A DNA stretch of 64,000 bases from Paracoccus aminophilus JCM 7686 (GTDB taxonomy: Bacteria; Pseudomonadota; Alphaproteobacteria; Rhodobacterales; Rhodobacteraceae). The stretch spans positions 124,001 through 188,000 of the forward strand of contig NC_022049.1 in assembly GCF_000444995.1 (NCBI RefSeq), written 5' to 3'. Both the position numbers and the translations under genes were made by a program. Position 1 is the first letter of the stretch. The number at the start of each line of letters is the position of its first letter. This document shows positions 1-64,000 of the stretch, piece by piece. Under the pieces are notes generated by a model, which saw only the letters and a list, made by a program, of their open reading frames with translations, was not told the DNA's origin and made no database searches.

Positions 1-131
1 GCGGCGCGATCCTGCCCGAGGCCGAGGATCTCGACCTTGCCGCTTGGGCGGCGGGGCTATGTGTCTCGCGACTGGGCACGCAAAGCGCCTTTCCGACCGT
101 GGCTGAATTCCAAGCCGCTTTCACGGCGTAA
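1..131 (+). CDS. PfkB/ribokinase-family sugar kinase, C-terminal fragment
   Basis: An open frame runs from the window edge (codons start at base 3) to TAA at 129-131. It encodes about 42 residues. The stretch ending in GLCVSRLGTQSAFPTVAEF resembles the last helix of ribokinase-like kinases, where a run of small residues is followed by VTRLGA and a short acidic tail. The catalytic GAGD motif would lie outside the window, so the assignment rests only on the tail. It converges on the leftward sugar-transport operon, and a sugar kinase would fit that company. Substrate unknown. Confidence 0.5.
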   Translation, partial: GAILPEAEDLDLAAWAAGLCVSRLGTQSAFPTVAEFQAAFTA

Positions 132-136
132 GGGGA

Positions 137-157
137 GGGTGCGCCACTGGCGCACCC
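137..157. terminator. bidirectional hairpin terminator
   Basis: GGGTGCGCC, loop ACT, GGCGCACCC: a perfect 9-bp stem between the convergent kinase fragment and the GATase-fold gene. There is no strong T tract on either side, so it may act with Rho. Confidence 0.5.
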
Positions 158-164
158 CCGTCAT

Positions 165-929
165 TCACTCGCTGGCTTCGAGCCAAGCGAACATGTTCAG
201 CCAGAGCTGACGGTAGCCTTCCCAAGCGCAGAAGGCGGGCGAGAGCCAATGCGGCGACATGTCCGAGGTCCAGACGACCGAGCGGCCCTTGCCGAATTTG
301 CCCGCCACCAGCAGCGGATGGCCGCCCTGATCTTCGGGCAGACGCGCGATCAGCTCGGCGCCGTCTTTCAGCACAACCTCGTTGACGCCCAGAACCGGCG
401 GCCATGCGGCGGGCATGTCCTTGAGGATCGGGTGCGCCGGGGCGACCAGATCAGCAATCGCGCCTTCTGGGATCTCGATGCGGTCATCCCACGGATGACA
501 TTTGACCGGCAGAACTTCCTCGACCGGCGTGTTGCGCCAGCGTGCCTTGCCGTCGATCCCCTGGAACGAGAAGTAACCGCCCGCCATGATCAGCTTGCCG
601 CCCTCTTCGACCCATTGCTTGAGCAAACGCAGGCGGTTCGGCGCGGTCTGGCTGTGGATCCAGACTTTCTGCGGCAGCAGGAAGGTCGACGACCCGATGT
701 CCGAGATGATGATGATGTCCCAAGCGCGGATGCCCTCGATGTCGAAGGGGAAACCGTCTTGCGCTTCATGCGCGGGCATATGGGTGACTTCGTAATCCGT
801 GCCCTTCATCGCATCCAGAAGCGGCTGGCAGCCGGTGTGGAAGGTGACCGAGCCGAATTGGTCAAAGCCCTTGTAATGGGTCGAAGACGACAGCCAGCTT
901 TCGCCGACGAGCAACACTTTTTTGGTCAT
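165..929 (-). CDS. GATase1-like fold protein (DUF1355-type), non-amidotransferase
   Basis: 254 residues starting MTKKVLLVGESW. The start at 929 is preferred over an upstream ATG at 974 because AAAGGAA lies 8 bases before it and the longer form would overlap the upstream gene. The protein has the alternating strand/glycine pattern of class I glutamine amidotransferase-like folds. At the expected nucleophile elbow the sequence is GGYFSFQG, with no cysteine, so true glutaminase activity is unlikely. It is the last gene of the LacI-led operon, 13 bases after the phosphotriesterase-family gene. I infer a role in handling the imported sugar or lactone; the reaction is unknown. Confidence 0.75.
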   Translation of the reverse strand: MTKKVLLVGESWLSSSTHYKGFDQFGSVTFHTGCQPLLDAMKGTDYEVTHMPAHEAQDGFPFDIEGIRAWDIIIISDIGSSTFLLPQKVWIHSQTAPNRLRLLKQWVEEGGKLIMAGGYFSFQGIDGKARWRNTPVEEVLPVKCHPWDDRIEIPEGAIADLVAPAHPILKDMPAAWPPVLGVNEVVLKDGAELIARLPEDQGGHPLLVAGKFGKGRSVVWTSDMSPHWLSPAFCAWEGYRQLWLNMFAWLEASE

Positions 930-942
930 GAGAGTATTCCTT

Positions 943-2034
943 TCAGTTTTCTTGGGCGGCGAAACGCGCGTCAAAGACGCGGCGCGGGTTCACCACCATG
1001 AGGCTGTCGACCAGTGCGGGGTCGAGACCCAGCCGCTTCAGGCGCGGCAGGAAGTGGGCATTCACGAAGCCGTAGCCGTTGCCGCCATAATGGCGCAGCA
1101 TGCATTTCAAAAAGACATCGTGGCTGAGCAGGATCTGGCGGCTGTAGCCCGCCTCGATCAGGCCCTGAATGGCGCGGGCACTATCGGCATCCGCCGGGCA
1201 ATCGACATCCTGATCGGCGTAATAGAAGAGGTTGCCGAGCATGTCATATTCGATGAAGGCCCCGCGCGCGGCGAGCTCATGCTGATAGGTGCGATCGGCC
1301 CAGGATGGGTTCATATGGCACAGGATCGTGTGCTTGAGATCCGCGCCCTCGGCCTCGCAAATATCGAGCACCTTATGGGCCACGCGGAACCATGCGGGCA
1401 GGTGGACCATCAGCGGCAGGCCAGTGCGGGCCTGCGCTTGGGCCGCGCCGCGCAGGGATTTCTCCTCGGCGGCGGTGAAGTCTGAGCCCACGCCGATCTC
1501 GCCGATCAGGCCGATCTTGGCATCGGTCCCGTCCACGCCGACGGTCGCTTCCTGAACGATCTGATTGGCGATGTCCTCGACGCTCAGATCATGGAAGTAA
1601 TCGGGCAGCGAGGTGCCGAGATAATAGCCCGCGCCCATGACGATATTGACGCCCGCGTCTTTCGCGATCTGGCGCAAGACCTTGGGGTCGCGCCCGATGC
1701 CGCGGCAGGTCGGATCAATCACCGTGCACCCGCCCTGACGGGTGAAATAGCCGAGCTCTTTCGCGACAACCTCGGGTTCATCCACACCCAGATTGGCGCG
1801 GTTGACGAAGGGGTCTTGCAACAGCTCGGAATAGATCTCGGGCGTGATCGGGGCATCGACCAGATAGTCGCGCGCCGGATCGCTCGGCGGGTTCCACCAG
1901 CACGAGCAATCGTTGTTCAGGTGCTCATGCATCAAGGTGATGCCGATCTCGGAAGCGGCGACCGGACCGTTCACGGTCATCACCAGCCCCGAATTGACAT
2001 GCGCCTGCGACAGTTCCGACTTGGGTTCCGACAT
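943..2034 (-). CDS. phosphotriesterase-family metal-dependent hydrolase (probable lactonase)
   Basis: 363 residues, the usual length for the family. A full binuclear metal site is visible: H36 and H38 in LMHEHL, E179 in IGEIG (Glu replaces the carbamylated Lys of classical phosphotriesterase, as in many PHP-type homologues), H211, H240 and D306 in LLSHD. Family members hydrolyse phosphotriesters, lactones or acyl sugars in the cytoplasm. Placement directly after a sugar ABC permease favours a sugar-lactone substrate (inference). It starts 4 bases after the permease stop codon, so the two are probably translationally coupled. Confidence 0.85.
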   Translation of the reverse strand: MSEPKSELSQAHVNSGLVMTVNGPVAASEIGITLMHEHLNNDCSCWWNPPSDPARDYLVDAPITPEIYSELLQDPFVNRANLGVDEPEVVAKELGYFTRQGGCTVIDPTCRGIGRDPKVLRQIAKDAGVNIVMGAGYYLGTSLPDYFHDLSVEDIANQIVQEATVGVDGTDAKIGLIGEIGVGSDFTAAEEKSLRGAAQAQARTGLPLMVHLPAWFRVAHKVLDICEAEGADLKHTILCHMNPSWADRTYQHELAARGAFIEYDMLGNLFYYADQDVDCPADADSARAIQGLIEAGYSRQILLSHDVFLKCMLRHYGGNGYGFVNAHFLPRLKRLGLDPALVDSLMVVNPRRVFDARFAAQEN

Positions 2035-2037
2035 GGT

Positions 2038-3036
2038 TTAGCCTTTCTTGCCAAGCTTGAACCCGCTGCCAAAGAGGCGGGTGTTCATCCAAACGGCCAG
2101 CAGAATGATGACGCCGGTGACGATCTGCGTGAGGAACGGCGAGACATGCATCAAGATCAGCCCGTTGCCGATGATCAGGATCGTGAGCGCGCCAAGCGTG
2201 GTGCCCAGGATCGAGCCGCGCCCACCCATGAGCGAGGTGCCCCCCAGAACCACGGCGGCGATGACCTGCATCTCGAAACCGACCGCGGCGTTCGACGAGC
2301 CCGAGCCCAGACGCGAAGCGATCAGGAGACCGGCAATCGCGCAGGCAATGCCCGAGGCCATATAGACCGAGCAGACGATCCAGCGCGCAGGCATACCGAC
2401 GCGGCGCGCCGCTTCAAGGTTCGAGCCCACGGCCACGACCTGACGGCCATAGCGGGTATTGCGCATGATGATAAAGCCAAGGATGGCGATCAGCACAGCG
2501 AGGATCGCGGGAACCGGAATGCCCGCCAGCGTGCCGCGGCCAAGCCAGAAAAAGCCCGGCTGATCCTTGATCGGGATCGAATAGCCCTCGGTGATATAAA
2601 GCGCGATGCCGCGCAGGATCGACATGCCCGCCAGCGTCACGATGAAAGCAGCAATGCCTTGGAAAGAGATGAACCAGCCCTGCGCCAGACCGACAATCGC
2701 GCCAGCCGCGACCATCATCAGCGAGGTCGTGACCCAGTCAAAGCCATTGGCCATCAGGATCGCGGCCAAAGCGTTGATCAGCGCGACGATCGAGCCGACC
2801 GCGAGGTCGATCCCGGCCGTCATGATGACAAAGGTCATCGCGACCGCAACGATCAGCACCGGCGCGCCCTGACGCACGACGTTCAAAAGGTTGCCCGTCG
2901 TCATGAACGTATCGGTGAGCGCCCAGAAAAAGCCCATGCAGGCGACAAAGAACAGCGCGATCGACAGCACCTGCGCATTGTCGTTCAGCCATTCGACAAA
3001 CTGGCTCTGCTTGGCGCGTTCGGTATAGTTGGCCAT
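2038..3036 (-). CDS. ribose-type ABC transporter permease (RbsC/FrcC family)
   Basis: 332 residues, almost wholly hydrophobic with about 8-10 membrane segments and the family loop around GIDLAVGSIVAL and GGRGSILGTTLGAL. It forms the membrane channel of a CUT2 sugar importer with the adjacent single-domain ATPase and binding protein. Its ATG at 3036 overlaps the last base of the ATPase stop codon. Confidence 0.9.
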   Translation of the reverse strand: MANYTERAKQSQFVEWLNDNAQVLSIALFFVACMGFFWALTDTFMTTGNLLNVVRQGAPVLIVAVAMTFVIMTAGIDLAVGSIVALINALAAILMANGFDWVTTSLMMVAAGAIVGLAQGWFISFQGIAAFIVTLAGMSILRGIALYITEGYSIPIKDQPGFFWLGRGTLAGIPVPAILAVLIAILGFIIMRNTRYGRQVVAVGSNLEAARRVGMPARWIVCSVYMASGIACAIAGLLIASRLGSGSSNAAVGFEMQVIAAVVLGGTSLMGGRGSILGTTLGALTILIIGNGLILMHVSPFLTQIVTGVIILLAVWMNTRLFGSGFKLGKKG

Positions 3037-3815
3037 CAGTGCCCCCCGGTGATCAGATTGACGATCTCTTGCAGATTGGTATCCGCGATCATGCGCTCGG
3101 CGACCTTGGTGCCCTCATACATGATGGCGGCGCGGTCGCAGACGCGGAACACGTCCTGCAGACGGTGGGTGATCAGCACGACGCCGACGCCCTTGGCTTT
3201 GACGCGGTTGATAAGCGAGAGAACCGCCTCGACCTCTGCCACGGCCAAAGCCGAGGTCGGCTCGTCCATGATCAGGACCTTGGGCTGGAACGAGGCCGCG
3301 CGCGCGATCGCAATCGCCTGACGCTGGCCGCCCGACAGCTTTTCCACCCGCGCGGTCAGACGCGGAATGCGGATCTCCAGCGCATCGAGCATTTCCTGAG
3401 CGCGCGTCAACATCGCCTTCTGGTCAAGGAAGGGGCCCTTATGGAGCTCGCGACCCAGAAAGAGGTTGCCCACCACGTCGATGTGATCACAAAGCGCGAG
3501 ATCCTGGAACACCATCTCGATATTGCGCGAGCGCGCATCATTCGGACCCGAGAAACGCACCACTTCGCCCGCGACCGAAATCGTGCCGCTGTCCGGGATA
3601 TAGGTGCCCGAAATCACCTTCGACAGGGTCGATTTACCGGCGGCATTGTCGCCCAGAAGGGCCAGACATTCGCCGGGCATGATATCCAGATCCACCCCCC
3701 GCAACGCCTGATGCGAGCCGAAGGTCAGCCGGATGTCGCGCAGCGATACGAGAGGCGTGGCGGAATTGGGGTGGATTGCTCCACCCCGCTCCAAGCTTTG
3801 AGAAGCTTCACTCAT
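3036..3815 (-). CDS. sugar ABC transporter ATP-binding protein (FrcA-like, single domain)
   Basis: 259 residues with Walker A GDNAAGKS (55-62), signature LSGGQ (160-164), Walker B VLIMDEP (180-186) and switch His 217 in LITHR. Unlike RbsA it has one nucleotide-binding domain, as in the fructose-type FrcA group, so it should act as a homodimer. The start overlaps the binding-protein stop (ATGA at 3812-3815), showing tight coupling in the operon. Confidence 0.9.
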   Translation of the reverse strand: MSEASQSLERGGAIHPNSATPLVSLRDIRLTFGSHQALRGVDLDIMPGECLALLGDNAAGKSTLSKVISGTYIPDSGTISVAGEVVRFSGPNDARSRNIEMVFQDLALCDHIDVVGNLFLGRELHKGPFLDQKAMLTRAQEMLDALEIRIPRLTARVEKLSGGQRQAIAIARAASFQPKVLIMDEPTSALAVAEVEAVLSLINRVKAKGVGVVLITHRLQDVFRVCDRAAIMYEGTKVAERMIADTNLQEIVNLITGGH

Positions 3816-4747
3816 TTGAACAGGTCGCGGAACTGGTCCACGTTCTCTTTGGTGACGATGGTGGCGGGGACCGAGATCACCGGCTCGACGCTCTCACCGG
3901 CGGCAACCTTGACCAGAGCCTCGATGGCGGCTTTGCCCATGCCAGCCGGATCCTGCTGAACGACGCCGCCGACAAAGCCCGCGTCGATGCCGTCGATGAC
4001 ATTCGAGGTCAGATCCCAGCCGTAAACCTTGACGCTGTCCTGACGGCCCTGGCTTTCGGCAGCCGCGACCGAGGCGACCATGGCGGGCTCGCCCGTGGCA
4101 TAGATCGCAGTGAGATCGGGGTTCGCGGTCAGCAGGTTTTCCGCCGCGCCCAAAGCCACGTCCTGCACGTTCTGGCCGTCAACTTCGCTGGCGACGGTGA
4201 CCTTCGGATCGGTCTTCAGCACGGCGTTGAACGCATCCTTGCGCACGTTCTGGATGAACGAGTTCAGGGCCACGACTTCGCCCATCTTCACGTCCTGATC
4301 CTTGTGCTGCTCAAGGACGAATTTCGCGAAATCTTCGCTGGTCTTGGTGTTGTCGACGCCGATCTGAGCCTTTTGCGGACCTTCGGGCAGGATCGCGTCG
4401 ATGGCGACGACCGGGATACCGGCGTCAGCGGCCTGCTGGACGGCGGGCATGATGCCGTTCACGTCGATGGCGACAACCGCGATGCCGTCAACCTTTTGCT
4501 GAATGAAGGTCTCGATGGCCGAGTTCTGCGCCTGCGGGTCGTTGTTGGCGTTGAAGATCGCCAGTTTGACGCCTGCGGCATCCGCAGCCTTCTGCGCGCC
4601 CTCATTGATCTGGTTGAAGAACAAAGCCTGCTGGTTGATCTGGATCAGCGCATAGGTCTTTTCCTGCGCCGAAGCGGCAGTTGCACCAAAGACCGCTACG
4701 GCGGCGGTGACGGCCAGAAGGCCGCGCCGGGTCATTCCAAGTTTCAT
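3812..4747 (-). CDS. periplasmic sugar-binding protein (RbsB-like, Peripla_BP_4)
   Basis: 311 residues. The start at 4747 has AGGAGGAAC upstream, and the preceding in-frame codons belong to the lacI-type gene in another frame. The N-terminus has a signal peptide, MKLGMTRRGLLAVTAAVAVF, ending in ASAQ; the RRGLL pair would also suit Tat. The body has the two-lobe pattern of ribose-type binding proteins (ALIQINQQALFFNQINEGAQ; VYGWDLTSNVIDGID). It delivers a sugar to the permease/ATPase encoded just downstream. Substrate not predictable. Confidence 0.9.
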   Translation of the reverse strand: MKLGMTRRGLLAVTAAVAVFGATAASAQEKTYALIQINQQALFFNQINEGAQKAADAAGVKLAIFNANNDPQAQNSAIETFIQQKVDGIAVVAIDVNGIMPAVQQAADAGIPVVAIDAILPEGPQKAQIGVDNTKTSEDFAKFVLEQHKDQDVKMGEVVALNSFIQNVRKDAFNAVLKTDPKVTVASEVDGQNVQDVALGAAENLLTANPDLTAIYATGEPAMVASVAAAESQGRQDSVKVYGWDLTSNVIDGIDAGFVGGVVQQDPAGMGKAAIEALVKVAAGESVEPVISVPATIVTKENVDQFRDLFK

Positions 4748-5787
4748 CTGTGTTCCTCCTGAGGGTCCGTTGCGGTTTGAAGGCTGGCGACGGAGGCAAC
4801 GGAACTCCGGTCGACCAAGGTCACGGGCAAGATCTCGACCCGTCTGCGGGCCGCAGGATCCTCCCAATCGGTATCCAGCAGGATCGAGACCGCCCGCACG
4901 CCCAAAGCCTCGACCGGCTGACGGATCGCGGTGATCGGGGTGGCGAAATGATCCAGTGGCAAAATATCGTCAAAGCCGATGAGCGAGACATCGGCAGGCA
5001 CCGAAAGCCCCGCCGCCATCAGCGCATCCAAAGCGCCGATCACCAGCTCGTCGGACATGGCAAAGATCGCAGTGACCGGCAGGCCCTCGGCCAATATTTC
5101 GCGGCAATGACGCTCGCCATCCTCGCGCGAATAGCTGCCACTCTTGCGGGTGATCTGGACATCCGCGCCAAAAGCCTCGGTCATGGCGCGCGAAAAGCCG
5201 CGAAAGCGCTCGGCCCCGGAATGCATCTCATCGCCCGCGCCAATCACCGCGACGCAGGCATGACCATGTGCGGCCAGATGCGCGCCCGCCAGATAGCCGC
5301 CGCCGTCATTGTCGCAAAAGAGCCGCGGCGCAATCGCCCCCGGGACATCTTCGTCCAGCAGCACGACCCGGCGCGCCGCCGTGATCCGCCCGGTCAAAGG
5401 CGCGACATCGGGATGGTTGGTAACAAAGATCAGCCCATCGACATGGCGGTCGGAGACGCTGTCGAGATAGCGGCTCTCGCGCCCGGGCCGGTTCAGCGTG
5501 ACCGACAAGGCAAGCTCCTGCTCGCGCAAAAACGCCTCATTCTCGACCGCCGCGACCAAAGCCGCAAAAAACGGCGCCTTGATCTCGGGCACGACCATGC
5601 GGATGAGATCGGTGCGCCCCCGGCTCAGCGAGCGCGCGAAAGGATTGGGACGATAGTTCAGATCGGCAATCGCGGCATCCACCGCCGAACGCGTCGCCTC
5701 AGGCAGGCTGAGCGAGCCGTTCAGGTAACGCGAGACCGTCGCCGAAGAGACGCCCGCCCGCTCTGCCACTTGCTTCAGATTCGCCAA
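4744..5787 (-). CDS. LacI-family transcriptional regulator (TTG start)
   Basis: 347 residues with an N-terminal helix-turn-helix and hinge (LKQVAERAGVSSATVSRYLNG, LNYRPNPFARSL) and a sugar-binding core. The family start MANLKQVAERAGVS is encoded from TTG at 5787 with GGGAGG about 9 bases upstream; no suitable ATG exists. It is the first gene of the operon it should control: its stop overlaps the ATG of the binding-protein gene (ATGA). With the operator at 5807-5820 this predicts autoregulation of all six genes. The weak start codon may keep repressor level low. Confidence 0.9.
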   Translation of the reverse strand: MANLKQVAERAGVSSATVSRYLNGSLSLPEATRSAVDAAIADLNYRPNPFARSLSRGRTDLIRMVVPEIKAPFFAALVAAVENEAFLREQELALSVTLNRPGRESRYLDSVSDRHVDGLIFVTNHPDVAPLTGRITAARRVVLLDEDVPGAIAPRLFCDNDGGGYLAGAHLAAHGHACVAVIGAGDEMHSGAERFRGFSRAMTEAFGADVQITRKSGSYSREDGERHCREILAEGLPVTAIFAMSDELVIGALDALMAAGLSVPADVSLIGFDDILPLDHFATPITAIRQPVEALGVRAVSILLDTDWEDPAARRRVEILPVTLVDRSSVASVASLQTATDPQEEHR

Positions 5788-5806
5788 TCCACACCGCCTC
5801 CCGTCG

Positions 5807-5820
5807 GTAAACCGATTTAC
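5807..5820 (-). promoter_or_regulatory. candidate LacI-type operator
   Basis: GTAAACCGATTTAC: arms GTAAA and TTTAC around a central CG, the usual LacI-family operator architecture. It lies 20 bases upstream of the TTG start of the regulator, where it could block the operon promoter. Confidence 0.6.
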
Positions 5821-6020
5821 TAAGACCGCGCGACGCTTGTAAAGCGCTTTATCGTCGCATCTCTGTCACAAACCTCCCGCGCCGCAAAACCGGCCCAGGC
5901 GCTTTCTTCATCATCCAAATACCCAAATCCGGCCCCGCCATCCGCGAGGCGCGGCCAATTGCGCGCCCCCACGGGCCAACACCCCCTCGCCAAGCACCCT
6001 CTTGCTGTCGCGAATTATAC

Positions 6021-6034
6021 CTGACATAAGTCAG
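6021..6034 (+). promoter_or_regulatory. candidate MarR-type operator
   Basis: CTGAC-ATAA-GTCAG, a perfect 5-bp inverted repeat in an A/T-rich patch 22 bases before the MarR-GNAT start. It probably serves autoregulation; no other palindrome is obvious in the 5821-6055 gap. Confidence 0.45.
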
Positions 6035-6055
6035 ATGTATTCCCAAAGGCCCGCC

Positions 6056-6970
6056 ATGACCCCAAAATCCGCAGCTGAGATCCCCGCCGATCACATCGCC
6101 CGCATCCGCCGCTTTCACCGCGCCGTCACCACCGAGGTCGGCCTGCTCGATGCCTCGTTTCTGGGCCGCGGCCGTCCGCTTGGGCCCGCGCGCGTTCTCA
6201 ATGCGATCGGGCAGGGGATCCGCGAAATCAGTGAAATCCGCGCCTATCTCCGCCTCGATTCCGGGCTGATGAGCCGCCTTTTGCGCGGGCTTGAAACCGA
6301 GGGGCTGATCGTGCTCGATGCCGATCCTGGGGACAGCCGCAAGCGCCGCGCGCGGCTGACAGACTCGGGTGCCGCCGAAGTCGCGATTTATGAGGCGCTG
6401 TCCGACCAGCAGGCCACGACCATTCTCGCAGCCCATCCCCGGCCCGATGCGCTTTTGGCGGCGATGGATCTCGTGGCTTCGGCGCTTGGCCGGACGCGGA
6501 TCGCGCTGGACGAAGTCCCGCCTGACGCGCCCGAGGCGCAGCTGGCGCTTCACGCCTATTACACCGAGCTCGGCCATCGCCTGAAACAAGGTTTTGACGT
6601 GAACCTTTCCTGCGATCCCGAGGCCGGGGCCATGACCGCGCCGCGCGGCGCTTTTCTGGTGGCGCGCTCGGATGGGATGGTGATCGGTTGCGCCGGGCTC
6701 AAGGGCACCGACAAGGGTTATGCCGAGATCAAGCGCGTCTGGGTCGCCCCATCGGCGCGCGGGCTCGGGCTTGCACGGCAGATGATGGCGGGGCTCGAGG
6801 CGCGGGCGGCGGCGCTTGGCATCAGCTGTCTCAGGCTCGACACCAACAGCGCGCTCCCCGAGGCGGTCGCGCTCTATCGCGCCCTTGGCTGGGCCGAGAT
6901 CCCACGCTTCAACGACGATCCCTATCCTGATCTTTTCTTTGAGAAAAACCTCGGGGCGGCTGGGGCATAA
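6056..6970 (+). CDS. MarR-GNAT fusion: winged-helix regulator plus N-acetyltransferase
   Basis: 304 residues. The start at 6056 has AAAGG six bases upstream; an in-frame ATG at 6035 would lie next to the operator. The N-terminal half is a MarR winged helix (IREISEIRAYLRLDSGLMSRLLRGLETEGLIV, then wing DPGDSRKRRARLT). The C-terminal half is a GNAT domain with acetyl-CoA loop SARGLGLARQMM and ALYRALGW. Such fusions are known in proteobacteria, but targets are generally unknown. The gene stands alone between the LacI operon and a bidirectional terminator. Confidence 0.85.
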   Translation: MTPKSAAEIPADHIARIRRFHRAVTTEVGLLDASFLGRGRPLGPARVLNAIGQGIREISEIRAYLRLDSGLMSRLLRGLETEGLIVLDADPGDSRKRRARLTDSGAAEVAIYEALSDQQATTILAAHPRPDALLAAMDLVASALGRTRIALDEVPPDAPEAQLALHAYYTELGHRLKQGFDVNLSCDPEAGAMTAPRGAFLVARSDGMVIGCAGLKGTDKGYAEIKRVWVAPSARGLGLARQMMAGLEARAAALGISCLRLDTNSALPEAVALYRALGWAEIPRFNDDPYPDLFFEKNLGAAGA

Positions 6971-7042
6971 GCGCCGCGCCACGCAGCTCCCGCGCCCTCG
7001 CCTCTGTCGAGATCATCAAGGCACATCCTTGAAACCAAAGGG

Positions 7043-7068
7043 AAAGGCCGCCCCGCAGGGCGGCCTTT
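7043..7068. terminator. bidirectional Rho-independent terminator
   Basis: AAAGGCCGCCC, loop CGCA, GGGCGGCCTTT: 11-bp perfect stem with A/T ends on both sides, between the convergent MarR-GNAT and MFS genes. Confidence 0.85.
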
Positions 7069-7073
7069 CGCAA

Positions 7074-8558
7074 TCAGGCGGCAACGGGCACGCGGCGGCG
7101 CCAGATAATCACCAGCGCCACAGCGATCAGCATCGCGGCGGCCGCCGCCGTGACCCCGACAAAGGCGCCCTCGAAGGCACTGCGCGCCAGCGCGCTGACC
7201 TCGGCGGCCTGATCGGCGGGCAGGCGCGCGGCATGGATCAGTGCCTCGTCGAGACTGTCAAAGCTCGTCGGATCGGCCGGGATCGCGGCCGGGATCTTGA
7301 GCCCGGTCGTATAAAGCGCCGACATCAGACTGCCGAGAATCGCCACACCAAGCGCTCCGCCAAGCTCATAGGAAACCTCCTCGACCGAGGCCGCCATGCC
7401 CGCGCGATCGGCGGGGGCCGAAAGCATGATCGCGCTTGAGGCCGCCGTCATTGACGCGCCGACGCCAAAGCCCATCACCGCAAGCGCCGCGAGCCAGATC
7501 ACCGGCGAAATCCCCTCGCTCAGCAGATAGACGACCAGCGCCAGCCCCGACATCAACAGCCCGCCGCTGACCAGACGCTCGGCGCCCAGACGTGGCAGCA
7601 CCAGCCCGGTCGCCGGACCCGCGATAAACGAGGCCAGCGGGATCGGCAGCAACAACAGCCCGACCTCCAGCGGCGAATAGCCTTGCACCAGTTGCAGGCG
7701 CTGGCTGAAGACCAGCTCAAAGCCGATCAGCGCCGCCGAGGCAGTCAGCGCCGCCATCACGCCTGCCGAAAAGCGACGGTTGGCAAACAGCGAGAAATCA
7801 ATCAGCGGATGGGCGCTGCGCGCCTGACGGCGCACGAAAAGCGCAAGCCCGCCCAGACCTATCACCAGCGCGATCAAAAGCGCCTGAAGCGAGGGCTCGC
7901 GTTTGGCGATTTCCTTGATCGCATAGACCACGCCGACCAGCCCGACCATGATCTGGACCGAGGCGATCAGATCCCAGGGCCGCTTGGATTCGCCCGGGCG
8001 ATGCGGGATCAGGGTCCAGGCGGCGGCAATCGCGACCAGGACCACCGGCACGTTGATGAGAAAGACCGAGCCCCACCAGAAGAACTCCAGCAGCACGCCG
8101 CCGACGACCGGCCCCAAAGCCGCGCCGCCCGAGGCGACCGCGGCCCAGATGCCAATCGCCAGCGCTCGCTCGCGCTCGTCCGTGAAGGTCAGCCGGATCA
8201 GCGACAGCGTCGCGGGCATCATCATCGCCGCGCCAACCGCAAGGAGGACGCGCGCGCCGATCAGCACGGCCGGCGTCGGCGAAAAGGCCGCGATGGTCGA
8301 GGCGATGCCAAAGACCACGAGCCCGCTCAGAAACATCCGGCGGTGGCCGACGCGGTCGCCAAGCGTGCCAAGCCCCGGCAAAAGCCCCGCCACCACCAGC
8401 GGATAGGCGTTGACGATCCAGAGTTTCTCGCTGGCCGTCGCATTCAGCTCGCGCGTCAATCGCGGCAGTGCGGTGTAAAGCACGGTCATATCGATCACGA
8501 TCAGGAACAGCGCGCTCGAGATCACGGCCAGCATCAGCCAGCGGCTCCGGGGCAACAT
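7074..8558 (-). CDS. DHA2-type MFS drug exporter (14 TM)
   Basis: 494 residues starting MLPRSRWLMLAV. GAGG lies 9 bases before this ATG; an ATG at 8567 would sit directly on the GAGG. About 14 membrane helices, with the DHA2 hallmarks IDMTVLYTALPRLTREL in helix 1 and LGDRVGHRRMFLSGLVVFG in the loop 2/3 signature. The family extrudes drugs and cationic toxins by proton antiport. It is divergent from a TetR gene with a palindromic operator between them, the standard repressor/efflux arrangement. Confidence 0.88.
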   Translation of the reverse strand: MLPRSRWLMLAVISSALFLIVIDMTVLYTALPRLTRELNATASEKLWIVNAYPLVVAGLLPGLGTLGDRVGHRRMFLSGLVVFGIASTIAAFSPTPAVLIGARVLLAVGAAMMMPATLSLIRLTFTDERERALAIGIWAAVASGGAALGPVVGGVLLEFFWWGSVFLINVPVVLVAIAAAWTLIPHRPGESKRPWDLIASVQIMVGLVGVVYAIKEIAKREPSLQALLIALVIGLGGLALFVRRQARSAHPLIDFSLFANRRFSAGVMAALTASAALIGFELVFSQRLQLVQGYSPLEVGLLLLPIPLASFIAGPATGLVLPRLGAERLVSGGLLMSGLALVVYLLSEGISPVIWLAALAVMGFGVGASMTAASSAIMLSAPADRAGMAASVEEVSYELGGALGVAILGSLMSALYTTGLKIPAAIPADPTSFDSLDEALIHAARLPADQAAEVSALARSAFEGAFVGVTAAAAAMLIAVALVIIWRRRVPVAA

Positions 8559-8611
8559 GGGAATCATCCTCAAATACAGGCATAGGATTGCAAAAGCTGA
8601 GAAGGCATATA

Positions 8612-8625
8612 AATACGTTCGTATT
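8612..8625. promoter_or_regulatory. TetR operator between MFS and tetR genes
   Basis: AATACG-TT-CGTATT, a perfect 6-bp inverted repeat in the 84-bp divergent promoter region. It is 18 bases from the tetR start and 53 from the exporter start, so one site could control both directions. Confidence 0.7.
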
Positions 8626-8642
8626 GAAATGAAAGAGGCGAA

Positions 8643-9263
8643 ATGTCTGGACGTCCCAGAAGCATTGACCGCGACAAGATTCTGGATGCGGCAGAGGAAA
8701 TCGTCGCGCAGCATGGCGCGGCCGGGCTGACCTTTGACGCGCTGGCCAAGGCGGCGGGCGTGACCAAAAGCGGCGTGCAATATTGCTATGGCACGCGCGG
8801 CAACCTGCTGCGGGCGATGATCGCGCGTTGGGGCGAAAGCTTCGACGCGGCGATTGCGGCCCATCAGGGCGATGACGACAGCATCGAGGGCCTGATCCGC
8901 GCCCATATCGCCGCCGAGCGCGATGCCGACGAGGCCGAGAATGCGCGCTCGGCCACGATGATGACGGCCTTGCTGCAAAGCCCCGAAGATATGGAGATCT
9001 CGCGCGCCTGGTATGGCAGCTATTTCGCGCGGCTCGACCTGACCACGCCCGAGGGGCTTCAGCTCGCTTTGGCCTTTCTGGCGGCGGAAGGGGCGTTTTA
9101 TCTCAAGAGCTTCCGGATGCTCGATCTTCCGCCCGAGGATTGGGACCGGGTGATGGGCGCGATTGCGGCGCTGGCCGAGACCCTGCCCGGGACCGTCACG
9201 CCGCCCGCGGCTCCGGCGGCGCAGGGCCCGGCTTCACAAAAGAATGATCGCGCGGCGGATTGA
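8643..9263 (+). CDS. TetR-family repressor of the adjacent exporter
   Basis: 206 residues. The N-terminal helix-turn-helix (RDKILDAAEEIVAQHGAAGLTFDALAKAAGVTKSG, then YCYGTRGNLLRAMI) is typical of TetR. The C-terminal ligand domain is unassigned and ends in an Ala/Pro-rich tail. AGAGG lies 5 bases before the ATG. Divergent orientation and the shared operator predict ligand-released repression of the DHA2 exporter and of itself. Confidence 0.88.
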   Translation: MSGRPRSIDRDKILDAAEEIVAQHGAAGLTFDALAKAAGVTKSGVQYCYGTRGNLLRAMIARWGESFDAAIAAHQGDDDSIEGLIRAHIAAERDADEAENARSATMMTALLQSPEDMEISRAWYGSYFARLDLTTPEGLQLALAFLAAEGAFYLKSFRMLDLPPEDWDRVMGAIAALAETLPGTVTPPAAPAAQGPASQKNDRAAD

Positions 9264-9288
9264 CGCAGCCCGCGACCGGCGCATATGA

Positions 9289-9424
9289 GGCGGCAAGGTT
9301 CCGAGCACCTGCCGCCTGCCGACGCAAGTCATGGTGAAGCTCGGGTTTGAGACGACTTCACCCTCGATGCATTTCGTTGGTGGCAATGCGGGCACCCATC
9401 AAGTTTGAAATGCCTCAGATGAGG
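9289..9424 (+). promoter_or_regulatory. structured 5' leader with kissing hairpins (candidate riboswitch or attenuator)
   Basis: Four helices lie between tetR and the MATE gene. Hairpin 1: GGCGGCA (9289-9295) with TGCCGCC (9310-9316), plus inner GGT/ACC and loop TCCGAGC. Hairpin 2: GGTGAAG (9333-9339) with CTTCACC (9356-9362); its loop begins CTCGG, complementary to CCGAG of loop 1. Hairpin 3: GCATTTC (9369-9375) with GAAATGC (9407-9413), extended by TTGGTG/CATCAA. Hairpin 4: CCTC (9413-9416) with GAGG (9421-9424), the Shine-Dalgarno of the MATE gene. Hairpins 3 and 4 share a base, so they may compete. The fold is by eye; the ligand is unknown. Confidence 0.55.
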
Positions 9425-9432
9425 AGTGAGTG

Positions 9433-10815
9433 ATGTCTGAAGGACAATCGCCCCAAAACCGTTTTCTGCAGGCCCCGCCTGCAAAGATCTTTGCCCAGAC
9501 GGCTGTGCCGATGATCCTGATCATGTTGATGAACGGGATGTTGCATGTCGTCGATGCGGCTTTCCTTGGCCATTTCGTCGGCGCCGAGGCGATGTCGGCG
9601 ATCGGCGTGGTCTTTCCCTTGACCATGATCCTGATCGCACTGTCGACGCTGGTCAGCGGCGGCATGTCGAGCCTGATGGCCCGCCAGCTTGGCGCCGGTG
9701 CGCAGGACGCGGCCGAGACCACCTTCGCCCGCGCCCATGGTCTGGCGCTGACGATTGCCGCCGTGCTGATCGCGCTGCAACTGCTTTTCGGTCACAGCAT
9801 GATCAATGCTCTCTCGGGCGGCGATCCGGTGATCGCGCGGATGGCCTATGCCTTCCTGACCATCGTCGTTTTGACGACCCCGGTGCAGTTTCTGCTGGGA
9901 ATTCATGCCGATACCTGCCGAAATGAAGGTCGCGCGGGCATGATGGCGATGATGTCGCTTGGCGTCACTCTGGCCAATATCGCGCTGAATTACCTGTTCA
10001 TCGCGGTCTTCGACTGGGGGGTTGCGGGCTCGGCCATGGGCTCGACCGTCGCGCAGATCTTTGGCCTGTCGCTGCTGGTCTTCCTGCGCGAGCGCGCCGG
10101 GACTCGGCTGCCGATCACGGCGCTTGGCCGCCATTCGTGGCGCGGCGGCTGGAAGACCATTGCAGGCCTCGGCGCGCCCTTGAGCCTCAGCTTCATCGGC
10201 GTGGCTTTGTCGGCCTTCAGCGCGATCCTTGCGATCCGGCTGACGGCGGGCGCGGCCTATGCGGAAACGGTCGCGGCTTACGGTCTGGTCACCCGGCTCA
10301 TGGGCTTTGTCTTCCTGCCGATGATGGCCATGGCCTTGGCCACGCAAAGCATCGTCGGCAACAATGCCGGGGCAGGGCAGATGGACCGCGTGCGGCAGGT
10401 CTTGCGCATCGCGCTTGGCACCGCGCTCGTCTATTCGCTGGCGGTCCAGATCGTGTTTTTCCTGACCGGGGAAAGCCTTGGCCGCGCCTTTGTCGATGAT
10501 CCGGCGGTGGTCGCCATGGTCGGCACGATCATCCGGCCGATGACGGGATTTTATCTCTTCACCGGGCCGGTGCTGGTTCTGGCGCTCTACTTCCAGGCGC
10601 TTGGCAAACCGGCTCAGGCGGCGCTCTTGACGCTGGTGAAGCCCTATCTGCTCGTCCCCGCCGGGATCGCGCTTGCCGCGAGCCAATGGGGCACCACCGG
10701 GATCTGGTATATCTATCCGGTGGTGGATGCGGTCATCGCGGTCATTGCAGGCTTGGTCTTCAGCGCCAACTCGCGCAGCGCGGCCCCGGCCACGCTGCAA
10801 GGAGCCCAGCCATGA
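9433..10815 (+). CDS. MATE-family multidrug/toxin exporter (NorM-like)
   Basis: 460 residues with about 12 membrane helices in two homologous halves (LIMLMNGMLHVVDAAFLGHFVG; FIGVALSAFSAILAIRL). ATG at 9433 with GAGGAG six bases upstream; a GTG at 9430 is in frame but less well placed. MATE proteins export cationic compounds using Na+ or H+ gradients. It sits behind a structured leader and overlaps the downstream glyoxalase-superfamily gene (ATGA), so export and that protein are coupled. Confidence 0.9.
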   Translation: MSEGQSPQNRFLQAPPAKIFAQTAVPMILIMLMNGMLHVVDAAFLGHFVGAEAMSAIGVVFPLTMILIALSTLVSGGMSSLMARQLGAGAQDAAETTFARAHGLALTIAAVLIALQLLFGHSMINALSGGDPVIARMAYAFLTIVVLTTPVQFLLGIHADTCRNEGRAGMMAMMSLGVTLANIALNYLFIAVFDWGVAGSAMGSTVAQIFGLSLLVFLRERAGTRLPITALGRHSWRGGWKTIAGLGAPLSLSFIGVALSAFSAILAIRLTAGAAYAETVAAYGLVTRLMGFVFLPMMAMALATQSIVGNNAGAGQMDRVRQVLRIALGTALVYSLAVQIVFFLTGESLGRAFVDDPAVVAMVGTIIRPMTGFYLFTGPVLVLALYFQALGKPAQAALLTLVKPYLLVPAGIALAASQWGTTGIWYIYPVVDAVIAVIAGLVFSANSRSAAPATLQGAQP

Positions 10816-11234
10816 GATCGGTTGCGGAAGCCAAGGAACAGGCCAAGGCGCTGCGTGCGGCGCTTGAGGCCGAGGGCGTGGCGATCAACCATGCCCAGTC
10901 GCTTGAGATGGTCGCCAAGCAAAACGGCGCGCGGGATTGGAACACGCTTCATGCGCAATTGATGCGCAACACGCCCGATCCTTTGCGCCTGAACCAGCGC
11001 GTGCGCGGCCGCTATCTTGGCCAGCCCTTCGCCGGAGAGATCATTGCGATCGCCGTCATGGGGCAGAATTACGAGGTCACGATCCGCTTTGACGAGGCGG
11101 TGGATGTGGTCGAATCCGAGCATTTCTCGAACTTCCGCCGCCAGATCCGGGCGGTGGTCGATCTCGACGGGATCTCGCCCGCCAAGACCTCGAACGGTCT
11201 GGCCCAGCTCGTGGTCGAGCCGGAGACGCGCTGA
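10812..11234 (+). CDS. glyoxalase-superfamily small protein (Glyoxalase_8-type)
   Basis: 140 residues starting MRSVAEAKEQAKALRAAL. The central NGARDWNTLHAQL is characteristic of a small domain annotated in databases as glyoxalase superfamily; the rest (RVRGRYLGQPFAGEIIAI...) forms a short beta-rich region. The start overlaps the MATE stop codon by 4 bases with GGAG upstream, so translation is coupled. Biochemical function is not established. Context suggests defence against, or adaptation to, the exported compound. Confidence 0.8.
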   Translation: MRSVAEAKEQAKALRAALEAEGVAINHAQSLEMVAKQNGARDWNTLHAQLMRNTPDPLRLNQRVRGRYLGQPFAGEIIAIAVMGQNYEVTIRFDEAVDVVESEHFSNFRRQIRAVVDLDGISPAKTSNGLAQLVVEPETR

Positions 11235-11266
11235 GACATCGCGGCCTTTGACCCGCGCAAAAACGG

Positions 11267-11296
11267 AAAGGGGCGCACCTTTGGGCGCGCCCTTTT
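11267..11296 (+). terminator. Rho-independent terminator after MATE-glyoxalase genes
   Basis: G+C-rich hairpin GGGGCGC...GCGCGCCC followed by TTTTT, 33 bases after the stop codon. Confidence 0.65.
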
Positions 11297-11714
11297 TCAT
11301 GCGGCGTCAAGGGCCTGCACCAAGAATCTCACCCAAGATTTTGCACGCGGCGATTCTGCGCGGACCCCCGCTCAAACCACCCTCCGCGCCACCCGTGCGA
11401 CGCATCGCGCGGCGGATCTTCTCGCTTCTGGCAGGGCGCGAGGTCGCTGTTCTCTCAATCAGGCGGAGAATGGGACGATCATCTGTTCGCAGTTTGGGAT
11501 ATACGCGCGAATTTTTGGTGCATGCTAGCGTTTTCCATGATGAAATCCATGCGTAAGGGGGCGTCATCGGCATGGGTTCGCACAAGGATAGGACATGCCT
11601 TCTGCCAGAGGCGGCCGCAGGGCCAGAGCCTCGGTCGAGGTCGTCACATTCCTGCCGCAACACCCCGCGCCCACTGCCGCTCTTTCGCGACATTCTCTCT
11701 GGAAAGGACTGGGA
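11297..11714 (+). other. intergenic region upstream of osmolyte ABC operon
   Basis: 418 bases without a credible gene. Short frames here lack ribosome-binding sites and family features. The stretch around 11490-11545 is relatively A/T-rich and should hold the operon promoter, but I could not define -35/-10 boxes. No clear palindromic operator seen. Confidence 0.5.
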
Positions 11715-12623
11715 ATGAAGATCAAAGCTCTGGTTTCGGCGGTGGCCTTGTCGGCCTTCGCAGCTCTGCCCGCCTTGGCCGATGTCACCGTTGCCTCGAA
11801 GATCGACACCGAGGGCAGCGTTCTGGGCAATATCATCCTCGAAGCGCTGAAATCGAACGGGATTCCGGTGGTCGACAAGGTCTCGCTTGGCACCACGCCG
11901 ATCATGCGCGAGGCGATCATTCAGGGGCAGGTCGATATCTATCCCGAATATACCGGCAATGGCGCCTTCTTCTTCAATCAGGCCGATCTGCCGATCTGGA
12001 AAGACCCGCAAGCCGCTTGGGAAAAGACCAAAGAGCTCGATTACGCGGCCAATAAGATCGTCTGGCTGAAGCCCGCCTCCGCCAACAACACCTGGGGGAT
12101 TGCGGTCCGCAAGGATCTGGCGGAAAAGGAAAATCTGCACACGCTGACCGATTTCGGCGCCTATGTGAAAAAGGGCGGCACGGTCAAGCTGGCGGCTTCG
12201 GCGGAATTCGTGACCTCTCCGGCGGCACTTCCGGCCTTCTACAAAGCCTATGATTTCACCTTCTCGCCCGACCAGCTGATCACGCTTTCGGGTGGCGACA
12301 CTTCGGCCACGATCGCGGCAGCCGCCCAGCAGACCTCGGGCGCGAATGCGGCGATGATCAACGGCACCGATGGCGGCATCGGGCCGGGCGGTCTGGTGGT
12401 GATGGAGGACGATAAATTCGTCCAGCCGGTCTATCAGCCCACCCCGATCGTGCGCGAAGCGACGCTGAAGGAATATCCGCAGATCGAGACCATTCTCGAC
12501 CCGATCTTCGCGAAGCTCGACATGGTGACCTTGCAGGATCTCAACGGTCGCGTTCAGGTCGAGGGCGAGCCCGCCGCCGCCGTCGCCCATGACTTCCTGA
12601 CCCAGAACGGTTTCGTGAAGTAA
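11715..12623 (+). CDS. osmF: glycine betaine/choline-type ABC substrate-binding protein (OsmF/YehZ-like)
   Basis: 302 residues. Signal peptide MKIKALVSAVALSAFAALPALA, then the conserved OsmF start SKIDTEGSVLGNIIL and the motif QVDIYPEYTGNGAFFF typical of the YehZ/OsmF branch of quaternary-amine binding proteins. GGAAAGGACTGGGA precedes the ATG. It captures betaine-like solutes in the periplasm for the YehY/YehW permeases downstream. E. coli OsmF is expressed under osmotic and stationary stress and binds betaine weakly, so the natural ligand may differ. Confidence 0.87.
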   Translation: MKIKALVSAVALSAFAALPALADVTVASKIDTEGSVLGNIILEALKSNGIPVVDKVSLGTTPIMREAIIQGQVDIYPEYTGNGAFFFNQADLPIWKDPQAAWEKTKELDYAANKIVWLKPASANNTWGIAVRKDLAEKENLHTLTDFGAYVKKGGTVKLAASAEFVTSPAALPAFYKAYDFTFSPDQLITLSGGDTSATIAAAAQQTSGANAAMINGTDGGIGPGGLVVMEDDKFVQPVYQPTPIVREATLKEYPQIETILDPIFAKLDMVTLQDLNGRVQVEGEPAAAVAHDFLTQNGFVK

Positions 12624-12692
12624 GAAAGACCGTCCGGCCCCCGCTTTGCCTTTGCGCCACGGGGGCCGGGCCAAAAGAATAAGGGAGGTAAG

Positions 12693-13901
12693 ATGGACGT
12701 GTCTCTGAGCGAAGAGATCGCTGAGAGGGCTTCTCTGCCCCTCGACCGCATCGGCAGTCTGTTTGCGGTGATGATCCTGTCGGCTTTGGTGTTCCTGCCC
12801 TATCTGCTGATGCGGATGAGCCGGATTGCGCAGGCCGAGCCGGTCCAGATCGGCGCGGCTTTCGGGCCGGGTTCGATCAAGGGCTGGGCATTGGCGGCGG
12901 CTTTCGCGGCGCTCGCCGTAGTGCTCGCGCTGAAAGGGCCGGTCTCGCGCAGGCTCCTTGCCTCGGTCGCGGGGATCGTTCTGGTCGCGCTGACGCTTGG
13001 CTGGGCGGCGGGCGGGCTCTTGCCCCCGGATAACCGCTTTGCCCGCGTCTCGGTCGGCGGCGGCGCCTGGCTTTTGTTCGCGGCTTTCGCGCTGTCGACC
13101 GGCGACGCTCTGGTGCGGCTGCGTCTGGGTCCGGGCGCGCGGCTGTTGGTGCTGGCCCTCGCGCTTGGCGCACTGGCCGCGCTGCTCTTGTCGGGCACTT
13201 GGGCAAACCTCTCGATCATGAAGGAATATGCGGGCCGGGCCGATGCTTTCGCGCGCGAGTTCAAGACGCATCTCTTCCTCGCCGTCGGCTCGCTGCTCGC
13301 CGCCTGCGTCATCGGCCTGCCGCTTGGCATCTTCTGCGCGCGCAACCGCACGCTCCGCGATGCGCTGCTGCCGGTCCTGAGCATCATTCAGACCATCCCC
13401 TCGATGGCGCTCTTCGGCCTTCTGATCGCGCCTTTGGCGTGGATCGCGGCGCATCTGCCCGGCGCCTCGGCGCTTGGCATTGCCGGGATCGGCCCCGCGC
13501 CTGCCTTTATCGCGCTCCTCGCCTATTCGCTTTTGCCGATCGTGTCCTCGACGCTCGCCGGTCTTGCCGGTCTGCCCGCCGATGTGCTCGATGCGGCGGA
13601 CGGCATGGGCATGACGCCGCGCCAGAAGCTTTGGGGGGTCGAGCTGCCCCTGAGCCTGCCCGCGATCCTGACCGGCGTGCGCATCGTTCTGGTGCAAAAC
13701 ATCGGCATGACCGTGATCGCCGGTCTTGTCGGCGGCGGCGGCTTGGGCGTTTTCGTCTTCCAAGGCATCAGCCAGACCGCCACCGATCTTGTCCTTCTCG
13801 GCGCCCTTCCGACCGTGGTCATGGCTTTCGCCGCCGCAATCGTGCTGGACGCCCTCATTGAATTCTCGCGCAAAAGCCGCAAAAAAGGCCGTTCGTCATG
13901 A
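12693..13901 (+). CDS. yehY: osmolyte ABC transporter permease (YehY-like)
   Basis: 402 residues. About four extra N-terminal membrane helices precede a BinPDT permease domain with the EAA loop (DAADGMGMTPRQKLWGVELPLSLPAI). The long N-terminal extension is the YehY hallmark and distinguishes it from the short YehW partner. GGGAGG precedes the ATG. The stop overlaps the ATPase start (ATGA), one step in a fully overlapping operon. Confidence 0.87.
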   Translation: MDVSLSEEIAERASLPLDRIGSLFAVMILSALVFLPYLLMRMSRIAQAEPVQIGAAFGPGSIKGWALAAAFAALAVVLALKGPVSRRLLASVAGIVLVALTLGWAAGGLLPPDNRFARVSVGGGAWLLFAAFALSTGDALVRLRLGPGARLLVLALALGALAALLLSGTWANLSIMKEYAGRADAFAREFKTHLFLAVGSLLAACVIGLPLGIFCARNRTLRDALLPVLSIIQTIPSMALFGLLIAPLAWIAAHLPGASALGIAGIGPAPAFIALLAYSLLPIVSSTLAGLAGLPADVLDAADGMGMTPRQKLWGVELPLSLPAILTGVRIVLVQNIGMTVIAGLVGGGGLGVFVFQGISQTATDLVLLGALPTVVMAFAAAIVLDALIEFSRKSRKKGRSS

Positions 13902-14851
13902 TCGAGATCCAGAACCTCAGCCGCATCTATGGCGCGAATATTGCCGTCAATGACGTGACGCTCGCGATCAACGCGGGCGAGATCGTGGCGATTGTCGGGA
14001 CCTCGGGCTCGGGCAAGACGACGCTGATGCGGATGATCAACCGGCTCGTCGAGCCGTCCTCGGGCTCGATCAAGATCGACGGGCGCGACAACCGTGAGAT
14101 CCCCGCCGAGGAACTTCGCCGCGGCATCGGTTACGCCATTCAAGGCCACGGGCTCTTCCCGCACAAGACCGTGGGCGAGAATATCGCGACTGTCCCGAAG
14201 CTCTTGAAATGGGACGCAAATCGCATCAAGGCGCGGGTTGACGAGCTGCTCAAGATCTTCAACCTCGACCCCGCGATCTTTCGCGAGCGGATGCCGCATG
14301 AGCTTTCCGGCGGGCAGCAGCAGCGCGTCGGCGTTGCCCGTGCTTTGGCCGCCGAACCCCCGATTTTGCTGATGGACGAGCCTTTTGGGGCGCTCGATCC
14401 GATCATCCGCGACAAGGCGCAGGCCGATCTTTTGGAGATCCAGCGCCGCTACGGCACGACCGTCGTCATCGTGACCCATGACATGGATGAGGCGATGCGT
14501 CTGGGCACCCGGATCGCGGTCATGGACAAGGGCCAATTGCAGCAATTTGCGACACCGGCCGAAATCATCGCCCATCCCGCGACGCCTTTCGTGCGCGAGC
14601 TTCTGGAATCCGGCGACCGCGCCTTGCGGCTTTTGTCGCTGCGCGATGTCGCCGAATTGATCGAGCCGGGCGAGGCCGAAGGCAGTCCGATTGACGCGGC
14701 GACCTCGCTGCGATCGGCCTTGGCGGAATGCCTGTGGTCGGGCCGTGAGACCCTGCCGATCACCTCGGAGGGCCGTCTGATCGGCCGCATCCGCCGCTCG
14801 GAAATCGAGCGCGCCGCGCGGTTCGACAACTTTGAAGGGGCGCAGAGATGA
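13898..14851 (+). CDS. yehX: osmolyte ABC transporter ATP-binding protein (YehX-like)
   Basis: 317 residues. Walker A GTSGSGKTT near residue 35, signature [15 protein letters not shown], Walker B ILLMDEPFGALDP and switch His in VTHDMDEAMRLG; this is the ProV/OpuCA branch. About 70 residues follow the nucleotide-binding domain, where related proteins carry a CBS-type sensor; no clear CBS pair is visible, so sensing may differ. Overlaps both neighbours by 4 bases. Confidence 0.88.
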   Translation: MIEIQNLSRIYGANIAVNDVTLAINAGEIVAIVGTSGSGKTTLMRMINRLVEPSSGSIKIDGRDNREIPAEELRRGIGYAIQGHGLFPHKTVGENIATVPKLLKWDANRIKARVDELLKIFNLDPAIFRERMPHELSGGQQQRVGVARALAAEPPILLMDEPFGALDPIIRDKAQADLLEIQRRYGTTVVIVTHDMDEAMRLGTRIAVMDKGQLQQFATPAEIIAHPATPFVRELLESGDRALRLLSLRDVAELIEPGEAEGSPIDAATSLRSALAECLWSGRETLPITSEGRLIGRIRRSEIERAARFDNFEGAQR

Positions 14852-15600
14852 GCCGAGGAGGCGCGCTTATCCGTTTGTCTTTGCTGGCTTTTCTTCTGGC
14901 GCTGCTTGCCGCGCCCGAACGCTTCGGCTGGCTGTTCAACTGGCTGACCAAGAACGGCCAGCCCGCGATCTATACGCAGACGCCGCTGTGGCAGCTGACG
15001 CTGAACCATCTCGGGCTGGTGCTGATCGCGGTGACTTTGGCGGGCATCGCCGGGGTCGGTTTCGCGATCCTGACGACGCGGCCCTCGGGGCGCGAGTTCC
15101 TGCCGCTCTCGCGCTCGATCGCCAATCTCGGCCAGACCTTCCCCCCGGTCGCGGTGCTGGCGCTTGCGGTGCCGATCTTCGGCTTTGGCTCAAAACCGAC
15201 ATTGATCGCGCTGTTTCTTTACGCGCTGCTGCCGGTTTTCGAGACCGCGCTGACCGGTCTTTCGACCCTGCCCGCGCAGGTTCTCGACGCCGGACGCGGC
15301 ACCGGCATGACGCGCGGCCAGCGGCTCTGGCAGATCGAGCTTCCGCTGAGCCTGCCCGCGATCCTCTCGGGGCTCCGGCTCGCGACGATCATTTCGCTGG
15401 CGACCGCGACCATCGGCTCGACCGTCGCCGCGCAGACCTTGGGCGAGGTCATCATGGCGGGGCTCATGGCCAATAACACCGCGTTCGTTTTGCAAGGCGG
15501 CCTCATCGTCGGCCTGCTCGCGATCCTGATCAACGACGCCTTCCGCATCGCCGAACGCCGCGCCGCCCGCAAGGCCGGTTGGCGCGGGGCCGAGCTTTAA
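14848..15600 (+). CDS. yehW: osmolyte ABC transporter permease (YehW-like)
   Basis: 250 residues with about six membrane helices and EAA loop DAGRGTGMTRGQRLWQIELPLSLPAI. It forms the heterodimeric channel with the YehY-like subunit; gene order Z-Y-X-W matches enterobacterial osmF-yehYXW. The last gene before a bidirectional terminator. Confidence 0.87.
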   Translation: MSRGGALIRLSLLAFLLALLAAPERFGWLFNWLTKNGQPAIYTQTPLWQLTLNHLGLVLIAVTLAGIAGVGFAILTTRPSGREFLPLSRSIANLGQTFPPVAVLALAVPIFGFGSKPTLIALFLYALLPVFETALTGLSTLPAQVLDAGRGTGMTRGQRLWQIELPLSLPAILSGLRLATIISLATATIGSTVAAQTLGEVIMAGLMANNTAFVLQGGLIVGLLAILINDAFRIAERRAARKAGWRGAEL

Positions 15601-15621
15601 CGCCACCCCGCCGCGGCAAGC

Positions 15622-15650
15622 AAAAAGGCCCGGAGAAAACTCCGGGCCTT
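15622..15650. terminator. bidirectional Rho-independent terminator
   Basis: AAGGCCCGGAG, loop AAAA, CTCCGGGCCTT: 11-bp perfect stem flanked by AAAAA on the left (a T tract for leftward transcripts). It separates the convergent yehW-like gene and the peptide-type binding protein. Confidence 0.85.
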
Positions 15651-15668
15651 GTGCATTTCGGGGCGGCC

Positions 15669-17303
15669 TCAGCCTTCCGCGACCCAGAGCTCGGCGCCAT
15701 TGGCATTCAGCCCCTCGGCGCCAATCGTGTGATTGTGCACGCGTTTGTCATAGATCGTATAGGCGGTCGGGCTGACCAGATCGAGCGCGGGCAGATCGGC
15801 GATGACCTGCTTTTGGAACTCGGCGAAGAGATCGAAACGCTTCTTCGGATCAATCTCGACCGCCGCCTCTTCAAGCAGCTTGTCCGTCCGCTCCGAGGCG
15901 TATTTCGCGCCATTGGTGAAAGGCACGCCGGGCTTGAAATTCTTCGACCAATAGAGCCGCTGGATGCCGACCGTCGGGTCAAAGAGGTTCGCCATGCCCT
16001 CGACCGCAATGTCGAAATCGCGGTCGGTATAGACGCGCTTGACGAAGGTCGCGAAATCCTGCGTGCGCACCTCGGCCTTGATGCCGATGCTTTGCAGGAC
16101 CTGCGCAATGTAATCGGCCGAGAGCTTCGGCGGCCCGACCGGCTGGGTCGGGTCGATCACCAGCGAGAAGCGCCAGCCATCGGCGCCGCGCGGATAGCCC
16201 GCCTCTTCGAGCAGCGCCTCGGCCTTGGCGGTGTCGATCTCGTAGCGCGGCAGATCGGGGATAAAGAACTTTTCGAGCGTATGGCTGACCGGCCCGTAAA
16301 GCGGCGTTGCATGGCCCTGATAGGCAGCGGCGACGATGAAATCGCGGTCAACGACATGGGCCACGGCCTGACGCACGCGCAGATCGGCGAGATGGGGGCG
16401 CTCGAAGTTGAATTCGGCGCGCGAGATCGAATTGGTGAAAGCATAGCCGCGGGTCTCGAAGCCGAGGCGCGGGTTTTCCTGAAGCCGGGCGATGTCCGAA
16501 AGCGGCACCGGCGCATTGGCCGAAAGCTGGATCTCGCCGGTCTCGAGCCCCGCTGCCCCCGCCGCGGCATCGCCGACGAAGCGCACGACAAGCTGGTCGA
16601 GATAGGGTTTACCCGCGTCCCAATAATCGGGGTTGCGCACGAAAAGCACATGGCTGCCGCGCACCCATTCCTTGAAGAGGAAGGGCCCGGTGCCAATCGG
16701 CGCGCTGTTGTTGGGGTTTTCAAGGATCGGCTTGCCCTCATAGATGTGCTTGGGCACGATCGGGCTTTCAAACGAGGCAAGCGCGGTCAGCAGATAGGGC
16801 GCGGGCTGGTCGAGCAGCAGCTCGATCTCATGCGGGCCGAGCACATTCACCGCCGTCACATGGGCATAGGTGGCGCGGCCGCGCGGGTGATGCTCTTTCA
16901 GCGTCTCGATCGAGAACTTGACATCCTCGGCGGTGAAGGGCGTGCCGTCGTGGAATTTCACCCCCTCGCGCAGGCGGAACCAATAGCGAAGCCCATCGGG
17001 CGAAACCGTCCATTCGGTCGCCAGCAAGGGCTTGGGGGTGAAGTCGAAATCATAGGTCAGCAGCCCCTCGGTCGTCTTGCCCGAGATATAGGTCGCGGCG
17101 CCCGCGGTATGGGCCAGAAGCAGCAGAACCGGCGGCTCGGTCCCGATGTTCATGGTCAGCGAACCGCCGCGCCGGGGCTCTTCGGCGCGGAGCGGCGAGG
17201 CGAGCCCGCTGAAGGCGCCGACCAGCGCGGTCAGGGCCGCCGATTGCAGCAGGAAACGGCGGGAAAGGCGGGGCGCGAGGGGGCGGGATGTGTCTTGGCT
17301 CAT
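15669..17303 (-). CDS. peptide/opine-type ABC substrate-binding protein (SBP_bac_5), orphan
   Basis: 544 residues, normal for DppA/OppA-type proteins. N-terminal SRRFLLQSAALTALVGAF is a probable Tat signal. The family core is clear: GTEPPVLLLLAHT, YWFRLREGVKFHDGTPFTAEDV, GTGPFLFKEW. No permease or ATPase gene lies beside it, so it must share a transporter encoded elsewhere, possibly the dpp-type system at 58.3-64 kb (inference). It follows the MFS gene on the same strand after 90 bases that hold a palindrome at 17335-17355. Confidence 0.88.
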   Translation of the reverse strand: MSQDTSRPLAPRLSRRFLLQSAALTALVGAFSGLASPLRAEEPRRGGSLTMNIGTEPPVLLLLAHTAGAATYISGKTTEGLLTYDFDFTPKPLLATEWTVSPDGLRYWFRLREGVKFHDGTPFTAEDVKFSIETLKEHHPRGRATYAHVTAVNVLGPHEIELLLDQPAPYLLTALASFESPIVPKHIYEGKPILENPNNSAPIGTGPFLFKEWVRGSHVLFVRNPDYWDAGKPYLDQLVVRFVGDAAAGAAGLETGEIQLSANAPVPLSDIARLQENPRLGFETRGYAFTNSISRAEFNFERPHLADLRVRQAVAHVVDRDFIVAAAYQGHATPLYGPVSHTLEKFFIPDLPRYEIDTAKAEALLEEAGYPRGADGWRFSLVIDPTQPVGPPKLSADYIAQVLQSIGIKAEVRTQDFATFVKRVYTDRDFDIAVEGMANLFDPTVGIQRLYWSKNFKPGVPFTNGAKYASERTDKLLEEAAVEIDPKKRFDLFAEFQKQVIADLPALDLVSPTAYTIYDKRVHNHTIGAEGLNANGAELWVAEG

Positions 17304-17334
17304 CAGTCAGGCTCGGAATAAGGGATTTCTCATT

Positions 17335-17355
17335 CATACACTAAACCTGTGTATG
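17335..17355 (-). promoter_or_regulatory. candidate operator upstream of orphan binding protein
   Basis: CATACAC-TAAACCT-GTGTATG, a perfect 7-bp inverted repeat 32 bases before the binding-protein start. The TAC..GTA type of palindrome suits GntR- or TetR-family regulators; the cognate regulator is not evident nearby. Confidence 0.5.
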
Positions 17356-17393
17356 TTTAATTCCGAAGCTGGCCCGGCCTCTAGATCAATCGC

Positions 17394-18659
17394 TTACGCC
17401 AGAGCGCCGCTCGGGGGATTTCCTTCTCTGCCGGGTTGGATCTGGCGCGCGAGGTCGATCAGGCACAAGATCCCGACCCCGCCGATTCCGACCAGAAGGA
17501 CCAGCGCCGCGTTCGGCCCAAGCCCGCTTTGCGCATAGGCGAAAAGCGCGGGCGCGAAGGCGCCGGTGACCATGCGCACGCGGTTGATCCGGCCCAGAAT
17601 CTCGCCGTAGCCGATGGGGCCAAACACCGCGAGCGGCAGCGTGCCGCCGATGATGACGAAAAGCCCATGCGCGATGCCGTAAGCGATGCAAAGTCCGATC
17701 CCGGCGGCGACCGGCTGGGGCAGGATCAGCAAGAGCACGATGCCAAAGGGAAAAAGCAGCGCCGCGACGAAAGCGGGCTTCAGCGGATGGACCTCGGGCC
17801 AGAAAACCGCGCTGACGATGCGCGCCAGCACCATGGCCGGGCCGACCGCCGTGGTCGCGAGATAAAGCGCCGCGCCCATGCGCAGGCCTTCAAGGAGCGG
17901 CACGAGATGGACCATCAGCACCGTGCCGATAAAGCCGGTCGCGGCAAAGGAAATCGCCAGCGGCCAGAAGCGGCGTTGGCGCAAGGCGCGATCGGTCTCG
18001 GGGCTGGCGCTGACCGGCGCGAGGCGCGGCGCGGGCAGGCTTTGGCGTGCCATCCACAGATGCAGCGGCAGCGCCACCCCGAGATGCAGCCCGGCATAAA
18101 CCGCCGTGAGCCCGCGCCAGCCAAGCGTTTCCGTGCCCCAGATCACCAAGGGCCAGAAGAGCGTCGAGGCAAAGCCTGCGATCAGCGACAGCCGAGTGAT
18201 GGCGCGGCGCGCCTCGGCTTCGGGAAAGCGCGAGAGGAGCGGAAAGGAGGTGCTGTAAAGCACCGCGATCCCCGAGATCTGCAGCGCGACAATCGCCACG
18301 GCGACGACCCAATAGCTCGGCGCGGCGGCGAGCAGGACGTAGAGCAGGCCGGTGACCAGACTGCCCCAGAGCATATAACGCGCGGGGTCTCCGCGATCGA
18401 GAAGACGCCCGAAGCCCGCACCGCAGAGGCCCGAGAGCAGCATCGCGACAGAGATGACCAGAAAGCCCGCCGAGGTCTCGAAACCGAATTCGGCGGTCAT
18501 CGCGCGGTTGAGCGTCGCATAGGAGTAAAAGATCGTCCCGTAGCCGATATTTTGCGTGATCGCGAGCGCGGCCAGCGCGCGGGCGGGGGTGAGCGGGCGC
18601 GTCGCGGGCGGGCGCGCATCGCCAAGCGGGCCGGAAGCAGAGGTCATCTCGGGGTTCAT
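17394..18659 (-). CDS. major facilitator superfamily transporter (12 TM)
   Basis: 421 residues with about 12 membrane helices and a cytoplasmic loop near the middle (RQSLPAPRLAPVSASPETDRALRQRR). GRLLDRGDPARYML matches the MFS loop 2/3 motif. Starts at 18659 (MNPEM) or 18647 (MTSAS); neither has a strong Shine-Dalgarno. Substrate not predictable: it lacks DHA2 features and resembles carboxylate/unknown MFS groups. It is followed on the same strand by the orphan peptide-type binding protein. Confidence 0.8.
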   Translation of the reverse strand: MNPEMTSASGPLGDARPPATRPLTPARALAALAITQNIGYGTIFYSYATLNRAMTAEFGFETSAGFLVISVAMLLSGLCGAGFGRLLDRGDPARYMLWGSLVTGLLYVLLAAAPSYWVVAVAIVALQISGIAVLYSTSFPLLSRFPEAEARRAITRLSLIAGFASTLFWPLVIWGTETLGWRGLTAVYAGLHLGVALPLHLWMARQSLPAPRLAPVSASPETDRALRQRRFWPLAISFAATGFIGTVLMVHLVPLLEGLRMGAALYLATTAVGPAMVLARIVSAVFWPEVHPLKPAFVAALLFPFGIVLLLILPQPVAAGIGLCIAYGIAHGLFVIIGGTLPLAVFGPIGYGEILGRINRVRMVTGAFAPALFAYAQSGLGPNAALVLLVGIGGVGILCLIDLARQIQPGREGNPPSGALA

Positions 18660-18742
18660 TTCTGGCCCGGCGGGCCGGCAGAGGCTAAATGACCACCAGC
18701 CCTATAGACATTAACCAGCCATGGCAATTCCGCGCAAAGGCC

Positions 18743-18802
18743 AGACCGCAGAAAATCAGGCCGCCGAAAATCAGGCCGCAGGAGATCAGACCACAGAGAA
18801 GC
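18743..18802. repeat. four imperfect 15-bp tandem repeats
   Basis: Units agaccgcagaaaatc, aggccgccgaaaatc, aggccgcaggagatc, agaccacagagaagc. The array crosses the stop codon (18786-18788) of the ModA-like gene into its 3' flank. A short rightward frame over it has no ribosome-binding site or family feature. Confidence 0.6.
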
Positions 18803-19532
18803 CAAAGCGCGCGAAGATCTCGGCGGCCTCGGCCCCGGACAGCTCGTTGCAAAAGGCCTGCGCCGCGCCACTCGCGCCGATGCGAAACGAGGCGCAGGCC
18901 TCGGTCGGCGGCGCGAGGCTGAGGGGCAGGGGCAGGCTTTGCGCGCCGGGCAGATCCGCGATGATGCGCTGCGCGCTGGTCCCATAGCCGATCAGCAGAT
19001 CGGCCTTGCCCGCCCGCAAGGCTTCAAGCGCGGGGCTGCGGCCGAAATCCTCCGTCCGGAGCAGATCGCCGCCGTAAAGACTGTGCGCGCGCGCGGGCAG
19101 ATCCTGCCAGCGCGCCGGATCCGTGCCCGCCAGCCGATTGAGAAAGGCCAGCGTGTAATCGCCGCTTGGGTCAGCGCCGGGGGTGGACATGCCGATGCGC
19201 AGATCGGGGCGGGCGAGCAGATCGAGCGCGGCCTGACCCGCATCGGCACGCCCGGTATCCAAAAGCCCCGGCCGCGCGATCACGACCAACCGGTTCCCGG
19301 CGATCACCCGGGGCAGGGAAAAGAGCCCGGCCTCGTAAAGCTGGACCGGCCCGGTCGCGCTGGCCGAGACATAGACCTCAGCGGGAAAGCCCGAAAAAAT
19401 CAGCTCGGCCAGCTTGCCCGCCGGGCCGTGGCGCAAGGTGATCTCTTGCCCGGTCCGGGCGGTCACGCGCGCCGCAAGCTCGGAGATCGCGCCGGAAAGG
19501 CTGCCGGCGACGGCGAGCAGGATCTGCGTCAT
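18786..19532 (-). CDS. ModA-like substrate-binding-fold protein without signal peptide
   Basis: 248 residues starting MTQILLAVAGSLSGA. The pattern AVAGSL..AISELAARVTARTG..ITLRHGPAGKLAELI..GFPAEVYVSAS matches the oxyanion-binding SBP_bac_11/ModA family. The protein begins directly at the domain; the longer frame upstream (to 19619) has no secretion signal either and would overlap the divergent gene. It is therefore probably cytoplasmic and not a normal transporter component. It is divergent from a TroA/FecCD-type importer, so molybdate or tungstate sensing is possible (inference). Confidence 0.72.
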   Translation of the reverse strand: MTQILLAVAGSLSGAISELAARVTARTGQEITLRHGPAGKLAELIFSGFPAEVYVSASATGPVQLYEAGLFSLPRVIAGNRLVVIARPGLLDTGRADAGQAALDLLARPDLRIGMSTPGADPSGDYTLAFLNRLAGTDPARWQDLPARAHSLYGGDLLRTEDFGRSPALEALRAGKADLLIGYGTSAQRIIADLPGAQSLPLPLSLAPPTEACASFRIGASGAAQAFCNELSGAEAAEIFARFGFSVV

Positions 19533-19560
19533 TTCTGAATTTACCTTGGTCCAATTCCTA

Positions 19561-19584
19561 CGATATGCTTCGGCTGATATAACG
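19561..19584. promoter_or_regulatory. possible oxyanion regulator half-site in divergent promoter
   Basis: CGATAT, ten bases, ATATAACG. The right half resembles a ModE/Mop Mo-box half as I recall it; the left half matches poorly and the spacing is longer than usual. Weak evidence, recorded because both flanking genes are of types linked to molybdate. Confidence 0.25.
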
Positions 19585-19617
19585 ATTTCGCGGCCCCGAA
19601 CAGGGCAGAGGAGCTTC

Positions 19618-20694
19618 ATGTCCCATCTCGATCACCGCCTCTTGCGCCAGCTTGGCCGGACCGTCTCGGGTTTCGGTTTTGCCCTTGCGCTGGGGATGCT
19701 CTCGCCCGCTTTGGCCGAGCGCGTCGTCACCGACCAGCTTGGCAAACAGGTCACCTTGCCCGACCACATCAGCCGCGCGGTGGTCTTGCAGCACCAGACG
19801 CTGAACATCGCGGTCCAGCTTGACGCGCAAGACCAGATCGTCGGCGTGCTCGATGAATGGAAAAAGCAGCTCGGCGCGGGCTTTGCGCGGCTCGATCCCG
19901 GTATCGAGAAGCTGGCGATGCCGGGCGGGCTGACCAAGGTCAATATCGAGGAACTGCTCGCGCTGAAGCCCGATGTCGTCTTCGTCACCAATTACGCCCC
20001 CGAAGAGATGCGCCAGCAGATCGAGGCGGTCGGCCTGCCGGTCGTCGCAATCTCGCTGCTCGACGTGCCGCCCGAAGAGGCGGTCAAGCAAAGCCCCAGC
20101 GTCAAGAACGAGGCCGAGGCCTATGACAAAGGCTTCAAGGACGGCGTCCATCTGATCGCCGAGGTCTTTGGCAAGGATGCGGCGGGCGAGGCTTTGATCA
20201 AGGCCGCGACGGAATCGCGCGCGCTGGTCGCGGAACGTCTGGCTGATCTGCCCGAACAGGACCGGGTCCGCGCCTATATGGCCAACCCCGAGCTGACCAC
20301 CTATGGCAGCGGCAAATATACCGGGCTGATGATGCAGCGCGCGGGCGCACTCAATGTCGCGGCGGCCACGATCAAGGGCTATAAGCAGGTGACGATGGAA
20401 GAGATCATCGGCTGGAACCCGCAGGTGATCTTCGTGCAGGACCGCTATCCCGAGGTCGTGGGCGAGATCAAGGCCGATGCCGCTTGGGCGCCGATCGACG
20501 CGGTCAAGAACGACCGGGTCTGGCTGATGCCGGAATATGCCAAGGCCTGGGGCTATCCGATGCCCGAAGCCATGGCTCTGGGCGAATTGTGGATGGCCAA
20601 GACGCTTTACCCCGAGCGCTTCAAGGATATCGACATGGAGGCGCGGGCGGATGCCTATTACAAGGAATTCTACCGCGTGCCCTATAAGCCGTGA
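19618..20694 (+). CDS. TroA/BtuF-type ABC substrate-binding protein (metal chelate or oxyanion)
   Basis: 358 residues. AGAGGAG lies 5 bases before the ATG. Signal peptide ends LSPALA; then the class III fold typical of siderophore, haem, cobalamin or MolA binding proteins (VVTDQLGKQVTLPDHISRAVVLQ, EELLALKPDVVFV, GWNPQVIFVQDRYPEVV). It partners the FecCD-type permease whose GTG overlaps its stop. No TonB receptor is nearby. The divergent ModA-like gene makes a MolA-like role in molybdate/tungstate uptake an alternative to iron chelates. Confidence 0.82.
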   Translation: MSHLDHRLLRQLGRTVSGFGFALALGMLSPALAERVVTDQLGKQVTLPDHISRAVVLQHQTLNIAVQLDAQDQIVGVLDEWKKQLGAGFARLDPGIEKLAMPGGLTKVNIEELLALKPDVVFVTNYAPEEMRQQIEAVGLPVVAISLLDVPPEEAVKQSPSVKNEAEAYDKGFKDGVHLIAEVFGKDAAGEALIKAATESRALVAERLADLPEQDRVRAYMANPELTTYGSGKYTGLMMQRAGALNVAAATIKGYKQVTMEEIIGWNPQVIFVQDRYPEVVGEIKADAAWAPIDAVKNDRVWLMPEYAKAWGYPMPEAMALGELWMAKTLYPERFKDIDMEARADAYYKEFYRVPYKP

Positions 20695-21746
20695 GCCCGG
20701 CTGAACTGGCGGGCAGGGCGGCGCAGCCGCGCGGGATCAGCGCGCGTGGGGTGAGCCCGGTGCTTGCCCTGCTGCTCGGGCTCGCCGCGATCGCCTCGCT
20801 TGGGATCGGGCGGTTCGATCTGTCCTTCCTGCGCGTGGTCGAGATCCTCGCCTCGCCCTGGATCGCGCCAAGCGTCCCGGTCTCCCCCGCCGAATGGAGC
20901 GTCGTTGTCGTGGTGCGCCTGCCGCGCATCGTCATGGCGGTGCTTGCGGGCGCAGGGCTGGCCGTCGCGGGCGCGGCCCTGCAAGGGGTGTTTCGCAACC
21001 CGCTGGTCGGCCCGCAGGTGGTCGGCGTCACCTCGGGCGCGGCCTTTGGCGGGACGCTCGCGATCCTCTTTGGCTGGCAACAGGCCGGGCTGATCGGCGC
21101 GGCTTTCGCTTTCGGCCTTCTGGCGCTGGTGACGGTCTGGCTGATGAGCGAGCTCGTCGCCAAGAACAATATCCTCGTCCTCGTGCTGGCCGGGGTCATC
21201 GTCTCGGGCTTTTTCGGCGCGCTGGTCAGCCTCGTGCAGTTTCTCGCCGACAGTCAGGACAAGCTGCCGGTGATCGTCTTCTGGCTTCTGGGCAGTTTCG
21301 CGACCGCCAATGGCGCCAAGGCCCTGCTGCTCACCGGGCCGGTTCTGGTCTGCGGCACGCTGCTGATGTTGCTGCGCTGGCGCATCAATCTGCTGGCGAT
21401 GGGCGATGAGGATGCCCGCGCGCTTGGCGTGCCGGTCACGGCGCTGCGCTGGTTTTTGCTGGTGCTGACGGCGCTGCTGGTCTCGTCGCAGGTCGCGGTT
21501 TCGGGGATGATCGGCTGGGTCGGGCTGGTCGTGCCGCATCTCGCGCGGATGCTGGTCGGCGCCGATCACCGCCGCCTTTTGCCCGCTTCGGCGCTGCTCG
21601 GCGGGCTGTTTCTGCTGATGGTCGACAATCTGGCGCGCAGCCTCTCGTCGTCGGAAATCCCCCTCGGCATCCTGACCGCGCTGATCGGCACCCCGGTCTT
21701 CGCGCTGCTTCTGTGGCGCAACCGCGCGAGCCGGCTTGTCGGCTGA
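20691..21746 (+). CDS. FecCD/BtuC-type ABC permease
   Basis: 351 residues with about ten membrane helices and the family motifs RLPRIVMAVLAGAGLAVAG, LQGVFRNPLV and GWVGLVVPHLAR. GTG start at 20691 overlaps the binding-protein stop (GTGA). The expected ATPase gene is missing: the next gene is on the other strand and is an AmiR-type regulator. The system must borrow an ATPase or has lost it. Confidence 0.87.
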   Translation: MSPAELAGRAAQPRGISARGVSPVLALLLGLAAIASLGIGRFDLSFLRVVEILASPWIAPSVPVSPAEWSVVVVVRLPRIVMAVLAGAGLAVAGAALQGVFRNPLVGPQVVGVTSGAAFGGTLAILFGWQQAGLIGAAFAFGLLALVTVWLMSELVAKNNILVLVLAGVIVSGFFGALVSLVQFLADSQDKLPVIVFWLLGSFATANGAKALLLTGPVLVCGTLLMLLRWRINLLAMGDEDARALGVPVTALRWFLLVLTALLVSSQVAVSGMIGWVGLVVPHLARMLVGADHRRLLPASALLGGLFLLMVDNLARSLSSSEIPLGILTALIGTPVFALLLWRNRASRLVG

Positions 21747-21758
21747 GCCCCGCCGCGC

Positions 21759-22391
21759 TCAGTCCCCCTCAGGCGCATGAAGCCCGGACAGGATCTCGCT
21801 GGACACCGCCTCGACGGTGGTGCGGTGCTTCATCGCAAGCTGGCGCAAAATCCCATAGGCCTCTTTGCCCGATTGCGGCGCGGTCAGCATAATCGCCAGC
21901 TTGGCGCGTTCAATCACCTGGCAGGATTCGAGCTTGGCCTGAAGCCGATCGAGATTAAGCCGCAATCTTTGTTCCCGGCGGTGATTGTTGACAGCCGCCA
22001 AAAGGTTTGTGAGAATACCAAAAGGCCGGATCGGCAAACCGATAACCGCATTGACCCGCATCTGCAAAAGCCGGTCAATTGCCAGAGGGCTTTCATAATC
22101 GATGACCGCGATCAAAACCGCGGAAGGGTTTTCGACCTGCCAATGAAAGATCTGCTTATTCTCGATCACTCGATCGACCATGACGAACACAATATCGATC
22201 TCGTCGGAATAAGACGGCGGCGGCGGCCAGATTTCTTGCACGTGACATCCGATCCGCTCAAGATGTGAACGCAGCGCCACCCCATCGTTATTCTCGGGTT
22301 GCACCAGCAGCACCTTGAGCGAGCGCAGATCCTTAATGAGAAAAGGCTGCTCTTTTTCGCTTACAAAGGGCTCGCTTCGTCCGGGTCGCAT
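21759..22391 (-). CDS. AmiR/NasT-type ANTAR antiterminator
   Basis: 210 residues starting MRPGRSEPF. The start at 22391 has AAGGA six bases upstream; an ATG at 22451 has only GGAG touching it. Pseudo-receiver domain (LKVLLVQPENNDG..LRSHLERIGCHV..WPPP, with no phospho-acceptor Asp context), coiled coil (LRLNLDRLQAKLESCQVIERAK), then ANTAR three-helix domain (AYGILRQLAMKHRTTVEAVSSEILSG). Pseudomonas AmiR binds leader RNA to prevent termination and is held inactive by AmiC. The gene follows the AmiC-like gene by 76 bases. Codon use looks less G+C-rich than its neighbours. Confidence 0.85.
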   Translation of the reverse strand: MRPGRSEPFVSEKEQPFLIKDLRSLKVLLVQPENNDGVALRSHLERIGCHVQEIWPPPPSYSDEIDIVFVMVDRVIENKQIFHWQVENPSAVLIAVIDYESPLAIDRLLQMRVNAVIGLPIRPFGILTNLLAAVNNHRREQRLRLNLDRLQAKLESCQVIERAKLAIMLTAPQSGKEAYGILRQLAMKHRTTVEAVSSEILSGLHAPEGD

Positions 22392-22467
22392 GTCAGGTCC
22401 TTTTCGCTCAAGAAAATGTGCCGTCCAAGACTTATTTCGGTCAACGCCCATCTCCGGATCTGTGCGA

Positions 22468-23658
22468 TTATCTGCGAACCCTCAGCCCATAAGACCCGTC
22501 TGATGCGCTTAAAGACGGCTGCATCAGCGGCTCATCTCCCTCCGTCATCGCATAGGTTGTGCGATAGGGATCTGGTCTTATCGCTTGCGTGGTTTCGGCG
22601 ACAATGTCGAATTGGCCATCCGCGCGGGCAATGCCAATTTTCGGCCAAACCCAGCAATGCGCGTTCAGCGGATCAATCGAAATCCTACCCTGCGGCGCGT
22701 CAAAAGAACGCCCGAGAATGCCCGACCGGATCGCATTGATATTGTCGGGATCATTCTCGCGCATGGCCTGCGCCACGACATGGGTCTGCGTATAAGCCGC
22801 ATCCCAGCACATATTCGCATCCGGACGAGCGCCGCGCAAATCGCGGTATCTTTCAAGGCAAGCGAGGTTGGATCTGTTGCTTTGCGTCGCAAAATAGCTG
22901 GCCGCGGTGATATGTCCAACAGTCGCAGCGGCGCCAATTTCCTTGATATCGGATTCACTCGTGGTCAGGCTCGCAACCGGAATCTGTCCCGCATCGAGCT
23001 CATTCTCGACATAGGCTCGGTAGAATTGGACATTCGACCGGCCAACAAAATTATTGAAGATGAAATCGGGTTTAGCGGCCTCGATCCGCTTAATCAACGC
23101 ATCAAATTCATGCTCGGTCGCATCATCGCCCAGATAGCACTGCCCCAAGACATCGCCACCTCCAGATTTGATCAAATCCGCCATGATCCTTCCGGATTCG
23201 CGCGGCCAAACATAATCCGATCCAACAATGAAAAGGCGCGGCGCCTCTTTCTGAAGAAGATATTGCGCGAGAAACAGGCTGTTTTGATTGGGAACCGCAC
23301 CGAAATAGATGACATTCTCGGAATATTCAAAGCCTTCATATTGCGCGGGATAACAAAGTAGACCCGAAGCCCGATCAAGAACGCTCAAAACCGCCTTACG
23401 CTGTCGGGATGTGTAACAACCCAAAATGACCCGCACCTTGCTATCTGTCAGCAACCTTTCCGCTTGCTGCTGATAAAGCTCGGGCTCTCCTTCCGGGTCA
23501 CAATAAATCGGCGCGAGTGCACGACCGCGAATACCGCCACCGCCATTTATTTCATCAATCGCAAACTTGGTCGCTGACAGCATGGTTTGCTCGGTGACCG
23601 AGGTCGAACCGGAGGATGAAAATAAAACTCCGATCTGAATCGCGTGATCTCTTGTCAT
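22468..23658 (-). CDS. AmiC-type cytoplasmic amide/urea sensor (ABC binding-protein fold)
   Basis: 396 residues, close to Pseudomonas AmiC. No signal peptide: MTRDHAIQIGVLFSSSGSTSVTEQTML leads straight into the branched-chain binding-protein fold. ATG 23658 is chosen with GAAAGG upstream, over an in-frame TTG at 23676. Family signatures include CYTSRQRKAVLSVLDRASGLLCYPAQYEGFEYSENVIYFGA and SDYVWPRESGRIM, shared with AmiC and urea/formamide-binding UrtA/FmdD. It should sequester the AmiR-like protein until a small amide binds. No amidase or urea gene lies in the window. Lower G+C suggests acquisition. Confidence 0.87.
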   Translation of the reverse strand: MTRDHAIQIGVLFSSSGSTSVTEQTMLSATKFAIDEINGGGGIRGRALAPIYCDPEGEPELYQQQAERLLTDSKVRVILGCYTSRQRKAVLSVLDRASGLLCYPAQYEGFEYSENVIYFGAVPNQNSLFLAQYLLQKEAPRLFIVGSDYVWPRESGRIMADLIKSGGGDVLGQCYLGDDATEHEFDALIKRIEAAKPDFIFNNFVGRSNVQFYRAYVENELDAGQIPVASLTTSESDIKEIGAAATVGHITAASYFATQSNRSNLACLERYRDLRGARPDANMCWDAAYTQTHVVAQAMRENDPDNINAIRSGILGRSFDAPQGRISIDPLNAHCWVWPKIGIARADGQFDIVAETTQAIRPDPYRTTYAMTEGDEPLMQPSLSASDGSYGLRVRR

Positions 23659-23965
23659 GTCGCACAAACCTTTCAATGAAAAATCGGCGATCCAGCGCGC
23701 TTAGGACATCTCCGGAATATCGAAAGTTTTCAGCCTGCTTATCCGCAACACTATGGCCGACCAAAGCATCGGTCAACATTTGGATCGGCCGTCATCCGCG
23801 CTGCTCTGCAACAGACACAATGCGAAGATTTCCGTCATCGCTCCCGCGATATGTCGCCGTCGCCGCAACATCCCGCAGGCTCCGCGGGCTAAGTAGTTCG
23901 GCATCGACTTTCTCGTCATTATCGCACAAACGTGCGCTATATCGACACTCTAGGAGATTGGCGCG
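23659..23965. other. divergent intergenic region between amiC-like and acoX-like genes
   Basis: 307 bases without a gene. It holds the four-half-site operator at 23923-23955 and a weak hairpin CCCGC/GCGGG at 23872-23888. I could not identify an AmiR-type antiterminator structure. Confidence 0.5.
23923..23955 (+). promoter_or_regulatory. IclR-type operator array, copy 1
   Basis: CGCAC-aaac-GTGCG-ctata-TCGAC-actc-TAGGA. The central GTGCG-N5-TCGAC and the left half fit the array seen at 25077, 29831 and 34618; the last half is degenerate. It ends 10 bases before the acoX-like start. Confidence 0.65.
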
Positions 23966-25084
23966 ATGCGGATAGGATTGATCGTGAACCCTTTCGCGGG
24001 CATGGGAGGGGCCCTCGGCCTGAAGGGGACGGATGGGCAAAGTCTGGCGATCGCACGCGCGCAGGGCGCAATCCCCGTCGCTGGACCCAAGGCTCGGCGC
24101 GCCTTGCGAGTGCTTGCTGCGCGCGCCCCAAAATCCGAGGTCGTGACGATACCGGGCGCACTTGGCGCGGACTGGCTGGACGGGCTCGACCTGACGACAA
24201 CAGTGCTGAATCCGGCAATCTCAACCGGCACGGCTGAAGACACGCGCGACGCGGTTCGTACGCTTTTGGCGGCTGGCTGCGAGCTGATTGTCTTTGCCGG
24301 TGGCGACGGCACAGCTCGTGACATTGCGGCAATCGCCCCGCCCGAGCTCGCGCTGCTGGGCATTCCAAGCGGGGTCAAGATGCACTCTGCCGTCTTTGCG
24401 ATTTCGCCAGAAGCGGCGGGGGGAATCTGGGCTGAAATCGAGACCAACCCATCCCAAATCGACTGGATGAATAACGCAGAAATAGTTGATATTGATGAGA
24501 GTTCTTTGCGACTCGGGCGCCTGTCACCTCGCATCTTTTCACACGTCCGCGTTCCTATCGCGCGCAATCGCATGCAAGCGTCGAAGGGCGGACCACGGCA
24601 GGATTGGTCGCAGATGATGCATTCCGCAGCCGCGGAAATCGCCGCCGAGATGGAGCCGGAGACGCTCTATATCATCGGCCCGGGAACCAGCGCGATGGCG
24701 GTTCCAGAGGCGCTTGCCCTGCGCTCGACCCTCCTTGGCGTCGACGCCATTCGGAACCGCAGACTTGTTGCCCGCGACGCCTCTCGCGGTGAGCTAGAGG
24801 CTCTGGCTGGGCAGGGTGAGGTTCGGATCGTGCTCGGCATTACCGGGCGGCAGGGCTTTTTGCTTGGCCGCGGCAATCAGCAGATCAGCCCGGAACTGAT
24901 TGCTCGCGCGGGGTTTAAAGGCCTGATCGTTCTGGCGTCAGAGCCGAAATTACTCGCCCTCGCACAGCCCGCTTTATGGGTCGACACCGGGGATCCGACG
25001 CTCGACGCGGAGTTGGAGGGCTTTGCTCAGATCCGTACGGGTGCCGGTCGCCGCTTGATGATGCGCGTGCGCAAAGCGAATTAA
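23966..25084 (+). CDS. AcoX-like ATP-NAD kinase-family protein
   Basis: 372 residues. Kinase-fold signatures: IGLIVNPFAGMGGALGLKGTDG at the N-terminus and the diphosphate-binding loop VFAGGDGTARDI near residue 111, followed by GIPSGVKMHSAVFA. This matches the AcoX group encoded in acetoin and other catabolic operons, whose role is unproven although the fold is that of NAD kinase. AGGAG lies nine bases before the ATG. It heads the genes under the shared operator array and precedes the GcvP-like pair, so a role in NADP(H) supply or cofactor phosphorylation for that pathway is plausible. Confidence 0.8.
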   Translation: MRIGLIVNPFAGMGGALGLKGTDGQSLAIARAQGAIPVAGPKARRALRVLAARAPKSEVVTIPGALGADWLDGLDLTTTVLNPAISTGTAEDTRDAVRTLLAAGCELIVFAGGDGTARDIAAIAPPELALLGIPSGVKMHSAVFAISPEAAGGIWAEIETNPSQIDWMNNAEIVDIDESSLRLGRLSPRIFSHVRVPIARNRMQASKGGPRQDWSQMMHSAAAEIAAEMEPETLYIIGPGTSAMAVPEALALRSTLLGVDAIRNRRLVARDASRGELEALAGQGEVRIVLGITGRQGFLLGRGNQQISPELIARAGFKGLIVLASEPKLLALAQPALWVDTGDPTLDAELEGFAQIRTGAGRRLMMRVRKAN

Positions 25085-25109
25085 TGTGCGCTAATCGCAC
25101 AGATGTGCG
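25077..25109 (+). promoter_or_regulatory. IclR-type operator array, copy 2
   Basis: CGAAT-taat-GTGCG-ctaat-CGCAC-agat-GTGCG. Same 5-N4-5-N5-5-N4-5 layout as the other copies. It overlaps the end of the acoX-like gene and ends 38 bases before the GcvPA-like start, implying a second promoter there. Confidence 0.7.
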
Positions 25110-25147
25110 ATATTGCCTCCGAATCAAAGTGAATTGGGGAGGCCACT

Positions 25148-26554
25148 ATGGCAGCGAGCGTTCGCGCTCACCCGTGGATGGGAAGTTCCGCGCCGGGTGT
25201 CATCGAAGACATGTTGCGCGAGATTGGCGCGGCCAGCGTCGCTGAGGTTTTTGAGCAAATCCCGCAGGATCATTTCCGAAAAAGCCTGCTAAATTTGCCG
25301 CCACAGCTGGGCTCTGAGATCGAGCTCAAGCGCGATCTTCTGAGTAAGCTGAAGAAGAACAAGAGTTGCGAGGACAATCTCAACTTCCTTGGTGCGGGCG
25401 TTTGGCAGCACCATGTCCCGGCGATTGTCGACGAGATTATCGGCCGCACCGAATTCGCGACCAATGTCTGGGGCAGCTATCAATCGGACCACGGGCGCAA
25501 TCAGGCTTGGTTCGAATTTGCCTCGCAACTCGGTGCACTTTTGAACCTCGATGTCGTGCAATTACCCGTCTATTCATGGGGTTGCGCGATTGGCCATGCG
25601 GCGCGGATGGCGGCTCGTCTGACCGGAAGGCGTAAAATTCTGGTGCCGCAATTCATGGACCCTGAGCGTCTCAGCGTCCTGCACAGCTATTGCCAGCCTT
25701 TGGAACTTGCAGGCGCGATCGAGATCATTTGCCTCGCCAACTCGACCCATACCGGCCAAATTGATCTGGCAGATCTGATCGCCAAACTTGGGCCTGATGT
25801 CGCGGCGGTTTACTTCGAAAATCCCGCTTACCTTGGTAATTTTGAAGCGAATGCTGCGGAAATTGCGCGGCTCGCGCGTGCTGCGGGCGCGGAAACCATC
25901 GTCGGCGTCGATCCTCTAAGCCTCGGCATCGTCAAGGCGCCGGGGGATTATGGCGCGGATATCGTGACCGGTCCGGTCCAGCCGCTTGGCGTGCATATGA
26001 ACTGCGGCGGTGGAGTTGGCGGCTTTATCGCGACCCGCGACGAAGAGCGCTATGTCCGTGAATATAATGGCTTTCTCGTCTCTATCGCCGAGACGCTCAC
26101 CCCGGGCCAATTCGGCTTCGGCCTAGCCTCCTCGCATCAGAACTCTTACGGTTCGCGCGAGCACGGCAAGGATTGGACCGGAAACTCGACCTATCTTTGG
26201 GCGATTGCGGGCGCGGTTTACATGAGCCTGCTTGGCCCCGAAGGTTTTGCGGAATTGGGTCGCCTGATCCTTGCGCGCGCGCGTCTTGCCGAAAAGCTGC
26301 TCGCCGAAATCGAGGGGGTCGAGATCCTTTGGCCGGCCTCGGGCTTCAAGGAATTCGTCGTCCGATTTGATGGCACCGGCCAGACCGTCGCGGAGATCAA
26401 CGCGCGCCTGCGCGCCAAGGGGATTTTTGGCGGTAAGGATCTATCAGGCGAAGGGCTCGGATTTGGACAATCCGCGCTTTTCTGCGTGACCGAGATCCAC
26501 ACGACCACCGATCTGCTTCGCTTGGCAGATACGCTGAAAGAGGTGCTGAAATGA
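25148..26554 (+). CDS. glycine decarboxylase P-protein subunit 1 homologue (GcvPA-like)
   Basis: 468 residues, GcvPA length. Fold-type I aminotransferase-like subunit with SSAPGVIEDMLREIGAASVAEVFEQIP at the N-terminus and ENLNFLGAG-like DNLNFLGAGVWQHHVP, both typical of GcvPA. The PLP lysine is on the PB partner. GGGGAGG precedes the ATG and the stop overlaps the PB start (ATGA), giving equal amounts of subunits. No GcvH, GcvT or lipoyl-related gene is nearby, so it may be a specialised decarboxylase rather than part of the housekeeping glycine cleavage system. Confidence 0.82.
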   Translation: MAASVRAHPWMGSSAPGVIEDMLREIGAASVAEVFEQIPQDHFRKSLLNLPPQLGSEIELKRDLLSKLKKNKSCEDNLNFLGAGVWQHHVPAIVDEIIGRTEFATNVWGSYQSDHGRNQAWFEFASQLGALLNLDVVQLPVYSWGCAIGHAARMAARLTGRRKILVPQFMDPERLSVLHSYCQPLELAGAIEIICLANSTHTGQIDLADLIAKLGPDVAAVYFENPAYLGNFEANAAEIARLARAAGAETIVGVDPLSLGIVKAPGDYGADIVTGPVQPLGVHMNCGGGVGGFIATRDEERYVREYNGFLVSIAETLTPGQFGFGLASSHQNSYGSREHGKDWTGNSTYLWAIAGAVYMSLLGPEGFAELGRLILARARLAEKLLAEIEGVEILWPASGFKEFVVRFDGTGQTVAEINARLRAKGIFGGKDLSGEGLGFGQSALFCVTEIHTTTDLLRLADTLKEVLK

Positions 26555-28086
26555 CCCGTTTGCCGCAATTTCACGCCGCGAAATGGGACGAACCGCTGGT
26601 GATGGAGCTGGGCCGCCCCGGCGCGCGCGGCCAGCTTTTCACGCTGCCCGATCCAGAGAGCGGGGTTGATACCGCTCTGCCCGAAGCGCTGTTGCGCAGC
26701 GATCGTCCCGCGCTTCCCGAGCTCACTGAATTCGAGGTACAGCGCCATTATCTCCACCTCAGCCAGATGACGCTTGGCATGATGGGGGTGAGCCTTTTTG
26801 GCACCTGCACCATGAAATATAATTCAAAAACCTCGGAGTTTGCGACGCTGCGCCCCGAGCTGGCCGAGCTTCACCCCTATCAACATCCCGAAACGCTACA
26901 GGGTGTTCTGGAGATCATGCATGATCTCGATGCGATTCTGCGCGCGCTTTCGGGCATGGATCAGTTCATCTTTCAGGCGGGCGGCGGCGCGGATGCGGCC
27001 TATACGATGGCCGCGGTCGCGCGCGCCTATTGGCAGGATCGCGGGATGCTGCATCAGCGCACCGAAATGGTGACCTCGATCCAGGCCCATCCCTGCAATC
27101 CGGCGACGGCGGCCTCGGCGGGCTTTACCGTCATCAACCTGCCGCTTGAGGAAAACGGCTATCCCTCGCTTGAGGCGCTGAAGGCCGCGGTCAGCGAGCG
27201 CACCGCGCTGATCATGATCAATAATCCCGATGATATGGGCATTTATAACCCGGAAATCCGGGAATGGGTGCGGGTTGCCAAGGAAGCCGGGGCGCTGTGC
27301 TTCTATGATCATGCCAATTTCAACGGCGTCATGGGCAAGCTTTCGGCGCGTGAACTGGGCTTTGATGCCTGTATGTTCATGCTCCACAAGACCTTCGGCG
27401 CGCCCAAAGCGGGTGGCGGTCCGGCGGTCGGGGCCTATGGCTGTTCGGCCGAATTGGCGCCCTATCTGCCCGCGCCCATCATCGCCAAATCGGGCGAGAC
27501 CTATGTGCTCGACGAGGACCGCCCCAAGTCTTGCGGCAAGATCCGTGAGTTCTGGGGCAATGTCCCTCAGGTGGTGAAAGCCTATGCCTGGGCGCGGGGC
27601 ATGGGCGCCGAAGGGATCAATTTGGCGTCAGATATTTCGGTCGTTGCCAACAATTATATGGATAAAAAGCTCGGCGAAATTTCTGGGCTGGCGCGCTCGA
27701 ACCCGGAGATCAGCCTCCGCCGAATGGAGATGACGCGCTGGTCGCTTCAGCCGCTTTATGAGGAAACCGGGGTCGACACATTCGCGGTCGCGAACCGCAT
27801 GGCCGATTATGGCATCGATCCCTATTGGATGAGCCATGAGCCGTGGCTCGTGCCGCAACCTTTCACGCCGGAGGCGGGTGAGCTGTGGTCAAAAGAGGAT
27901 ATCGACCTCTGGATCGCGGTTCTGGCCAAGGTTGTCGAGGAGGCGCGCGAGACACCCGAACTCGTTAAGACCGCGCCGCATAACCAGCCGATCGCGCAAG
28001 TGAAGGGCGAGGTTTTCGACGATCCCAGCCGGTGGGCCATGACCTGGCGCGCCTATCAGCGCAAGCGAGCCGCTGCCAAAGCCTAA
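26551..28086 (+). CDS. glycine decarboxylase P-protein subunit 2 homologue (GcvPB-like, PLP-binding)
   Basis: 511 residues. Conserved P-protein elements are GTCTMKYNSK (near 85-93), ELHPYQHPETLQGVLEIM and the PLP lysine K280 in MLHKTFGAPKAGGGP. Departures from canonical GcvPB include FQAGGGADAAYTMAA where QPAAGAHGE is usual, and HKTFGAPKAGGGPA in place of HKTFSTPHGGGGPG. These changes surround the active site, so substrate or acceptor may differ. It forms a heterotetramer with the PA-like protein by family analogy. The 3' end is followed by a 104-base gap with operators. Confidence 0.82.
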   Translation: MTRLPQFHAAKWDEPLVMELGRPGARGQLFTLPDPESGVDTALPEALLRSDRPALPELTEFEVQRHYLHLSQMTLGMMGVSLFGTCTMKYNSKTSEFATLRPELAELHPYQHPETLQGVLEIMHDLDAILRALSGMDQFIFQAGGGADAAYTMAAVARAYWQDRGMLHQRTEMVTSIQAHPCNPATAASAGFTVINLPLEENGYPSLEALKAAVSERTALIMINNPDDMGIYNPEIREWVRVAKEAGALCFYDHANFNGVMGKLSARELGFDACMFMLHKTFGAPKAGGGPAVGAYGCSAELAPYLPAPIIAKSGETYVLDEDRPKSCGKIREFWGNVPQVVKAYAWARGMGAEGINLASDISVVANNYMDKKLGEISGLARSNPEISLRRMEMTRWSLQPLYEETGVDTFAVANRMADYGIDPYWMSHEPWLVPQPFTPEAGELWSKEDIDLWIAVLAKVVEEARETPELVKTAPHNQPIAQVKGEVFDDPSRWAMTWRAYQRKRAAAKA

Positions 28087-28115
28087 GCTTTCAGGGGCGG
28101 GCAGGGCTCGCCCAT

Positions 28116-28153
28116 CGCACAGATGTCGCGGCAGTTTCGTGAACATCTGTGCG
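28116..28153 (+). promoter_or_regulatory. IclR-type operator pair, copy 3 (wider spacing)
   Basis: CGCAC-agat-GTCGC, ten bases, TGAAC-atct-GTGCG. Arms CGCACAGATGT and ACATCTGTGCG form an 11-bp inverted repeat. The two modules are 24 bases apart start to start, against 19 in the other copies. Confidence 0.6.
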
Positions 28154-28190
28154 CAAACCCCTTATTCTGACCCAAGACTGGAAACATCCC

Positions 28191-29030
28191 ATGACCGAGA
28201 TGACGGTTGCCGCGAGCACCTTTCCCTTTCTCTATTCGCATGATGGCCTTGGCGCGCTGAAACATCTGCGCGGCCTCGGCTATCGCGAGTTCGAGCTGAT
28301 GATCTTTCCGCCCCATTGCTGGCCGCGCGAAATGTCGGCCGAAACGCGCAAATCCTATGCCGATTGGCTGAAAGGCGAGGGCCTGCGGCTGACTTCGCTG
28401 TGCTATCCGCTGCTCGACAATAACCCGAATGGCGTCGATCAGCTGATGCGTCGATATACCTTGGATCGCTATAAGGAAGCGATTGATTTTGCAGCAGAAA
28501 CCTCGTGCCCCTATGTCGTCGCCATCCCGGGCCCGGTCAACAGCCTGATCAACCCGCCGCGCGAATGGATGCTGGAGTGGTTCGTTGAGGGCGTCACCGA
28601 GCTCGTCGCACATGCGCGCGGCACCGGCGTTCAGATCCTGCTGGAAAACGTGCCTTTCGCCTTCCTTCCGACCACGAAAGAAGTGGCCGAGGTCGCTGCG
28701 ATGATCGGCCCAGAGGTTGGAATTAACTTCGATATCTGCAATGCCGCCTTCATCAAGGAAGACCCGGCGGAGGCGATCCGGACCTATGCCAGCATGATCA
28801 AGAACGTCCATATCTCGGATTCGGGCTATGGCGAGTTCAAGCACGACCGTCTCGGCACCGGCATGGTCGATCCGGCTTCGGCGGCGGCAGCGCTGAAAGA
28901 GATCGGCTATCAAGGCGCGACCGTGATGGAAATCATCACCGATGCGCGCCAACCCGGCGTTGACCCGGATGGTGACATCCGGGCCTCTCATGCGATCCTG
29001 GCCGCAAGCGGCTGGGCGCCGCTCGGCTAA
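28191..29030 (+). CDS. TIM-barrel sugar-phosphate isomerase/epimerase family protein
   Basis: 279 residues starting MTEMTVAASTFPF; an upstream in-frame GTG at 28149 lies within the operator, so 28191 is chosen. AP-endonuclease-2/xylose-isomerase-like barrel: FELMIFPPHCWPREM, YVVAIPGPVNS, GVQILLENVPFAFLPTT with metal-binding Glu, GINFDICNAAF, NVHISDSG and VMEIITDA. Members isomerise keto-sugars, inosose or hydroxypyruvate-like substrates. Under the same operators as the GcvP-like pair, it implies a carbohydrate-like part in the substrate. Confidence 0.8.
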   Translation: MTEMTVAASTFPFLYSHDGLGALKHLRGLGYREFELMIFPPHCWPREMSAETRKSYADWLKGEGLRLTSLCYPLLDNNPNGVDQLMRRYTLDRYKEAIDFAAETSCPYVVAIPGPVNSLINPPREWMLEWFVEGVTELVAHARGTGVQILLENVPFAFLPTTKEVAEVAAMIGPEVGINFDICNAAFIKEDPAEAIRTYASMIKNVHISDSGYGEFKHDRLGTGMVDPASAAAALKEIGYQGATVMEIITDARQPGVDPDGDIRASHAILAASGWAPLG

Positions 29031-29031
29031 G

Positions 29032-29790
29032 TCAGATCAAACCGCCCTCGACCGGCAGAAGTGAGCCTGTCACGCCGGTCGAGGCATCGGAAGCCAAAAA
29101 ATAGACGGTATTCGCGACATTTTCTTCGGTCGCGATCTGGCGCATCATGGTCTGAGCGGCCAGCCCGTCGAGCGCCTCTTGCATGGTCGCGCCGCCGTTT
29201 TTCTCTCGTGTTTTCAAACGCTCAACCAGCGCCTCGGTTGCAATCGGACCAGGCGCCACGGCATTGACGCGGATGCCGCGCGGACCCAGATCATGGGCGG
29301 CGGCCTTCATAATCCCGACAACGGCATGTTTTGACGCCGTGTAAAGCACCTGCTGGGCCGCCGCGCGATAGCCATTGATCGAGGCCATCAGCACCGCCGC
29401 ACCATGGCGCGAGGCCGCCAGCGATTCGGCAAAGGCGCCGAGGGTGATCGCCGCACCCCAGACATTGACATCCATCACGCGCTGCCATTCTGCATAATCG
29501 AGCCCGTCGATCGCGCGCCACGGCGGCACCAGCCCGGCATTTGCCACCAGAATCGCGGTCGGACCGATCTCGGCGGCGAGGGTTTTCAGCTTGTCTTGCG
29601 CATCGCGCTGCGCCAGATCCAGCGCATGACCCTGCCAGCCCTCGGGCAGATCGTCCAAAGTGCCGGGCAGATCAAGGACATGGATCCGCGCACCCGCTGC
29701 CGCCAGCCGCAGCCCCACGGCGCGGCCCAAGCCCCGGCTTCCCCCGGTGATGACGGCGGTGCGGCCTTCAAGATCCTGTGCGGCAGTCAT
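29032..29790 (-). CDS. short-chain dehydrogenase/reductase
   Basis: 252 residues with NAD(P) loop TGGSRGLG, ANAG at the strand-4 motif (ILVANAG), catalytic S...YTASK and VNAVAPGPIATEA. It ends in GSLLPVEGGLI, as in FabG-like classical SDRs. AAGGA precedes the ATG. Convergent with the TIM-barrel gene (1 base between) and divergent from the hydroxyacyl-CoA-type dehydrogenase with the operator between them. Substrate unknown, probably a polyol or hydroxy acid. Confidence 0.87.
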   Translation of the reverse strand: MTAAQDLEGRTAVITGGSRGLGRAVGLRLAAAGARIHVLDLPGTLDDLPEGWQGHALDLAQRDAQDKLKTLAAEIGPTAILVANAGLVPPWRAIDGLDYAEWQRVMDVNVWGAAITLGAFAESLAASRHGAAVLMASINGYRAAAQQVLYTASKHAVVGIMKAAAHDLGPRGIRVNAVAPGPIATEALVERLKTREKNGGATMQEALDGLAAQTMMRQIATEENVANTVYFLASDASTGVTGSLLPVEGGLI

Positions 29791-29830
29791 TGCGTGGTTT
29801 CCTTCTTCTTGTTAGGAGTTCATCTATTCG

Positions 29831-29863
29831 CGCACAGTTGTGCGTAATATGAACAAACGCAAG
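29831..29863. promoter_or_regulatory. IclR-type operator array, copy 4
   Basis: CGCAC-agtt-GTGCG-taata-TGAAC-aaac-GCAAG. It sits in the 87-bp divergent region between the SDR and the hydroxyacyl-CoA-type dehydrogenase gene and could control both. Confidence 0.7.
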
Positions 29864-29877
29864 CAAAAGGTCGTGCC

Positions 29878-30855
29878 ATGTCGTCCATTGGCGATGCCGG
29901 ACAGCATCATCTTGTGAGAAAGCGTCACCTCGTGGTTCTGGGGGCCGGCTCGATCGGCATCTCTTTCGCTGCGGTTTTCCGCGATGCGGGCTGGTCGGTG
30001 AGCTTGGCCGATCCCGATGCGGACCGCCTTGGCGATGCGGCGTCGGGGATCGCTCTTCAGATCGCGGCGATCACCAGCGCCGGTCTGCTGCGCGGCGGCG
30101 CGGGTGAAATTGCCTTTACCGCCGATCCCTCGGACGCGCTGGCCCGCGCCGATCTGGTCATCGAATGCGGGCCCGAGCGGCTCGAGATCAAGCAGCAGAT
30201 CTTCGCGGATCTTCTGGCGAAAACCGGGCCGGAGTGCATCCTTGCGACCGCCTCTTCGGCGATTCCGGCCTCGCAGATTCTGCCTGATCCCGCCCAGCAA
30301 AGGCGCTGTCTTGTCGCCCATCCGGTCAATCCGCCTGCGGTCTTGCGCGTGATCGAGATTTGCCCCGCGCCCGGAACCGACCCCGCCGTCACCGCACGTG
30401 CGGGCGAATTTTTCGCGCAGGCGGGCTTTCACGCCGTGCTTTTGGGCCATGAGATCGAGGGCTTCGTGCTCAACCGCCTGCAAGGCGCGGTTCTGCGCGA
30501 GGCCTATCGGCTGGTCGATGAGGGCGTCGTCGATGTCGCGGGGCTTGAGGCGATCATGCGGCTGGGGCTTGCGCCGCGTTGGGCGCTCTCGGGGCCGTTC
30601 GAGACCGCCGAGCTGAACACCCCCGGCGGCATCCGCGCCCATGCCGCGCGCATGGGTCCGGCCTATGCCCGCATGGGGGCCGAGCGCGGCGAAGCCGTTG
30701 ATTGGCACGAGGCGCTGATCTCGCGCGTTGAGACCGAGCGCCGCGCCATGGTCGCCGCCGATGATCTCGCCGCGAAACGGGATTGGCGCGCGGCCTCGGT
30801 CGCGAAACTGGTGGCGGCACGCGATGCTTTGATGGGGCCGAATGATGAGCGATAA
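29878..30855 (+). CDS. 3-hydroxyacyl-CoA dehydrogenase-type NAD oxidoreductase (gulonate/carnitine dehydrogenase-like)
   Basis: 325 residues. N-terminal Rossmann loop VLGAGSIGISFAAVF with acidic end of strand 2 (LADPD), then ECGPERLEIKQQIFADL and HPVNPPAVLRVIEICP, then the helical C-terminal domain (FVLNRLQGAVLREAYRLVDEG, GPFETAELNTPGG). This is the single-domain group with lambda-crystallin/L-gulonate 3-dehydrogenase and carnitine dehydrogenase, which oxidise secondary alcohols of small hydroxy acids. Overlaps the next gene by 14 bases. Confidence 0.82.
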   Translation: MSSIGDAGQHHLVRKRHLVVLGAGSIGISFAAVFRDAGWSVSLADPDADRLGDAASGIALQIAAITSAGLLRGGAGEIAFTADPSDALARADLVIECGPERLEIKQQIFADLLAKTGPECILATASSAIPASQILPDPAQQRRCLVAHPVNPPAVLRVIEICPAPGTDPAVTARAGEFFAQAGFHAVLLGHEIEGFVLNRLQGAVLREAYRLVDEGVVDVAGLEAIMRLGLAPRWALSGPFETAELNTPGGIRAHAARMGPAYARMGAERGEAVDWHEALISRVETERRAMVAADDLAAKRDWRAASVAKLVAARDALMGPNDER

Positions 30856-32509
30856 GAGTTTTTCCTTCGATGGCCGCCGGATCGAAATCCGTTCGGGCCA
30901 GTCGATTGCCGCCGCGCTGACCGAGGCGGGCATTCGCAGTTTCCGCGAGACCGCCAAGGGCGAAAACCGCAGCATTTTCTGTGGGATGGGCGTCTGTCAG
31001 GACTGTCTGGTCACAGTCGACGGCCAGCCCAATCAGCGCGCCTGCATGACGCCCGCCAAGCCCGGGGCCGCGGTGCAGACGCAGATCGCGCTGCCCGAAC
31101 TTGGCGAGACCCGCGCGACGCCCCCTGTGGCCGAGGCGCGTCATCTCGCGCCGGATGTGCTGATTATCGGCGGCGGCGCGGCTGGACTTTCGGCGGCGAT
31201 CACCGCGCGCGTCAGCGGGGCCTCGGTCGTGCTTTTGGACGAGCGCAAGGTCGCGGGCGGGCAGTTTTTCAAGCAATCGGCCGAAGGTCCGGCACTTGAT
31301 CCGCAGCAGGCGGCGGGGGCCGATCTGATCGCCCGCGCCCGAGCGAGCGGCGCCGAAATCATCTCGGAAGCCGAGGTCTGGGGCGGCTTCGAGGGGCTCT
31401 TCTTCATCGCCGCGCAAAACGGCACGCCGCTGCTTCTGCGCCCGAAAACCGCGATCATCGCCACCGGCGCTTATGAGCGCCCGATCGTCGTGCCGGGCTG
31501 GACTTTGCCCGGCGTGATGACCTCGGGCGCGGCGCAGACGCTTTGGCGCAGCTATCGCACGCTGCCCGGCAAACGCATCGCGATCTGCGGCTCGGGGCCG
31601 CTGAATTTGCAGGTTGCGCAAGAGCTTGCGCAGGGCGGGGCAGAGATCGTGCTGATCGCCGAGGCGGGGATTGCGCCCTGGTCGAGCCCCGCGCAAGCGC
31701 TGGCTTTGGCCGCGGCAGATCCCGGCTTGACGCTCAAGGGGCTGCGGATGCTCGCCGGGCTGAAACGGCGCGGCGTGCCGATCCATTACGGCGCGCGCCT
31801 GACCCGGATCGACCCGCTGGCCGAGGGGCTTGAGGTCACTGTCACCACAGCCAATGGCCGCGAAACCGCGCAGGTCGATGCGGTTTTGATGAATGCGGGA
31901 TTTGATCCTCAGAACGAGCTCTTGCGGCTTTTGGGCGCCGAGATGCGCTATGACGCGGCGCGCGGGCATCTGTGCTGCCAGCGCGACGCGCAGGGCCAGA
32001 CCTCGGTCGCGGGGCTTTACGCCATCGGCGATTGCGCGGGTCTTGGCGGCGCGCCAGCCGCCATGGTCGAGGGCCGGATTGCGGGCCGGGCTGCGGCGCA
32101 AGCGGCGGGACATAGCGCGAGCGACAGCGCCGCCGATCAGCGCGCTTTGGCCCAGCACCGGCGCTTTCAGGCCAAACTTTGGGCCTTTCACGACATCGCG
32201 CCGCCGCCCGTCGCCACTCTGCCCGACGAGACCATCCTGTGCCGCTGCGAAGAGATCCGGCTCGGCCAGATCCGCGCGGAAATGGCCAGCACCGCCCACC
32301 CACATGCGGGCAATATGAAGCGCGCGACCCGCGTCGGCATGGGCCGCTGTCAGGGCCGTTATTGCGCGGCGACGATGGCGCGGATGGTCGCGGAGACCAC
32401 CGGCCAGCCGGTCGGAGACCGCTCGTATTTCGCGCCGCGCGTGCCGGTGAAACCCGTGGCGATTGCCACCATTCTTGCCGCTGAAAAGGCTCTGAACGAT
32501 GCGTCCTGA
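30842..32509 (+). CDS. amine/opine dehydrogenase alpha subunit: 2Fe-2S + FAD/NAD + BFD-like 2Fe-2S (fused HcnA-HcnB type)
   Basis: 555 residues with three parts. Residues 1-75 form a plant-type 2Fe-2S domain with C47, C52, C55 and C68. Residues about 105-420 are a pyridine-nucleotide-disulphide reductase fold with FAD loop GGGAAG (110-115) and second loop CGSGPLN (249-255). Residues 460-515 hold four cysteines (C467, C469, C503, C508) of a BFD-like cluster. This combines HcnA and HcnB in one chain, as in D-hydroxyproline, octopine/nopaline and HCN-synthase type dehydrogenases. Overlaps the beta-subunit gene by 11 bases. Confidence 0.87.
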   Translation: MMSDKSFSFDGRRIEIRSGQSIAAALTEAGIRSFRETAKGENRSIFCGMGVCQDCLVTVDGQPNQRACMTPAKPGAAVQTQIALPELGETRATPPVAEARHLAPDVLIIGGGAAGLSAAITARVSGASVVLLDERKVAGGQFFKQSAEGPALDPQQAAGADLIARARASGAEIISEAEVWGGFEGLFFIAAQNGTPLLLRPKTAIIATGAYERPIVVPGWTLPGVMTSGAAQTLWRSYRTLPGKRIAICGSGPLNLQVAQELAQGGAEIVLIAEAGIAPWSSPAQALALAAADPGLTLKGLRMLAGLKRRGVPIHYGARLTRIDPLAEGLEVTVTTANGRETAQVDAVLMNAGFDPQNELLRLLGAEMRYDAARGHLCCQRDAQGQTSVAGLYAIGDCAGLGGAPAAMVEGRIAGRAAAQAAGHSASDSAADQRALAQHRRFQAKLWAFHDIAPPPVATLPDETILCRCEEIRLGQIRAEMASTAHPHAGNMKRATRVGMGRCQGRYCAATMARMVAETTGQPVGDRSYFAPRVPVKPVAIATILAAEKALNDAS

Positions 32510-33623
32510 TTTTCTGGTCATTGGTGCGGGGATTTCCGGGCTGATGTCGGCGATCCATCTGGTCGAAAGCGGGGCGCGCGTCGCTCTGGTCGATTCGGGC
32601 GAGAATGCGGGCACTTGGGCCAATGCGGGCAGCCTGCATGTGCAGATGCAAAGCCGGTTCATGCGGCTTTATCCCGATCAGGTGCCGCAGGTCGAAGCCT
32701 CGCTGCCGCTTTATGCCGCCGCCGCCGAGGAATGGATCGCGCTCGATGCGCGTCATGGCTCGTTCGAGCTGGTGCGCAAGGGTGGGCTGATGGTGGCCGA
32801 GGGCGCCGCACAATTGGCCTTTCTGGAAAAGAAGGCGCGGCGCGAGGAAGAGCTTGGCCTCTCGGTCGAGATCCTTGACCGCGCCCAGTTGGACCAGATC
32901 GCGCCCTTTCTGGGCGATCAGATCGTGGGGGCCGAGATCTGCCACAATGAGGGCAAGCTCAACCCGTTGATTGCCAATGCGAAACTGCGCGCCTATGCGG
33001 CGAGCCTTGGGCTGACGATCCTCACCGACCGCGTGCTCTCGCTTGAAGATCACGGCAGCCATATCTGCGCGATTGGCGCGGCGGGGCGCTATGAGGCCGC
33101 CGAGGTCATCGTCGCCGCCGCTTGGGGCGCGGGCGAGGTCGTCGCGGGTCTGGGCGTCAACATCCCCTCGAAACCCGAGCCGCTGCATATGAACATCACC
33201 GAGGCCGCCGCGCCCCGGATCGGCCATTTGATCCAGCACGCGGAACGCTCGATCACACTGAAACAACTCAGTCAGGGCCAGATCGTCATTGGTGGCGGCT
33301 GGGCGGCCGAGGATCGGGGCAGGGGGATGCCGCCGGGGGTGCTCGCGGGCTCGTTTCTGGGCAATGTCGGGCTGGCGGCGCAGCTGGTGCCCTCGCTTGG
33401 CGGGCTGCGCGTGATCCGCACTTGGGCGGGGATGAATACGACGATCGACGGCGCCTCGGTGATCGGGCGGTTGCCCCGCCATCCGCGCATCATCACGGCC
33501 TTGCCCGGAGATGCGGGCTATACGCTTGGGCCGCTGGTCGCGCGCATGGCAGTGGCGATTGCGACGGGGCAGACCCCGCCGCAGGACGCCGCGCCCTATA
33601 GCCCGGCGCGGTTCGCGATCTGA
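32499..33623 (+). CDS. amine/opine dehydrogenase beta subunit (DAO-family FAD oxidoreductase, HcnC/OoxB-like)
   Basis: 374 residues. FAD loop FLVIGAGISGLMSAIHL at the N-terminus with acidic strand end (LVDSGE), and C-terminal TWAGMNTTIDGASVIGRLP...ALPGDAGYTLGPLVA, typical of DAO/sarcosine-oxidase-like proteins. In this family the DAO subunit oxidises the substrate C-N bond and electrons pass to the iron-sulfur partner and the membrane chain. Candidate substrates are N-substituted amino acids (opines), D-hydroxyproline or glycine derivatives. The stop codon abuts the convergent IclR gene. Confidence 0.86.
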   Translation: MRPDFLVIGAGISGLMSAIHLVESGARVALVDSGENAGTWANAGSLHVQMQSRFMRLYPDQVPQVEASLPLYAAAAEEWIALDARHGSFELVRKGGLMVAEGAAQLAFLEKKARREEELGLSVEILDRAQLDQIAPFLGDQIVGAEICHNEGKLNPLIANAKLRAYAASLGLTILTDRVLSLEDHGSHICAIGAAGRYEAAEVIVAAAWGAGEVVAGLGVNIPSKPEPLHMNITEAAAPRIGHLIQHAERSITLKQLSQGQIVIGGGWAAEDRGRGMPPGVLAGSFLGNVGLAAQLVPSLGGLRVIRTWAGMNTTIDGASVIGRLPRHPRIITALPGDAGYTLGPLVARMAVAIATGQTPPQDAAPYSPARFAI

Positions 33624-34505
33624 TTACTGCTTGAGCGCCCGGCTGATATTGGCGACGGTTTCCTGCAATTTCGGCAGGATATATTCGACCATCATGTCGG
33701 GCGTCATCCGCACCGTCGGCGCGCCGACATTGATCGAGCCGACCAGATTGCCATGCGAATTGTAAAGCGGCACGGCCATCGACATCAGCCCGATTTCCAG
33801 CTCATCGACGACCAGAGACCAGCCCTTGTCGCGCACATCTTCGAGGATGCGGCGGAACGCCTCGCGGTCGGTGATGGTGAAATCGGTCATCCGCGTCAGC
33901 GGGATATTCTGGATCATGCCGGGCCACATCTCGGGCGGCTGGGCGGCCAGCAGGACGCGGCCGGTGGCGGTCGTATGGGCCGGAAACCGCGAGCCGACCG
34001 AGATGCCGACGCTGATCACGCGGTGATATTGCGTGCCCGAAACATAGACGACATCGAATCGGTCGAGCACCGCCGCCGAGACCGATTCGCGCAGCTCTTC
34101 CGACAGATGGTCGATGAAGGGCCGGGCAATGTCCCAGACGCCTTTCGAGGACAGCACCGAATAGCCAAGCTCAAGCACCTGCGGCGTCAGATCGAAAAGC
34201 TTGCCATCGGCGACCGCATAGCCCTCGTGAACCAGCGTCAGCAAAATCCGACGCACGCCCGCGCGGGTGTTGCCGGTCTCGACCGCCATCTCGGAAAGCG
34301 TCATCTTGCGCCGCGTGCGATTGAAGGCGCGCAGCACGTCGAGGCCGCGCGCCAAGGAATTGACGTAATCACGGGGGCTTAGTTCAGAGCCCTCGGTGTC
34401 ATCCGCGCTATCGGGTGCGGCCGTCATCAATCCGGAACGGGCCGGGCCCGTGCGCTTTGCCGCCTGAGAGGTCTCGTCTTCAGCCCCATCGGTCTTTTTC
34501 GTCAT
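33624..34505 (-). CDS. IclR-family regulator (PcaR/PobR subgroup), probable master regulator of 24-44 kb
   Basis: 293 residues. The ATG at 34505 (MTKKTDGAEDE) is chosen; upstream codons to 34580 look non-coding. A charged, disordered leader of about 50 residues precedes the winged helix (YVNSLARGLDVLRAFNRTRRKMTLSEMAVETGNTRAGVRRILLTLVHEGYA). The effector domain has VYVSGTQYHRVISVGISVGSRFPAHTTATGRVLLA and SMAVPLYNSHGNLVGSINV. SLARGLDVLRAF is typical of PcaR/PcaU/PobR-type members. It is divergent from the ABC operon with an operator array between, and four further arrays upstream match. Confidence 0.87.
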   Translation of the reverse strand: MTKKTDGAEDETSQAAKRTGPARSGLMTAAPDSADDTEGSELSPRDYVNSLARGLDVLRAFNRTRRKMTLSEMAVETGNTRAGVRRILLTLVHEGYAVADGKLFDLTPQVLELGYSVLSSKGVWDIARPFIDHLSEELRESVSAAVLDRFDVVYVSGTQYHRVISVGISVGSRFPAHTTATGRVLLAAQPPEMWPGMIQNIPLTRMTDFTITDREAFRRILEDVRDKGWSLVVDELEIGLMSMAVPLYNSHGNLVGSINVGAPTVRMTPDMMVEYILPKLQETVANISRALKQ

Positions 34506-34617
34506 CCTAACGCCATCCTTGGTCGAACTCTCGATCTGACTACCACAAGAGCTTCGCATGAAGCGAAGGCCCTGCCACAAATTTCTTCTTGCCAGACTGT
34601 AGTGAAAAGCAATATTG

Positions 34618-34650
34618 CGAACAAGAGTGCGCTATATGAACAAACGTGCG
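34618..34650. promoter_or_regulatory. IclR-type operator array, copy 5
   Basis: CGAAC-aaga-GTGCG-ctata-TGAAC-aaac-GTGCG, the best complete copy. It lies between the IclR gene (113 bases away) and the binding-protein start (20 bases away), directly before the GGGAGG ribosome-binding site. Confidence 0.75.
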
Positions 34651-34669
34651 CAGGGAGGAATAAAAAATC

Positions 34670-36001
34670 ATGAAAGAGATCGCATTTCCGAACAAGATAT
34701 CCCGCAGGACCGTGCTTTCGGGATTCGCCGCAGCTTCCGCGGTCACCTTGCTGCCCCGCATGTCCTATGCGCAGGATGCCACCCTGCGGTGGTGGTCGAC
34801 GCAGGCCGCACCCGAGCAGGTTGATGCCTACCGCTTCCAGATCGCCGCATTCGAGGCCGCTCATCCCGGCGTGAAGGTCGTTTTCGAGACCACCTCGGAC
34901 GAGGGCTATGCCGCCCAGCTCGCCGCCGCGTTTTCGAGCGGAGAAGTCCCCGACATCATCACCCATCTGCCCTCCTTCGCGGCGCAAAGCTATTACGCGA
35001 ACGGCCTGCTCGAGCCGATGGATGATGTGATCGCCGCGGTCGGGCCGGATAATTATTTCCCCGGCGCCAATGACGTCTTCCGCGCCGCCGATGGCAAATA
35101 TTGCGCGACCGGCATCGGCAACACTGCCGCCAATATGCTGTGGATCCGCCGCGATCTGATGGCGAACGCGGGCATCGCCGAGATCCCGGAAACCTGGGAC
35201 GAACTGCGCACGGCCTGCCAGAAAATGCAGACCGGCGGCGTCTTTGGTGCGCCTTTGCCGTTCGGGCGCAACTCGATGACTTCGCTGGTCTTTATCGGCT
35301 TCATCCATCAAGCAGGCGGGCAGATCTTTACCCCCGATCTGGAAATCGCGCTCGACAGCGCCGAGACCCGCAATGCGCTGGAGTTCTACCGCTCGATGCG
35401 CGAATTCTGCCCCTCGGGCTCGACCAACTACAGCTGGGGCGAAAGCCTGACCGCTTTCGTCTCGGGCGCGACCGCGACCGGGATCTATGGTGGCCGGGTT
35501 CTGGCCAATGTGAATGCGCAAAACCCCGATATCGCCGATCACATCACCTGCGCCGTCTATCCGCGCATGTCGAAAGAGATCGCGCCTTGGACCTTCAACG
35601 ACTTCCCGGCGATTTTCGTGCCCGCAAAGTCGAAGAACAAGGATTTGGCCAAAAAATTCGCGGCCTTCCTTTATGAGCCCGAAGGCTACATCAAGCAGTT
35701 GCACGCCGCGCCGGGCCATGTTCTGCCGGTGCTGAAGACGATCAATGACAACCCGCTTTACAAGCAGGATCCGATCATCAGCAAATACAGCGCCGAGGTC
35801 GATCTGATGGCCAATGCGGCGGCGGCGGGCTTCAACCTTGGCTTTGAAAGCGCGGCGCATCGCTCGAACACCAAGGCGGGCGAGATCATTGCCTCGAATG
35901 CCATCGCCGATCTGGTTCAGCGCGTCATCCTGAACAACGACAATGTCGACACCGCCCTTGCCGATTGCGTGAAGGCGATCGACGGCATCATGAAAGCCTG
36001 A
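34670..36001 (+). CDS. sugar-type ABC substrate-binding protein (SBP_bac_1), Tat-exported
   Basis: 443 residues. Twin-arginine signal KISRRTVLSGFAAASAV followed by cleavage near SYAQ. Typical cluster B binding protein: WWSTQAAPEQVDAYRFQIAAFEAAHPGVKVVFET, PDIITHLPSFAAQSYYANGLLEPMDDV, IPETWDELRTACQKM. GGGAGGAA lies upstream. It begins the long rightward operon running to 44287 and binds its substrate for the two UgpA/UgpE-like permeases. CUT1-type transporters carry oligosaccharides, polyols and glycerol-phosphate compounds. Confidence 0.9.
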   Translation: MKEIAFPNKISRRTVLSGFAAASAVTLLPRMSYAQDATLRWWSTQAAPEQVDAYRFQIAAFEAAHPGVKVVFETTSDEGYAAQLAAAFSSGEVPDIITHLPSFAAQSYYANGLLEPMDDVIAAVGPDNYFPGANDVFRAADGKYCATGIGNTAANMLWIRRDLMANAGIAEIPETWDELRTACQKMQTGGVFGAPLPFGRNSMTSLVFIGFIHQAGGQIFTPDLEIALDSAETRNALEFYRSMREFCPSGSTNYSWGESLTAFVSGATATGIYGGRVLANVNAQNPDIADHITCAVYPRMSKEIAPWTFNDFPAIFVPAKSKNKDLAKKFAAFLYEPEGYIKQLHAAPGHVLPVLKTINDNPLYKQDPIISKYSAEVDLMANAAAAGFNLGFESAAHRSNTKAGEIIASNAIADLVQRVILNNDNVDTALADCVKAIDGIMKA

Positions 36002-36016
36002 TCAAGGCATGGCATT

Positions 36017-36043
36017 GGTGAACCGCCGCGCTGGCGGTTCGCC
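36017..36043 (+). other. intercistronic hairpin between binding protein and permease
   Basis: GGTGAACCGCC, loop GCGCT, GGCGGTTCGCC: 11-bp stem with one G-U pair and no T tract. It is likely an RNA stability or partial-termination element that raises binding-protein mRNA over permease mRNA. Confidence 0.6.
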
Positions 36044-36061
36044 CTAGCATCAGGAAATCCG

Positions 36062-36961
36062 ATGTCCCGACACACTTCCAATCCCCTCGAGCGCCGATAT
36101 GCAGCATTGGGTCTGCTGCTGATCGCGCCGACCGTTCTGATCTTCTGTGCGGTCATCGTCTATCCGCTGCTGTCAGCGATCTACCTCTCCCTCTTTCAAG
36201 TCTTCACGCCGACGCTGCAAAGCAGTTGGGTGGGCTTGGGCAATTACCAGAAACTGCTGAGCGAAAGCGCCTTCTGGTGGAGCCTGGTCGCCACGCTGGT
36301 CTGGACCGTCGGCACGCTGACCCTTCAGATCATCTTCGGCGTCGGTATGGCGCTGGTTTTGCACCAGAATCTGTGGTTCCGCTCGCTTGCGCGCTCGCTG
36401 ATCCTCTTTCCCTATTTCCTCTCGACCGTGGTTGCGGTTCTGGTGTGGAAATGGGTCTTCAACGACCTTTACGGCGTGCTCAATCACCTGCTGATCTCAA
36501 GCGGGCTGATCTCGATGCCGATCGACTTTCTTGGCGTGATGCCGAATGCGATGCTCTCGGTCATCATTGTCGGGGCGTGGAAATATTTCCCCTTCGTCGT
36601 CATCGCCGTGCTGGCGCGGCTGCAAACCATCCCGGATTCGCTTTACGAGGCCGCCCGCATCGACGGCGCCGGACCGATTGCGCGCTTCACCGATGTGACT
36701 TTGCCGCAATTGCGCGACGTGCTGGTCGTCATCATCATGCTGCGCGCGATCTGGGACTTCAAAGAATTCGACCTGCTCTATCTGCTGACCGGAGGCGGGC
36801 CCGTCACCTCGACCGAGACCCTGCCGCTCATGGTCTATAAACAGGCCTTCTCGCTGAACCAATTGGGCATGGCCGCGGCCTATGCCGTCTCGATGATGGC
36901 GATCCTCTTGATTTTCATGGTCTTCTACATCCGCCGCAGCCGCGAGAAGGACTCCCTATGA
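36062..36961 (+). CDS. sugar ABC transporter permease 1 (UgpA/MalF-like)
   Basis: 299 residues with six membrane helices and the EAA loop YEAARIDGAGPIARFTDVTLPQL near residue 200. It pairs with the next gene to form the importer channel. Its stop overlaps the second permease start (ATGA). Confidence 0.9.
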   Translation: MSRHTSNPLERRYAALGLLLIAPTVLIFCAVIVYPLLSAIYLSLFQVFTPTLQSSWVGLGNYQKLLSESAFWWSLVATLVWTVGTLTLQIIFGVGMALVLHQNLWFRSLARSLILFPYFLSTVVAVLVWKWVFNDLYGVLNHLLISSGLISMPIDFLGVMPNAMLSVIIVGAWKYFPFVVIAVLARLQTIPDSLYEAARIDGAGPIARFTDVTLPQLRDVLVVIIMLRAIWDFKEFDLLYLLTGGGPVTSTETLPLMVYKQAFSLNQLGMAAAYAVSMMAILLIFMVFYIRRSREKDSL

Positions 36962-37779
36962 TCCGCCGCATCGCGTTCAATATCGCCGCCTGGGTGGTCA
37001 TCCTTGCCGTGGCATTCCCGCTCTTCTGGATGGTGGTCACCTCGTTCAAACCCCAGTCCGAGCTCTTCAAGCGCCCGCCGACCCTGCTGCCACAAAGCTG
37101 GACCTTCGAGCATTACGAGCGGCTGCTGACTCAGACGAAATTCCTGACCTATTTCCGCAATTCGGTCGTCTTGTCCGGGGCAACCACGCTGCTGGTGATT
37201 GTCGTCGCCACCCTTGGCGCCTATTCGCTGGTCCGCTTCAAATACCGGGGGCGCGAGAGCTTGGCCTTTCTGGTGCTCTTCACCTATTTGCTGCCCTCGG
37301 TCGTGCTGATCCTGCCGCTTTACCTGATGCTGGTGAATCTCGGGCTCTCGAATACGATTTTCAGCCTCGTCATCGCCTATACCACCTTCGCGCTGCCCTA
37401 TGCGCTGTGGCTGATGCGCTCTTTCATGGCGGGCATTCCCGAGGATCTGGAATCGGCGGCGCTGGTCGATGGCGCCTCGCGGATGGGAGCCTTCAAGGAT
37501 GTGATCCTGCCCCAGCTTTTGCCGGGCATCATCTCGACCGCGCTTTTTACCTTCATCCTCAGCTGGAACGAATATCTCTATGCGCAGGTGTTGGTGAACT
37601 CGGATGACACCCGCCCGCTGACCACCGGGGTGATGAATATGCTGGTCTCGGCCTTCAACATCGAATGGTCGCTTCTGATGGCCGCCTCGGTGATGATGAG
37701 CGTGCCTTTGATCATCGTCTTCGCATTCCTGCAAAGCTATCTGACCCGCGGCTTCGGCGCGGGCGCTGTAAAGGGCTGA
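36958..37779 (+). CDS. sugar ABC transporter permease 2 (UgpE/MalG-like)
   Basis: 273 residues with six membrane helices and EAA loop LESAALVDGASRMGAFKDVILPQLLPGI, and the periplasmic LTTGVMN segment typical of MalG/UgpE. It ends 5 bases before the ATPase gene. Confidence 0.9.
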   Translation: MIRRIAFNIAAWVVILAVAFPLFWMVVTSFKPQSELFKRPPTLLPQSWTFEHYERLLTQTKFLTYFRNSVVLSGATTLLVIVVATLGAYSLVRFKYRGRESLAFLVLFTYLLPSVVLILPLYLMLVNLGLSNTIFSLVIAYTTFALPYALWLMRSFMAGIPEDLESAALVDGASRMGAFKDVILPQLLPGIISTALFTFILSWNEYLYAQVLVNSDDTRPLTTGVMNMLVSAFNIEWSLLMAASVMMSVPLIIVFAFLQSYLTRGFGAGAVKG

Positions 37780-37784
37780 TACCT

Positions 37785-38861
37785 ATGGCCAAAGTCGTCT
37801 TCGATAACGTCCGCAAGGAATTCGGTGCTTATACCGCGCTGAACGGGCTCAACCTCACCATCAATTCGGGCGAATTCGTGGCGCTGCTCGGGCCTTCGGG
37901 CTGCGGCAAGACCACGACGCTCAGGATGCTTGCCGGGCTGGAAGCGCCGAGCTCGGGCGATATCCGCATCGGCGAGAACCGGGTCAATGACATGGCCCCG
38001 GGCGAGCGTGACATTGCGATGGTGTTTCAGAGCTATGCGCTCTATCCCCATATGACCGTTGCAGAAAACATCGCCTATCCGCTGAAGAAACGCGGCGTGC
38101 CCAAGGCCGAGCATCCCGCCAAGGTCGCGCGCATCGCCGAGATGCTGCATCTCGAGCCGATGCTGAAACGCAAGCCGCGCCAGCTCTCGGGCGGGCAGCA
38201 GCAGCGCGTGGCGCTTGGCCGCGCGTTGGTGCGCGATCCCAAGGTCTTCCTGCTCGACGAGCCGCTCTCGAACCTCGACGCCAAGCTGCGCGGCCATATG
38301 CGTGCCGAGCTGATCGAGCTGCACCGCACGCTTGGCCGCACCATGGTCTATGTCACCCATGACCAGCTTGAAGCCATGACCATGGCCAATCGCATCGCAA
38401 TCATGGAAGGCGGCAATCTTCAGCAATTCGCGCCGCCCGCCGAGGTCTATGCCAAGCCCGCCAATCGCTTTGTCGCAAGCTTCATCGGCACGCCCGGCAT
38501 GACGCTGATTGACGGCGAGCTGGTCTCGGAGGCGGGCGGTCTTGCCTTCCGCGCGCCGGGCCTCTCGCTTGGTCTGCCCGCGCTTACCGACAAGGCGCGT
38601 CCCGGCGCCGCCGCTTACGGCATCCGCCCCGAGGATATTCATCTGGGCGAAGGCGATCTGCGCGGTCGCGTCATTCTGGTCGAACAGACCGGGCATGAAA
38701 ACATCATCACTCTGATCGCGGGCGAGGGTCACCACCTCATCGTCCGCGTCCCCGGAACCGAAATCTACCGCGTGGGCGAAGAGCTTCCCCTGCGCATCGA
38801 CACCCGCCGCGTCCATGTCTTCGAGACCGGACCCAACGGCGCCAGACTGAACCGGGACTGA
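37785..38861 (+). CDS. CUT1 sugar ABC transporter ATPase (UgpC/MsmK-like)
   Basis: 358 residues starting MAKVVFDNVRKEFG. Walker A GPSGCGKTT, signature [19 protein letters not shown], Walker B VFLLDEPLSNLDAKLR, switch VTHDQ, then a C-terminal TOBE domain (AAYGIRPEDIHLGEGDLRGRVILVEQTGHENIITL). The length and TOBE domain match UgpC/MalK-type ATPases. It may also energise other CUT1 importers. Confidence 0.92.
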   Translation: MAKVVFDNVRKEFGAYTALNGLNLTINSGEFVALLGPSGCGKTTTLRMLAGLEAPSSGDIRIGENRVNDMAPGERDIAMVFQSYALYPHMTVAENIAYPLKKRGVPKAEHPAKVARIAEMLHLEPMLKRKPRQLSGGQQQRVALGRALVRDPKVFLLDEPLSNLDAKLRGHMRAELIELHRTLGRTMVYVTHDQLEAMTMANRIAIMEGGNLQQFAPPAEVYAKPANRFVASFIGTPGMTLIDGELVSEAGGLAFRAPGLSLGLPALTDKARPGAAAYGIRPEDIHLGEGDLRGRVILVEQTGHENIITLIAGEGHHLIVRVPGTEIYRVGEELPLRIDTRRVHVFETGPNGARLNRD

Positions 38862-38935
38862 CCCCAAGGGGTAGCCCGGCCCTTCGCCCCGGCCTCTGGC
38901 TGCGGCGAAGGCCAAGACATCTCAAGGAGCAAGAC

Positions 38936-39856
38936 ATGAACCGTACCTCCATCGCTTGGACGGGGCCGATGCCGGCTGTCACCACGCCATTTCGCGCCGA
39001 TCACAGCATTGATGAGGAAAGCCTGATCGCCAATATGGAGCGGCTTTTCGACGCCGGCGCGACCGGCATGGTCGTTGGCGGCTGCACGGGCGAATTCTGG
39101 ACGCTGTCGCTCGCCGAGCGCGCGCATCTGGCCAAGCTCACCGCCACCGCCTGCCAGGGCAAAGGCCCGGCCATTCTCGGCACCGGCAGCATCCTCGAAG
39201 GCGAGGTCATCGAGCAGATCCATGCCGCGAAAGAGGCCGGTATCGACGGCGTTCTGGTGCTGCCGCCCTATTTCGCCCATCTGACCGAATCCGAGATCAT
39301 CGCCCATTATGAGGCGGTGAATGACAAATCCGTCCTGCCGATCATCCTTTACAACATTCCGGGCAATGCCGGGAATGCGATCACCCCCGCGATTGCCGAC
39401 CGGCTCGCCGATCTCGACAAGGTGGTGGCGATCAAGGAATCCTCGGGCAATTGGACGAATTTCCACGACACGCTCTTGCGCGTGAAAGAGCGCATCCGGG
39501 TCTATTGCGGGCCCTCCTCGGTCTTTGGGGTTGCCGCGACCTTGGCGGGGGCGGATGGTCTGATCGACTGTTTCCCCAACGTCTGGGACAAGGGCTGCCT
39601 TGATCTGTGGCACGCCACCAAAGCCGGGCGGATGGAGGAGGCTTGGGAGCTTCAGCGCATCGGCATCGCCATGACCCAGCTGTTCGTCGCGGGCGGGCGT
39701 ACGCTTTATCCTTCGACGAAAGCCGTGATGAACCACCTCGGCCTGCCCGGCGGCGGCTTCCCCCGTCCGCCTTTGCGCCCGCTCACCGGCGCGCAAGAGG
39801 CCGAACTTCTCGCCGGTATGGACGCACTGCTCGCGCAATATGGAAAGGTCGCGTAA
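38936..39856 (+). CDS. DapA/N-acetylneuraminate lyase-family aldolase or dehydratase
   Basis: 306 residues, (beta/alpha)8 barrel. Schiff-base lysine K167 (VVAIKESSG) and tyrosine Y139 (ILYNIPG) are present; the ketoacid loop reads GGCTGEF where DHDPS has GGTTGE, so this is not biosynthetic DapA. Related catabolic enzymes cleave or dehydrate 2-keto-3-deoxy sugar acids or deaminate pyrroline-4-hydroxy-2-carboxylate. With the SDR, aminotransferase and aldehyde dehydrogenase genes that follow, it should process an oxidised sugar-like or hydroxyproline-like acid. GGAG lies upstream; its stop overlaps the next ATG (TAATG). Confidence 0.87.
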   Translation: MNRTSIAWTGPMPAVTTPFRADHSIDEESLIANMERLFDAGATGMVVGGCTGEFWTLSLAERAHLAKLTATACQGKGPAILGTGSILEGEVIEQIHAAKEAGIDGVLVLPPYFAHLTESEIIAHYEAVNDKSVLPIILYNIPGNAGNAITPAIADRLADLDKVVAIKESSGNWTNFHDTLLRVKERIRVYCGPSSVFGVAATLAGADGLIDCFPNVWDKGCLDLWHATKAGRMEEAWELQRIGIAMTQLFVAGGRTLYPSTKAVMNHLGLPGGGFPRPPLRPLTGAQEAELLAGMDALLAQYGKVA

Positions 39857-40641
39857 TGGATCTTGGCATCAAAGGCCGCAAGGCCATCGTCATGGCGGCA
39901 AGCCGTGGCCTTGGTCTGGCCACCGCCCGCGCTTTGGCGCTGGAAGGGGTTGATCTCGTCATCAACGCCCGCACCGCAGCCCCGCTCGAAGCGGCGGCCG
40001 AGGCGCTGCGCGCCGAATTCGGCGTCAAGGTGACGCCGATTGCCGCGGATTTCACCAGCGCCGAGGGCCGCGCGGCGATCCTTGCCGCGGCGGGCGGCGA
40101 GGCCGATATTCTGGTCAACAACCCCGGCGTGCGCCAGACGCCCACGCCTTACGACCAGATCACCGCCGATGACTGGCGCCGCTGGCTGGAAGATCATTTC
40201 CTCTCGTCGATCGAGATGATCCAGGCGGTCGCGCCCGGCATGGCCACGCGCAAATTCGGCCGCATCGTCAATATGTCGGTGAGCTTCATCAAATTCCCGC
40301 AGGTGGGCTTTGCCCATAGCCATGCGGCGCGGCTGGCGCTCTCGGGCGCAGTGGCGGCGATGGTGCGCGAGCTCTTGCCCCATAACGTCACGATCAACAC
40401 GGTCTGCCCGGGGCTTTTCGACACCGATGCGCTGCAGACCAATCTTCACGCCCATGCGGCGCGCGGCAACACCACCTATGAGGCGATTGTCGCCGACCGC
40501 ATCAAAGGTTGCCCGGCGGGTCGTTTCGCCGATCCCTCGGAATGCGGCGATCTGATCGCGTTTCTGTGCTCGGCGCAAAGCGGCTTCATGTCGGGCCAGA
40601 ACATCGTCAATGACGGTGGCGTTTATCAGGGGCTCTTCTGA
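39856..40641 (+). CDS. atypical SDR lacking the YxxxK pair
   Basis: 261 residues starting MDLGIKGRKAIVMAASRGLGLATARAL. The nucleotide loop ASRGLGLA and VNNPGVRQT are normal SDR features. Where classical enzymes have YxxxK, this one reads VGFAHSHAARLALSG: Tyr is replaced by Phe (or shifted) and Lys by His. A known SDR subgroup with S/N..R in this place exists, so the protein may still be an enzyme with altered chemistry. Overlaps both neighbours (TAATG and TGATG), indicating tight translational coupling. Confidence 0.82.
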   Translation: MDLGIKGRKAIVMAASRGLGLATARALALEGVDLVINARTAAPLEAAAEALRAEFGVKVTPIAADFTSAEGRAAILAAAGGEADILVNNPGVRQTPTPYDQITADDWRRWLEDHFLSSIEMIQAVAPGMATRKFGRIVNMSVSFIKFPQVGFAHSHAARLALSGAVAAMVRELLPHNVTINTVCPGLFDTDALQTNLHAHAARGNTTYEAIVADRIKGCPAGRFADPSECGDLIAFLCSAQSGFMSGQNIVNDGGVYQGLF

Positions 40642-41345
40642 TGGCGGGCGTGGTGATGCTCTCGGGCGGCGGTCGCGGGCTTGGCGCGGGGATTGCCCGG
40701 CGCCTCCTTGACGACGGCTGGCGCCTCTCACTGGGGCTGCGTGATCTCGCGCAGGCCGAGCAATTCGCAACCGATCCCAGCCGCCTGATCGCGGTGCCGT
40801 TTGACGCGACCGATCCCGCGAGCGGCAAGGCCTGGGTCGAGGCAACTGCCGCGGCCTTTGGCCAGATCGACGCTCTGGTCAACAATGCCGGGATCCTGCG
40901 CATGGTCGATCTGGTCGATCAGGGCAGCGACGAAGATCTCGACGCGCTTTGGGCGATCAATGTCAAAGCGCCCTTCCATTTGATCCGCGCCGCGCTGCCG
41001 CATCTGCGCCAATCGGGCCGGGGTCGGGTCATCAACATCGCCTCGACCGATGGCAAGCGCTACAGAAACGGCACCTCGGTCGGCTATGCCATGTCGAAAC
41101 ATGCGGTCATGGCGCTGACCCAAGCGATCCGCGCCGAGGCTTGGGCCGATGGCGTGCGCGCCACCGCCGTCTGCCCCGGTGCGATTGACACCGAGATGGT
41201 GGCCGATCTGCCCGGCACCACGCCGAAAGCCGACCGCCTCACCCCCGAGACCGTCGGAGAGATCGTCAGCTTCCTGCTCAAACTGCCCAATCAGGCAAGC
41301 GTGCCCGAGCTGATCGCCAATACGAGGCAGGAGAGCCTGATATGA
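40641..41345 (+). CDS. short-chain dehydrogenase/reductase
   Basis: 234 residues with [10 protein letters not shown] nucleotide loop, LVNNAG, catalytic Ser in NIASTDGK and Y/K in GYAMSKHA, and [11 protein letters not shown]. This is a classical SDR with an intact active site, next to the atypical one; a heteromeric pair is possible. Lacks the usual C-terminal VDGG tail. Overlaps the aminotransferase start by 4 bases. Confidence 0.87.
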
Positions 41346-42724
41346 CCGTGACGACCCGCATCAACGACGATCTCGCCGCTTGGGACGCCGAACATTTCCT
41401 GCACCCGACCACCCATATTGCCAATCACCAGAAGGGCATCATGGCCGGGCGCATCGTCACCGGAGGCGAGGGCAGCACCGTCATCGACCGCGACGGCAAC
41501 CGCTTCCTCGATGCCTTTGCCGCGCTTTATTGCGTCAATGTCGGCTATGGCCGCACGGAAATCGCCGATGCCATCGCCAAACAGGCGCGGGATCTCGCGT
41601 TTTTCCACACCTTCGGCGGCAATTCGAACGAGCCCGCGATCCGTCTGGCCAAAATGGTCATGGAGCGCGCGCCCGCCCATATGTCGAAGGTCTTCTTCGG
41701 TCTTGCCGGCTCGGATGCCAATGAAACCAATGTGAAATTGGCCTGGCATTACCATATCCTGCGCGGCGAGCCGCAACGGCGCAAGGTGATCTCGCGCTGG
41801 CGCGGTTATCACGGCTCGGGGATCGTCTCGGGCTCGATGACCGGGCTCGCGGGCTATCACACCCGCATGGGCCTGCCGCTGCCGGGGTTCCTGCACACCG
41901 ATGCGCCCCATTACCTGCGCCGACCCGATGCATCGATGTCCGAGGCGCAGTTCCTCGACTGGCTGATCGAGCGGCTTGAGGCGATGATCCAAGCCGAGGG
42001 CCCCGAGACCATCGCCGCTTTCGTCGGCGAGCCGGTCATGGGCACGGGCGGCATCCTGCCCCCGCCCGAGGGCTATTGGGCGCGCGTGCAAGAGGTTCTG
42101 GACCGCCACGGCATCTTGCTGATCGCCGATGAGGTCGTCACCGGCTTTGGCCGCACCGGCGCGATGTTTGGTTCCGACAAATTCGGGCTGCGTCCCGATT
42201 TCATCACCATTGCCAAGGGCTTGACCTCGGCTTACGCGCCGCTCTCGGGCTCGATCATCTCGCAGCGGGTGATGGATGTGTTGGTCGCGGGATCAGAGGA
42301 GCATGGCGTTCTCGCCCATGGTTTCACCTATTCCGCCCATCCGGTTTCGGCGGCGGCAGGGGTGGCGACGCTCGATCTAGTGGACCGTCTTGGCCTCGTC
42401 CAGAATGCGGCCGAAGTCGGGCCTTACCTGATCGAGCGCCTGCGCGCCGAACTGGGCCAACACGCCAATGTCGCCGAGATCCGCGGCGTCGGGCTGATGG
42501 CCGCGATCGAGTTCATGGAGGATCCCGCCGCGATGCGCTGGTTCGAGCCGATGACGGTCGGGCCGAAGATCTCGGCGGCGATGCTTGCGCGCGGGGTCAT
42601 GGCGCGCGCCATGCCCGAGGGCAATATCATCGGCTTTGCGCCGCCCTTGTGCTTCACCCGCGCCGAGGTCGATCAGACCGTCGCGGTCCTGAAAGCCGCC
42701 GTGACCGAGGTTCTGGGCGGCTAA
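41342..42724 (+). CDS. class III (omega-amino acid/pyruvate-type) aminotransferase
   Basis: 460 residues. PLP lysine K292 in [16 protein letters not shown], pyridine-N aspartate D263 in [14 protein letters not shown], and GYHGSG for the phosphate/pyridine stack. The family transfers terminal amino groups (beta-alanine, GABA, taurine, putrescine-type amines) to pyruvate or 2-oxoglutarate, giving an aldehyde. The following aldehyde dehydrogenase would oxidise that aldehyde, a gabT/gabD-like order. Confidence 0.9.
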
Positions 42725-42766
42725 AGCCCGCCCCAAAGTCCCGCCGATCCTTGCGGTCGGCCCAGA

Positions 42767-42787
42767 CGGCGCGAGCCCCTCGCGCCG
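42767..42787 (+). other. intercistronic hairpin
   Basis: CGGCGCGAG, loop CCC, CTCGCGCCG: 9-bp perfect stem in the 114-base gap before the aldehyde dehydrogenase gene. No T tract; probably an attenuator or RNA processing/stability element. Confidence 0.45.
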
Positions 42788-42838
42788 CCCGTTTCCGCAT
42801 GCCGGATTTCGCAACAACGTCGAGGACGAGGACTTCCC

Positions 42839-44287
42839 ATGACCGATTTTTCCGCACTGGTCCGCGAGGCGAACCTGATCAACGGGGCCTGGGTTCAGGC
42901 CGATGACGGGCGCACCGTCGAGGTGACGAACCCCGCGACCGGCGAGGTGATTGCGCGCGTGCCGAATTGCGGCGCCGCTGAAACCCAGCGCGCCATTGAG
43001 GCCGCCCATGCCGCCTTCCCGATCCTCTCGGGCATGGCTCTGGGCGAGCGCGTCGCGCTGCTGCGCCGTCTTCATCAGGCGATCATGGACAATCTCGAGC
43101 CGATGGCCGCGATGCTGACCGCCGAACAGGGCAAACCCTTGGCCGAGGCGCGCGCCGAAGTCACCTCCTCGGCGGGCTATGTCCTGTGGTTTGCCGAAGA
43201 GGTCCGCCGCGCCGATGGGGCGATCATTCCCGCGCCGACGGCAGGCCGTCGCCTTTTGACCACGCGCCACCCGGTCGGCGTCGTCGCCGCGATCACGCCT
43301 TGGAACTTCCCGTCCTCGATGCTCGCGCGCAAGCTCGCGCCCGCGCTTGCGACCGGCTGCACCACCATCGTGAAACCCGCAACCGCGACCCCGCTTTCGG
43401 GGCTCGTCTGGGGTCATTTGGCCGAGCAAGCGGGCTATCCCGCGGGCGCGGTCAATATCCTGACCGGCAGCGCGCGCGCCATCGGCGGCGAGATCACCGC
43501 CAATCCCAAAGTGCGCAAACTGACGTTCACCGGCTCGACCGAGATCGGCAAAGAGCTGATCCGGCAATGCGCGGGCACGGTCAAACGCGTCTCGATGGAG
43601 CTTGGCGGCAATGCGCCCTTCATCGTCTTCGATGACGCCGATCTCGAGGCGGCAGTGAGCGGCGCGATGATTGCGAAATTCCGCAATGCGGGGCAAACCT
43701 GCGTCTGCACCAACCGGCTTTATGTGCAATCGGGGATCTATGACCGCTTCGTCAAAGCCTTCTCCGACCGCGTCGCCGCGCTGAAAGTCGCGCCCGGGAT
43801 CGAGCCCGGCGCCGAACAAGGCCCGATGATCGACGAGGCCGCGATTGCCAAGATGGAGGAGCTTCTGGGCGATGCGCTCTCTCATGGCGGCGCGCTGACG
43901 ACCGGGGGCAAGCGCCATGCGCGCGGCGGGCTTTTCTTTGAGCCGACCGTGGTTGCCGCAGCCAATGAGCAGATGCGGATTGCGCGCGAAGAGATCTTCG
44001 GCCCGATTGCCGCGATCTATCCGTTCGAGACCGAGGCCGAGGCGATTGCTGCGGCCAATGACACCGAATTCGGTCTGGCCGCCTATGCCTATACCCGCGA
44101 TCTCGCGCGGATCTTCCGGCTGCAAGACGGGCTCGAATATGGGCTGATCGGGATCAATGAGGTGCTGATCGTCGCCCCCGAGATCCCCTTCGGCGGCATC
44201 AAGGAATCCGGCATGGGCAAAGAGGGTGGCCATCAGGGCATCGATGACTTCCTCGAAACCAAATACACCTGCATCGGCGGGCTTTAA
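42839..44287 (+). CDS. NAD(P)-dependent aldehyde dehydrogenase (succinate-semialdehyde dehydrogenase-like)
   Basis: 482 residues, GabD length. Catalytic C288 in NAGQTCVCTNR, general base E254 in MELGGNAP, and TPWNFPSSM for the cofactor pocket. The C-terminus SGMGKEGGHQGIDDFLETKYTCIGGL is typical of SSADH/GabD and 2-oxoglutarate-semialdehyde dehydrogenase groups. AGGA lies 7 bases before the ATG. The last gene of the rightward operon; followed by a terminator. Confidence 0.9.
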   Translation: MTDFSALVREANLINGAWVQADDGRTVEVTNPATGEVIARVPNCGAAETQRAIEAAHAAFPILSGMALGERVALLRRLHQAIMDNLEPMAAMLTAEQGKPLAEARAEVTSSAGYVLWFAEEVRRADGAIIPAPTAGRRLLTTRHPVGVVAAITPWNFPSSMLARKLAPALATGCTTIVKPATATPLSGLVWGHLAEQAGYPAGAVNILTGSARAIGGEITANPKVRKLTFTGSTEIGKELIRQCAGTVKRVSMELGGNAPFIVFDDADLEAAVSGAMIAKFRNAGQTCVCTNRLYVQSGIYDRFVKAFSDRVAALKVAPGIEPGAEQGPMIDEAAIAKMEELLGDALSHGGALTTGGKRHARGGLFFEPTVVAAANEQMRIAREEIFGPIAAIYPFETEAEAIAAANDTEFGLAAYAYTRDLARIFRLQDGLEYGLIGINEVLIVAPEIPFGGIKESGMGKEGGHQGIDDFLETKYTCIGGL

Positions 44288-44350
44288 GGCCAAGCCTTTG
44301 GGATCAGGCCGAAATCCCTGATCCCAGCGAGGTTGCGTGCCGCGCAAAAA

Positions 44351-44372
44351 AAGAGGGGCTTTCGCCCCTCTT
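44351..44372. terminator. bidirectional Rho-independent terminator
   Basis: AAGAGGGGC, loop TTTC, GCCCCTCTT with A tract on the left and T-rich right flank, between the convergent aldehyde dehydrogenase and class I aminotransferase genes. Confidence 0.88.
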
Positions 44373-44379
44373 TCGCGTT

Positions 44380-45576
44380 TTACTTGCGCAGGAAGGCGCG
44401 CAGACGGTCGAGGCCCTGCTCGATCTTTGCCTCGCTCGTGGCATGGCACCAGCGCAGCCAGCCTTCGCCCTCGGGACCAAAGGCGCGGCCCGGCGCAAGG
44501 CCAAGACCGGTCTCGCGCACGAGGCGTTGGGCGAGTTCGAGCGAATTGTCGAAGCCCTCGACCTTGAGGAAGGCATACATCGCGCCCCCGGCATCCGGGA
44601 CGCTGACGCGGTTGAGATCGCTCAACCCCTCGATCAGCAATTGCCGGGTCCGCGCCAGATGGGCGCGCATCCGGGCAACTTCGGCCTCGCCTTCGCGGAT
44701 CGCTGCGGCAGCGGCGCGTTGGGTCGGCTCGAAGATGCAGCAGAAGTTATATTCAACGAGCTTCGTCGCATCCTGCGCCAAGCTCTCCGGGATCACCATC
44801 CAGCCAATCCGCCAGCCGGTCATCGACCAGGCTTTCGAGAAGCTGTTGACCGAGATAATCCGGTCGCCCGGCTGGTAATGATCCATGAAGGAGGGCGCGG
44901 CGCGAAGCGCGGGATCATAGACCAGACGCTGATAGACTTCGTCGGCCAAGATCCAGATGCCATGTTTGCGGCAATGGGCAAGGATCGCCTGAATGCTCGC
45001 ATCATCGATCGTCCAGCCGGTCGGGTTGTTCGGCGAGTTGATGACGACCATGCGCGTGTCGGGCGTCAGTGCCGCGATCAGCTTGTCGACATCGAGCGTC
45101 CAGCGCCCGTTTTCGACATCGAGCGAGACGCGATCAACCTGCGCGCCAAGGATCAGCGGCGCTTCAGCGATATTGGGCCACAAAGGCGTCACCGCCACGA
45201 CGCGATCACCGGGCGAGAGGATCAGCTGGTTGGCGATCTGCAACCCGCTCATCCCCGAGCCGGTCGCGACGATGCGCTCGGCCGAAATCTCGCGGCCATG
45301 CAGATCGCTCAGATAGGCGGCGATGGTCTCGCGCAGGTAGGGGCGGCCAAGGTTTTGCGAATAGAAGGTCTCGCCCTGCGCCAAAGCATCGGCCGCGACT
45401 TGGCGGATAAATTCGGGCGTCGGCGTATCGGATTCGCCAAACCAGAAGGGCAGGACATCGGCCTTGCCCATCCCTGCATTCGCCACATCGCGAATGAGCG
45501 AGGAGGAGAGCGCGCGCACGGCGGGGCGCGCTTGGGCCAAGGCGCTCTCGGGCGCGAAAGCTGCGGTATCATTCAT
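44380..45576 (-). CDS. class I/II PLP aminotransferase
   Basis: 398 residues. K248 in SFSKAWSMTGWRIGW binds PLP; N183 in NSPNNPTG, D212 and Y215 in LADEVYQRL complete the cofactor site. This is the aspartate-aminotransferase-like Igamma group with broad amino-acid specificity. It is the last gene of a leftward operon after the amino-acid ABC transporter genes, so it should transaminate the imported amino acid. Ribosome-binding site weak. Confidence 0.88.
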   Translation of the reverse strand: MNDTAAFAPESALAQARPAVRALSSSLIRDVANAGMGKADVLPFWFGESDTPTPEFIRQVAADALAQGETFYSQNLGRPYLRETIAAYLSDLHGREISAERIVATGSGMSGLQIANQLILSPGDRVVAVTPLWPNIAEAPLILGAQVDRVSLDVENGRWTLDVDKLIAALTPDTRMVVINSPNNPTGWTIDDASIQAILAHCRKHGIWILADEVYQRLVYDPALRAAPSFMDHYQPGDRIISVNSFSKAWSMTGWRIGWMVIPESLAQDATKLVEYNFCCIFEPTQRAAAAAIREGEAEVARMRAHLARTRQLLIEGLSDLNRVSVPDAGGAMYAFLKVEGFDNSLELAQRLVRETGLGLAPGRAFGPEGEGWLRWCHATSEAKIEQGLDRLRAFLRK

Positions 45577-45607
45577 CTTGCGTGACTTTCATCTAAGGCG
45601 CGCGGCA

Positions 45608-46393
45608 TCAGCCGGCATTGCCGTGCATGATCGAGCTGAGGAAGGCTTTCGCCCGGTCGGTTTGCGGCGTGTCGAAAAGCGCATCGGGGGCGTTTTGCTC
45701 GATGATCTGGCCCGCCTCCATGAAGACGACGCGGTCGGCGACGCGGCGGGCAAAGCCCATCTCATGGGTGACGACGAGCATGGTGACGCCGGTCGCGGCC
45801 AGGCTCTGCATCACGTCCAAAACCTCGCCGACCATCTCGGGGTCAAGCGCCGAGGTCGGCTCGTCGAACAGGAGAACCAGCGGCTCCATCGCGAGCGCGC
45901 GCGCAATCGCCACACGCTGCTGCTGGCCGCCCGACAGCTGGTCGGGATATTTGTCGACATGGGCAGCAAGGCCCACGCGTTCGAGCAATTGGCGGGCGCG
46001 GGTCTCGGCCTCGGCCTTGGCGGTGCCGCGCACGCGCATCGGCGCGATGGCGACGTTTTTCAGCACGCTCATATGCGGGAAGAGGTTGAACTGCTGGAAG
46101 ACCATGCCGACCTCTGCCCGCACCAGCGCGAGGTTCTTGCCGTCCTCGACCTTGACGCCGTCAACGATGATCTCGCCCGCCGAGATGGTTTCCAGCCGGT
46201 TGATGCAGCGGATCAGCGTCGATTTGCCCGAGCCCGATGGCCCGATGATCGCGATGACCTCGCCGCGGCGGACATCAAGGTTCACGTCGCGCAAGGCGTG
46301 GAAATTGCCGTAATGCTTTTCGACGCCGCGCATGGTGATGATCGGGTCCTTGCCCGATCCAGCTGCCTGCGATTTGGGGGAATTCTGGCTCAT
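45608..46393 (-). CDS. polar amino acid ABC transporter ATPase (GlnQ/HisP-like)
   Basis: 261 residues starting [12 protein letters not shown]; the longer frame to 46507 runs into the permease gene and is not used. Walker [10 protein letters not shown], signature [19 protein letters not shown], Walker [20 protein letters not shown] and switch [15 protein letters not shown] are the canonical GlnQ motifs. Confidence 0.92.
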
Positions 46394-46421
46394 GTCCGGT
46401 CTCTCATCTGGGTCGCAGGCA

Positions 46422-47090
46422 TCAGCGCTTGCGCTTCTGGCGGTTCTCAAGGACGCTGACCAGCCGCACCATCGGCAGCAAAAGCGCCAGATAAAGCAGC
46501 GCCGCACCGACCAGAGGCGAGGGGTTTGCGTAGAAAGCCTGCGTCTGCGTCGCCTGTTTCAAAAGGTCGGGCATCGCCACGACAGAGGCGAGCGCGGTGT
46601 CCTTGATCAGCCCGATCGAGACCCCGGTGGTCGGCGGCACGACAAGGCGCATGGCTTGCGGCAGGACCACATCGGACATCATGCGCGGCCAGCTGAAGCC
46701 AAGGGTCTGGGCGGCCTCGAACTGGCCTTTCGGCACGGCCTCGATGCCCGCACGGAAGGTCTCGGCCATATAAGCCGAGGCGACCAGCGACAGAGCGGCG
46801 GTCGCGGCCCAAAAGGAGGTGAGTTTGATGCCGACGAAGGGCAAAGCGTAATAGACAAGGATCAGCAGCACGAGCAGCGGCAGCGCGCGGAACACGTCGA
46901 TATAGGCAATCGCCAGCCAGCGCAGCGGGTGCGGCGCATAAAGCCGCACCAGCACCAGCAAAAGCCCCAGCGTCAGCGAGATGACAAGGCTGGTCGCGCC
47001 CAGCAGGATCGTGAGCCAAAAGCCCTGCAAAAGCAGCGGCGCGGCTTGCCTCAGCACGTCGATGTTGAAGAATGTCGAAATCAGGTCCAT
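46422..47090 (-). CDS. polar amino acid ABC transporter permease (HisM/GlnP-like)
   Basis: 222 residues with five or six membrane helices and EAA loop [30 protein letters not shown]. It starts [21 protein letters not shown], the family pattern. Only one permease gene is present, so the channel should be a homodimer. GAGGGG precedes the ATG. Confidence 0.9.
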
Positions 47091-47108
47091 GCGGCCCCTC
47101 GGATCTGC

Positions 47109-47137
47109 GTCCGGCTTGACGCAGGGTCAAGCCGGAC
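47109..47137 (-). other. intercistronic hairpin between binding protein and permease
   Basis: GTCCGGCTTGA, loop CGCAGGG, TCAAGCCGGAC: 11-bp perfect stem. The T tract lies on the wrong side for the leftward operon, so it is more likely an mRNA-stabilising or partial stop signal after the binding-protein gene than a full terminator. Confidence 0.6.
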
Positions 47138-47160
47138 TTTTTCGGATAGAACGGACGGGC

Positions 47161-47946
47161 TCAGAGACCCGGCATCGGCAGCACTTTCACGGTGCTGGAA
47201 TCTTCTGCCGGGGCCATGCCGAACCATTTTTCATGGAGTTTCGCCATTTCGCCGCTTTCCTTCAGCTCGGTGATCGCCTTGTTGACACCCTCGAGGATCG
47301 GGCTGTTTTTCGGCAGCATCAGGCCGAATTGCTCATTCGTCGGAATGGTCGCGACGATTTTGAACTGCGGCTTGTCCTTGATGTAATAGGCATCAATCGG
47401 GCAGTCATGGACGAAGCCGTCGATGCGGCCGGTCGCAATGTCCATCATCGGGTCCTGATTGCCGTCATAGCGGCTGATCGAGGCGAATTTCAGCTTGCCT
47501 TCGCTTTCCGAGGCCCAGATTTCGCCGGTCGTGCCAGTGATGACGGCGAGGGTCTTGCCCTCCATGCCTTCTACGCCCTCGATGCCGCTTTTCGCGCCAA
47601 CGGTCAGGCATTGGTCGGCGTCAAACATCGGCTGGGTGAAGGCGACTTGCTCCATCCGGGTCGGCGTGATGGTGATCGAGCCGATCGCCACATCCGAGCG
47701 CGTCGATTGCACGGCGGCAAAGAGGCTCTGGAAGGGCATTTCCTGGAATTCGACCGGCTTGCCGAGCTTTTCGCCGACGAGGCGCATGATATCGACTTCA
47801 AAGCCCATCAGCGTGCCCGAACCGTCCTGGAATTCGAAGGGGACGTTGGCGATATTGGTGGCGACGTTGATGGTGTCGGCGGCCTGTGCGGCCAGGCTCG
47901 AACCCGCGATCAGCAGAGCTGCGGTCACGAGGGATTTCGCGTTCAT
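47161..47946 (-). CDS. polar amino acid ABC substrate-binding protein (SBP_bac_3)
   Basis: 261 residues. Signal peptide MNAKSLVTAALLIAGSSLAAQA, then the family core NVATNIANVPFEFQDGSGTLMGFEVDIMRLVGEKLG, QSTRSDVAIGSITITPTRMEQVAFTQPMF and GRIDGFVHDCPIDAYYI. GGGAGG lies 6 bases before the ATG. It heads the leftward operon and is divergent from a FadR-type regulator that may control it. Confidence 0.9.
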   Translation of the reverse strand: MNAKSLVTAALLIAGSSLAAQAADTINVATNIANVPFEFQDGSGTLMGFEVDIMRLVGEKLGKPVEFQEMPFQSLFAAVQSTRSDVAIGSITITPTRMEQVAFTQPMFDADQCLTVGAKSGIEGVEGMEGKTLAVITGTTGEIWASESEGKLKFASISRYDGNQDPMMDIATGRIDGFVHDCPIDAYYIKDKPQFKIVATIPTNEQFGLMLPKNSPILEGVNKAITELKESGEMAKLHEKWFGMAPAEDSSTVKVLPMPGL

Positions 47947-48172
47947 TTCTTCCTCCCGGTTGAATCAAGATCAGCTCCTTTAGCAGATAAGATTCCCGGC
48001 AAATATCCTCCCCGGGGGGGACAAGTGCGCCGCGTGGGTCGGGGTTATCTGCCTTGGAATCCTTGGATTTTCCGGGAAAACACGCGATTTTCGCGAAAAA
48101 ATCTTTCTTGCGGCGAGGGTTTCGGTTGCACGCGCGGCGCGTGTATCATCGGACTTGCGCACACATTCATCA

Positions 48173-48192
48173 GATGATTAGAAAGAATCATC
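48173..48192. promoter_or_regulatory. FadR/GntR-type operator
   Basis: GATGATT-agaaag-AATCATC: perfect 7-bp inverted repeat three bases before the regulator ATG. It probably covers the start of its own transcript and gives autorepression; it may also act on the divergent amino-acid transporter operon. Confidence 0.65.
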
Positions 48193-48195
48193 GAC

Positions 48196-48933
48196 ATGAA
48201 ATCCAGCACAGGATTCGGGACCGAGATGAGCAAGGAAAAGCGCGCCGACGAGCTGGTGGACTGGCTTGGGCTGGCGATTGCCAAGGGCGATTATCCGGTC
48301 GGGCAGGTGCTGCCGACAGAGCCCGAGCTGATGGCTCTGGCCGAGGTCGGCCGCTCGACGGTGCGCGAGGCGATCCGGGTTCTGGGCAGCCTTGGCGTCG
48401 TCGAAACCGCGCCCCGGCGCGGCACGGTGGTCACCGATCGCGGGCGCTGGAACCTGCTCAACCGCGACGTTTTGCGCTGGGTCATGGCCAGCCGCGGCCA
48501 TGCCGCCGATCTGATGTCGGCGATCAACGAGGCGCGTCTGGTCTTTGAACCCTCTGCCGCCGCGCTGGTGGCCGATCGCGCCGACCGGATGCAGCTCATC
48601 GCGATCGAGACCGCTTTCGCCCGCATGGAAGTCGCGGCCCAAAACGGCGATGCCGAGGCCGCGATTGCCGCCGACCGCGCCTTTCACCTCGCGATCCTCA
48701 GCGCCACCGGCAATCCGATCCTCGAAGCCTTTGACGCGGCGATTGACGGCGTCTTGGGCATCCTCTTTTCGGTCGCGGCCAATCATATGGAGAATTTCCG
48801 CGCCAATCTGGCGAACCATCAGGCCATTCTCGACGCGATCCGCGCGCGCGACGCGGATGCCGCTCGCGCCGCCATGACCGCGACCATCACCTTCACCACA
48901 ACTCGGATGAAAGAGGCGGGGATCGTCGCCTAA
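48196..48933 (+). CDS. FadR-subfamily GntR regulator (FCD domain)
   Basis: 245 residues. Winged helix at about 12-80 (LPTEPELMALAEVGRSTVREAIRVLGSLGVVETAPRRGTVVT) and an all-helical FCD effector domain with candidate metal histidines in DRAFHLAILSATGN, ANHMENFRANLANH. FCD regulators usually sense small organic acids such as sugar acids, lactate or galactonate. DgoR of E. coli, which controls galactonate genes, belongs here, and dgoK-dgoA lie 4 kb downstream. Confidence 0.88.
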   Translation: MKSSTGFGTEMSKEKRADELVDWLGLAIAKGDYPVGQVLPTEPELMALAEVGRSTVREAIRVLGSLGVVETAPRRGTVVTDRGRWNLLNRDVLRWVMASRGHAADLMSAINEARLVFEPSAAALVADRADRMQLIAIETAFARMEVAAQNGDAEAAIAADRAFHLAILSATGNPILEAFDAAIDGVLGILFSVAANHMENFRANLANHQAILDAIRARDADAARAAMTATITFTTTRMKEAGIVA

Positions 48934-48987
48934 TAGACTGATCCAGAACACTCTTTCTCCATCCCCAACACTGCCAAGGAGATCCGC

Positions 48988-49485
48988 ATGTATGCGAATA
49001 TGCAGGGTTCGACCCATCCGCTTGCCCCGAGCGAAATCGCGCTGAAGGCTATTCCCGACGACGAGCGCGTCTGGGTGCCGCAGGCCCGGAACGTGTTTTT
49101 CCGCCCGATGTTTCTCAACACGCTGACCGGGCAATGGTGCAATCTGCTGAAGGTGACGCGCTCGGGGATCCTCTCGCGCCACCTCCATCCCGCGCCGGTC
49201 TTCGGCATGGTTCTGAAGGGCAAATGGCATTATTTCGAACATGATTGGGTCGCCGAAGAGGGCTCTTTCGTCTACGAGCCGCCGGGCGAGATCCACACGC
49301 TGAACGTCCCCGAGGATTGCAGCGAGATGATCACCTTCTTCAACATTTCGGGCTGCATGGTCTATCTCGACGAAGAGAACAAACAGATCGGCTATGAGGA
49401 CGTGTTCACCAAGATCGACATGTGCCGCGCGCATTACGAAAAAGTGGGTTTGGGAGCGGATTATGTCGATCAATTCATCCGCTGA
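48988..49485 (+). CDS. cupin protein (2,4'-dihydroxyacetophenone dioxygenase-like)
   Basis: 165 residues. ChrR/DAD-type cupin with H65 and H67 in RHLHPAPVFG, possible further ligands in WHYFEHDW and H103 in PPGEIHTL. The known dioxygenase is an iron enzyme cleaving a C-C bond in an aromatic ketone, but this family is broad and often mis-assigned; a sugar-acid isomerase or regulator-like binding role cannot be excluded. Lies 54 bases after the FadR-type gene and overlaps the next SDR gene. Confidence 0.78.
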   Translation: MYANMQGSTHPLAPSEIALKAIPDDERVWVPQARNVFFRPMFLNTLTGQWCNLLKVTRSGILSRHLHPAPVFGMVLKGKWHYFEHDWVAEEGSFVYEPPGEIHTLNVPEDCSEMITFFNISGCMVYLDEENKQIGYEDVFTKIDMCRAHYEKVGLGADYVDQFIR

Positions 49486-50236
49486 GATGACGCTTTCGGC
49501 CGATTGGGCGCAAGACTGGCTGGCGGCGCGCCGGGTTCTGGTCACCGGCGGCACCGGCGGGATTGGCGGCGCGATTGCCGAAGCCTTCCGCGATGCGGGC
49601 GCCGAGGTCATCGCGACCGGCGCCACCCCGCGCGAGATTGCCGAGGCTGACGCGCGGCCAAGCGCGCATGGCATCACCCATAGCCTCCTTGATGTGCGCG
49701 ACACCGAGGCCGTGCGCGGCTTTGTCGCAGGGCTCGGCTCGCTCGACGTGGTCGTCAATTGCGCGGGCATCATCCGACGCGGCGAAGAGCTTGCCGCCGA
49801 GGTCTTCGCGCAGGTCGTCGACATCAACCTCACCGGCTCGATGCGGGTTTGCGAGGCGGCGGCGCCTTTGCTTGAGGCCTCGAAAGGCGCGATCATCAAC
49901 ATCGCCTCGATGCTCAGCTTCTTTGGCGGCGGGCTGGTGCCGGGCTATTCGGCCTCGAAAGGTGGGATCTCGCAATTGACGAAATCCCTTGCCATCGCTT
50001 ATGCGCCCAAGGGCATCCGGGTGAATGCGATTGCGCCGGGCTGGATTGCGACGCCTTTGACGCAGGCGCTGCAAGACGATCCGAACCGGGCCGGGCCGAT
50101 CCTTGCGCGCACGCCCATGGCGCGTTGGGGCAGGACCGACGATCTGCGGGGGCTTGCGCTTTTCCTTGCCAGCCCTCACGCCGCTTTCATCACGGGGACG
50201 GTGATTCCCGTTGACGGCGGCTATTCAATCAGCTGA
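49463..50236 (+). CDS. short-chain dehydrogenase/reductase (sugar-acid dehydrogenase-like)
   Basis: 257 residues from ATG 49463, which has GGGAG six bases upstream and overlaps the cupin gene by 23 bases; an ATG at 49487 is the alternative. TGGTGGIG nucleotide loop, VVNCAG, catalytic S and YSASK, VNAIAPGWIATPL and TGTVIPVDGG tail. This is a classical SDR, similar to 3-ketoacyl reductase/gluconate 5-dehydrogenase type enzymes. Coupled to the cupin gene, probably one pathway under the FadR-type regulator. Confidence 0.86.
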   Translation: MSINSSAEMTLSADWAQDWLAARRVLVTGGTGGIGGAIAEAFRDAGAEVIATGATPREIAEADARPSAHGITHSLLDVRDTEAVRGFVAGLGSLDVVVNCAGIIRRGEELAAEVFAQVVDINLTGSMRVCEAAAPLLEASKGAIINIASMLSFFGGGLVPGYSASKGGISQLTKSLAIAYAPKGIRVNAIAPGWIATPLTQALQDDPNRAGPILARTPMARWGRTDDLRGLALFLASPHAAFITGTVIPVDGGYSIS

Positions 50237-50288
50237 GACCCCGAAGGCCTGACCCAGAAGATCTGATATCGAAGACAAGGTAGAAGCA

Positions 50289-51185
50289 ATGTCCTCGTCC
50301 AACCTCAAATCCGTGTCGCGGTTGACGGCACCCCTGCCGGTCAGGCCTCTGGCAGCGCGCCGCTCTGACGATGCTTTGGCGCGCCTTATTCTCGCCTCGG
50401 ATCAGCCCGATTTCGACCGGCATCTGACCCAGACGCTGCAAGAGCTGATCTCGTTCGATCTGGCGATGATCTCGCTTTATCAGGACAAGGAGCTGGTTGA
50501 GGTCAGCTCTGCCGCGCTACCCGAGCGCATCGAAAGCGAGGTGCTGCATTCCTATGCGGGCCATACCTATCAGCACAGCCCGTTTTTCCAGATGCACCGC
50601 CGCAAGATGTCGAGCGGGTTTTACCTGATGGAGAAAATGGCGCGCAATCCGGCGCTCAGCCGGCCCTCGACGGCGGCCGAAATGCTGGAAATCGACCAGC
50701 AGGAAGAGGTGGGCTATCTGACCGCAGGCTGGCCCAAGCGTTTGAAGGAAATGGATATTGCGATCCGGGTGTCGGAACGCCACACGGTTCAGGTCGCGCT
50801 TTACCGCACCGGAAATCGCGGCTTCAGCGCCTCGGATCTCTCGGCGGTCGAGCCGATCCAATCCTCGCTGATGGCGATCTGCCAGCGCCATTGGCACAGC
50901 CGCACCCGGCATTTGCAGGCGAGCCAAGACCCGATCCTCGCGGCCCTGCACCGTCTCGGCGGCGGCAGCCTGTCCGCGCGCGAGCTGGAGGTGATGCGGC
51001 AATTGATCTCGGGCGTCGCCGAAAAGGAAATCGCCGCCGCGCTGGAGGTCAGCGCCGAGACCGTCAAGACCCACCGCAAGCGCGCCTATCAAAAGCTCGA
51101 TGTCGCCTCGCGGGTCGAGCTTTTGGTCAAGCTGCTGGATCAAAAGGCCGGGGCAGAGACGGTCTCGCTGCGCCGTTTGACCTAA
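50289..51185 (+). CDS. LuxR-type transcriptional regulator
   Basis: 298 residues. The C-terminal HTH is clear: LSARELEVMRQLISGVAEKEIAAALEVSAETVKTHRKRAYQKLDVASRVELLVKLL (about 229-285). The N-terminal 210 residues have an alpha/beta pattern without a receiver or known autoinducer motif (missing the conserved W/Y/D set of AHL receptors as far as I can see). AAGG lies upstream. It probably senses a small molecule or forms an orphan LuxR of the kind common in rhodobacters. Followed by a terminator. Confidence 0.85.
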   Translation: MSSSNLKSVSRLTAPLPVRPLAARRSDDALARLILASDQPDFDRHLTQTLQELISFDLAMISLYQDKELVEVSSAALPERIESEVLHSYAGHTYQHSPFFQMHRRKMSSGFYLMEKMARNPALSRPSTAAEMLEIDQQEEVGYLTAGWPKRLKEMDIAIRVSERHTVQVALYRTGNRGFSASDLSAVEPIQSSLMAICQRHWHSRTRHLQASQDPILAALHRLGGGSLSARELEVMRQLISGVAEKEIAAALEVSAETVKTHRKRAYQKLDVASRVELLVKLLDQKAGAETVSLRRLT

Positions 51186-51207
51186 GGCTCCATTGAACCC
51201 ACATCCC

Positions 51208-51238
51208 AGCCGGCCCTTGCCAAAGCGCCCGGCTTTTT
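51208..51238 (+). terminator. Rho-independent terminator after luxR-type gene
   Basis: AGCCGG ... CCGGCT with a 15-base loop region and TTTTT directly after the stem, 22 bases beyond the stop codon. Confidence 0.6.
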
Positions 51239-51344
51239 CATACCTCGCGGCCTATGTCTCACTATATGGTCACAAAAGTTCATAATTGACACATTCCGGC
51301 CAAATATGATCCAAGTGACGCAAAGGGACGCCGCGTCCCGCGAG

Positions 51345-52175
51345 ATGAGCATGTCCGATCTGCCCGCCACCACGACCGAAAGCCCGGCGAAGACCACCGG
51401 CGCCCAGACGCTGTTGCGCGGGCTGGCTTTGCTTGAATTGGTGGCCGAGGGCGAAAGCAGCGTGAAGGCTTTGGCCGCGCGCCTTGGCGTGCCGCGCAGC
51501 ACGGCGGCGCGGATGCTCGCGGCGCTGGTCGCCGATGGCTATCTCTATAACGTGCCCTATCGCGGCTATTTTCTCGGCCCGAAACTCGTGCATCTGGGCG
51601 ATCGTGCCCGGGCGCAGCGCCCGCTGGTCAGCCTTGCCCGACCCATCCTTGACGAGCTCGCCGCGACCAGCCGCGACACCGTTCATCTTGGCGTCCTTGA
51701 CGGGGCAGAGGTGCTTTATCTCGATAAACTCCCCGGTCTGCGCGGGCTCGAAATGCGCTCGCATATCGGCAAACGGATGCCGGTCGCGACGACGGGGCTC
51801 GGCAAGGCGATCATGCTGGCCCTGCCCGAAAGCCGCTGGCCCGCGCTTTATGCCGCCGCCGTTGAGGCCGCAGCCGAGCGCCCCGAAAGCCCGCCCGTCC
51901 GCGCTTTCGCCGATCTTGCCGCGGATCTGCGCGCGTGCGTCGCGCGCGGTTGGGCGAGCGATCTCGAGGAAAACGAATATGGCATCCGCTGCGTCAGCGC
52001 GCCCTTGCGCGATGCGGGCGGCGCGGTCGCGGGCGCGATCAGCGTCTCGAGCGCGCTGAATTTCATGCCCGAAGACCGGATGCGCGCGCTTGGCCCGGTG
52101 GTGCGGCAGGCGGCGGATGCCATTTCCAATGCCCTTGGTTGGGCCAGCACCCCTGATTGCGAAGGACCGAAATGA
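51345..52175 (+). CDS. IclR-family regulator of the keto-deoxy sugar operon
   Basis: 276 residues from ATG 51345; ATGs at 51306 and 51351 are alternatives, none with a strong ribosome-binding site. Winged helix GAQTLLRGLALLELVAEGESSVKALAARLGVPRSTAARMLAALVADGYLY, then an effector domain (VHLGVLDGAEVLYLDKLPGLRGLEMRSHIGKRMPVATTGLGKAIML; GIRCVSAPLRDAGGAVAGAISVSSA). This is the KdgR-like type. Its stop overlaps the dgoK start (ATGA), so it is co-transcribed with and probably represses the operon. Confidence 0.86.
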   Translation: MSMSDLPATTTESPAKTTGAQTLLRGLALLELVAEGESSVKALAARLGVPRSTAARMLAALVADGYLYNVPYRGYFLGPKLVHLGDRARAQRPLVSLARPILDELAATSRDTVHLGVLDGAEVLYLDKLPGLRGLEMRSHIGKRMPVATTGLGKAIMLALPESRWPALYAAAVEAAAERPESPPVRAFADLAADLRACVARGWASDLEENEYGIRCVSAPLRDAGGAVAGAISVSSALNFMPEDRMRALGPVVRQAADAISNALGWASTPDCEGPK

Positions 52176-53119
52176 CCCGATTGATCGCCCTCGACTGGGG
52201 CACGACCAGCCTGCGCGCCTTCCTGATCGAAGAGGGCCGCGTGATCGAGACCCGCAAAAGCCCGCATGGCATCCAGAAGCTGCCCGAACCGGGCGGCGAA
52301 GCGGGCTTCAACGCCGCTTTCACCGAGATTTGCGGCCCTTGGCTAGAGGCCGAGCCCAGCCTGCCCGTGGTTGCGGGCGGCATGGTCGGCTCGGCGCAGG
52401 GCTGGCGCGAGGCACCTTATGTGCCGCTTCCCGCTGCGATTTCCGACATCGCGCGGCTCTCGGTCTCGGTCGAAACCGATCTCGGCGCGCGGCTTCATAT
52501 CGCGCCGGGGCTGGTCCAAGACGCGCCGGGGCTTTTGCCCGATGTGATGCGCGGCGAGGAGATCCAGATCCTCGGCGCGGTCAGCGATCACCCCGAGCGC
52601 GCCGAGGCGAGCCGCATCATCTTGCCCGGCACCCATTCGAAATGGGTGCGCCTGCGCGCGGGCCGCATCACCGATTTCGCGACCTATATGACCGGCGAGG
52701 TCTTTGATCTGCTGTCCAATCAATCGCTGCTCTCGCGGCTGATGATCGGGACGGGGGACGAGGCCGAACGCGACATGGCCTTCCTGCAAGGCGTTGATCT
52801 TGCGTCCGAAAGCGGGCCGGGCGATCTGACGCGCCAGATCTTTTCGGCGCGCAGCCTTGGGCTGACGGGCCGCATGGCGGGGAATGTCTTGCGCGACTAC
52901 CTCTCGGGGTTGATCATTGGCCACGAGATCACCTCGGCCCGGCGCGAGCTGGACGGCGGCGAGGCGCTGCTGATGATCGGCGAGGGCGCACTTTGTGCGC
53001 GCTACCTTGCCGCGATGGCCCATCTGGGCCTGCCGCCGGTCGTGCGGCTGGAAAATACCGCGCCTGCGGGGCTGTGGCTTTTCGCCCGCTCGCTTGGCCT
53101 TCTTGATGCTCAGAAGTGA
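52172..53119 (+). CDS. dgoK: 2-dehydro-3-deoxygalactonokinase
   Basis: 315 residues. ATP-binding loop IALDWGTTSLRAFL at the N-terminus and the DgoK signatures VAGGMVGSAQGWREAPYVPLP, LPGTHSKWV and TYMTGEVFDLLSNQSLLSRLM. It phosphorylates 2-keto-3-deoxy-galactonate at C6 in the De Ley-Doudoroff galactose pathway. Neighbouring aldolase gene dgoA follows after 13 bases. Confidence 0.93.
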   Translation: MTRLIALDWGTTSLRAFLIEEGRVIETRKSPHGIQKLPEPGGEAGFNAAFTEICGPWLEAEPSLPVVAGGMVGSAQGWREAPYVPLPAAISDIARLSVSVETDLGARLHIAPGLVQDAPGLLPDVMRGEEIQILGAVSDHPERAEASRIILPGTHSKWVRLRAGRITDFATYMTGEVFDLLSNQSLLSRLMIGTGDEAERDMAFLQGVDLASESGPGDLTRQIFSARSLGLTGRMAGNVLRDYLSGLIIGHEITSARRELDGGEALLMIGEGALCARYLAAMAHLGLPPVVRLENTAPAGLWLFARSLGLLDAQK

Positions 53120-53132
53120 AAGGACGCTTCCG

Positions 53133-53762
53133 ATGACCCCAGATCTCAAGACCTCATTCGCCGCCTGTCCGCTGGTCGCGATCCTGCGCGGGCTGGTGCC
53201 CGAAGAGGCGCTCGAAATCGGCGGCGCGCTGGTCGCAGCGGGCTTTCGCCAGATCGAAGTGCCGCTGAACTCGCCGCGTCCGCTGGAATCGATCAAGGTG
53301 CTGGCCGATGCTTACGGCAAGACCGCGCTGATCGGCGCGGGCACGGTGCTGACCCCGCAAGCGGTCAATGAGGTCGCAAGCGTCGGCGGCCGCCTGATCG
53401 TGACGCCGAACACCGATGTTTCCGTCATCAAAGAGGCCAAGGCGCGCGGGCTTTATTGCACGCCGGGTTGCATGACCCCGACCGAGGCCTTCGCCGCAAT
53501 CGGTGCGGGCGCCGATGCGATCAAGCTTTTCCCGGCCGAGGTCATTCCGCCGATCATGGTCAAGGCGATGCGCGCGGTTCTGCCCAAAGATCTGCCGGTT
53601 CTGGCCGTCGGCGGCATCACCCCCGAGGGCATGGCGCCCTATCTCGAGGCGGGCGCCAACGGCTTTGGCCTCGGCGGCGCGCTCTTCAAGCCGGGCCTGT
53701 CGGCCGATGAAGTCGGCGCGCGCGCCCGTGGCTTCATCGACGCTTTGGCCAAGCTGAAATGA
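53133..53762 (+). CDS. dgoA: 2-dehydro-3-deoxy-6-phosphogalactonate aldolase
   Basis: 209 residues, KDPG/KDPGal class I aldolase. Schiff-base K131 in DAIKLFPAE, E42 in FRQIEVPLNSP, and TPNTDVSVIKEAKARGLYCTPGCMTPTEAF. LNSP and the overall length favour the galactonate form over Eda. AAAGGA precedes the ATG. Product pyruvate and glyceraldehyde 3-phosphate enter central metabolism. Stop overlaps the next gene start. Confidence 0.92.
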   Translation: MTPDLKTSFAACPLVAILRGLVPEEALEIGGALVAAGFRQIEVPLNSPRPLESIKVLADAYGKTALIGAGTVLTPQAVNEVASVGGRLIVTPNTDVSVIKEAKARGLYCTPGCMTPTEAFAAIGAGADAIKLFPAEVIPPIMVKAMRAVLPKDLPVLAVGGITPEGMAPYLEAGANGFGLGGALFKPGLSADEVGARARGFIDALAKLK

Positions 53763-54658
53763 GCCGTTTCGTCTCTGTCGGCGAGGCCATGCTGGAGCTC
53801 TCGCCCCTGACCGAAGCCGATAGCTGGCGCGGCGGCTTTGCCGGCGACACGCTCAACACCGCCTGGTATGCGCGCCGCGCGCTGCCGGGCGACTGGCGGG
53901 TCGATTACCACACCGGGGTCGGCGTTGACGCGGTCTCGGATCGGATGCTTGACTTCATCGCAAGCGCCGGGATCGGGACGGAAACCGTCTTGCGCGATCC
54001 CGCCCGCACCATCGGGCTTTACATGATCTCGCTGAAAGACGGCGAGCGCAGCTTTACCTATTGGCGCAGCGCCTCGGCAGCCCGGCGTTTGGCCGATGAG
54101 AGCGCGGTCCTCAAGCGCGCCTTTGCGGGCGCCGCGATGATCTATCTCTCGGGGATCACTTTGGCGATTTTGGCCCCCGAGGCGCGGGCGCGGCTGTTTG
54201 CCCATCTCGCCGAGGCGCGGGCCGGGGGCGCGCGGCTGGCTTTTGATCCGAACATCCGCCCGAGCCTGTGGGAAAGCGCCGAGACCCTGCGCATGACCAT
54301 CACCGAAACCGCAGCGCATGCCGATATCATCCTGCCGAGCCATGACGACGAGGCCGCGCATTTCGGCGATGCCTCGCCCGAGGACACGGTCGCGCGCTAT
54401 CTCGCGGCGGGCGTGCCCGAGGTTGTGGTGAAAAACGCGGGCGGCCCGGTGCTGCTGGCGACGGATGGCCAGTTCTCGCGGATCGACACGGATTGCGTCA
54501 CGCTTCCCGTCGATACGACCGGGGCGGGCGACAGCTTCAACGGCGCCTATCTCGCCGCGCGTCTCCTTGGCCGCACCCCGGTCGAGGCGGTTGCGGCGGG
54601 GCAGGCGCAGGCGGCGGCGGTGATCATGCATCGCGGCGCGCTGATGCCGATGGGCTGA
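53759..54658 (+). CDS. kdgK: PfkB-family sugar kinase, probable 2-dehydro-3-deoxygluconokinase
   Basis: 299 residues. PfkB signatures: GEAMLELSP at the start, substrate-lid region GDTLNTAWYARRALP and catalytic GAGDSF (255-260, base D258). SLKDGERSFTYWRSASAARRL matches KdgK. Together with DgoK it lets the cell phosphorylate both C4 epimers of 2-keto-3-deoxy-hexonate. ATGA overlap with dgoA. Confidence 0.88.
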   Translation: MSRFVSVGEAMLELSPLTEADSWRGGFAGDTLNTAWYARRALPGDWRVDYHTGVGVDAVSDRMLDFIASAGIGTETVLRDPARTIGLYMISLKDGERSFTYWRSASAARRLADESAVLKRAFAGAAMIYLSGITLAILAPEARARLFAHLAEARAGGARLAFDPNIRPSLWESAETLRMTITETAAHADIILPSHDDEAAHFGDASPEDTVARYLAAGVPEVVVKNAGGPVLLATDGQFSRIDTDCVTLPVDTTGAGDSFNGAYLAARLLGRTPVEAVAAGQAQAAAVIMHRGALMPMG

Positions 54659-54688
54659 GAGCAAGGTGGCGGGCTTGAAGATTTGGCG

Positions 54689-54715
54689 CTTGATGATCAT
54701 CTATCAGGCATCAAG
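54689..54715 (+). promoter_or_regulatory. candidate TetR operator upstream of tetR
   Basis: CTTGATG ... CATCAAG with 13 bases between, and an inner perfect palindrome GATGATCATC (54692-54701). Ends 15 bases before the regulator ATG, next to the AGGAG site. Confidence 0.5.
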
Positions 54716-54730
54716 ACAGGAGCCCGCCCC

Positions 54731-55312
54731 ATGCGCGTCAGCAAAGCCAAAGCCGAGGAAAGCCGCCAAAGCGTCGTCGACGCGGCGTCCCATCTGATCC
54801 GCGCGCGCGGGCTCGACGGCGTCGCCGTCAGCGAGTTGATGCAGGCCGCCGGGCTGACTCATGGCGGCTTTTACAAGAAATTCGGCTCGCGCGATGATCT
54901 GGTGCAGCAAGCGACGGCGCAGGCTCTGGCGCGCGGGCGGCAGCGCTATACCAATCTTGTCGCCACCACCAAGGACGATCCGCTCGCCGCGGTGGTGCAC
55001 AATTACCTGACGCCCGAGCATCGCGACAAGACGGGCGAAGGCTGCACGCTTGCCGCTCTTGCGCCCGAAGTTTCTCGCAGCGATGACAATGCATTGCACG
55101 AGATTTTTAGCGAAGAGCTCACCGCATTTCTCGACCTGCTCGAAGGCGTTTTGTCGCCCCAGCCCGATGAGGCGGCGCGCGACCGCGCGGCCAGCACGCT
55201 CTCGACCTTGGTCGGCGCGCTGATCCTGTCGCGCCTGAGCGAGGATCCCGCGCTCTCTGAACGCTTCCTGCGCGCCTCGGCTGACGCCATCCTGTCCCCG
55301 CCCGCCGCCTGA
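54731..55312 (+). CDS. TetR-family regulator (AcrR/NemR-like)
   Basis: 193 residues starting MRVSKAKAEESRQSVVDAA; AGGAG lies 7 bases upstream. HTH GLDGVAVSELMQAAGLTHGGFYKKFGSRDDLVQQA; the following EGCTLAALAPEVSRSDD with a conserved cysteine is typical of a TetR subgroup often paired with reductases and responding to electrophiles. It precedes an aldo/keto reductase with a strong palindrome in its promoter and a MATE exporter. Confidence 0.88.
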   Translation: MRVSKAKAEESRQSVVDAASHLIRARGLDGVAVSELMQAAGLTHGGFYKKFGSRDDLVQQATAQALARGRQRYTNLVATTKDDPLAAVVHNYLTPEHRDKTGEGCTLAALAPEVSRSDDNALHEIFSEELTAFLDLLEGVLSPQPDEAARDRAASTLSTLVGALILSRLSEDPALSERFLRASADAILSPPAA

Positions 55313-55440
55313 TCCGATACCGCCCGACACACTCGCCCGACACTGCCCCTCCGCCCCGTCCGCCCTCCCGTGCGACGAGGCTTTTTCTGTTCGCCCGAAG
55401 GGGGCCGCAGAAATTCTGCGCACCACCCTTGAAGCCGCTA

Positions 55441-55464
55441 TTTGGATTATACATGTAATCCAAA
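55441..55464 (+). promoter_or_regulatory. 24-bp palindromic operator before aldo/keto reductase gene
   Basis: Arms TTTGGATTA and TAATCCAAA are a perfect 9-bp inverted repeat around TACATG. It ends 25 bases before the reductase ATG. The A/T-rich arms contrast with the flanks and may overlap the -10 region. Likely bound by the TetR-family protein encoded just upstream. Confidence 0.7.
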
Positions 55465-55489
55465 CTGAAACCTTGAGCGAGACGCTTTC

Positions 55490-56494
55490 ATGGAACATCG
55501 GCTTTTTGGAACCACCGGCGTCAGCAGCGCCACCCTTGTGCTCGGCACCGGCACCTTCGGCACGGGCTGGGGGCATGGTGCGGATCTTGCGACCTCGCGC
55601 GCCGTGCTCGACGGCTATCTCGAAGCGGGCGGCAATCACATCGACACCGCCGATGTCTATCAATTCGGCCAGTCCGAGGAGTTTCTGGGCGAGCTTCTGG
55701 CCGGGCGGCGCGACGAGATCTTTCTCGCCAGCAAATTCACCAATGGCGCCTCGCCCCAGACCAATGCGCTCAATCTCGGCAACAGCCGCCGCGCGATGGT
55801 GACCTCGGTCGAGGCGAGCCTGCGCCGCCTGAACACCGACCGGCTCGACCTGCTTTGGGTCCATCATCCCGACCATGCAACGCCCTCGGACGAGATCCTG
55901 CGCGGTCTCGACGATCTCGCCCGCGCCGGGAAGATCCTTTACGCGGGCCTCTCGAACTTCCCGGCCTGGCGCGTCGCGCGGGCGGTGACTTTGGCCGAAA
56001 TGGCGCGGACCCTGCCGATCGCGGCGGTGCAATTCGAATATAGTCTGGTCCTGCGCGACGCCGAGGCCGAGCTGATCCCGGCGGCCGAGGCTCTGGGTCT
56101 GGCGCAGGTCGCGTGGTCGCCTCTGGGCGGCGGGCTTTTGACCGGCAAATATCGCCGGGGCGAGCAAGGGCGGGCCGAGGCGTTCGGCGGCAAGGTCTTC
56201 CAGCCCGAAGACAGCGCGCAAAAGACCGCCGTGCTCGACGCGGTGCTGGACATCGCGGCGAAGCGCGGCGTGAGCCCCGATCAGGTCGCGATCGCTTGGG
56301 TGCTGGCACGCGGTCCCTTCACGCTGATCGGCCCGCGCAATCCCGCGCAGCTCACGAGCAACCTTGGCGCGCGCGACGTGGCGCTGACCCCCGAGGAACT
56401 CGCGCGGCTGACCGAGATCAGCACGCCGGTGCGCGCCGCCCCCACGGCCTCGGCCTCGGGGCGCAGCCATGATGCCCTGCAAAGCGTCGCCTGA
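55490..56494 (+). CDS. aldo/keto reductase
   Basis: 334 residues. Catalytic tetrad visible: D and Y in HIDTADVYQFGQSE, K in LASKF, H in DLLWVHHPD. Also the C-terminal NADPH site region GPRNPAQLTSNLGA. This is the AKR11/12-like, YajO/YghZ-type group reducing aldehydes and ketones. Controlled by the upstream palindrome and presumably the TetR gene; followed closely by a MATE exporter, suggesting a detoxification module. Confidence 0.9.
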   Translation: MEHRLFGTTGVSSATLVLGTGTFGTGWGHGADLATSRAVLDGYLEAGGNHIDTADVYQFGQSEEFLGELLAGRRDEIFLASKFTNGASPQTNALNLGNSRRAMVTSVEASLRRLNTDRLDLLWVHHPDHATPSDEILRGLDDLARAGKILYAGLSNFPAWRVARAVTLAEMARTLPIAAVQFEYSLVLRDAEAELIPAAEALGLAQVAWSPLGGGLLTGKYRRGEQGRAEAFGGKVFQPEDSAQKTAVLDAVLDIAAKRGVSPDQVAIAWVLARGPFTLIGPRNPAQLTSNLGARDVALTPEELARLTEISTPVRAAPTASASGRSHDALQSVA

Positions 56495-56504
56495 AGGAGC
56501 CATG

Positions 56505-56537
56505 ATGACCAACCCGATCCGCCGAGGTGACGCGTGA
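56505..56537 (+). CDS. possible leader peptide coupled to MATE gene
   Basis: A ten-codon frame, MTNPIRRGDA (11 codons if the ATG at 56502 is used), with AAGGAG five bases before the ATG. Its TGA (56535-56537) overlaps the GTG start of the MATE gene. Coding evidence is only the ribosome-binding site and the overlap; it may be a translational coupler rather than a functional peptide. Confidence 0.35.
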   Translation: MTNPIRRGDA

Positions 56538-57904
56538 CTGCGACCGCCCGTTTCACCGCCGCAAGCCCGGTCCGCGATCCGCGCACCCAGCGCCTGCTTG
56601 ATGCGCCGATCCTGCCTTTGCTCATTCGGCTGGCGCTGCCGAATGTGCTGATCATGTTCGCGCAGGCCTCGACCGGGCTGATCGAGACATGGTGGGTCTC
56701 GAAGCTCGGCACCGATGCTCTGGCCGGGATGGCGCTGGTGTTTCCGGTGGTCATGCTGATGACGATGATCTCGGCGGGGGCGGTGGGCGGCGGGATTTCC
56801 GCCGCCGTCGCCCGCGCGCTCGGGGCAGGCAAACGCGCCGAGGCCGATGCTTTGGTGCTGCACGCCGTCGCGATCAACCTTTGCCTCGGCCTGATCTTTT
56901 CCGCGATTTTCCTTCTCTGGGGGCGCGAGATCTACGGCGCGCTTGGCGGCACCGGGGGCGAGCTCGACGCCGCCGTCGCCTATTCCAACATCGTCTTTGC
57001 CGGCAATATCTTCGTCTGGCTGATGAACGGGCTCGCGAGCGTCATTCGCGGCACCGGCAATATGATCGTGCCCGCGTTATTCACCTGCATCGGCGTCGTG
57101 TTCCTGATCCCGATCTCGCCGCTTCTGATCTTCGGTTACGGCCCGATCCCGGCGCTTGGCATTGTCGGGGGCGGGCTGGCGCTTCTGCTTTACTACGCGG
57201 CGGGCACGCTGTTTCTGGGCGGCTATATCCTCTCGGGGCGCGCCGCCGCGCGCTTTCGGGCGGGGCGGCTGAGCGGGCGGCTGATGGGGGATATCCTGCA
57301 TGTCGGCGCGCTCTCTTCGGTGCAATCGGTGCTGACGAATGTCATCATCGCGGGCGCGACCGCGCTGGTCGCCGTGCGTCTGGGGGTCGAAGGGGTTGCC
57401 GGGTTTGGCACCGGCATCCGGCTTGAATATCTGCTGATCCCGCTGGTCTTCGGCATCGGCGCGCCGCTGGTGGCGCTGGTCGGAACCAACCTCGCCGCCG
57501 GGCAAACCTTGCGCGCGCGCCGCATCGCGCTGACGGGTGCCGCCTTGGCCTTTGGCGTGACCGAGCTCATCGGCCTCTCCGCCGCGCTCTTCCCCGAGGC
57601 CTGGCTGCGGCTGTTCAGCGAGGAGAGCGGCGCGGTCGAGGCGGGCGTCGCTTACCTGCGCATCGTCGGGCCGTTTTACGGCTTCATCGGGCTTGGCCTT
57701 GCACTTTACTTCGCCGCGCAGGGCCGTCGCCAGATGGCGCTGCCGATCTCTTGCGCGGTGGTGCGGCTGGTCGTGGCCTTGGGCGGCGGTTGGCTTGGCC
57801 TTGCGCTGACCGGCCGGGTCGAGGCGGTCTATGTCGCGCTGGCGCTTGGGATTGTGCTTTACGGCAGCGGGATGCTGGCGGGGGTTTTGCGCAAGGCGTG
57901 GTAG
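56534..57904 (+). CDS. MATE-family exporter (second)
   Basis: 456 residues with about 12 membrane helices: PLLIRLALPNVLIMFAQASTGLIETWWVSKLGTDALAGMALVFPVVMLM begins the first half; VQSVLTNVIIAGATALVAVRLG begins the second. GTG start with GAGG six bases upstream. It is not closely similar to the MATE protein at 9.4 kb by eye. With the TetR regulator and aldo/keto reductase it forms a likely detoxification operon. Confidence 0.88.
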   Translation: MTATARFTAASPVRDPRTQRLLDAPILPLLIRLALPNVLIMFAQASTGLIETWWVSKLGTDALAGMALVFPVVMLMTMISAGAVGGGISAAVARALGAGKRAEADALVLHAVAINLCLGLIFSAIFLLWGREIYGALGGTGGELDAAVAYSNIVFAGNIFVWLMNGLASVIRGTGNMIVPALFTCIGVVFLIPISPLLIFGYGPIPALGIVGGGLALLLYYAAGTLFLGGYILSGRAAARFRAGRLSGRLMGDILHVGALSSVQSVLTNVIIAGATALVAVRLGVEGVAGFGTGIRLEYLLIPLVFGIGAPLVALVGTNLAAGQTLRARRIALTGAALAFGVTELIGLSAALFPEAWLRLFSEESGAVEAGVAYLRIVGPFYGFIGLGLALYFAAQGRRQMALPISCAVVRLVVALGGGWLGLALTGRVEAVYVALALGIVLYGSGMLAGVLRKAW

Positions 57905-57927
57905 GCGCGCCAACCCAAGAGACCAAC

Positions 57928-57960
57928 ACGGATCCGCGCCCTGACCCGGCGCGGATCCGT
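57928..57960 (+). terminator. strong hairpin terminator after MATE gene
   Basis: ACGGATCCGCGCC, loop CTGACCC, GGCGCGGATCCGT: 13-bp perfect stem 24 bases after the stop codon; only a weak T-rich tail (TCTGCTTT). Confidence 0.7.
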
Positions 57961-58186
57961 TCTGCTTTGCCCGGCCAGAGGCGCGCGGTTTCGGCCCGCC
58001 GCGCGGCCGCGCTGGAAGTGAGTCGGGAAACTCTGCTTTCTGCGGGCTTGGCGGCGCAGGGCGTTTGTTCTCTCGCGGCTTCGCGCAAAGGCGCGGATCC
58101 TCCAAATCGTGACGCGCCACTGCAAAGCCATTGACCGGCCCGCAGCGCCCGTCAATTATACACAAAACAAGTGGACATTAACCCCG

Positions 58187-58278
58187 CCGCCAGTGGCGGT
58201 TTGCCCCCGTATCCCTCGGATGCGGCGTGATGAGACATGCCTGCGGGGCCGTCCGCAGGTCGAAACAGGACGGGCGCA
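58187..58278 (+). promoter_or_regulatory. structured leader of peptide ABC operon (candidate RNA regulator)
   Basis: Hairpin CCGCC-agt-GGCGG (58187-58199), then CCTGCGG (58240-58246) paired with CCGCAGG (58253-58259). The loop GGCCGT plus following bases can instead pair with GGACGG about 20 bases downstream, so two mutually exclusive folds exist. It lies 34 or more bases before the TTG start. No known riboswitch consensus recognised. Confidence 0.35.
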
Positions 58279-58311
58279 AAGCCGCCCAGAGATTTGCGAG
58301 AGGACAGCGAT

Positions 58312-59937
58312 TTGCTGACGAGACGACAATTTGGATCGCTGATTGCCCTGACCTCGCTGAGCGTCAGCCTGCCGCAATTTCTGGCCGCCGCGCCCGCGCC
58401 CCAAGCCATTACCTTCGCGATTGAAAGCGAGCCGACGACGCTCAATCCGCATCTGAACGGGCAGGCCAAGGCGCGGGTGGTCTTGCGCAACCTGTACGAC
58501 TCGCTTCTGGCGCGCGACGAGAAGGGCGGCTACCTGCCCTGGCTTGCGCAAAGCTATGAGGCCTCGGCGGACGGTCTGACCTTCGATTTCCACCTGCGCC
58601 CTGGCGTCAACTTCCACAATGGCGAGGCGCTGGATGCGGCGGCTCTGGTCGTGAATTTCGAGCATCTGCGCGATCCCGCCTATGCCGCGAACCTCGCCGC
58701 CGGACCCGCCTCGCATCTGGTCAAGGCAGAGGCGATCGCGCCCCTGCACCTGCGCCTGACGCTGGCCAAACCCTATGCGCCCTTCCTTGGCTTTGCGGCG
58801 GGCGTCGATATTCTGGCGCCCTCGGCCTATCGCTCCGAACAGCTCAAATCGGGCGGGCCAGAGGTCGCGGGCAGCGGGCCCTTCCTCATCGACACGATCG
58901 CCAAGGGGCAGGAGATCCGCCTGCGCCGCAATCCCGATTATGCCTGGGCGCCCGCCAATGCCGAGCATCAGGGCCCGGCCTATCTCGAGGCCGTCACCTT
59001 CCGCATCCTGCCGGAATCGGCGGTGCGGGTTGGCGCGCTGCAATCGGGGCAGGTTGACGCAATCGAGGGGATTTCCGGCAATGATGTCGCGCTCTTCCGC
59101 GATGACGAGGGCTTCAGCTACATCAGCGCCTTCAACACCGGCACGCCCTATACGCTGTTTTTGAACAGCCAATCGGGGCCGACCGCCGAACAGGCCGTGC
59201 GCAAGGCGCTGCGCGCCGCCATCGACATTCCGGCGGTGCTGCAATCGATCTATCGCGGCGAGCGTCAGCGCGCCTGGGGGATCAGCTCGCCGATCGAGGC
59301 CGATCTTTACGATCCCGCCATCGAAAACGCCTGGGCCTTTGATCCCGCCGAGGCGAACCGCCTGCTCGACGAGGCGGGCTGGACCGAGCGCGATGCCGCA
59401 GGGCTGCGCGCCAAGAACGGCACGCCGCTGGTCATCCGCATCGTGCAGGCGCAAGCCACCGTGCGCGATCAGCGCGACGTGCTCTTGCTCGCGCTGCAAG
59501 CGCAGGCGCGCCAGAATGCCGGGATCCAGCTCGAGCTCGATTATGTCGATGCCGGAAGCTATGCCGAGCGGCGCAAATTGGGCGATTACGGCTCGATCCC
59601 AAACTCGCGCACCCCCGCCGATGACGGGATCGACATCGAATATCATTATCTGCCGCTCGATGAGGGCGGATCCGTGAATTATGCCCGCGTCGCCGATCCG
59701 CAGGTCAAGGCCTGGCTCACTCAGGCCGCCGCGACCAGCGATCTGGCCGCGCGCCACGCGCTTTACGCCAAAGTGCAGGACTTCGTCCTGCGCGAGCAGG
59801 GCTATGCCCTGCCGATCTATGTCCCCGAGGATCAGATTGCCGCCCGCGCCGATCTGACCGGCCTGCGTTTCCGGCCCTATTTCCAGCAGCCCGACAGCCT
59901 GCATGGCGTGCGCTTTGACAGCGAGGTGGCGGGATGA
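58312..59937 (+). CDS. peptide/opine-type ABC substrate-binding protein 1 (SBP_bac_5)
   Basis: 541 residues from a TTG start at 58312 with GAGAGGA eight bases upstream, giving MLTRRQFGSLIALTSLSVSL, a Tat-like signal; an ATG at 58237 would add a non-conserved leader. Family core: FAIESEPTTLNPHLNGQAKARVVLRNLYDSLLARDEKGGYLPWLAQSYE, FDFHLRPGVNFHNGEALDAAALV, GSGPFLIDT. First gene of an operon with two permeases, a fused ATPase and a second binding protein. Confidence 0.87.
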   Translation: MLTRRQFGSLIALTSLSVSLPQFLAAAPAPQAITFAIESEPTTLNPHLNGQAKARVVLRNLYDSLLARDEKGGYLPWLAQSYEASADGLTFDFHLRPGVNFHNGEALDAAALVVNFEHLRDPAYAANLAAGPASHLVKAEAIAPLHLRLTLAKPYAPFLGFAAGVDILAPSAYRSEQLKSGGPEVAGSGPFLIDTIAKGQEIRLRRNPDYAWAPANAEHQGPAYLEAVTFRILPESAVRVGALQSGQVDAIEGISGNDVALFRDDEGFSYISAFNTGTPYTLFLNSQSGPTAEQAVRKALRAAIDIPAVLQSIYRGERQRAWGISSPIEADLYDPAIENAWAFDPAEANRLLDEAGWTERDAAGLRAKNGTPLVIRIVQAQATVRDQRDVLLLALQAQARQNAGIQLELDYVDAGSYAERRKLGDYGSIPNSRTPADDGIDIEYHYLPLDEGGSVNYARVADPQVKAWLTQAAATSDLAARHALYAKVQDFVLREQGYALPIYVPEDQIAARADLTGLRFRPYFQQPDSLHGVRFDSEVAG

Positions 59938-60911
59938 GCGTCGCGGCCGCCTCTGTCCGGCCCGGAGGTGGCCCTGCCCATAAGGCTTTGGCCCGTAAGG
60001 TTTTGGGCCGCATCGCCTCGGGTGTGGTCGTGCTTTGGGCGGCGATCACCTTGGCCTTTCTCTCGGTCCAGATCGCGCCCGGCGATATCGTTGACATCAT
60101 CGTCGGCGATCAGATCCCGACCCCCGCCGTGGCGGCCGCCATCCGCGCGGAATGGGGGCTCGATCAGCCAGTGATCGTGCAATATTTCTCTTATCTCGGG
60201 CGGGTGGTGCAGGGCGATTTTGGCCGCTCTTACATGCTGCAAGCCGATGTCGGCCCGCTGTTGCTCTCGCAGGTCTGGCCGACCCTGAAGCTGACCATGG
60301 CGGGCGTGCTGGTCGCGGTGGTCTTTGCGCTGAGCATGGCGCTTTTGACCGCACGCCGCCCGGTCGCCGGGCGCGTCGCGAGCGGGATCGAGCTCTTTCT
60401 GGTCTCGACGCCCTCGTTCTGGCTGGGGATCGTGCTGCTTTACGTCTTCAGCTTCACGCTGAAAATCTTCCCCGTGGCGGGCGACCGCTCGCTGTCGGCG
60501 CTGGTCCTGCCCGCCTTGGCGCTTGGCCTCTCGCTTGGCGCGGTGCTGGGCCAGGTCCTGCGCCAAAGCCTTGAACGCGCACTCGAAGAGCCCTTCGCGC
60601 TCACCGTCAAAAGCTGGGGCGTGACCGAGGCGACTTTGCGCCTGCGCCATGCGCTGCGCCATGCCGCGATCCCTTCGGTGACGCTGGCGGGCTGGCTGAT
60701 CGGCGGGCTTCTAAGCGGCACGGTCATCACCGAGCAGGTCTTTGGCCGCCCCGGCCTTGGCCGCATCACCGTCGATGCCGTGCTCTCCAAGGACATCCCC
60801 GTGATCCTCGCCACCGCGATCCTTTCGGCGGCGATCTATGTGACGATGAGCACCATCGTCGATCTCCTTTACCTGTTGCTTGATCCCCGCTTGCGCCGGG
60901 GCGGAAAGTGA
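59934..60911 (+). CDS. peptide-type ABC permease (DppB-like)
   Basis: 325 residues with six membrane helices; FLSVQIAPGDIVDIIVGD and YLGRVVQGDFGRSY are DppB/OppB signatures and the EAA loop is YALTVKSWGV-like (ALTVKSWGVTEATLRLRHALRHAAIP). ATGA overlap with the binding protein gene. Confidence 0.9.
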   Translation: MSVAAASVRPGGGPAHKALARKVLGRIASGVVVLWAAITLAFLSVQIAPGDIVDIIVGDQIPTPAVAAAIRAEWGLDQPVIVQYFSYLGRVVQGDFGRSYMLQADVGPLLLSQVWPTLKLTMAGVLVAVVFALSMALLTARRPVAGRVASGIELFLVSTPSFWLGIVLLYVFSFTLKIFPVAGDRSLSALVLPALALGLSLGAVLGQVLRQSLERALEEPFALTVKSWGVTEATLRLRHALRHAAIPSVTLAGWLIGGLLSGTVITEQVFGRPGLGRITVDAVLSKDIPVILATAILSAAIYVTMSTIVDLLYLLLDPRLRRGGK

Positions 60912-61797
60912 GCCCGATGACCCTGCAAGAGAACAAGCTCAGCGTCGAACTGCCCGGTCCCAACCTGCCTTTGCGGCGCGGTGTCGATCTCGCCCGGCGC
61001 GAGGCAGGCGTGCTGATCGCCGGGATTTTCCTGACCTTTGTCGCGGTCGCCGCCGCTTGGCCCGCGCTTCTGACCGGCTATGACCCGATTGCCGCCGATC
61101 CCTTGGCGGCCCAGTTGCCGCCAAGCGCCCAGCATCTGTTCGGCACCGACCATCTTGGCCGCGACATGTTCGCCCGCGTGCTTTACGGGGCGCGCTATTC
61201 GCTGCTGATCGGGCTGATGGCCACGCTGATCGCGATGACGGTCGGGACCGCGCTCGGCCTGATTTCCGGCCTTGCCCATGGCGCGGTTGATGAGGCGATC
61301 ACGCGCTTTCTCGACGTGGTTTCGGCCTTTCCCGACCTGCTGTTGGCGCTGGTCCTGATCGCCTTCACCGGGCCGGGGACGTTCAACCTGATCTTCGCGC
61401 TTGGCGTGGCCTCGATCCCGCGCTTTGCCCGCGTGGTGCGCAGCCAGACCTTCATTATCGCCGAGTCGGGCTATGTCGAGCAGGCCCGCACCTTTGGTCT
61501 TTCCCGCGCGACGCTGGTCTTTCGCCACATCCTGCCCCATGCCATCGCCCATGTCCCGATCTTGGCCACCATCGGGCTTGGCACGGCAATCATCGGCTCG
61601 GCCGGGCTGTCCTTCCTTGGCATGGGCCCGCAGCCGCCGACGCCGGAATGGGGCGCGATGCTGTCCGAGGGGCGCAATTACCTGCGCAATGCCTGGTGGA
61701 TCGGCGCTTGGCCGGGGCTGGCGATCACGCTGACCGTCATTGCGACCTCGGTCATTGGTCGGCGCTGGCAGCGCGCCTTCGAGGGGCGGCAAGCGAT

Positions 61798-61801
<4 letters not shown>
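60908..61801 (+). CDS. peptide-type ABC permease (DppC-like)
   Basis: 297 residues from GTG 60908 (GTGA overlap); an ATG at 60917 is an alternative. DppC signatures LFGTDHLGRDMFARVLYGARYSLLIG and SGYVEQARTFGLSRATLVFRHILPHAI. It pairs with the DppB-like subunit. Confidence 0.9.
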
Positions 61802-63393
<1,592 letters not shown>

Positions 63394-63411
63394 AGACCAC
63401 AGGAGCCTTGA

Positions 63412-64000
63412 ATGACGATCAAAATGACGCGGCGCCAGCTTGGCGCCGGGGGTTTCGCGCTGGCACTGCTGGCAAGCTATGGCCTGCCCTTGGCCGCCGA
63501 ACCCAAAGCGGGCGGCACGCTGACCTTCGGGCTGGAGAATGAGCCTCAGACGCTGAACCCGCATATCCACAACCTCGCCAAGACGAAAATGCTGATCCGC
63601 AACGTCTACGAGCCGCTGCTCTCGCGCACGGCGGAAGGCGACTATCTGCCCTGGCTCGCGACCGGCTATGAGATCAGCGCCGACGGCAAGACCTATCGCT
63701 TCACTCTGCGCAAGGGCGTGACCTTCAGCGATGGCACGCCGCTTGATGCCGAGGTCGTCGCGCTGAATTTCCGCCGCTTTGGTGACGCCGATTACACCGC
63801 CGCGCTCAGCACCGGCCCGATTGCCTATCTGAAAGAGGCCCGCGCCGCCGCCCCCGATGTGGTCGAGCTGGAACTGACCGAGCCCTATGCGGCCTTCCTT
63901 TCCTTCGCCGCCGCGCTCGAGCTGATCTCGGCGCCCTCCTTCGACGCCGAGGAGCTGAAAGCGGGCGGAAAAGCGGTTGCAGGGACCGGGCCGTTTCTTC
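63412..64000 (+). CDS. peptide/opine-type ABC substrate-binding protein 2 (partial, runs off window)
   Basis: 196 codons from ATG 63412 (AGGAG six bases upstream) to the window end. MTIKMTRRQLGAGGFALALLASYG is a Tat-like signal ending LAAE. The body is clearly paralogous to the binding protein at 58312: FGLENEPQTLNPHIHNLAKTKMLIRNVYEPLLSRTAEGDYLPWLATGYE and LRKGVTFSDGTPLDAEVVALNF. Two binding proteins for one permease set suggests two related ligands. Confidence 0.88.
   Translation, partial: MTIKMTRRQLGAGGFALALLASYGLPLAAEPKAGGTLTFGLENEPQTLNPHIHNLAKTKMLIRNVYEPLLSRTAEGDYLPWLATGYEISADGKTYRFTLRKGVTFSDGTPLDAEVVALNFRRFGDADYTAALSTGPIAYLKEARAAAPDVVELELTEPYAAFLSFAAALELISAPSFDAEELKAGGKAVAGTGPFL

Follow-up and report, generated by a model that had tools for sequence, protein, structure and literature searches.

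A predicted IclR-family regulon with a three-half-site operator in Paracoccus aminophilus

Genes at the locus

The window is a 64-kb stretch of the Paracoccus aminophilus JCM 7686 genome (contig NC_022049.1). A gene at 23966..25084 (+) encodes a protein with the Pfam NAD_kinase N and C domains, termed AcoX-like in an initial annotation of this DNA. This AcoX-like protein matched no NCBIfam model and gave no PDB match at E<=0.001. We know of no role for AcoX. Next come genes for a glycine dehydrogenase subunit 1-like protein, GcvPA (25148..26554, +; NF001696, 393.1 bits vs a cut-off of 364), a subunit 2-like protein, GcvPB (26551..28086, +; NF003346, 481 bits vs a cut-off of 441), and a xylose isomerase-like TIM-barrel protein (28191..29030, +; Pfam PF01261). 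A short-chain dehydrogenase (SDR) gene (29032..29790, -; Pfam PF13561) is divergent from that of a 3-hydroxyacyl-CoA dehydrogenase-like protein (29878..30855, +), whose closest solved relative is lambda-crystallin. The latter is followed by genes for a sarcosine-oxidase-alpha-like FAD/2Fe-2S oxidoreductase (30842..32509, +), a possible opine oxidase A, and an FAD-dependent amino-acid oxidase-like protein of the DAO family (32499..33623, +). Further along lie genes for the substrate-binding protein (family 1, sugar type) of an ABC importer (34670..36001, +), whose solved relatives indicate a general sugar-type resemblance only, and for two permeases and an ATPase (36062..38861, +). Genes for a DHDPS-family aldolase, two SDRs, a class III aminotransferase and an aldehyde dehydrogenase (38936..44287, +) presumably make up the remainder of the importer operon.

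The gene at 33624..34505 (-) encodes an IclR-family regulator with the Pfam domains HTH_IclR (PF09339) and IclR_C (PF01614). The protein exceeds the cut-off of the PcaR/PcaU/PobR subfamily model TIGR02431 (291.3 vs 284.75 bits), consistent with the PcaR/PobR-type site class named in the initial annotation. Against the NCBIfam model of BhcR it scored 131.7 bits, far under the cut-off of 350. Control of protocatechuate or 4-hydroxybenzoate genes, a trait of the subfamily, was not found; the operator-bearing genes are for transport, oxidase, AcoX and GcvP-like proteins, and the regulator is therefore placed with PcaR and PobR by sequence and not by role.

A 24-bp operator of three half-sites

The consensus operator is 24 bp long and consists of three half-sites, CGMAC-N4-GTKCR-N5-YGMAC. 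All 15 letters are matched at three places: before the GcvPA-like gene (25086..25109, -), between the divergent SDR and dehydrogenase-like genes (29831..29854, +) and before the ABC importer operon (34618..34641, +). Using R1, a matrix made from the sites of relatives only and hence an independent test of the window sites, these scored 20.0, 19.0 and 20.4 bits, respectively. Two weaker operators were located 5' of the AcoX-like and TIM-barrel genes. The former (23923..23946, +) reads CGCAC-N4-GTGCG-N5-TCGAC, with 13/15 letters overall, 3/5 in the third box and an R1 score of 9.3 bits in the window. The latter is a two-box site, TGAAC-N4-GTGCG (28140..28153, +; 9.4-9.8 bits), with 12/15 letters on the three-box pattern. 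An additional half-site, CGCAC, is present at 28116 in the TIM-barrel promoter. The operator class GTNCG-N5-6-CGNAC is represented exactly at 25086 (GTGCG-N5-CGCAC); at 29840 and 34627, one half carries T instead of C. At the three strong sites, three half-sites alternate in direction and combine both dimer spacings, as they do in relatives.

The initial annotation had taken the repeat unit to be a 33-bp array of four half-sites, recurring at four positions. The four central 15-mers that it gave are all present where it placed them, but the full layout occurs at 34618 only (CGAAC-AAGA-GTGCG-CTATA-TGAAC-AAAC-GTGCG), a sequence that matches the three-box pattern in both directions (34618-34650). 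The array proposed at 25077 retains its three boxes, with an outer half, CGAAT, that agrees in 4/5 letters. Those at 23923 and 29831 do not hold, as the fourth places are TAGGA and GCAAG (2/5 each) and the former also has the imperfect third half. Of the two modules described at 28116-28153, the second is good (TGAAC-ATCT-GTGCG), whereas the first is a lone half-site followed by GTCGC (2/5). The recurring unit is the 24-bp operator.

Specificity and conservation of the sites

Full matches to the pattern (15/15 letters, both strands) numbered four in the window, compared to a mean of 0.01 and a maximum of 1 in 200 first-order Markov simulations, figures that are somewhat flattering because the pattern was derived from the window's own sites. 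The four represent three places, as 34618-34650 was counted in both directions, and all fall within the 707 bp of the five promoter gaps, where the mean was 0.0005 (2000 simulations). Across the whole window there was no enrichment of sites with at least 13/15 letters (8 vs a mean of 8.95), and sites with at least 12/15 were fewer than by chance (65 vs 86 simulated). In the five promoter gaps only, sites of at least 13/15 were in excess of chance (5 vs 0.08).

The three strong sites are specific on the scale of the genome. R1 was built from 32 of 33 relative sites; one "TIM" site of genome G002, 219 bp away and within a region matching another gene, was dropped and remains in the 41-site and 38-site counts given below. 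When R1 was run over the 4.87-Mb genome, with 150 of 832 first-look candidates scored, the top three matches were the importer, GcvPA and SDR/dehydrogenase sites (E 0.0023, 0.0032 and 0.0064), and the next-best match had an E of 0.52. The TIM-barrel site was listed at E 6-8, and the AcoX site was absent among the matches listed. The whole-genome matrix scan suggested by the initial annotation returned three of the promoters it had named and nothing else near their score; its single IclR regulon over five promoters is supported for these three, the AcoX and TIM-barrel sites being weak here. A short pattern with one mismatch allowed proved too loose in the same genome (162 forward and 164 reverse matches, where the reversed control gave 118 and 134). 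Three exact matches outside the window (on C3 and C6) were rejected as operators because all lie inside transposase genes and none is among the 12 matches listed for R1. Two of these transposase-gene copies are identical over 1055 bp.

The sites are conserved together with the regulator and the genes. A search of 294 further genomes of the family gave an orthologue of the IclR protein (E<=1e-70) in 12, all from other genera, and in these the operator recurs 5' of many of the same genes. Taking the best site within 250 bp upstream of each gene, the importer operon carries one of at least 14/15 in 11/11 testable relatives, the dehydrogenase operon one of at least 13/15 in 10/10, GcvPA one of at least 14/15 in 8/12 and AcoX one of at least 13/15 in 8/11. 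The GcvPA site of G162 and the AcoX site of G184 each score 12. Within the same 250 bp, no site was found for GcvPA in three distant relatives (G211, G025 and G002) or for AcoX in G040 and G118, in the last of which AcoX was matched as two fragments close to the end of a contig. In the presumed remainder of the importer operon, gene order is similar in relatives as far as the contig reaches, with the aminotransferase relocated in three. The half-site itself appears to shift along with the recognition helix, as judged from few, related genomes: with helix MSRAT (3 genomes, 6 sites), 15 of 18 half-sites carry A as their third letter (the CGAAC type), compared to 41 of 99 with helix NTRAG (9 genomes).

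These comparisons bear on three other explanations of the sites. A tetramer acting on the whole 33-bp array as one functional unit would fit the complete array at 34618, the three boxes with a 4/5 half-site at 25077 and the tandem sites 18-22 bp apart described for 94 IclR-family groups in PMC8222616. We consider this improbable and reject the array on conservation: a fourth-place match of at least 4/5 occurs in 2/41 sites, both in the window, and in 0/38 relative sites, compared to 6.7% of flanking words, and the fourth place does not match at 23923 or 29831. The fourth half-site columns hold 0.02-0.37 bits vs 0.8-2.1 for 13/15 box columns, the latter inflated because sites were picked by box match. 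The mirror-image place 5' of box one matches in 2/38 relatives, both at TIM sites, and the conserved second palindrome 18-22 bp away that tetramers on tandem sites, as initially proposed, would imply was not found. No counterpart of GTGCG at 34646-34650, the fourth half-site of the importer operator, was seen in the relatives examined. It is slightly less probable still that a different regulator, for instance a 39%-identical paralogue on C3, acts at these operators. PcaR-type proteins share the half-site class according to PMC8222616, and a weak partial R1 match (E 1.7) overlaps the start of the paralogue gene; against this, a site of at least 14 lies between iclR and the importer genes in 11/11 testable relatives, and the sites track the orthologue of the window's IclR protein. 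Exact pattern matches were found in 12/13 genomes with it (own included) and also in 86/282 without, the former speaking for control by this protein and the latter against. An origin of the sites by chance or as a mobile repeat, for which the exact matches in transposase genes might speak, we regard as negligible, given the excess of full matches over simulation, the failure of R1 to list the transposase matches and the presence in 12/12 relatives of at least one site of at least 14 before a gene of the set.

Proposed regulation and relation to known systems

Control of these genes as a regulon by the IclR protein (33624-34505) is strongly supported by the sequence comparisons. We think it very probable that this protein acts on the 24-bp three-half-site operator, most likely as a repressor. 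Its target would be three half-sites of 5 bp that alternate in direction (CGMAC, 4 bp, GTKCR, 5 bp, YGMAC); as their starts are 9-10 bp apart, they should face one side of the helix. Through the three strong and two weaker operators, one regulator would control the AcoX/GcvPA/GcvPB/TIM-barrel group, the divergent SDR, the dehydrogenase/oxidase operon and the ABC-importer operon. We infer the effector and the operon extents, as well as binding and repression; relief of repression would come from binding of the transported compound or an intermediate by the C-terminal domain.

Repression by blocking RNA polymerase is the likelier action because the operators are close 5' of start codons, with 19-40 bp between operator end and start codon for sites scoring at least 13. 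It is not certain because PcaU and PobR are activators. The IclR-type BhcR of Paracoccus denitrificans also activates (PMC11323563). The family includes activators, repressors and dual regulators according to PMC8222616, and activation from these sites, alone or combined with repression, is an unlikely but still appreciable alternative. Against it, the importer and dehydrogenase operators end 28 and 23 bp, respectively, from the start codons, which leaves scant room for a promoter 3' of them. In addition, a promoter-like element, TTGCCA-16-AATATT (34589..34616, +; consensus match only), ends 2 bp 5' of the importer operator, although the number of such elements (2 in 11 kb vs 2.8 in shuffles) is not above chance. 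By eye, several relatives have a comparable TTGC... and TTATAT-like context.

The regulated pathway apparently oxidises an opine-like or amino compound and includes AcoX together with a second pair that resembles glycine decarboxylase. Among the matches listed in a search of titles and abstract openings of open-licence literature, nothing concerned a pathway of this gene set or such a regulon. Tentatively, and at somewhat less than even confidence, we suggest that the regulon represents an undescribed catabolic route for an imported compound, with an AcoX-like protein, a second split glycine-decarboxylase-like pair and an opine-oxidase-like enzyme. If so, the three-box operator would be a handle to the inducer, and hence to the substrate. 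The presence of AcoX beside GcvPA/GcvPB in a conserved regulon limits the candidates to a single inducible pathway. Seventeen genes without a known joint function are tied to one regulator (the last five via the presumed operon only), and its strong operators are identifiable within the whole genome. For IclR biology, this is a three-box operator case sampled in 13 genomes, with a matched change in recognition helix and half-site.

PcaU, PobR and HmgR activate genes for aromatic compounds, whereas none of the latter was recognised among the window regulon genes and the operator position suggests repression. Three-box operators are already known for these three regulators and for 32 predicted IclR-family groups (PMC8222616). 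As described there, PcaU and PobR of Acinetobacter and HmgR resemble the present case in having an inverted pair, GTNCG-N5-6-CGNAC, with an additional external half-site, a repeat that PcaU requires for binding. The 32 predicted groups likewise have alternating boxes that combine both dimer spacings, with most sites centred between -80 and -20 relative to the start codon. A word search of the main text of PMC8222616 gave no COG0403, COG1003, Rhodobacter, Roseo or Paracoccus. BhcR of Paracoccus denitrificans shares the IclR family and differs in the genes controlled. Collectively, the window operator is a further case of the already known three-box IclR type, here upstream of genes for uptake and breakdown.

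Three half-sites in the operators

The central 15-mers named in the initial annotation were present as stated when the window was read and scanned. Half-site reading together with a scan of the window, in which Y was also permitted in the first box, gave CGMAC-N4-GTKCR-N5-YGMAC as the best shared description, a 24-bp operator of three half-sites (boxes). Full matches were located at 25086-25109 (minus strand, GcvPA), 29831-29854 (divergent SDR and dehydrogenase genes) and 34618-34641 (ABC importer operon). The AcoX gene has a weaker site at 23923 (13 of 15 specified letters), and the TIM gene a clean two-box palindrome at 28140, which reaches 12 of 15 if scored as a three-box site. The 64-kb window holds four full matches, at these three places, compared to a simulated mean of 0.01; all four lie inside 707 bp of promoter gaps, for which the simulated mean was 0.0005. 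At looser match thresholds, the window taken whole showed no enrichment over simulated sequence.

The initial annotation had proposed a recurring array of four half-sites. The size of the unit was examined on 41 unique sites matching at least 14 of 15 letters, three of them from the window and one a distant match in genome G002 that was dropped from the per-gene counts below. Information in this set sits in the three boxes and in the A/T-rich spacers and near flanks; the conservation of the boxes is partly a selection effect, since the boxes, and not the spacers or the fourth place, picked the sites. Four or five letters of a fourth half-site were matched in 2/41 sites, both in the window (flanking words, 6.7%), and in none of the 38 sites from relatives. 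The mirror-image place before box one was matched in two of these 38, both upstream of TIM genes. The four-half-site array is therefore not the recurring unit, and the fourth half-site is a feature of 34618, perhaps also of 25077, in the P. aminophilus genome.

Conservation with the regulator

The IclR protein (33624-34505, minus strand) scored above the TIGR02431 cut-off in a profile search. Searching it against 295 family genomes, its own included, at an orthologue threshold of E≤1e-70 revealed orthologues in 12 other genomes of 12 different genera (55-82% identical), which are presumably Rhodobacteraceae-like. We compared the surroundings of these orthologues and of the AcoX genes in the same relatives. 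Where contigs reach, the order TIM, SDR, dehydrogenase, two oxidase subunits, iclR, importer, aldolase, SDRs and aminotransferase is broadly conserved, with AcoX-GcvPA-GcvPB close by or on a separate contig. The distant relatives G211, G025 and G002 deviate: a close counterpart of the divergent SDR was not detected next to their dehydrogenase operon, and within their importer operon the aminotransferase takes a different place.

Each gene was then scored by the strongest three-box match in the 250 bp upstream of it. An operator of at least 14 of 15 precedes the importer operon in 11/11 testable relatives, and one of at least 13 precedes the dehydrogenase operon in 10/10. GcvPA has at least 14 in 8/12 (12 in one, no site in three), AcoX at least 14 in 5/11 and at least 13 in 8/11 (12 in one, no site in two), and TIM at least 13 in eight of nine testable relatives, the ninth being the dropped G002 match. 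Across the 13 aligned orthologues, the stretch corresponding to the recognition helix of the family is NTRAG in nine proteins, ITRAA in one and MSRAT in three. Half-sites of the form YGxAC carry A as their third letter in 15/18 cases (6 sites) in the MSRAT group and in 41/99 (33 sites) in the NTRAG group. This shift runs in the direction expected of a change in recognition, albeit in groups that are small and related.

Specificity and other IclR proteins

A sequence-only model, R1, was built from 32 sites of the relatives with those of the window excluded, and 150 of 832 first-look candidates in the P. aminophilus genome were scored. Of these, the top three were the strong sites of the window (E 0.0023, 0.0032 and 0.0064), which lie in three of the five promoter regions assigned to the regulon in the initial annotation. 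The next best of the scored candidates (E 0.52) is on contig C1. Exact occurrences of the three-box pattern in this genome number six: three lie in the window, the other three on C3 and C6. The latter were rejected as operators, all three lying inside copies of a DDE transposase gene (C3:100073, C6:11336 and C6:195880), where the string is apparently a coincidence.

Among the matches listed, 98/295 genomes have at least one exact match: 12/13 orthologue-bearing genomes, P. aminophilus included, compared to 86/282 without the orthologue. G211 is the orthologue-bearing genome with no exact match. A reversed control pattern also gave one or two matches each in a number of the 295 genomes, so isolated exact matches carry little meaning. 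Six genomes without the orthologue were chosen by eye for A/T-rich exact matches. In three, another IclR gene, 34-40% identical, adjoins the match: G137 (C4:238398, flanked by sites at 235254 and 240899), G113 (C28:1404, site at 2183) and G017 (C54:25235, matched with one stop, site at 25146). No IclR gene was found adjoining the match in G215, G220 or G146. The three cases indicate that the operator class is broader than the window orthologue, in agreement with the literature.

P. aminophilus itself encodes a 39% identical paralogue (C3:35233-35968) whose start is overlapped by a partial R1 match (E 1.7); this may perhaps be the true PcaR of the genome. A second IclR-family gene in the window (51306-52175) has a weak R1 match just upstream (51271-51286), scoring 8.0 bits with a window-wide E of 0.3.

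Pathway, mechanism and known systems

The genes of the proposed regulon encode a sugar-type importer, sarcosine-oxidase-alpha-like and DAO-type flavoproteins, a lambda-crystallin-like dehydrogenase, an aldolase, an aminotransferase and an aldehyde dehydrogenase. From these families, the predicted function is uptake of an N-substituted amino acid or amino sugar and its oxidation. Since a GcvP of fused length (989-codon open frame) lies at C1:3502476-3504596, the split GcvPA/GcvPB pair (25148-28086) is an additional, second system. In widely separated phyla, including archaea, AcoX-like genes frequently adjoin GcvPA- and GcvPB-like genes (matches at 32 and 35, respectively, of 80 AcoX loci analysed out of 140 found, many of them short). 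Six bacterial loci, five of them from Acidimicrobiia, hold relatives of HCDH, DHDPS, OoxA, GcvPB, GcvPA and AcoX together, the GcvP pair being 59-63% identical to that of the window, which suggests that the pathway spans phyla. At 21759-23676, a urea/amide-type solute-binding protein gene adjoins one for an AmiR-like ANTAR protein, transcribed away from the regulon.

In the window, the gap between operator and start codon is 28 bp for the importer, 23 bp for the dehydrogenase and 40 bp for the SDR gene divergent from it, 38 bp for GcvPA and 19 bp for AcoX. These distances make a repressor sitting over the transcription start more probable than an activator. In several relatives, the importer operator, read by eye in gene sense, is preceded by TTGC, ~20 bp and a TTATAT-like stretch ending at box one. 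In the window, a promoter-element scan placed TTGCCA-16-AATATT two bases upstream of the importer operator; two elements of this kind occur in 11 kb, no more than chance. The putative effector, as a natural guess, would be the imported compound or a product.

No publication on the gene set of this regulon was found among the open-licence papers listed. The three-box architecture is already known: Suvorova and Gelfand (2021, PMC8222616) describe tandem sites for 94 groups and three-box sites of alternating direction for 32 IclR-family orthologous groups, with PcaU, PobR and HmgR as earlier cases.
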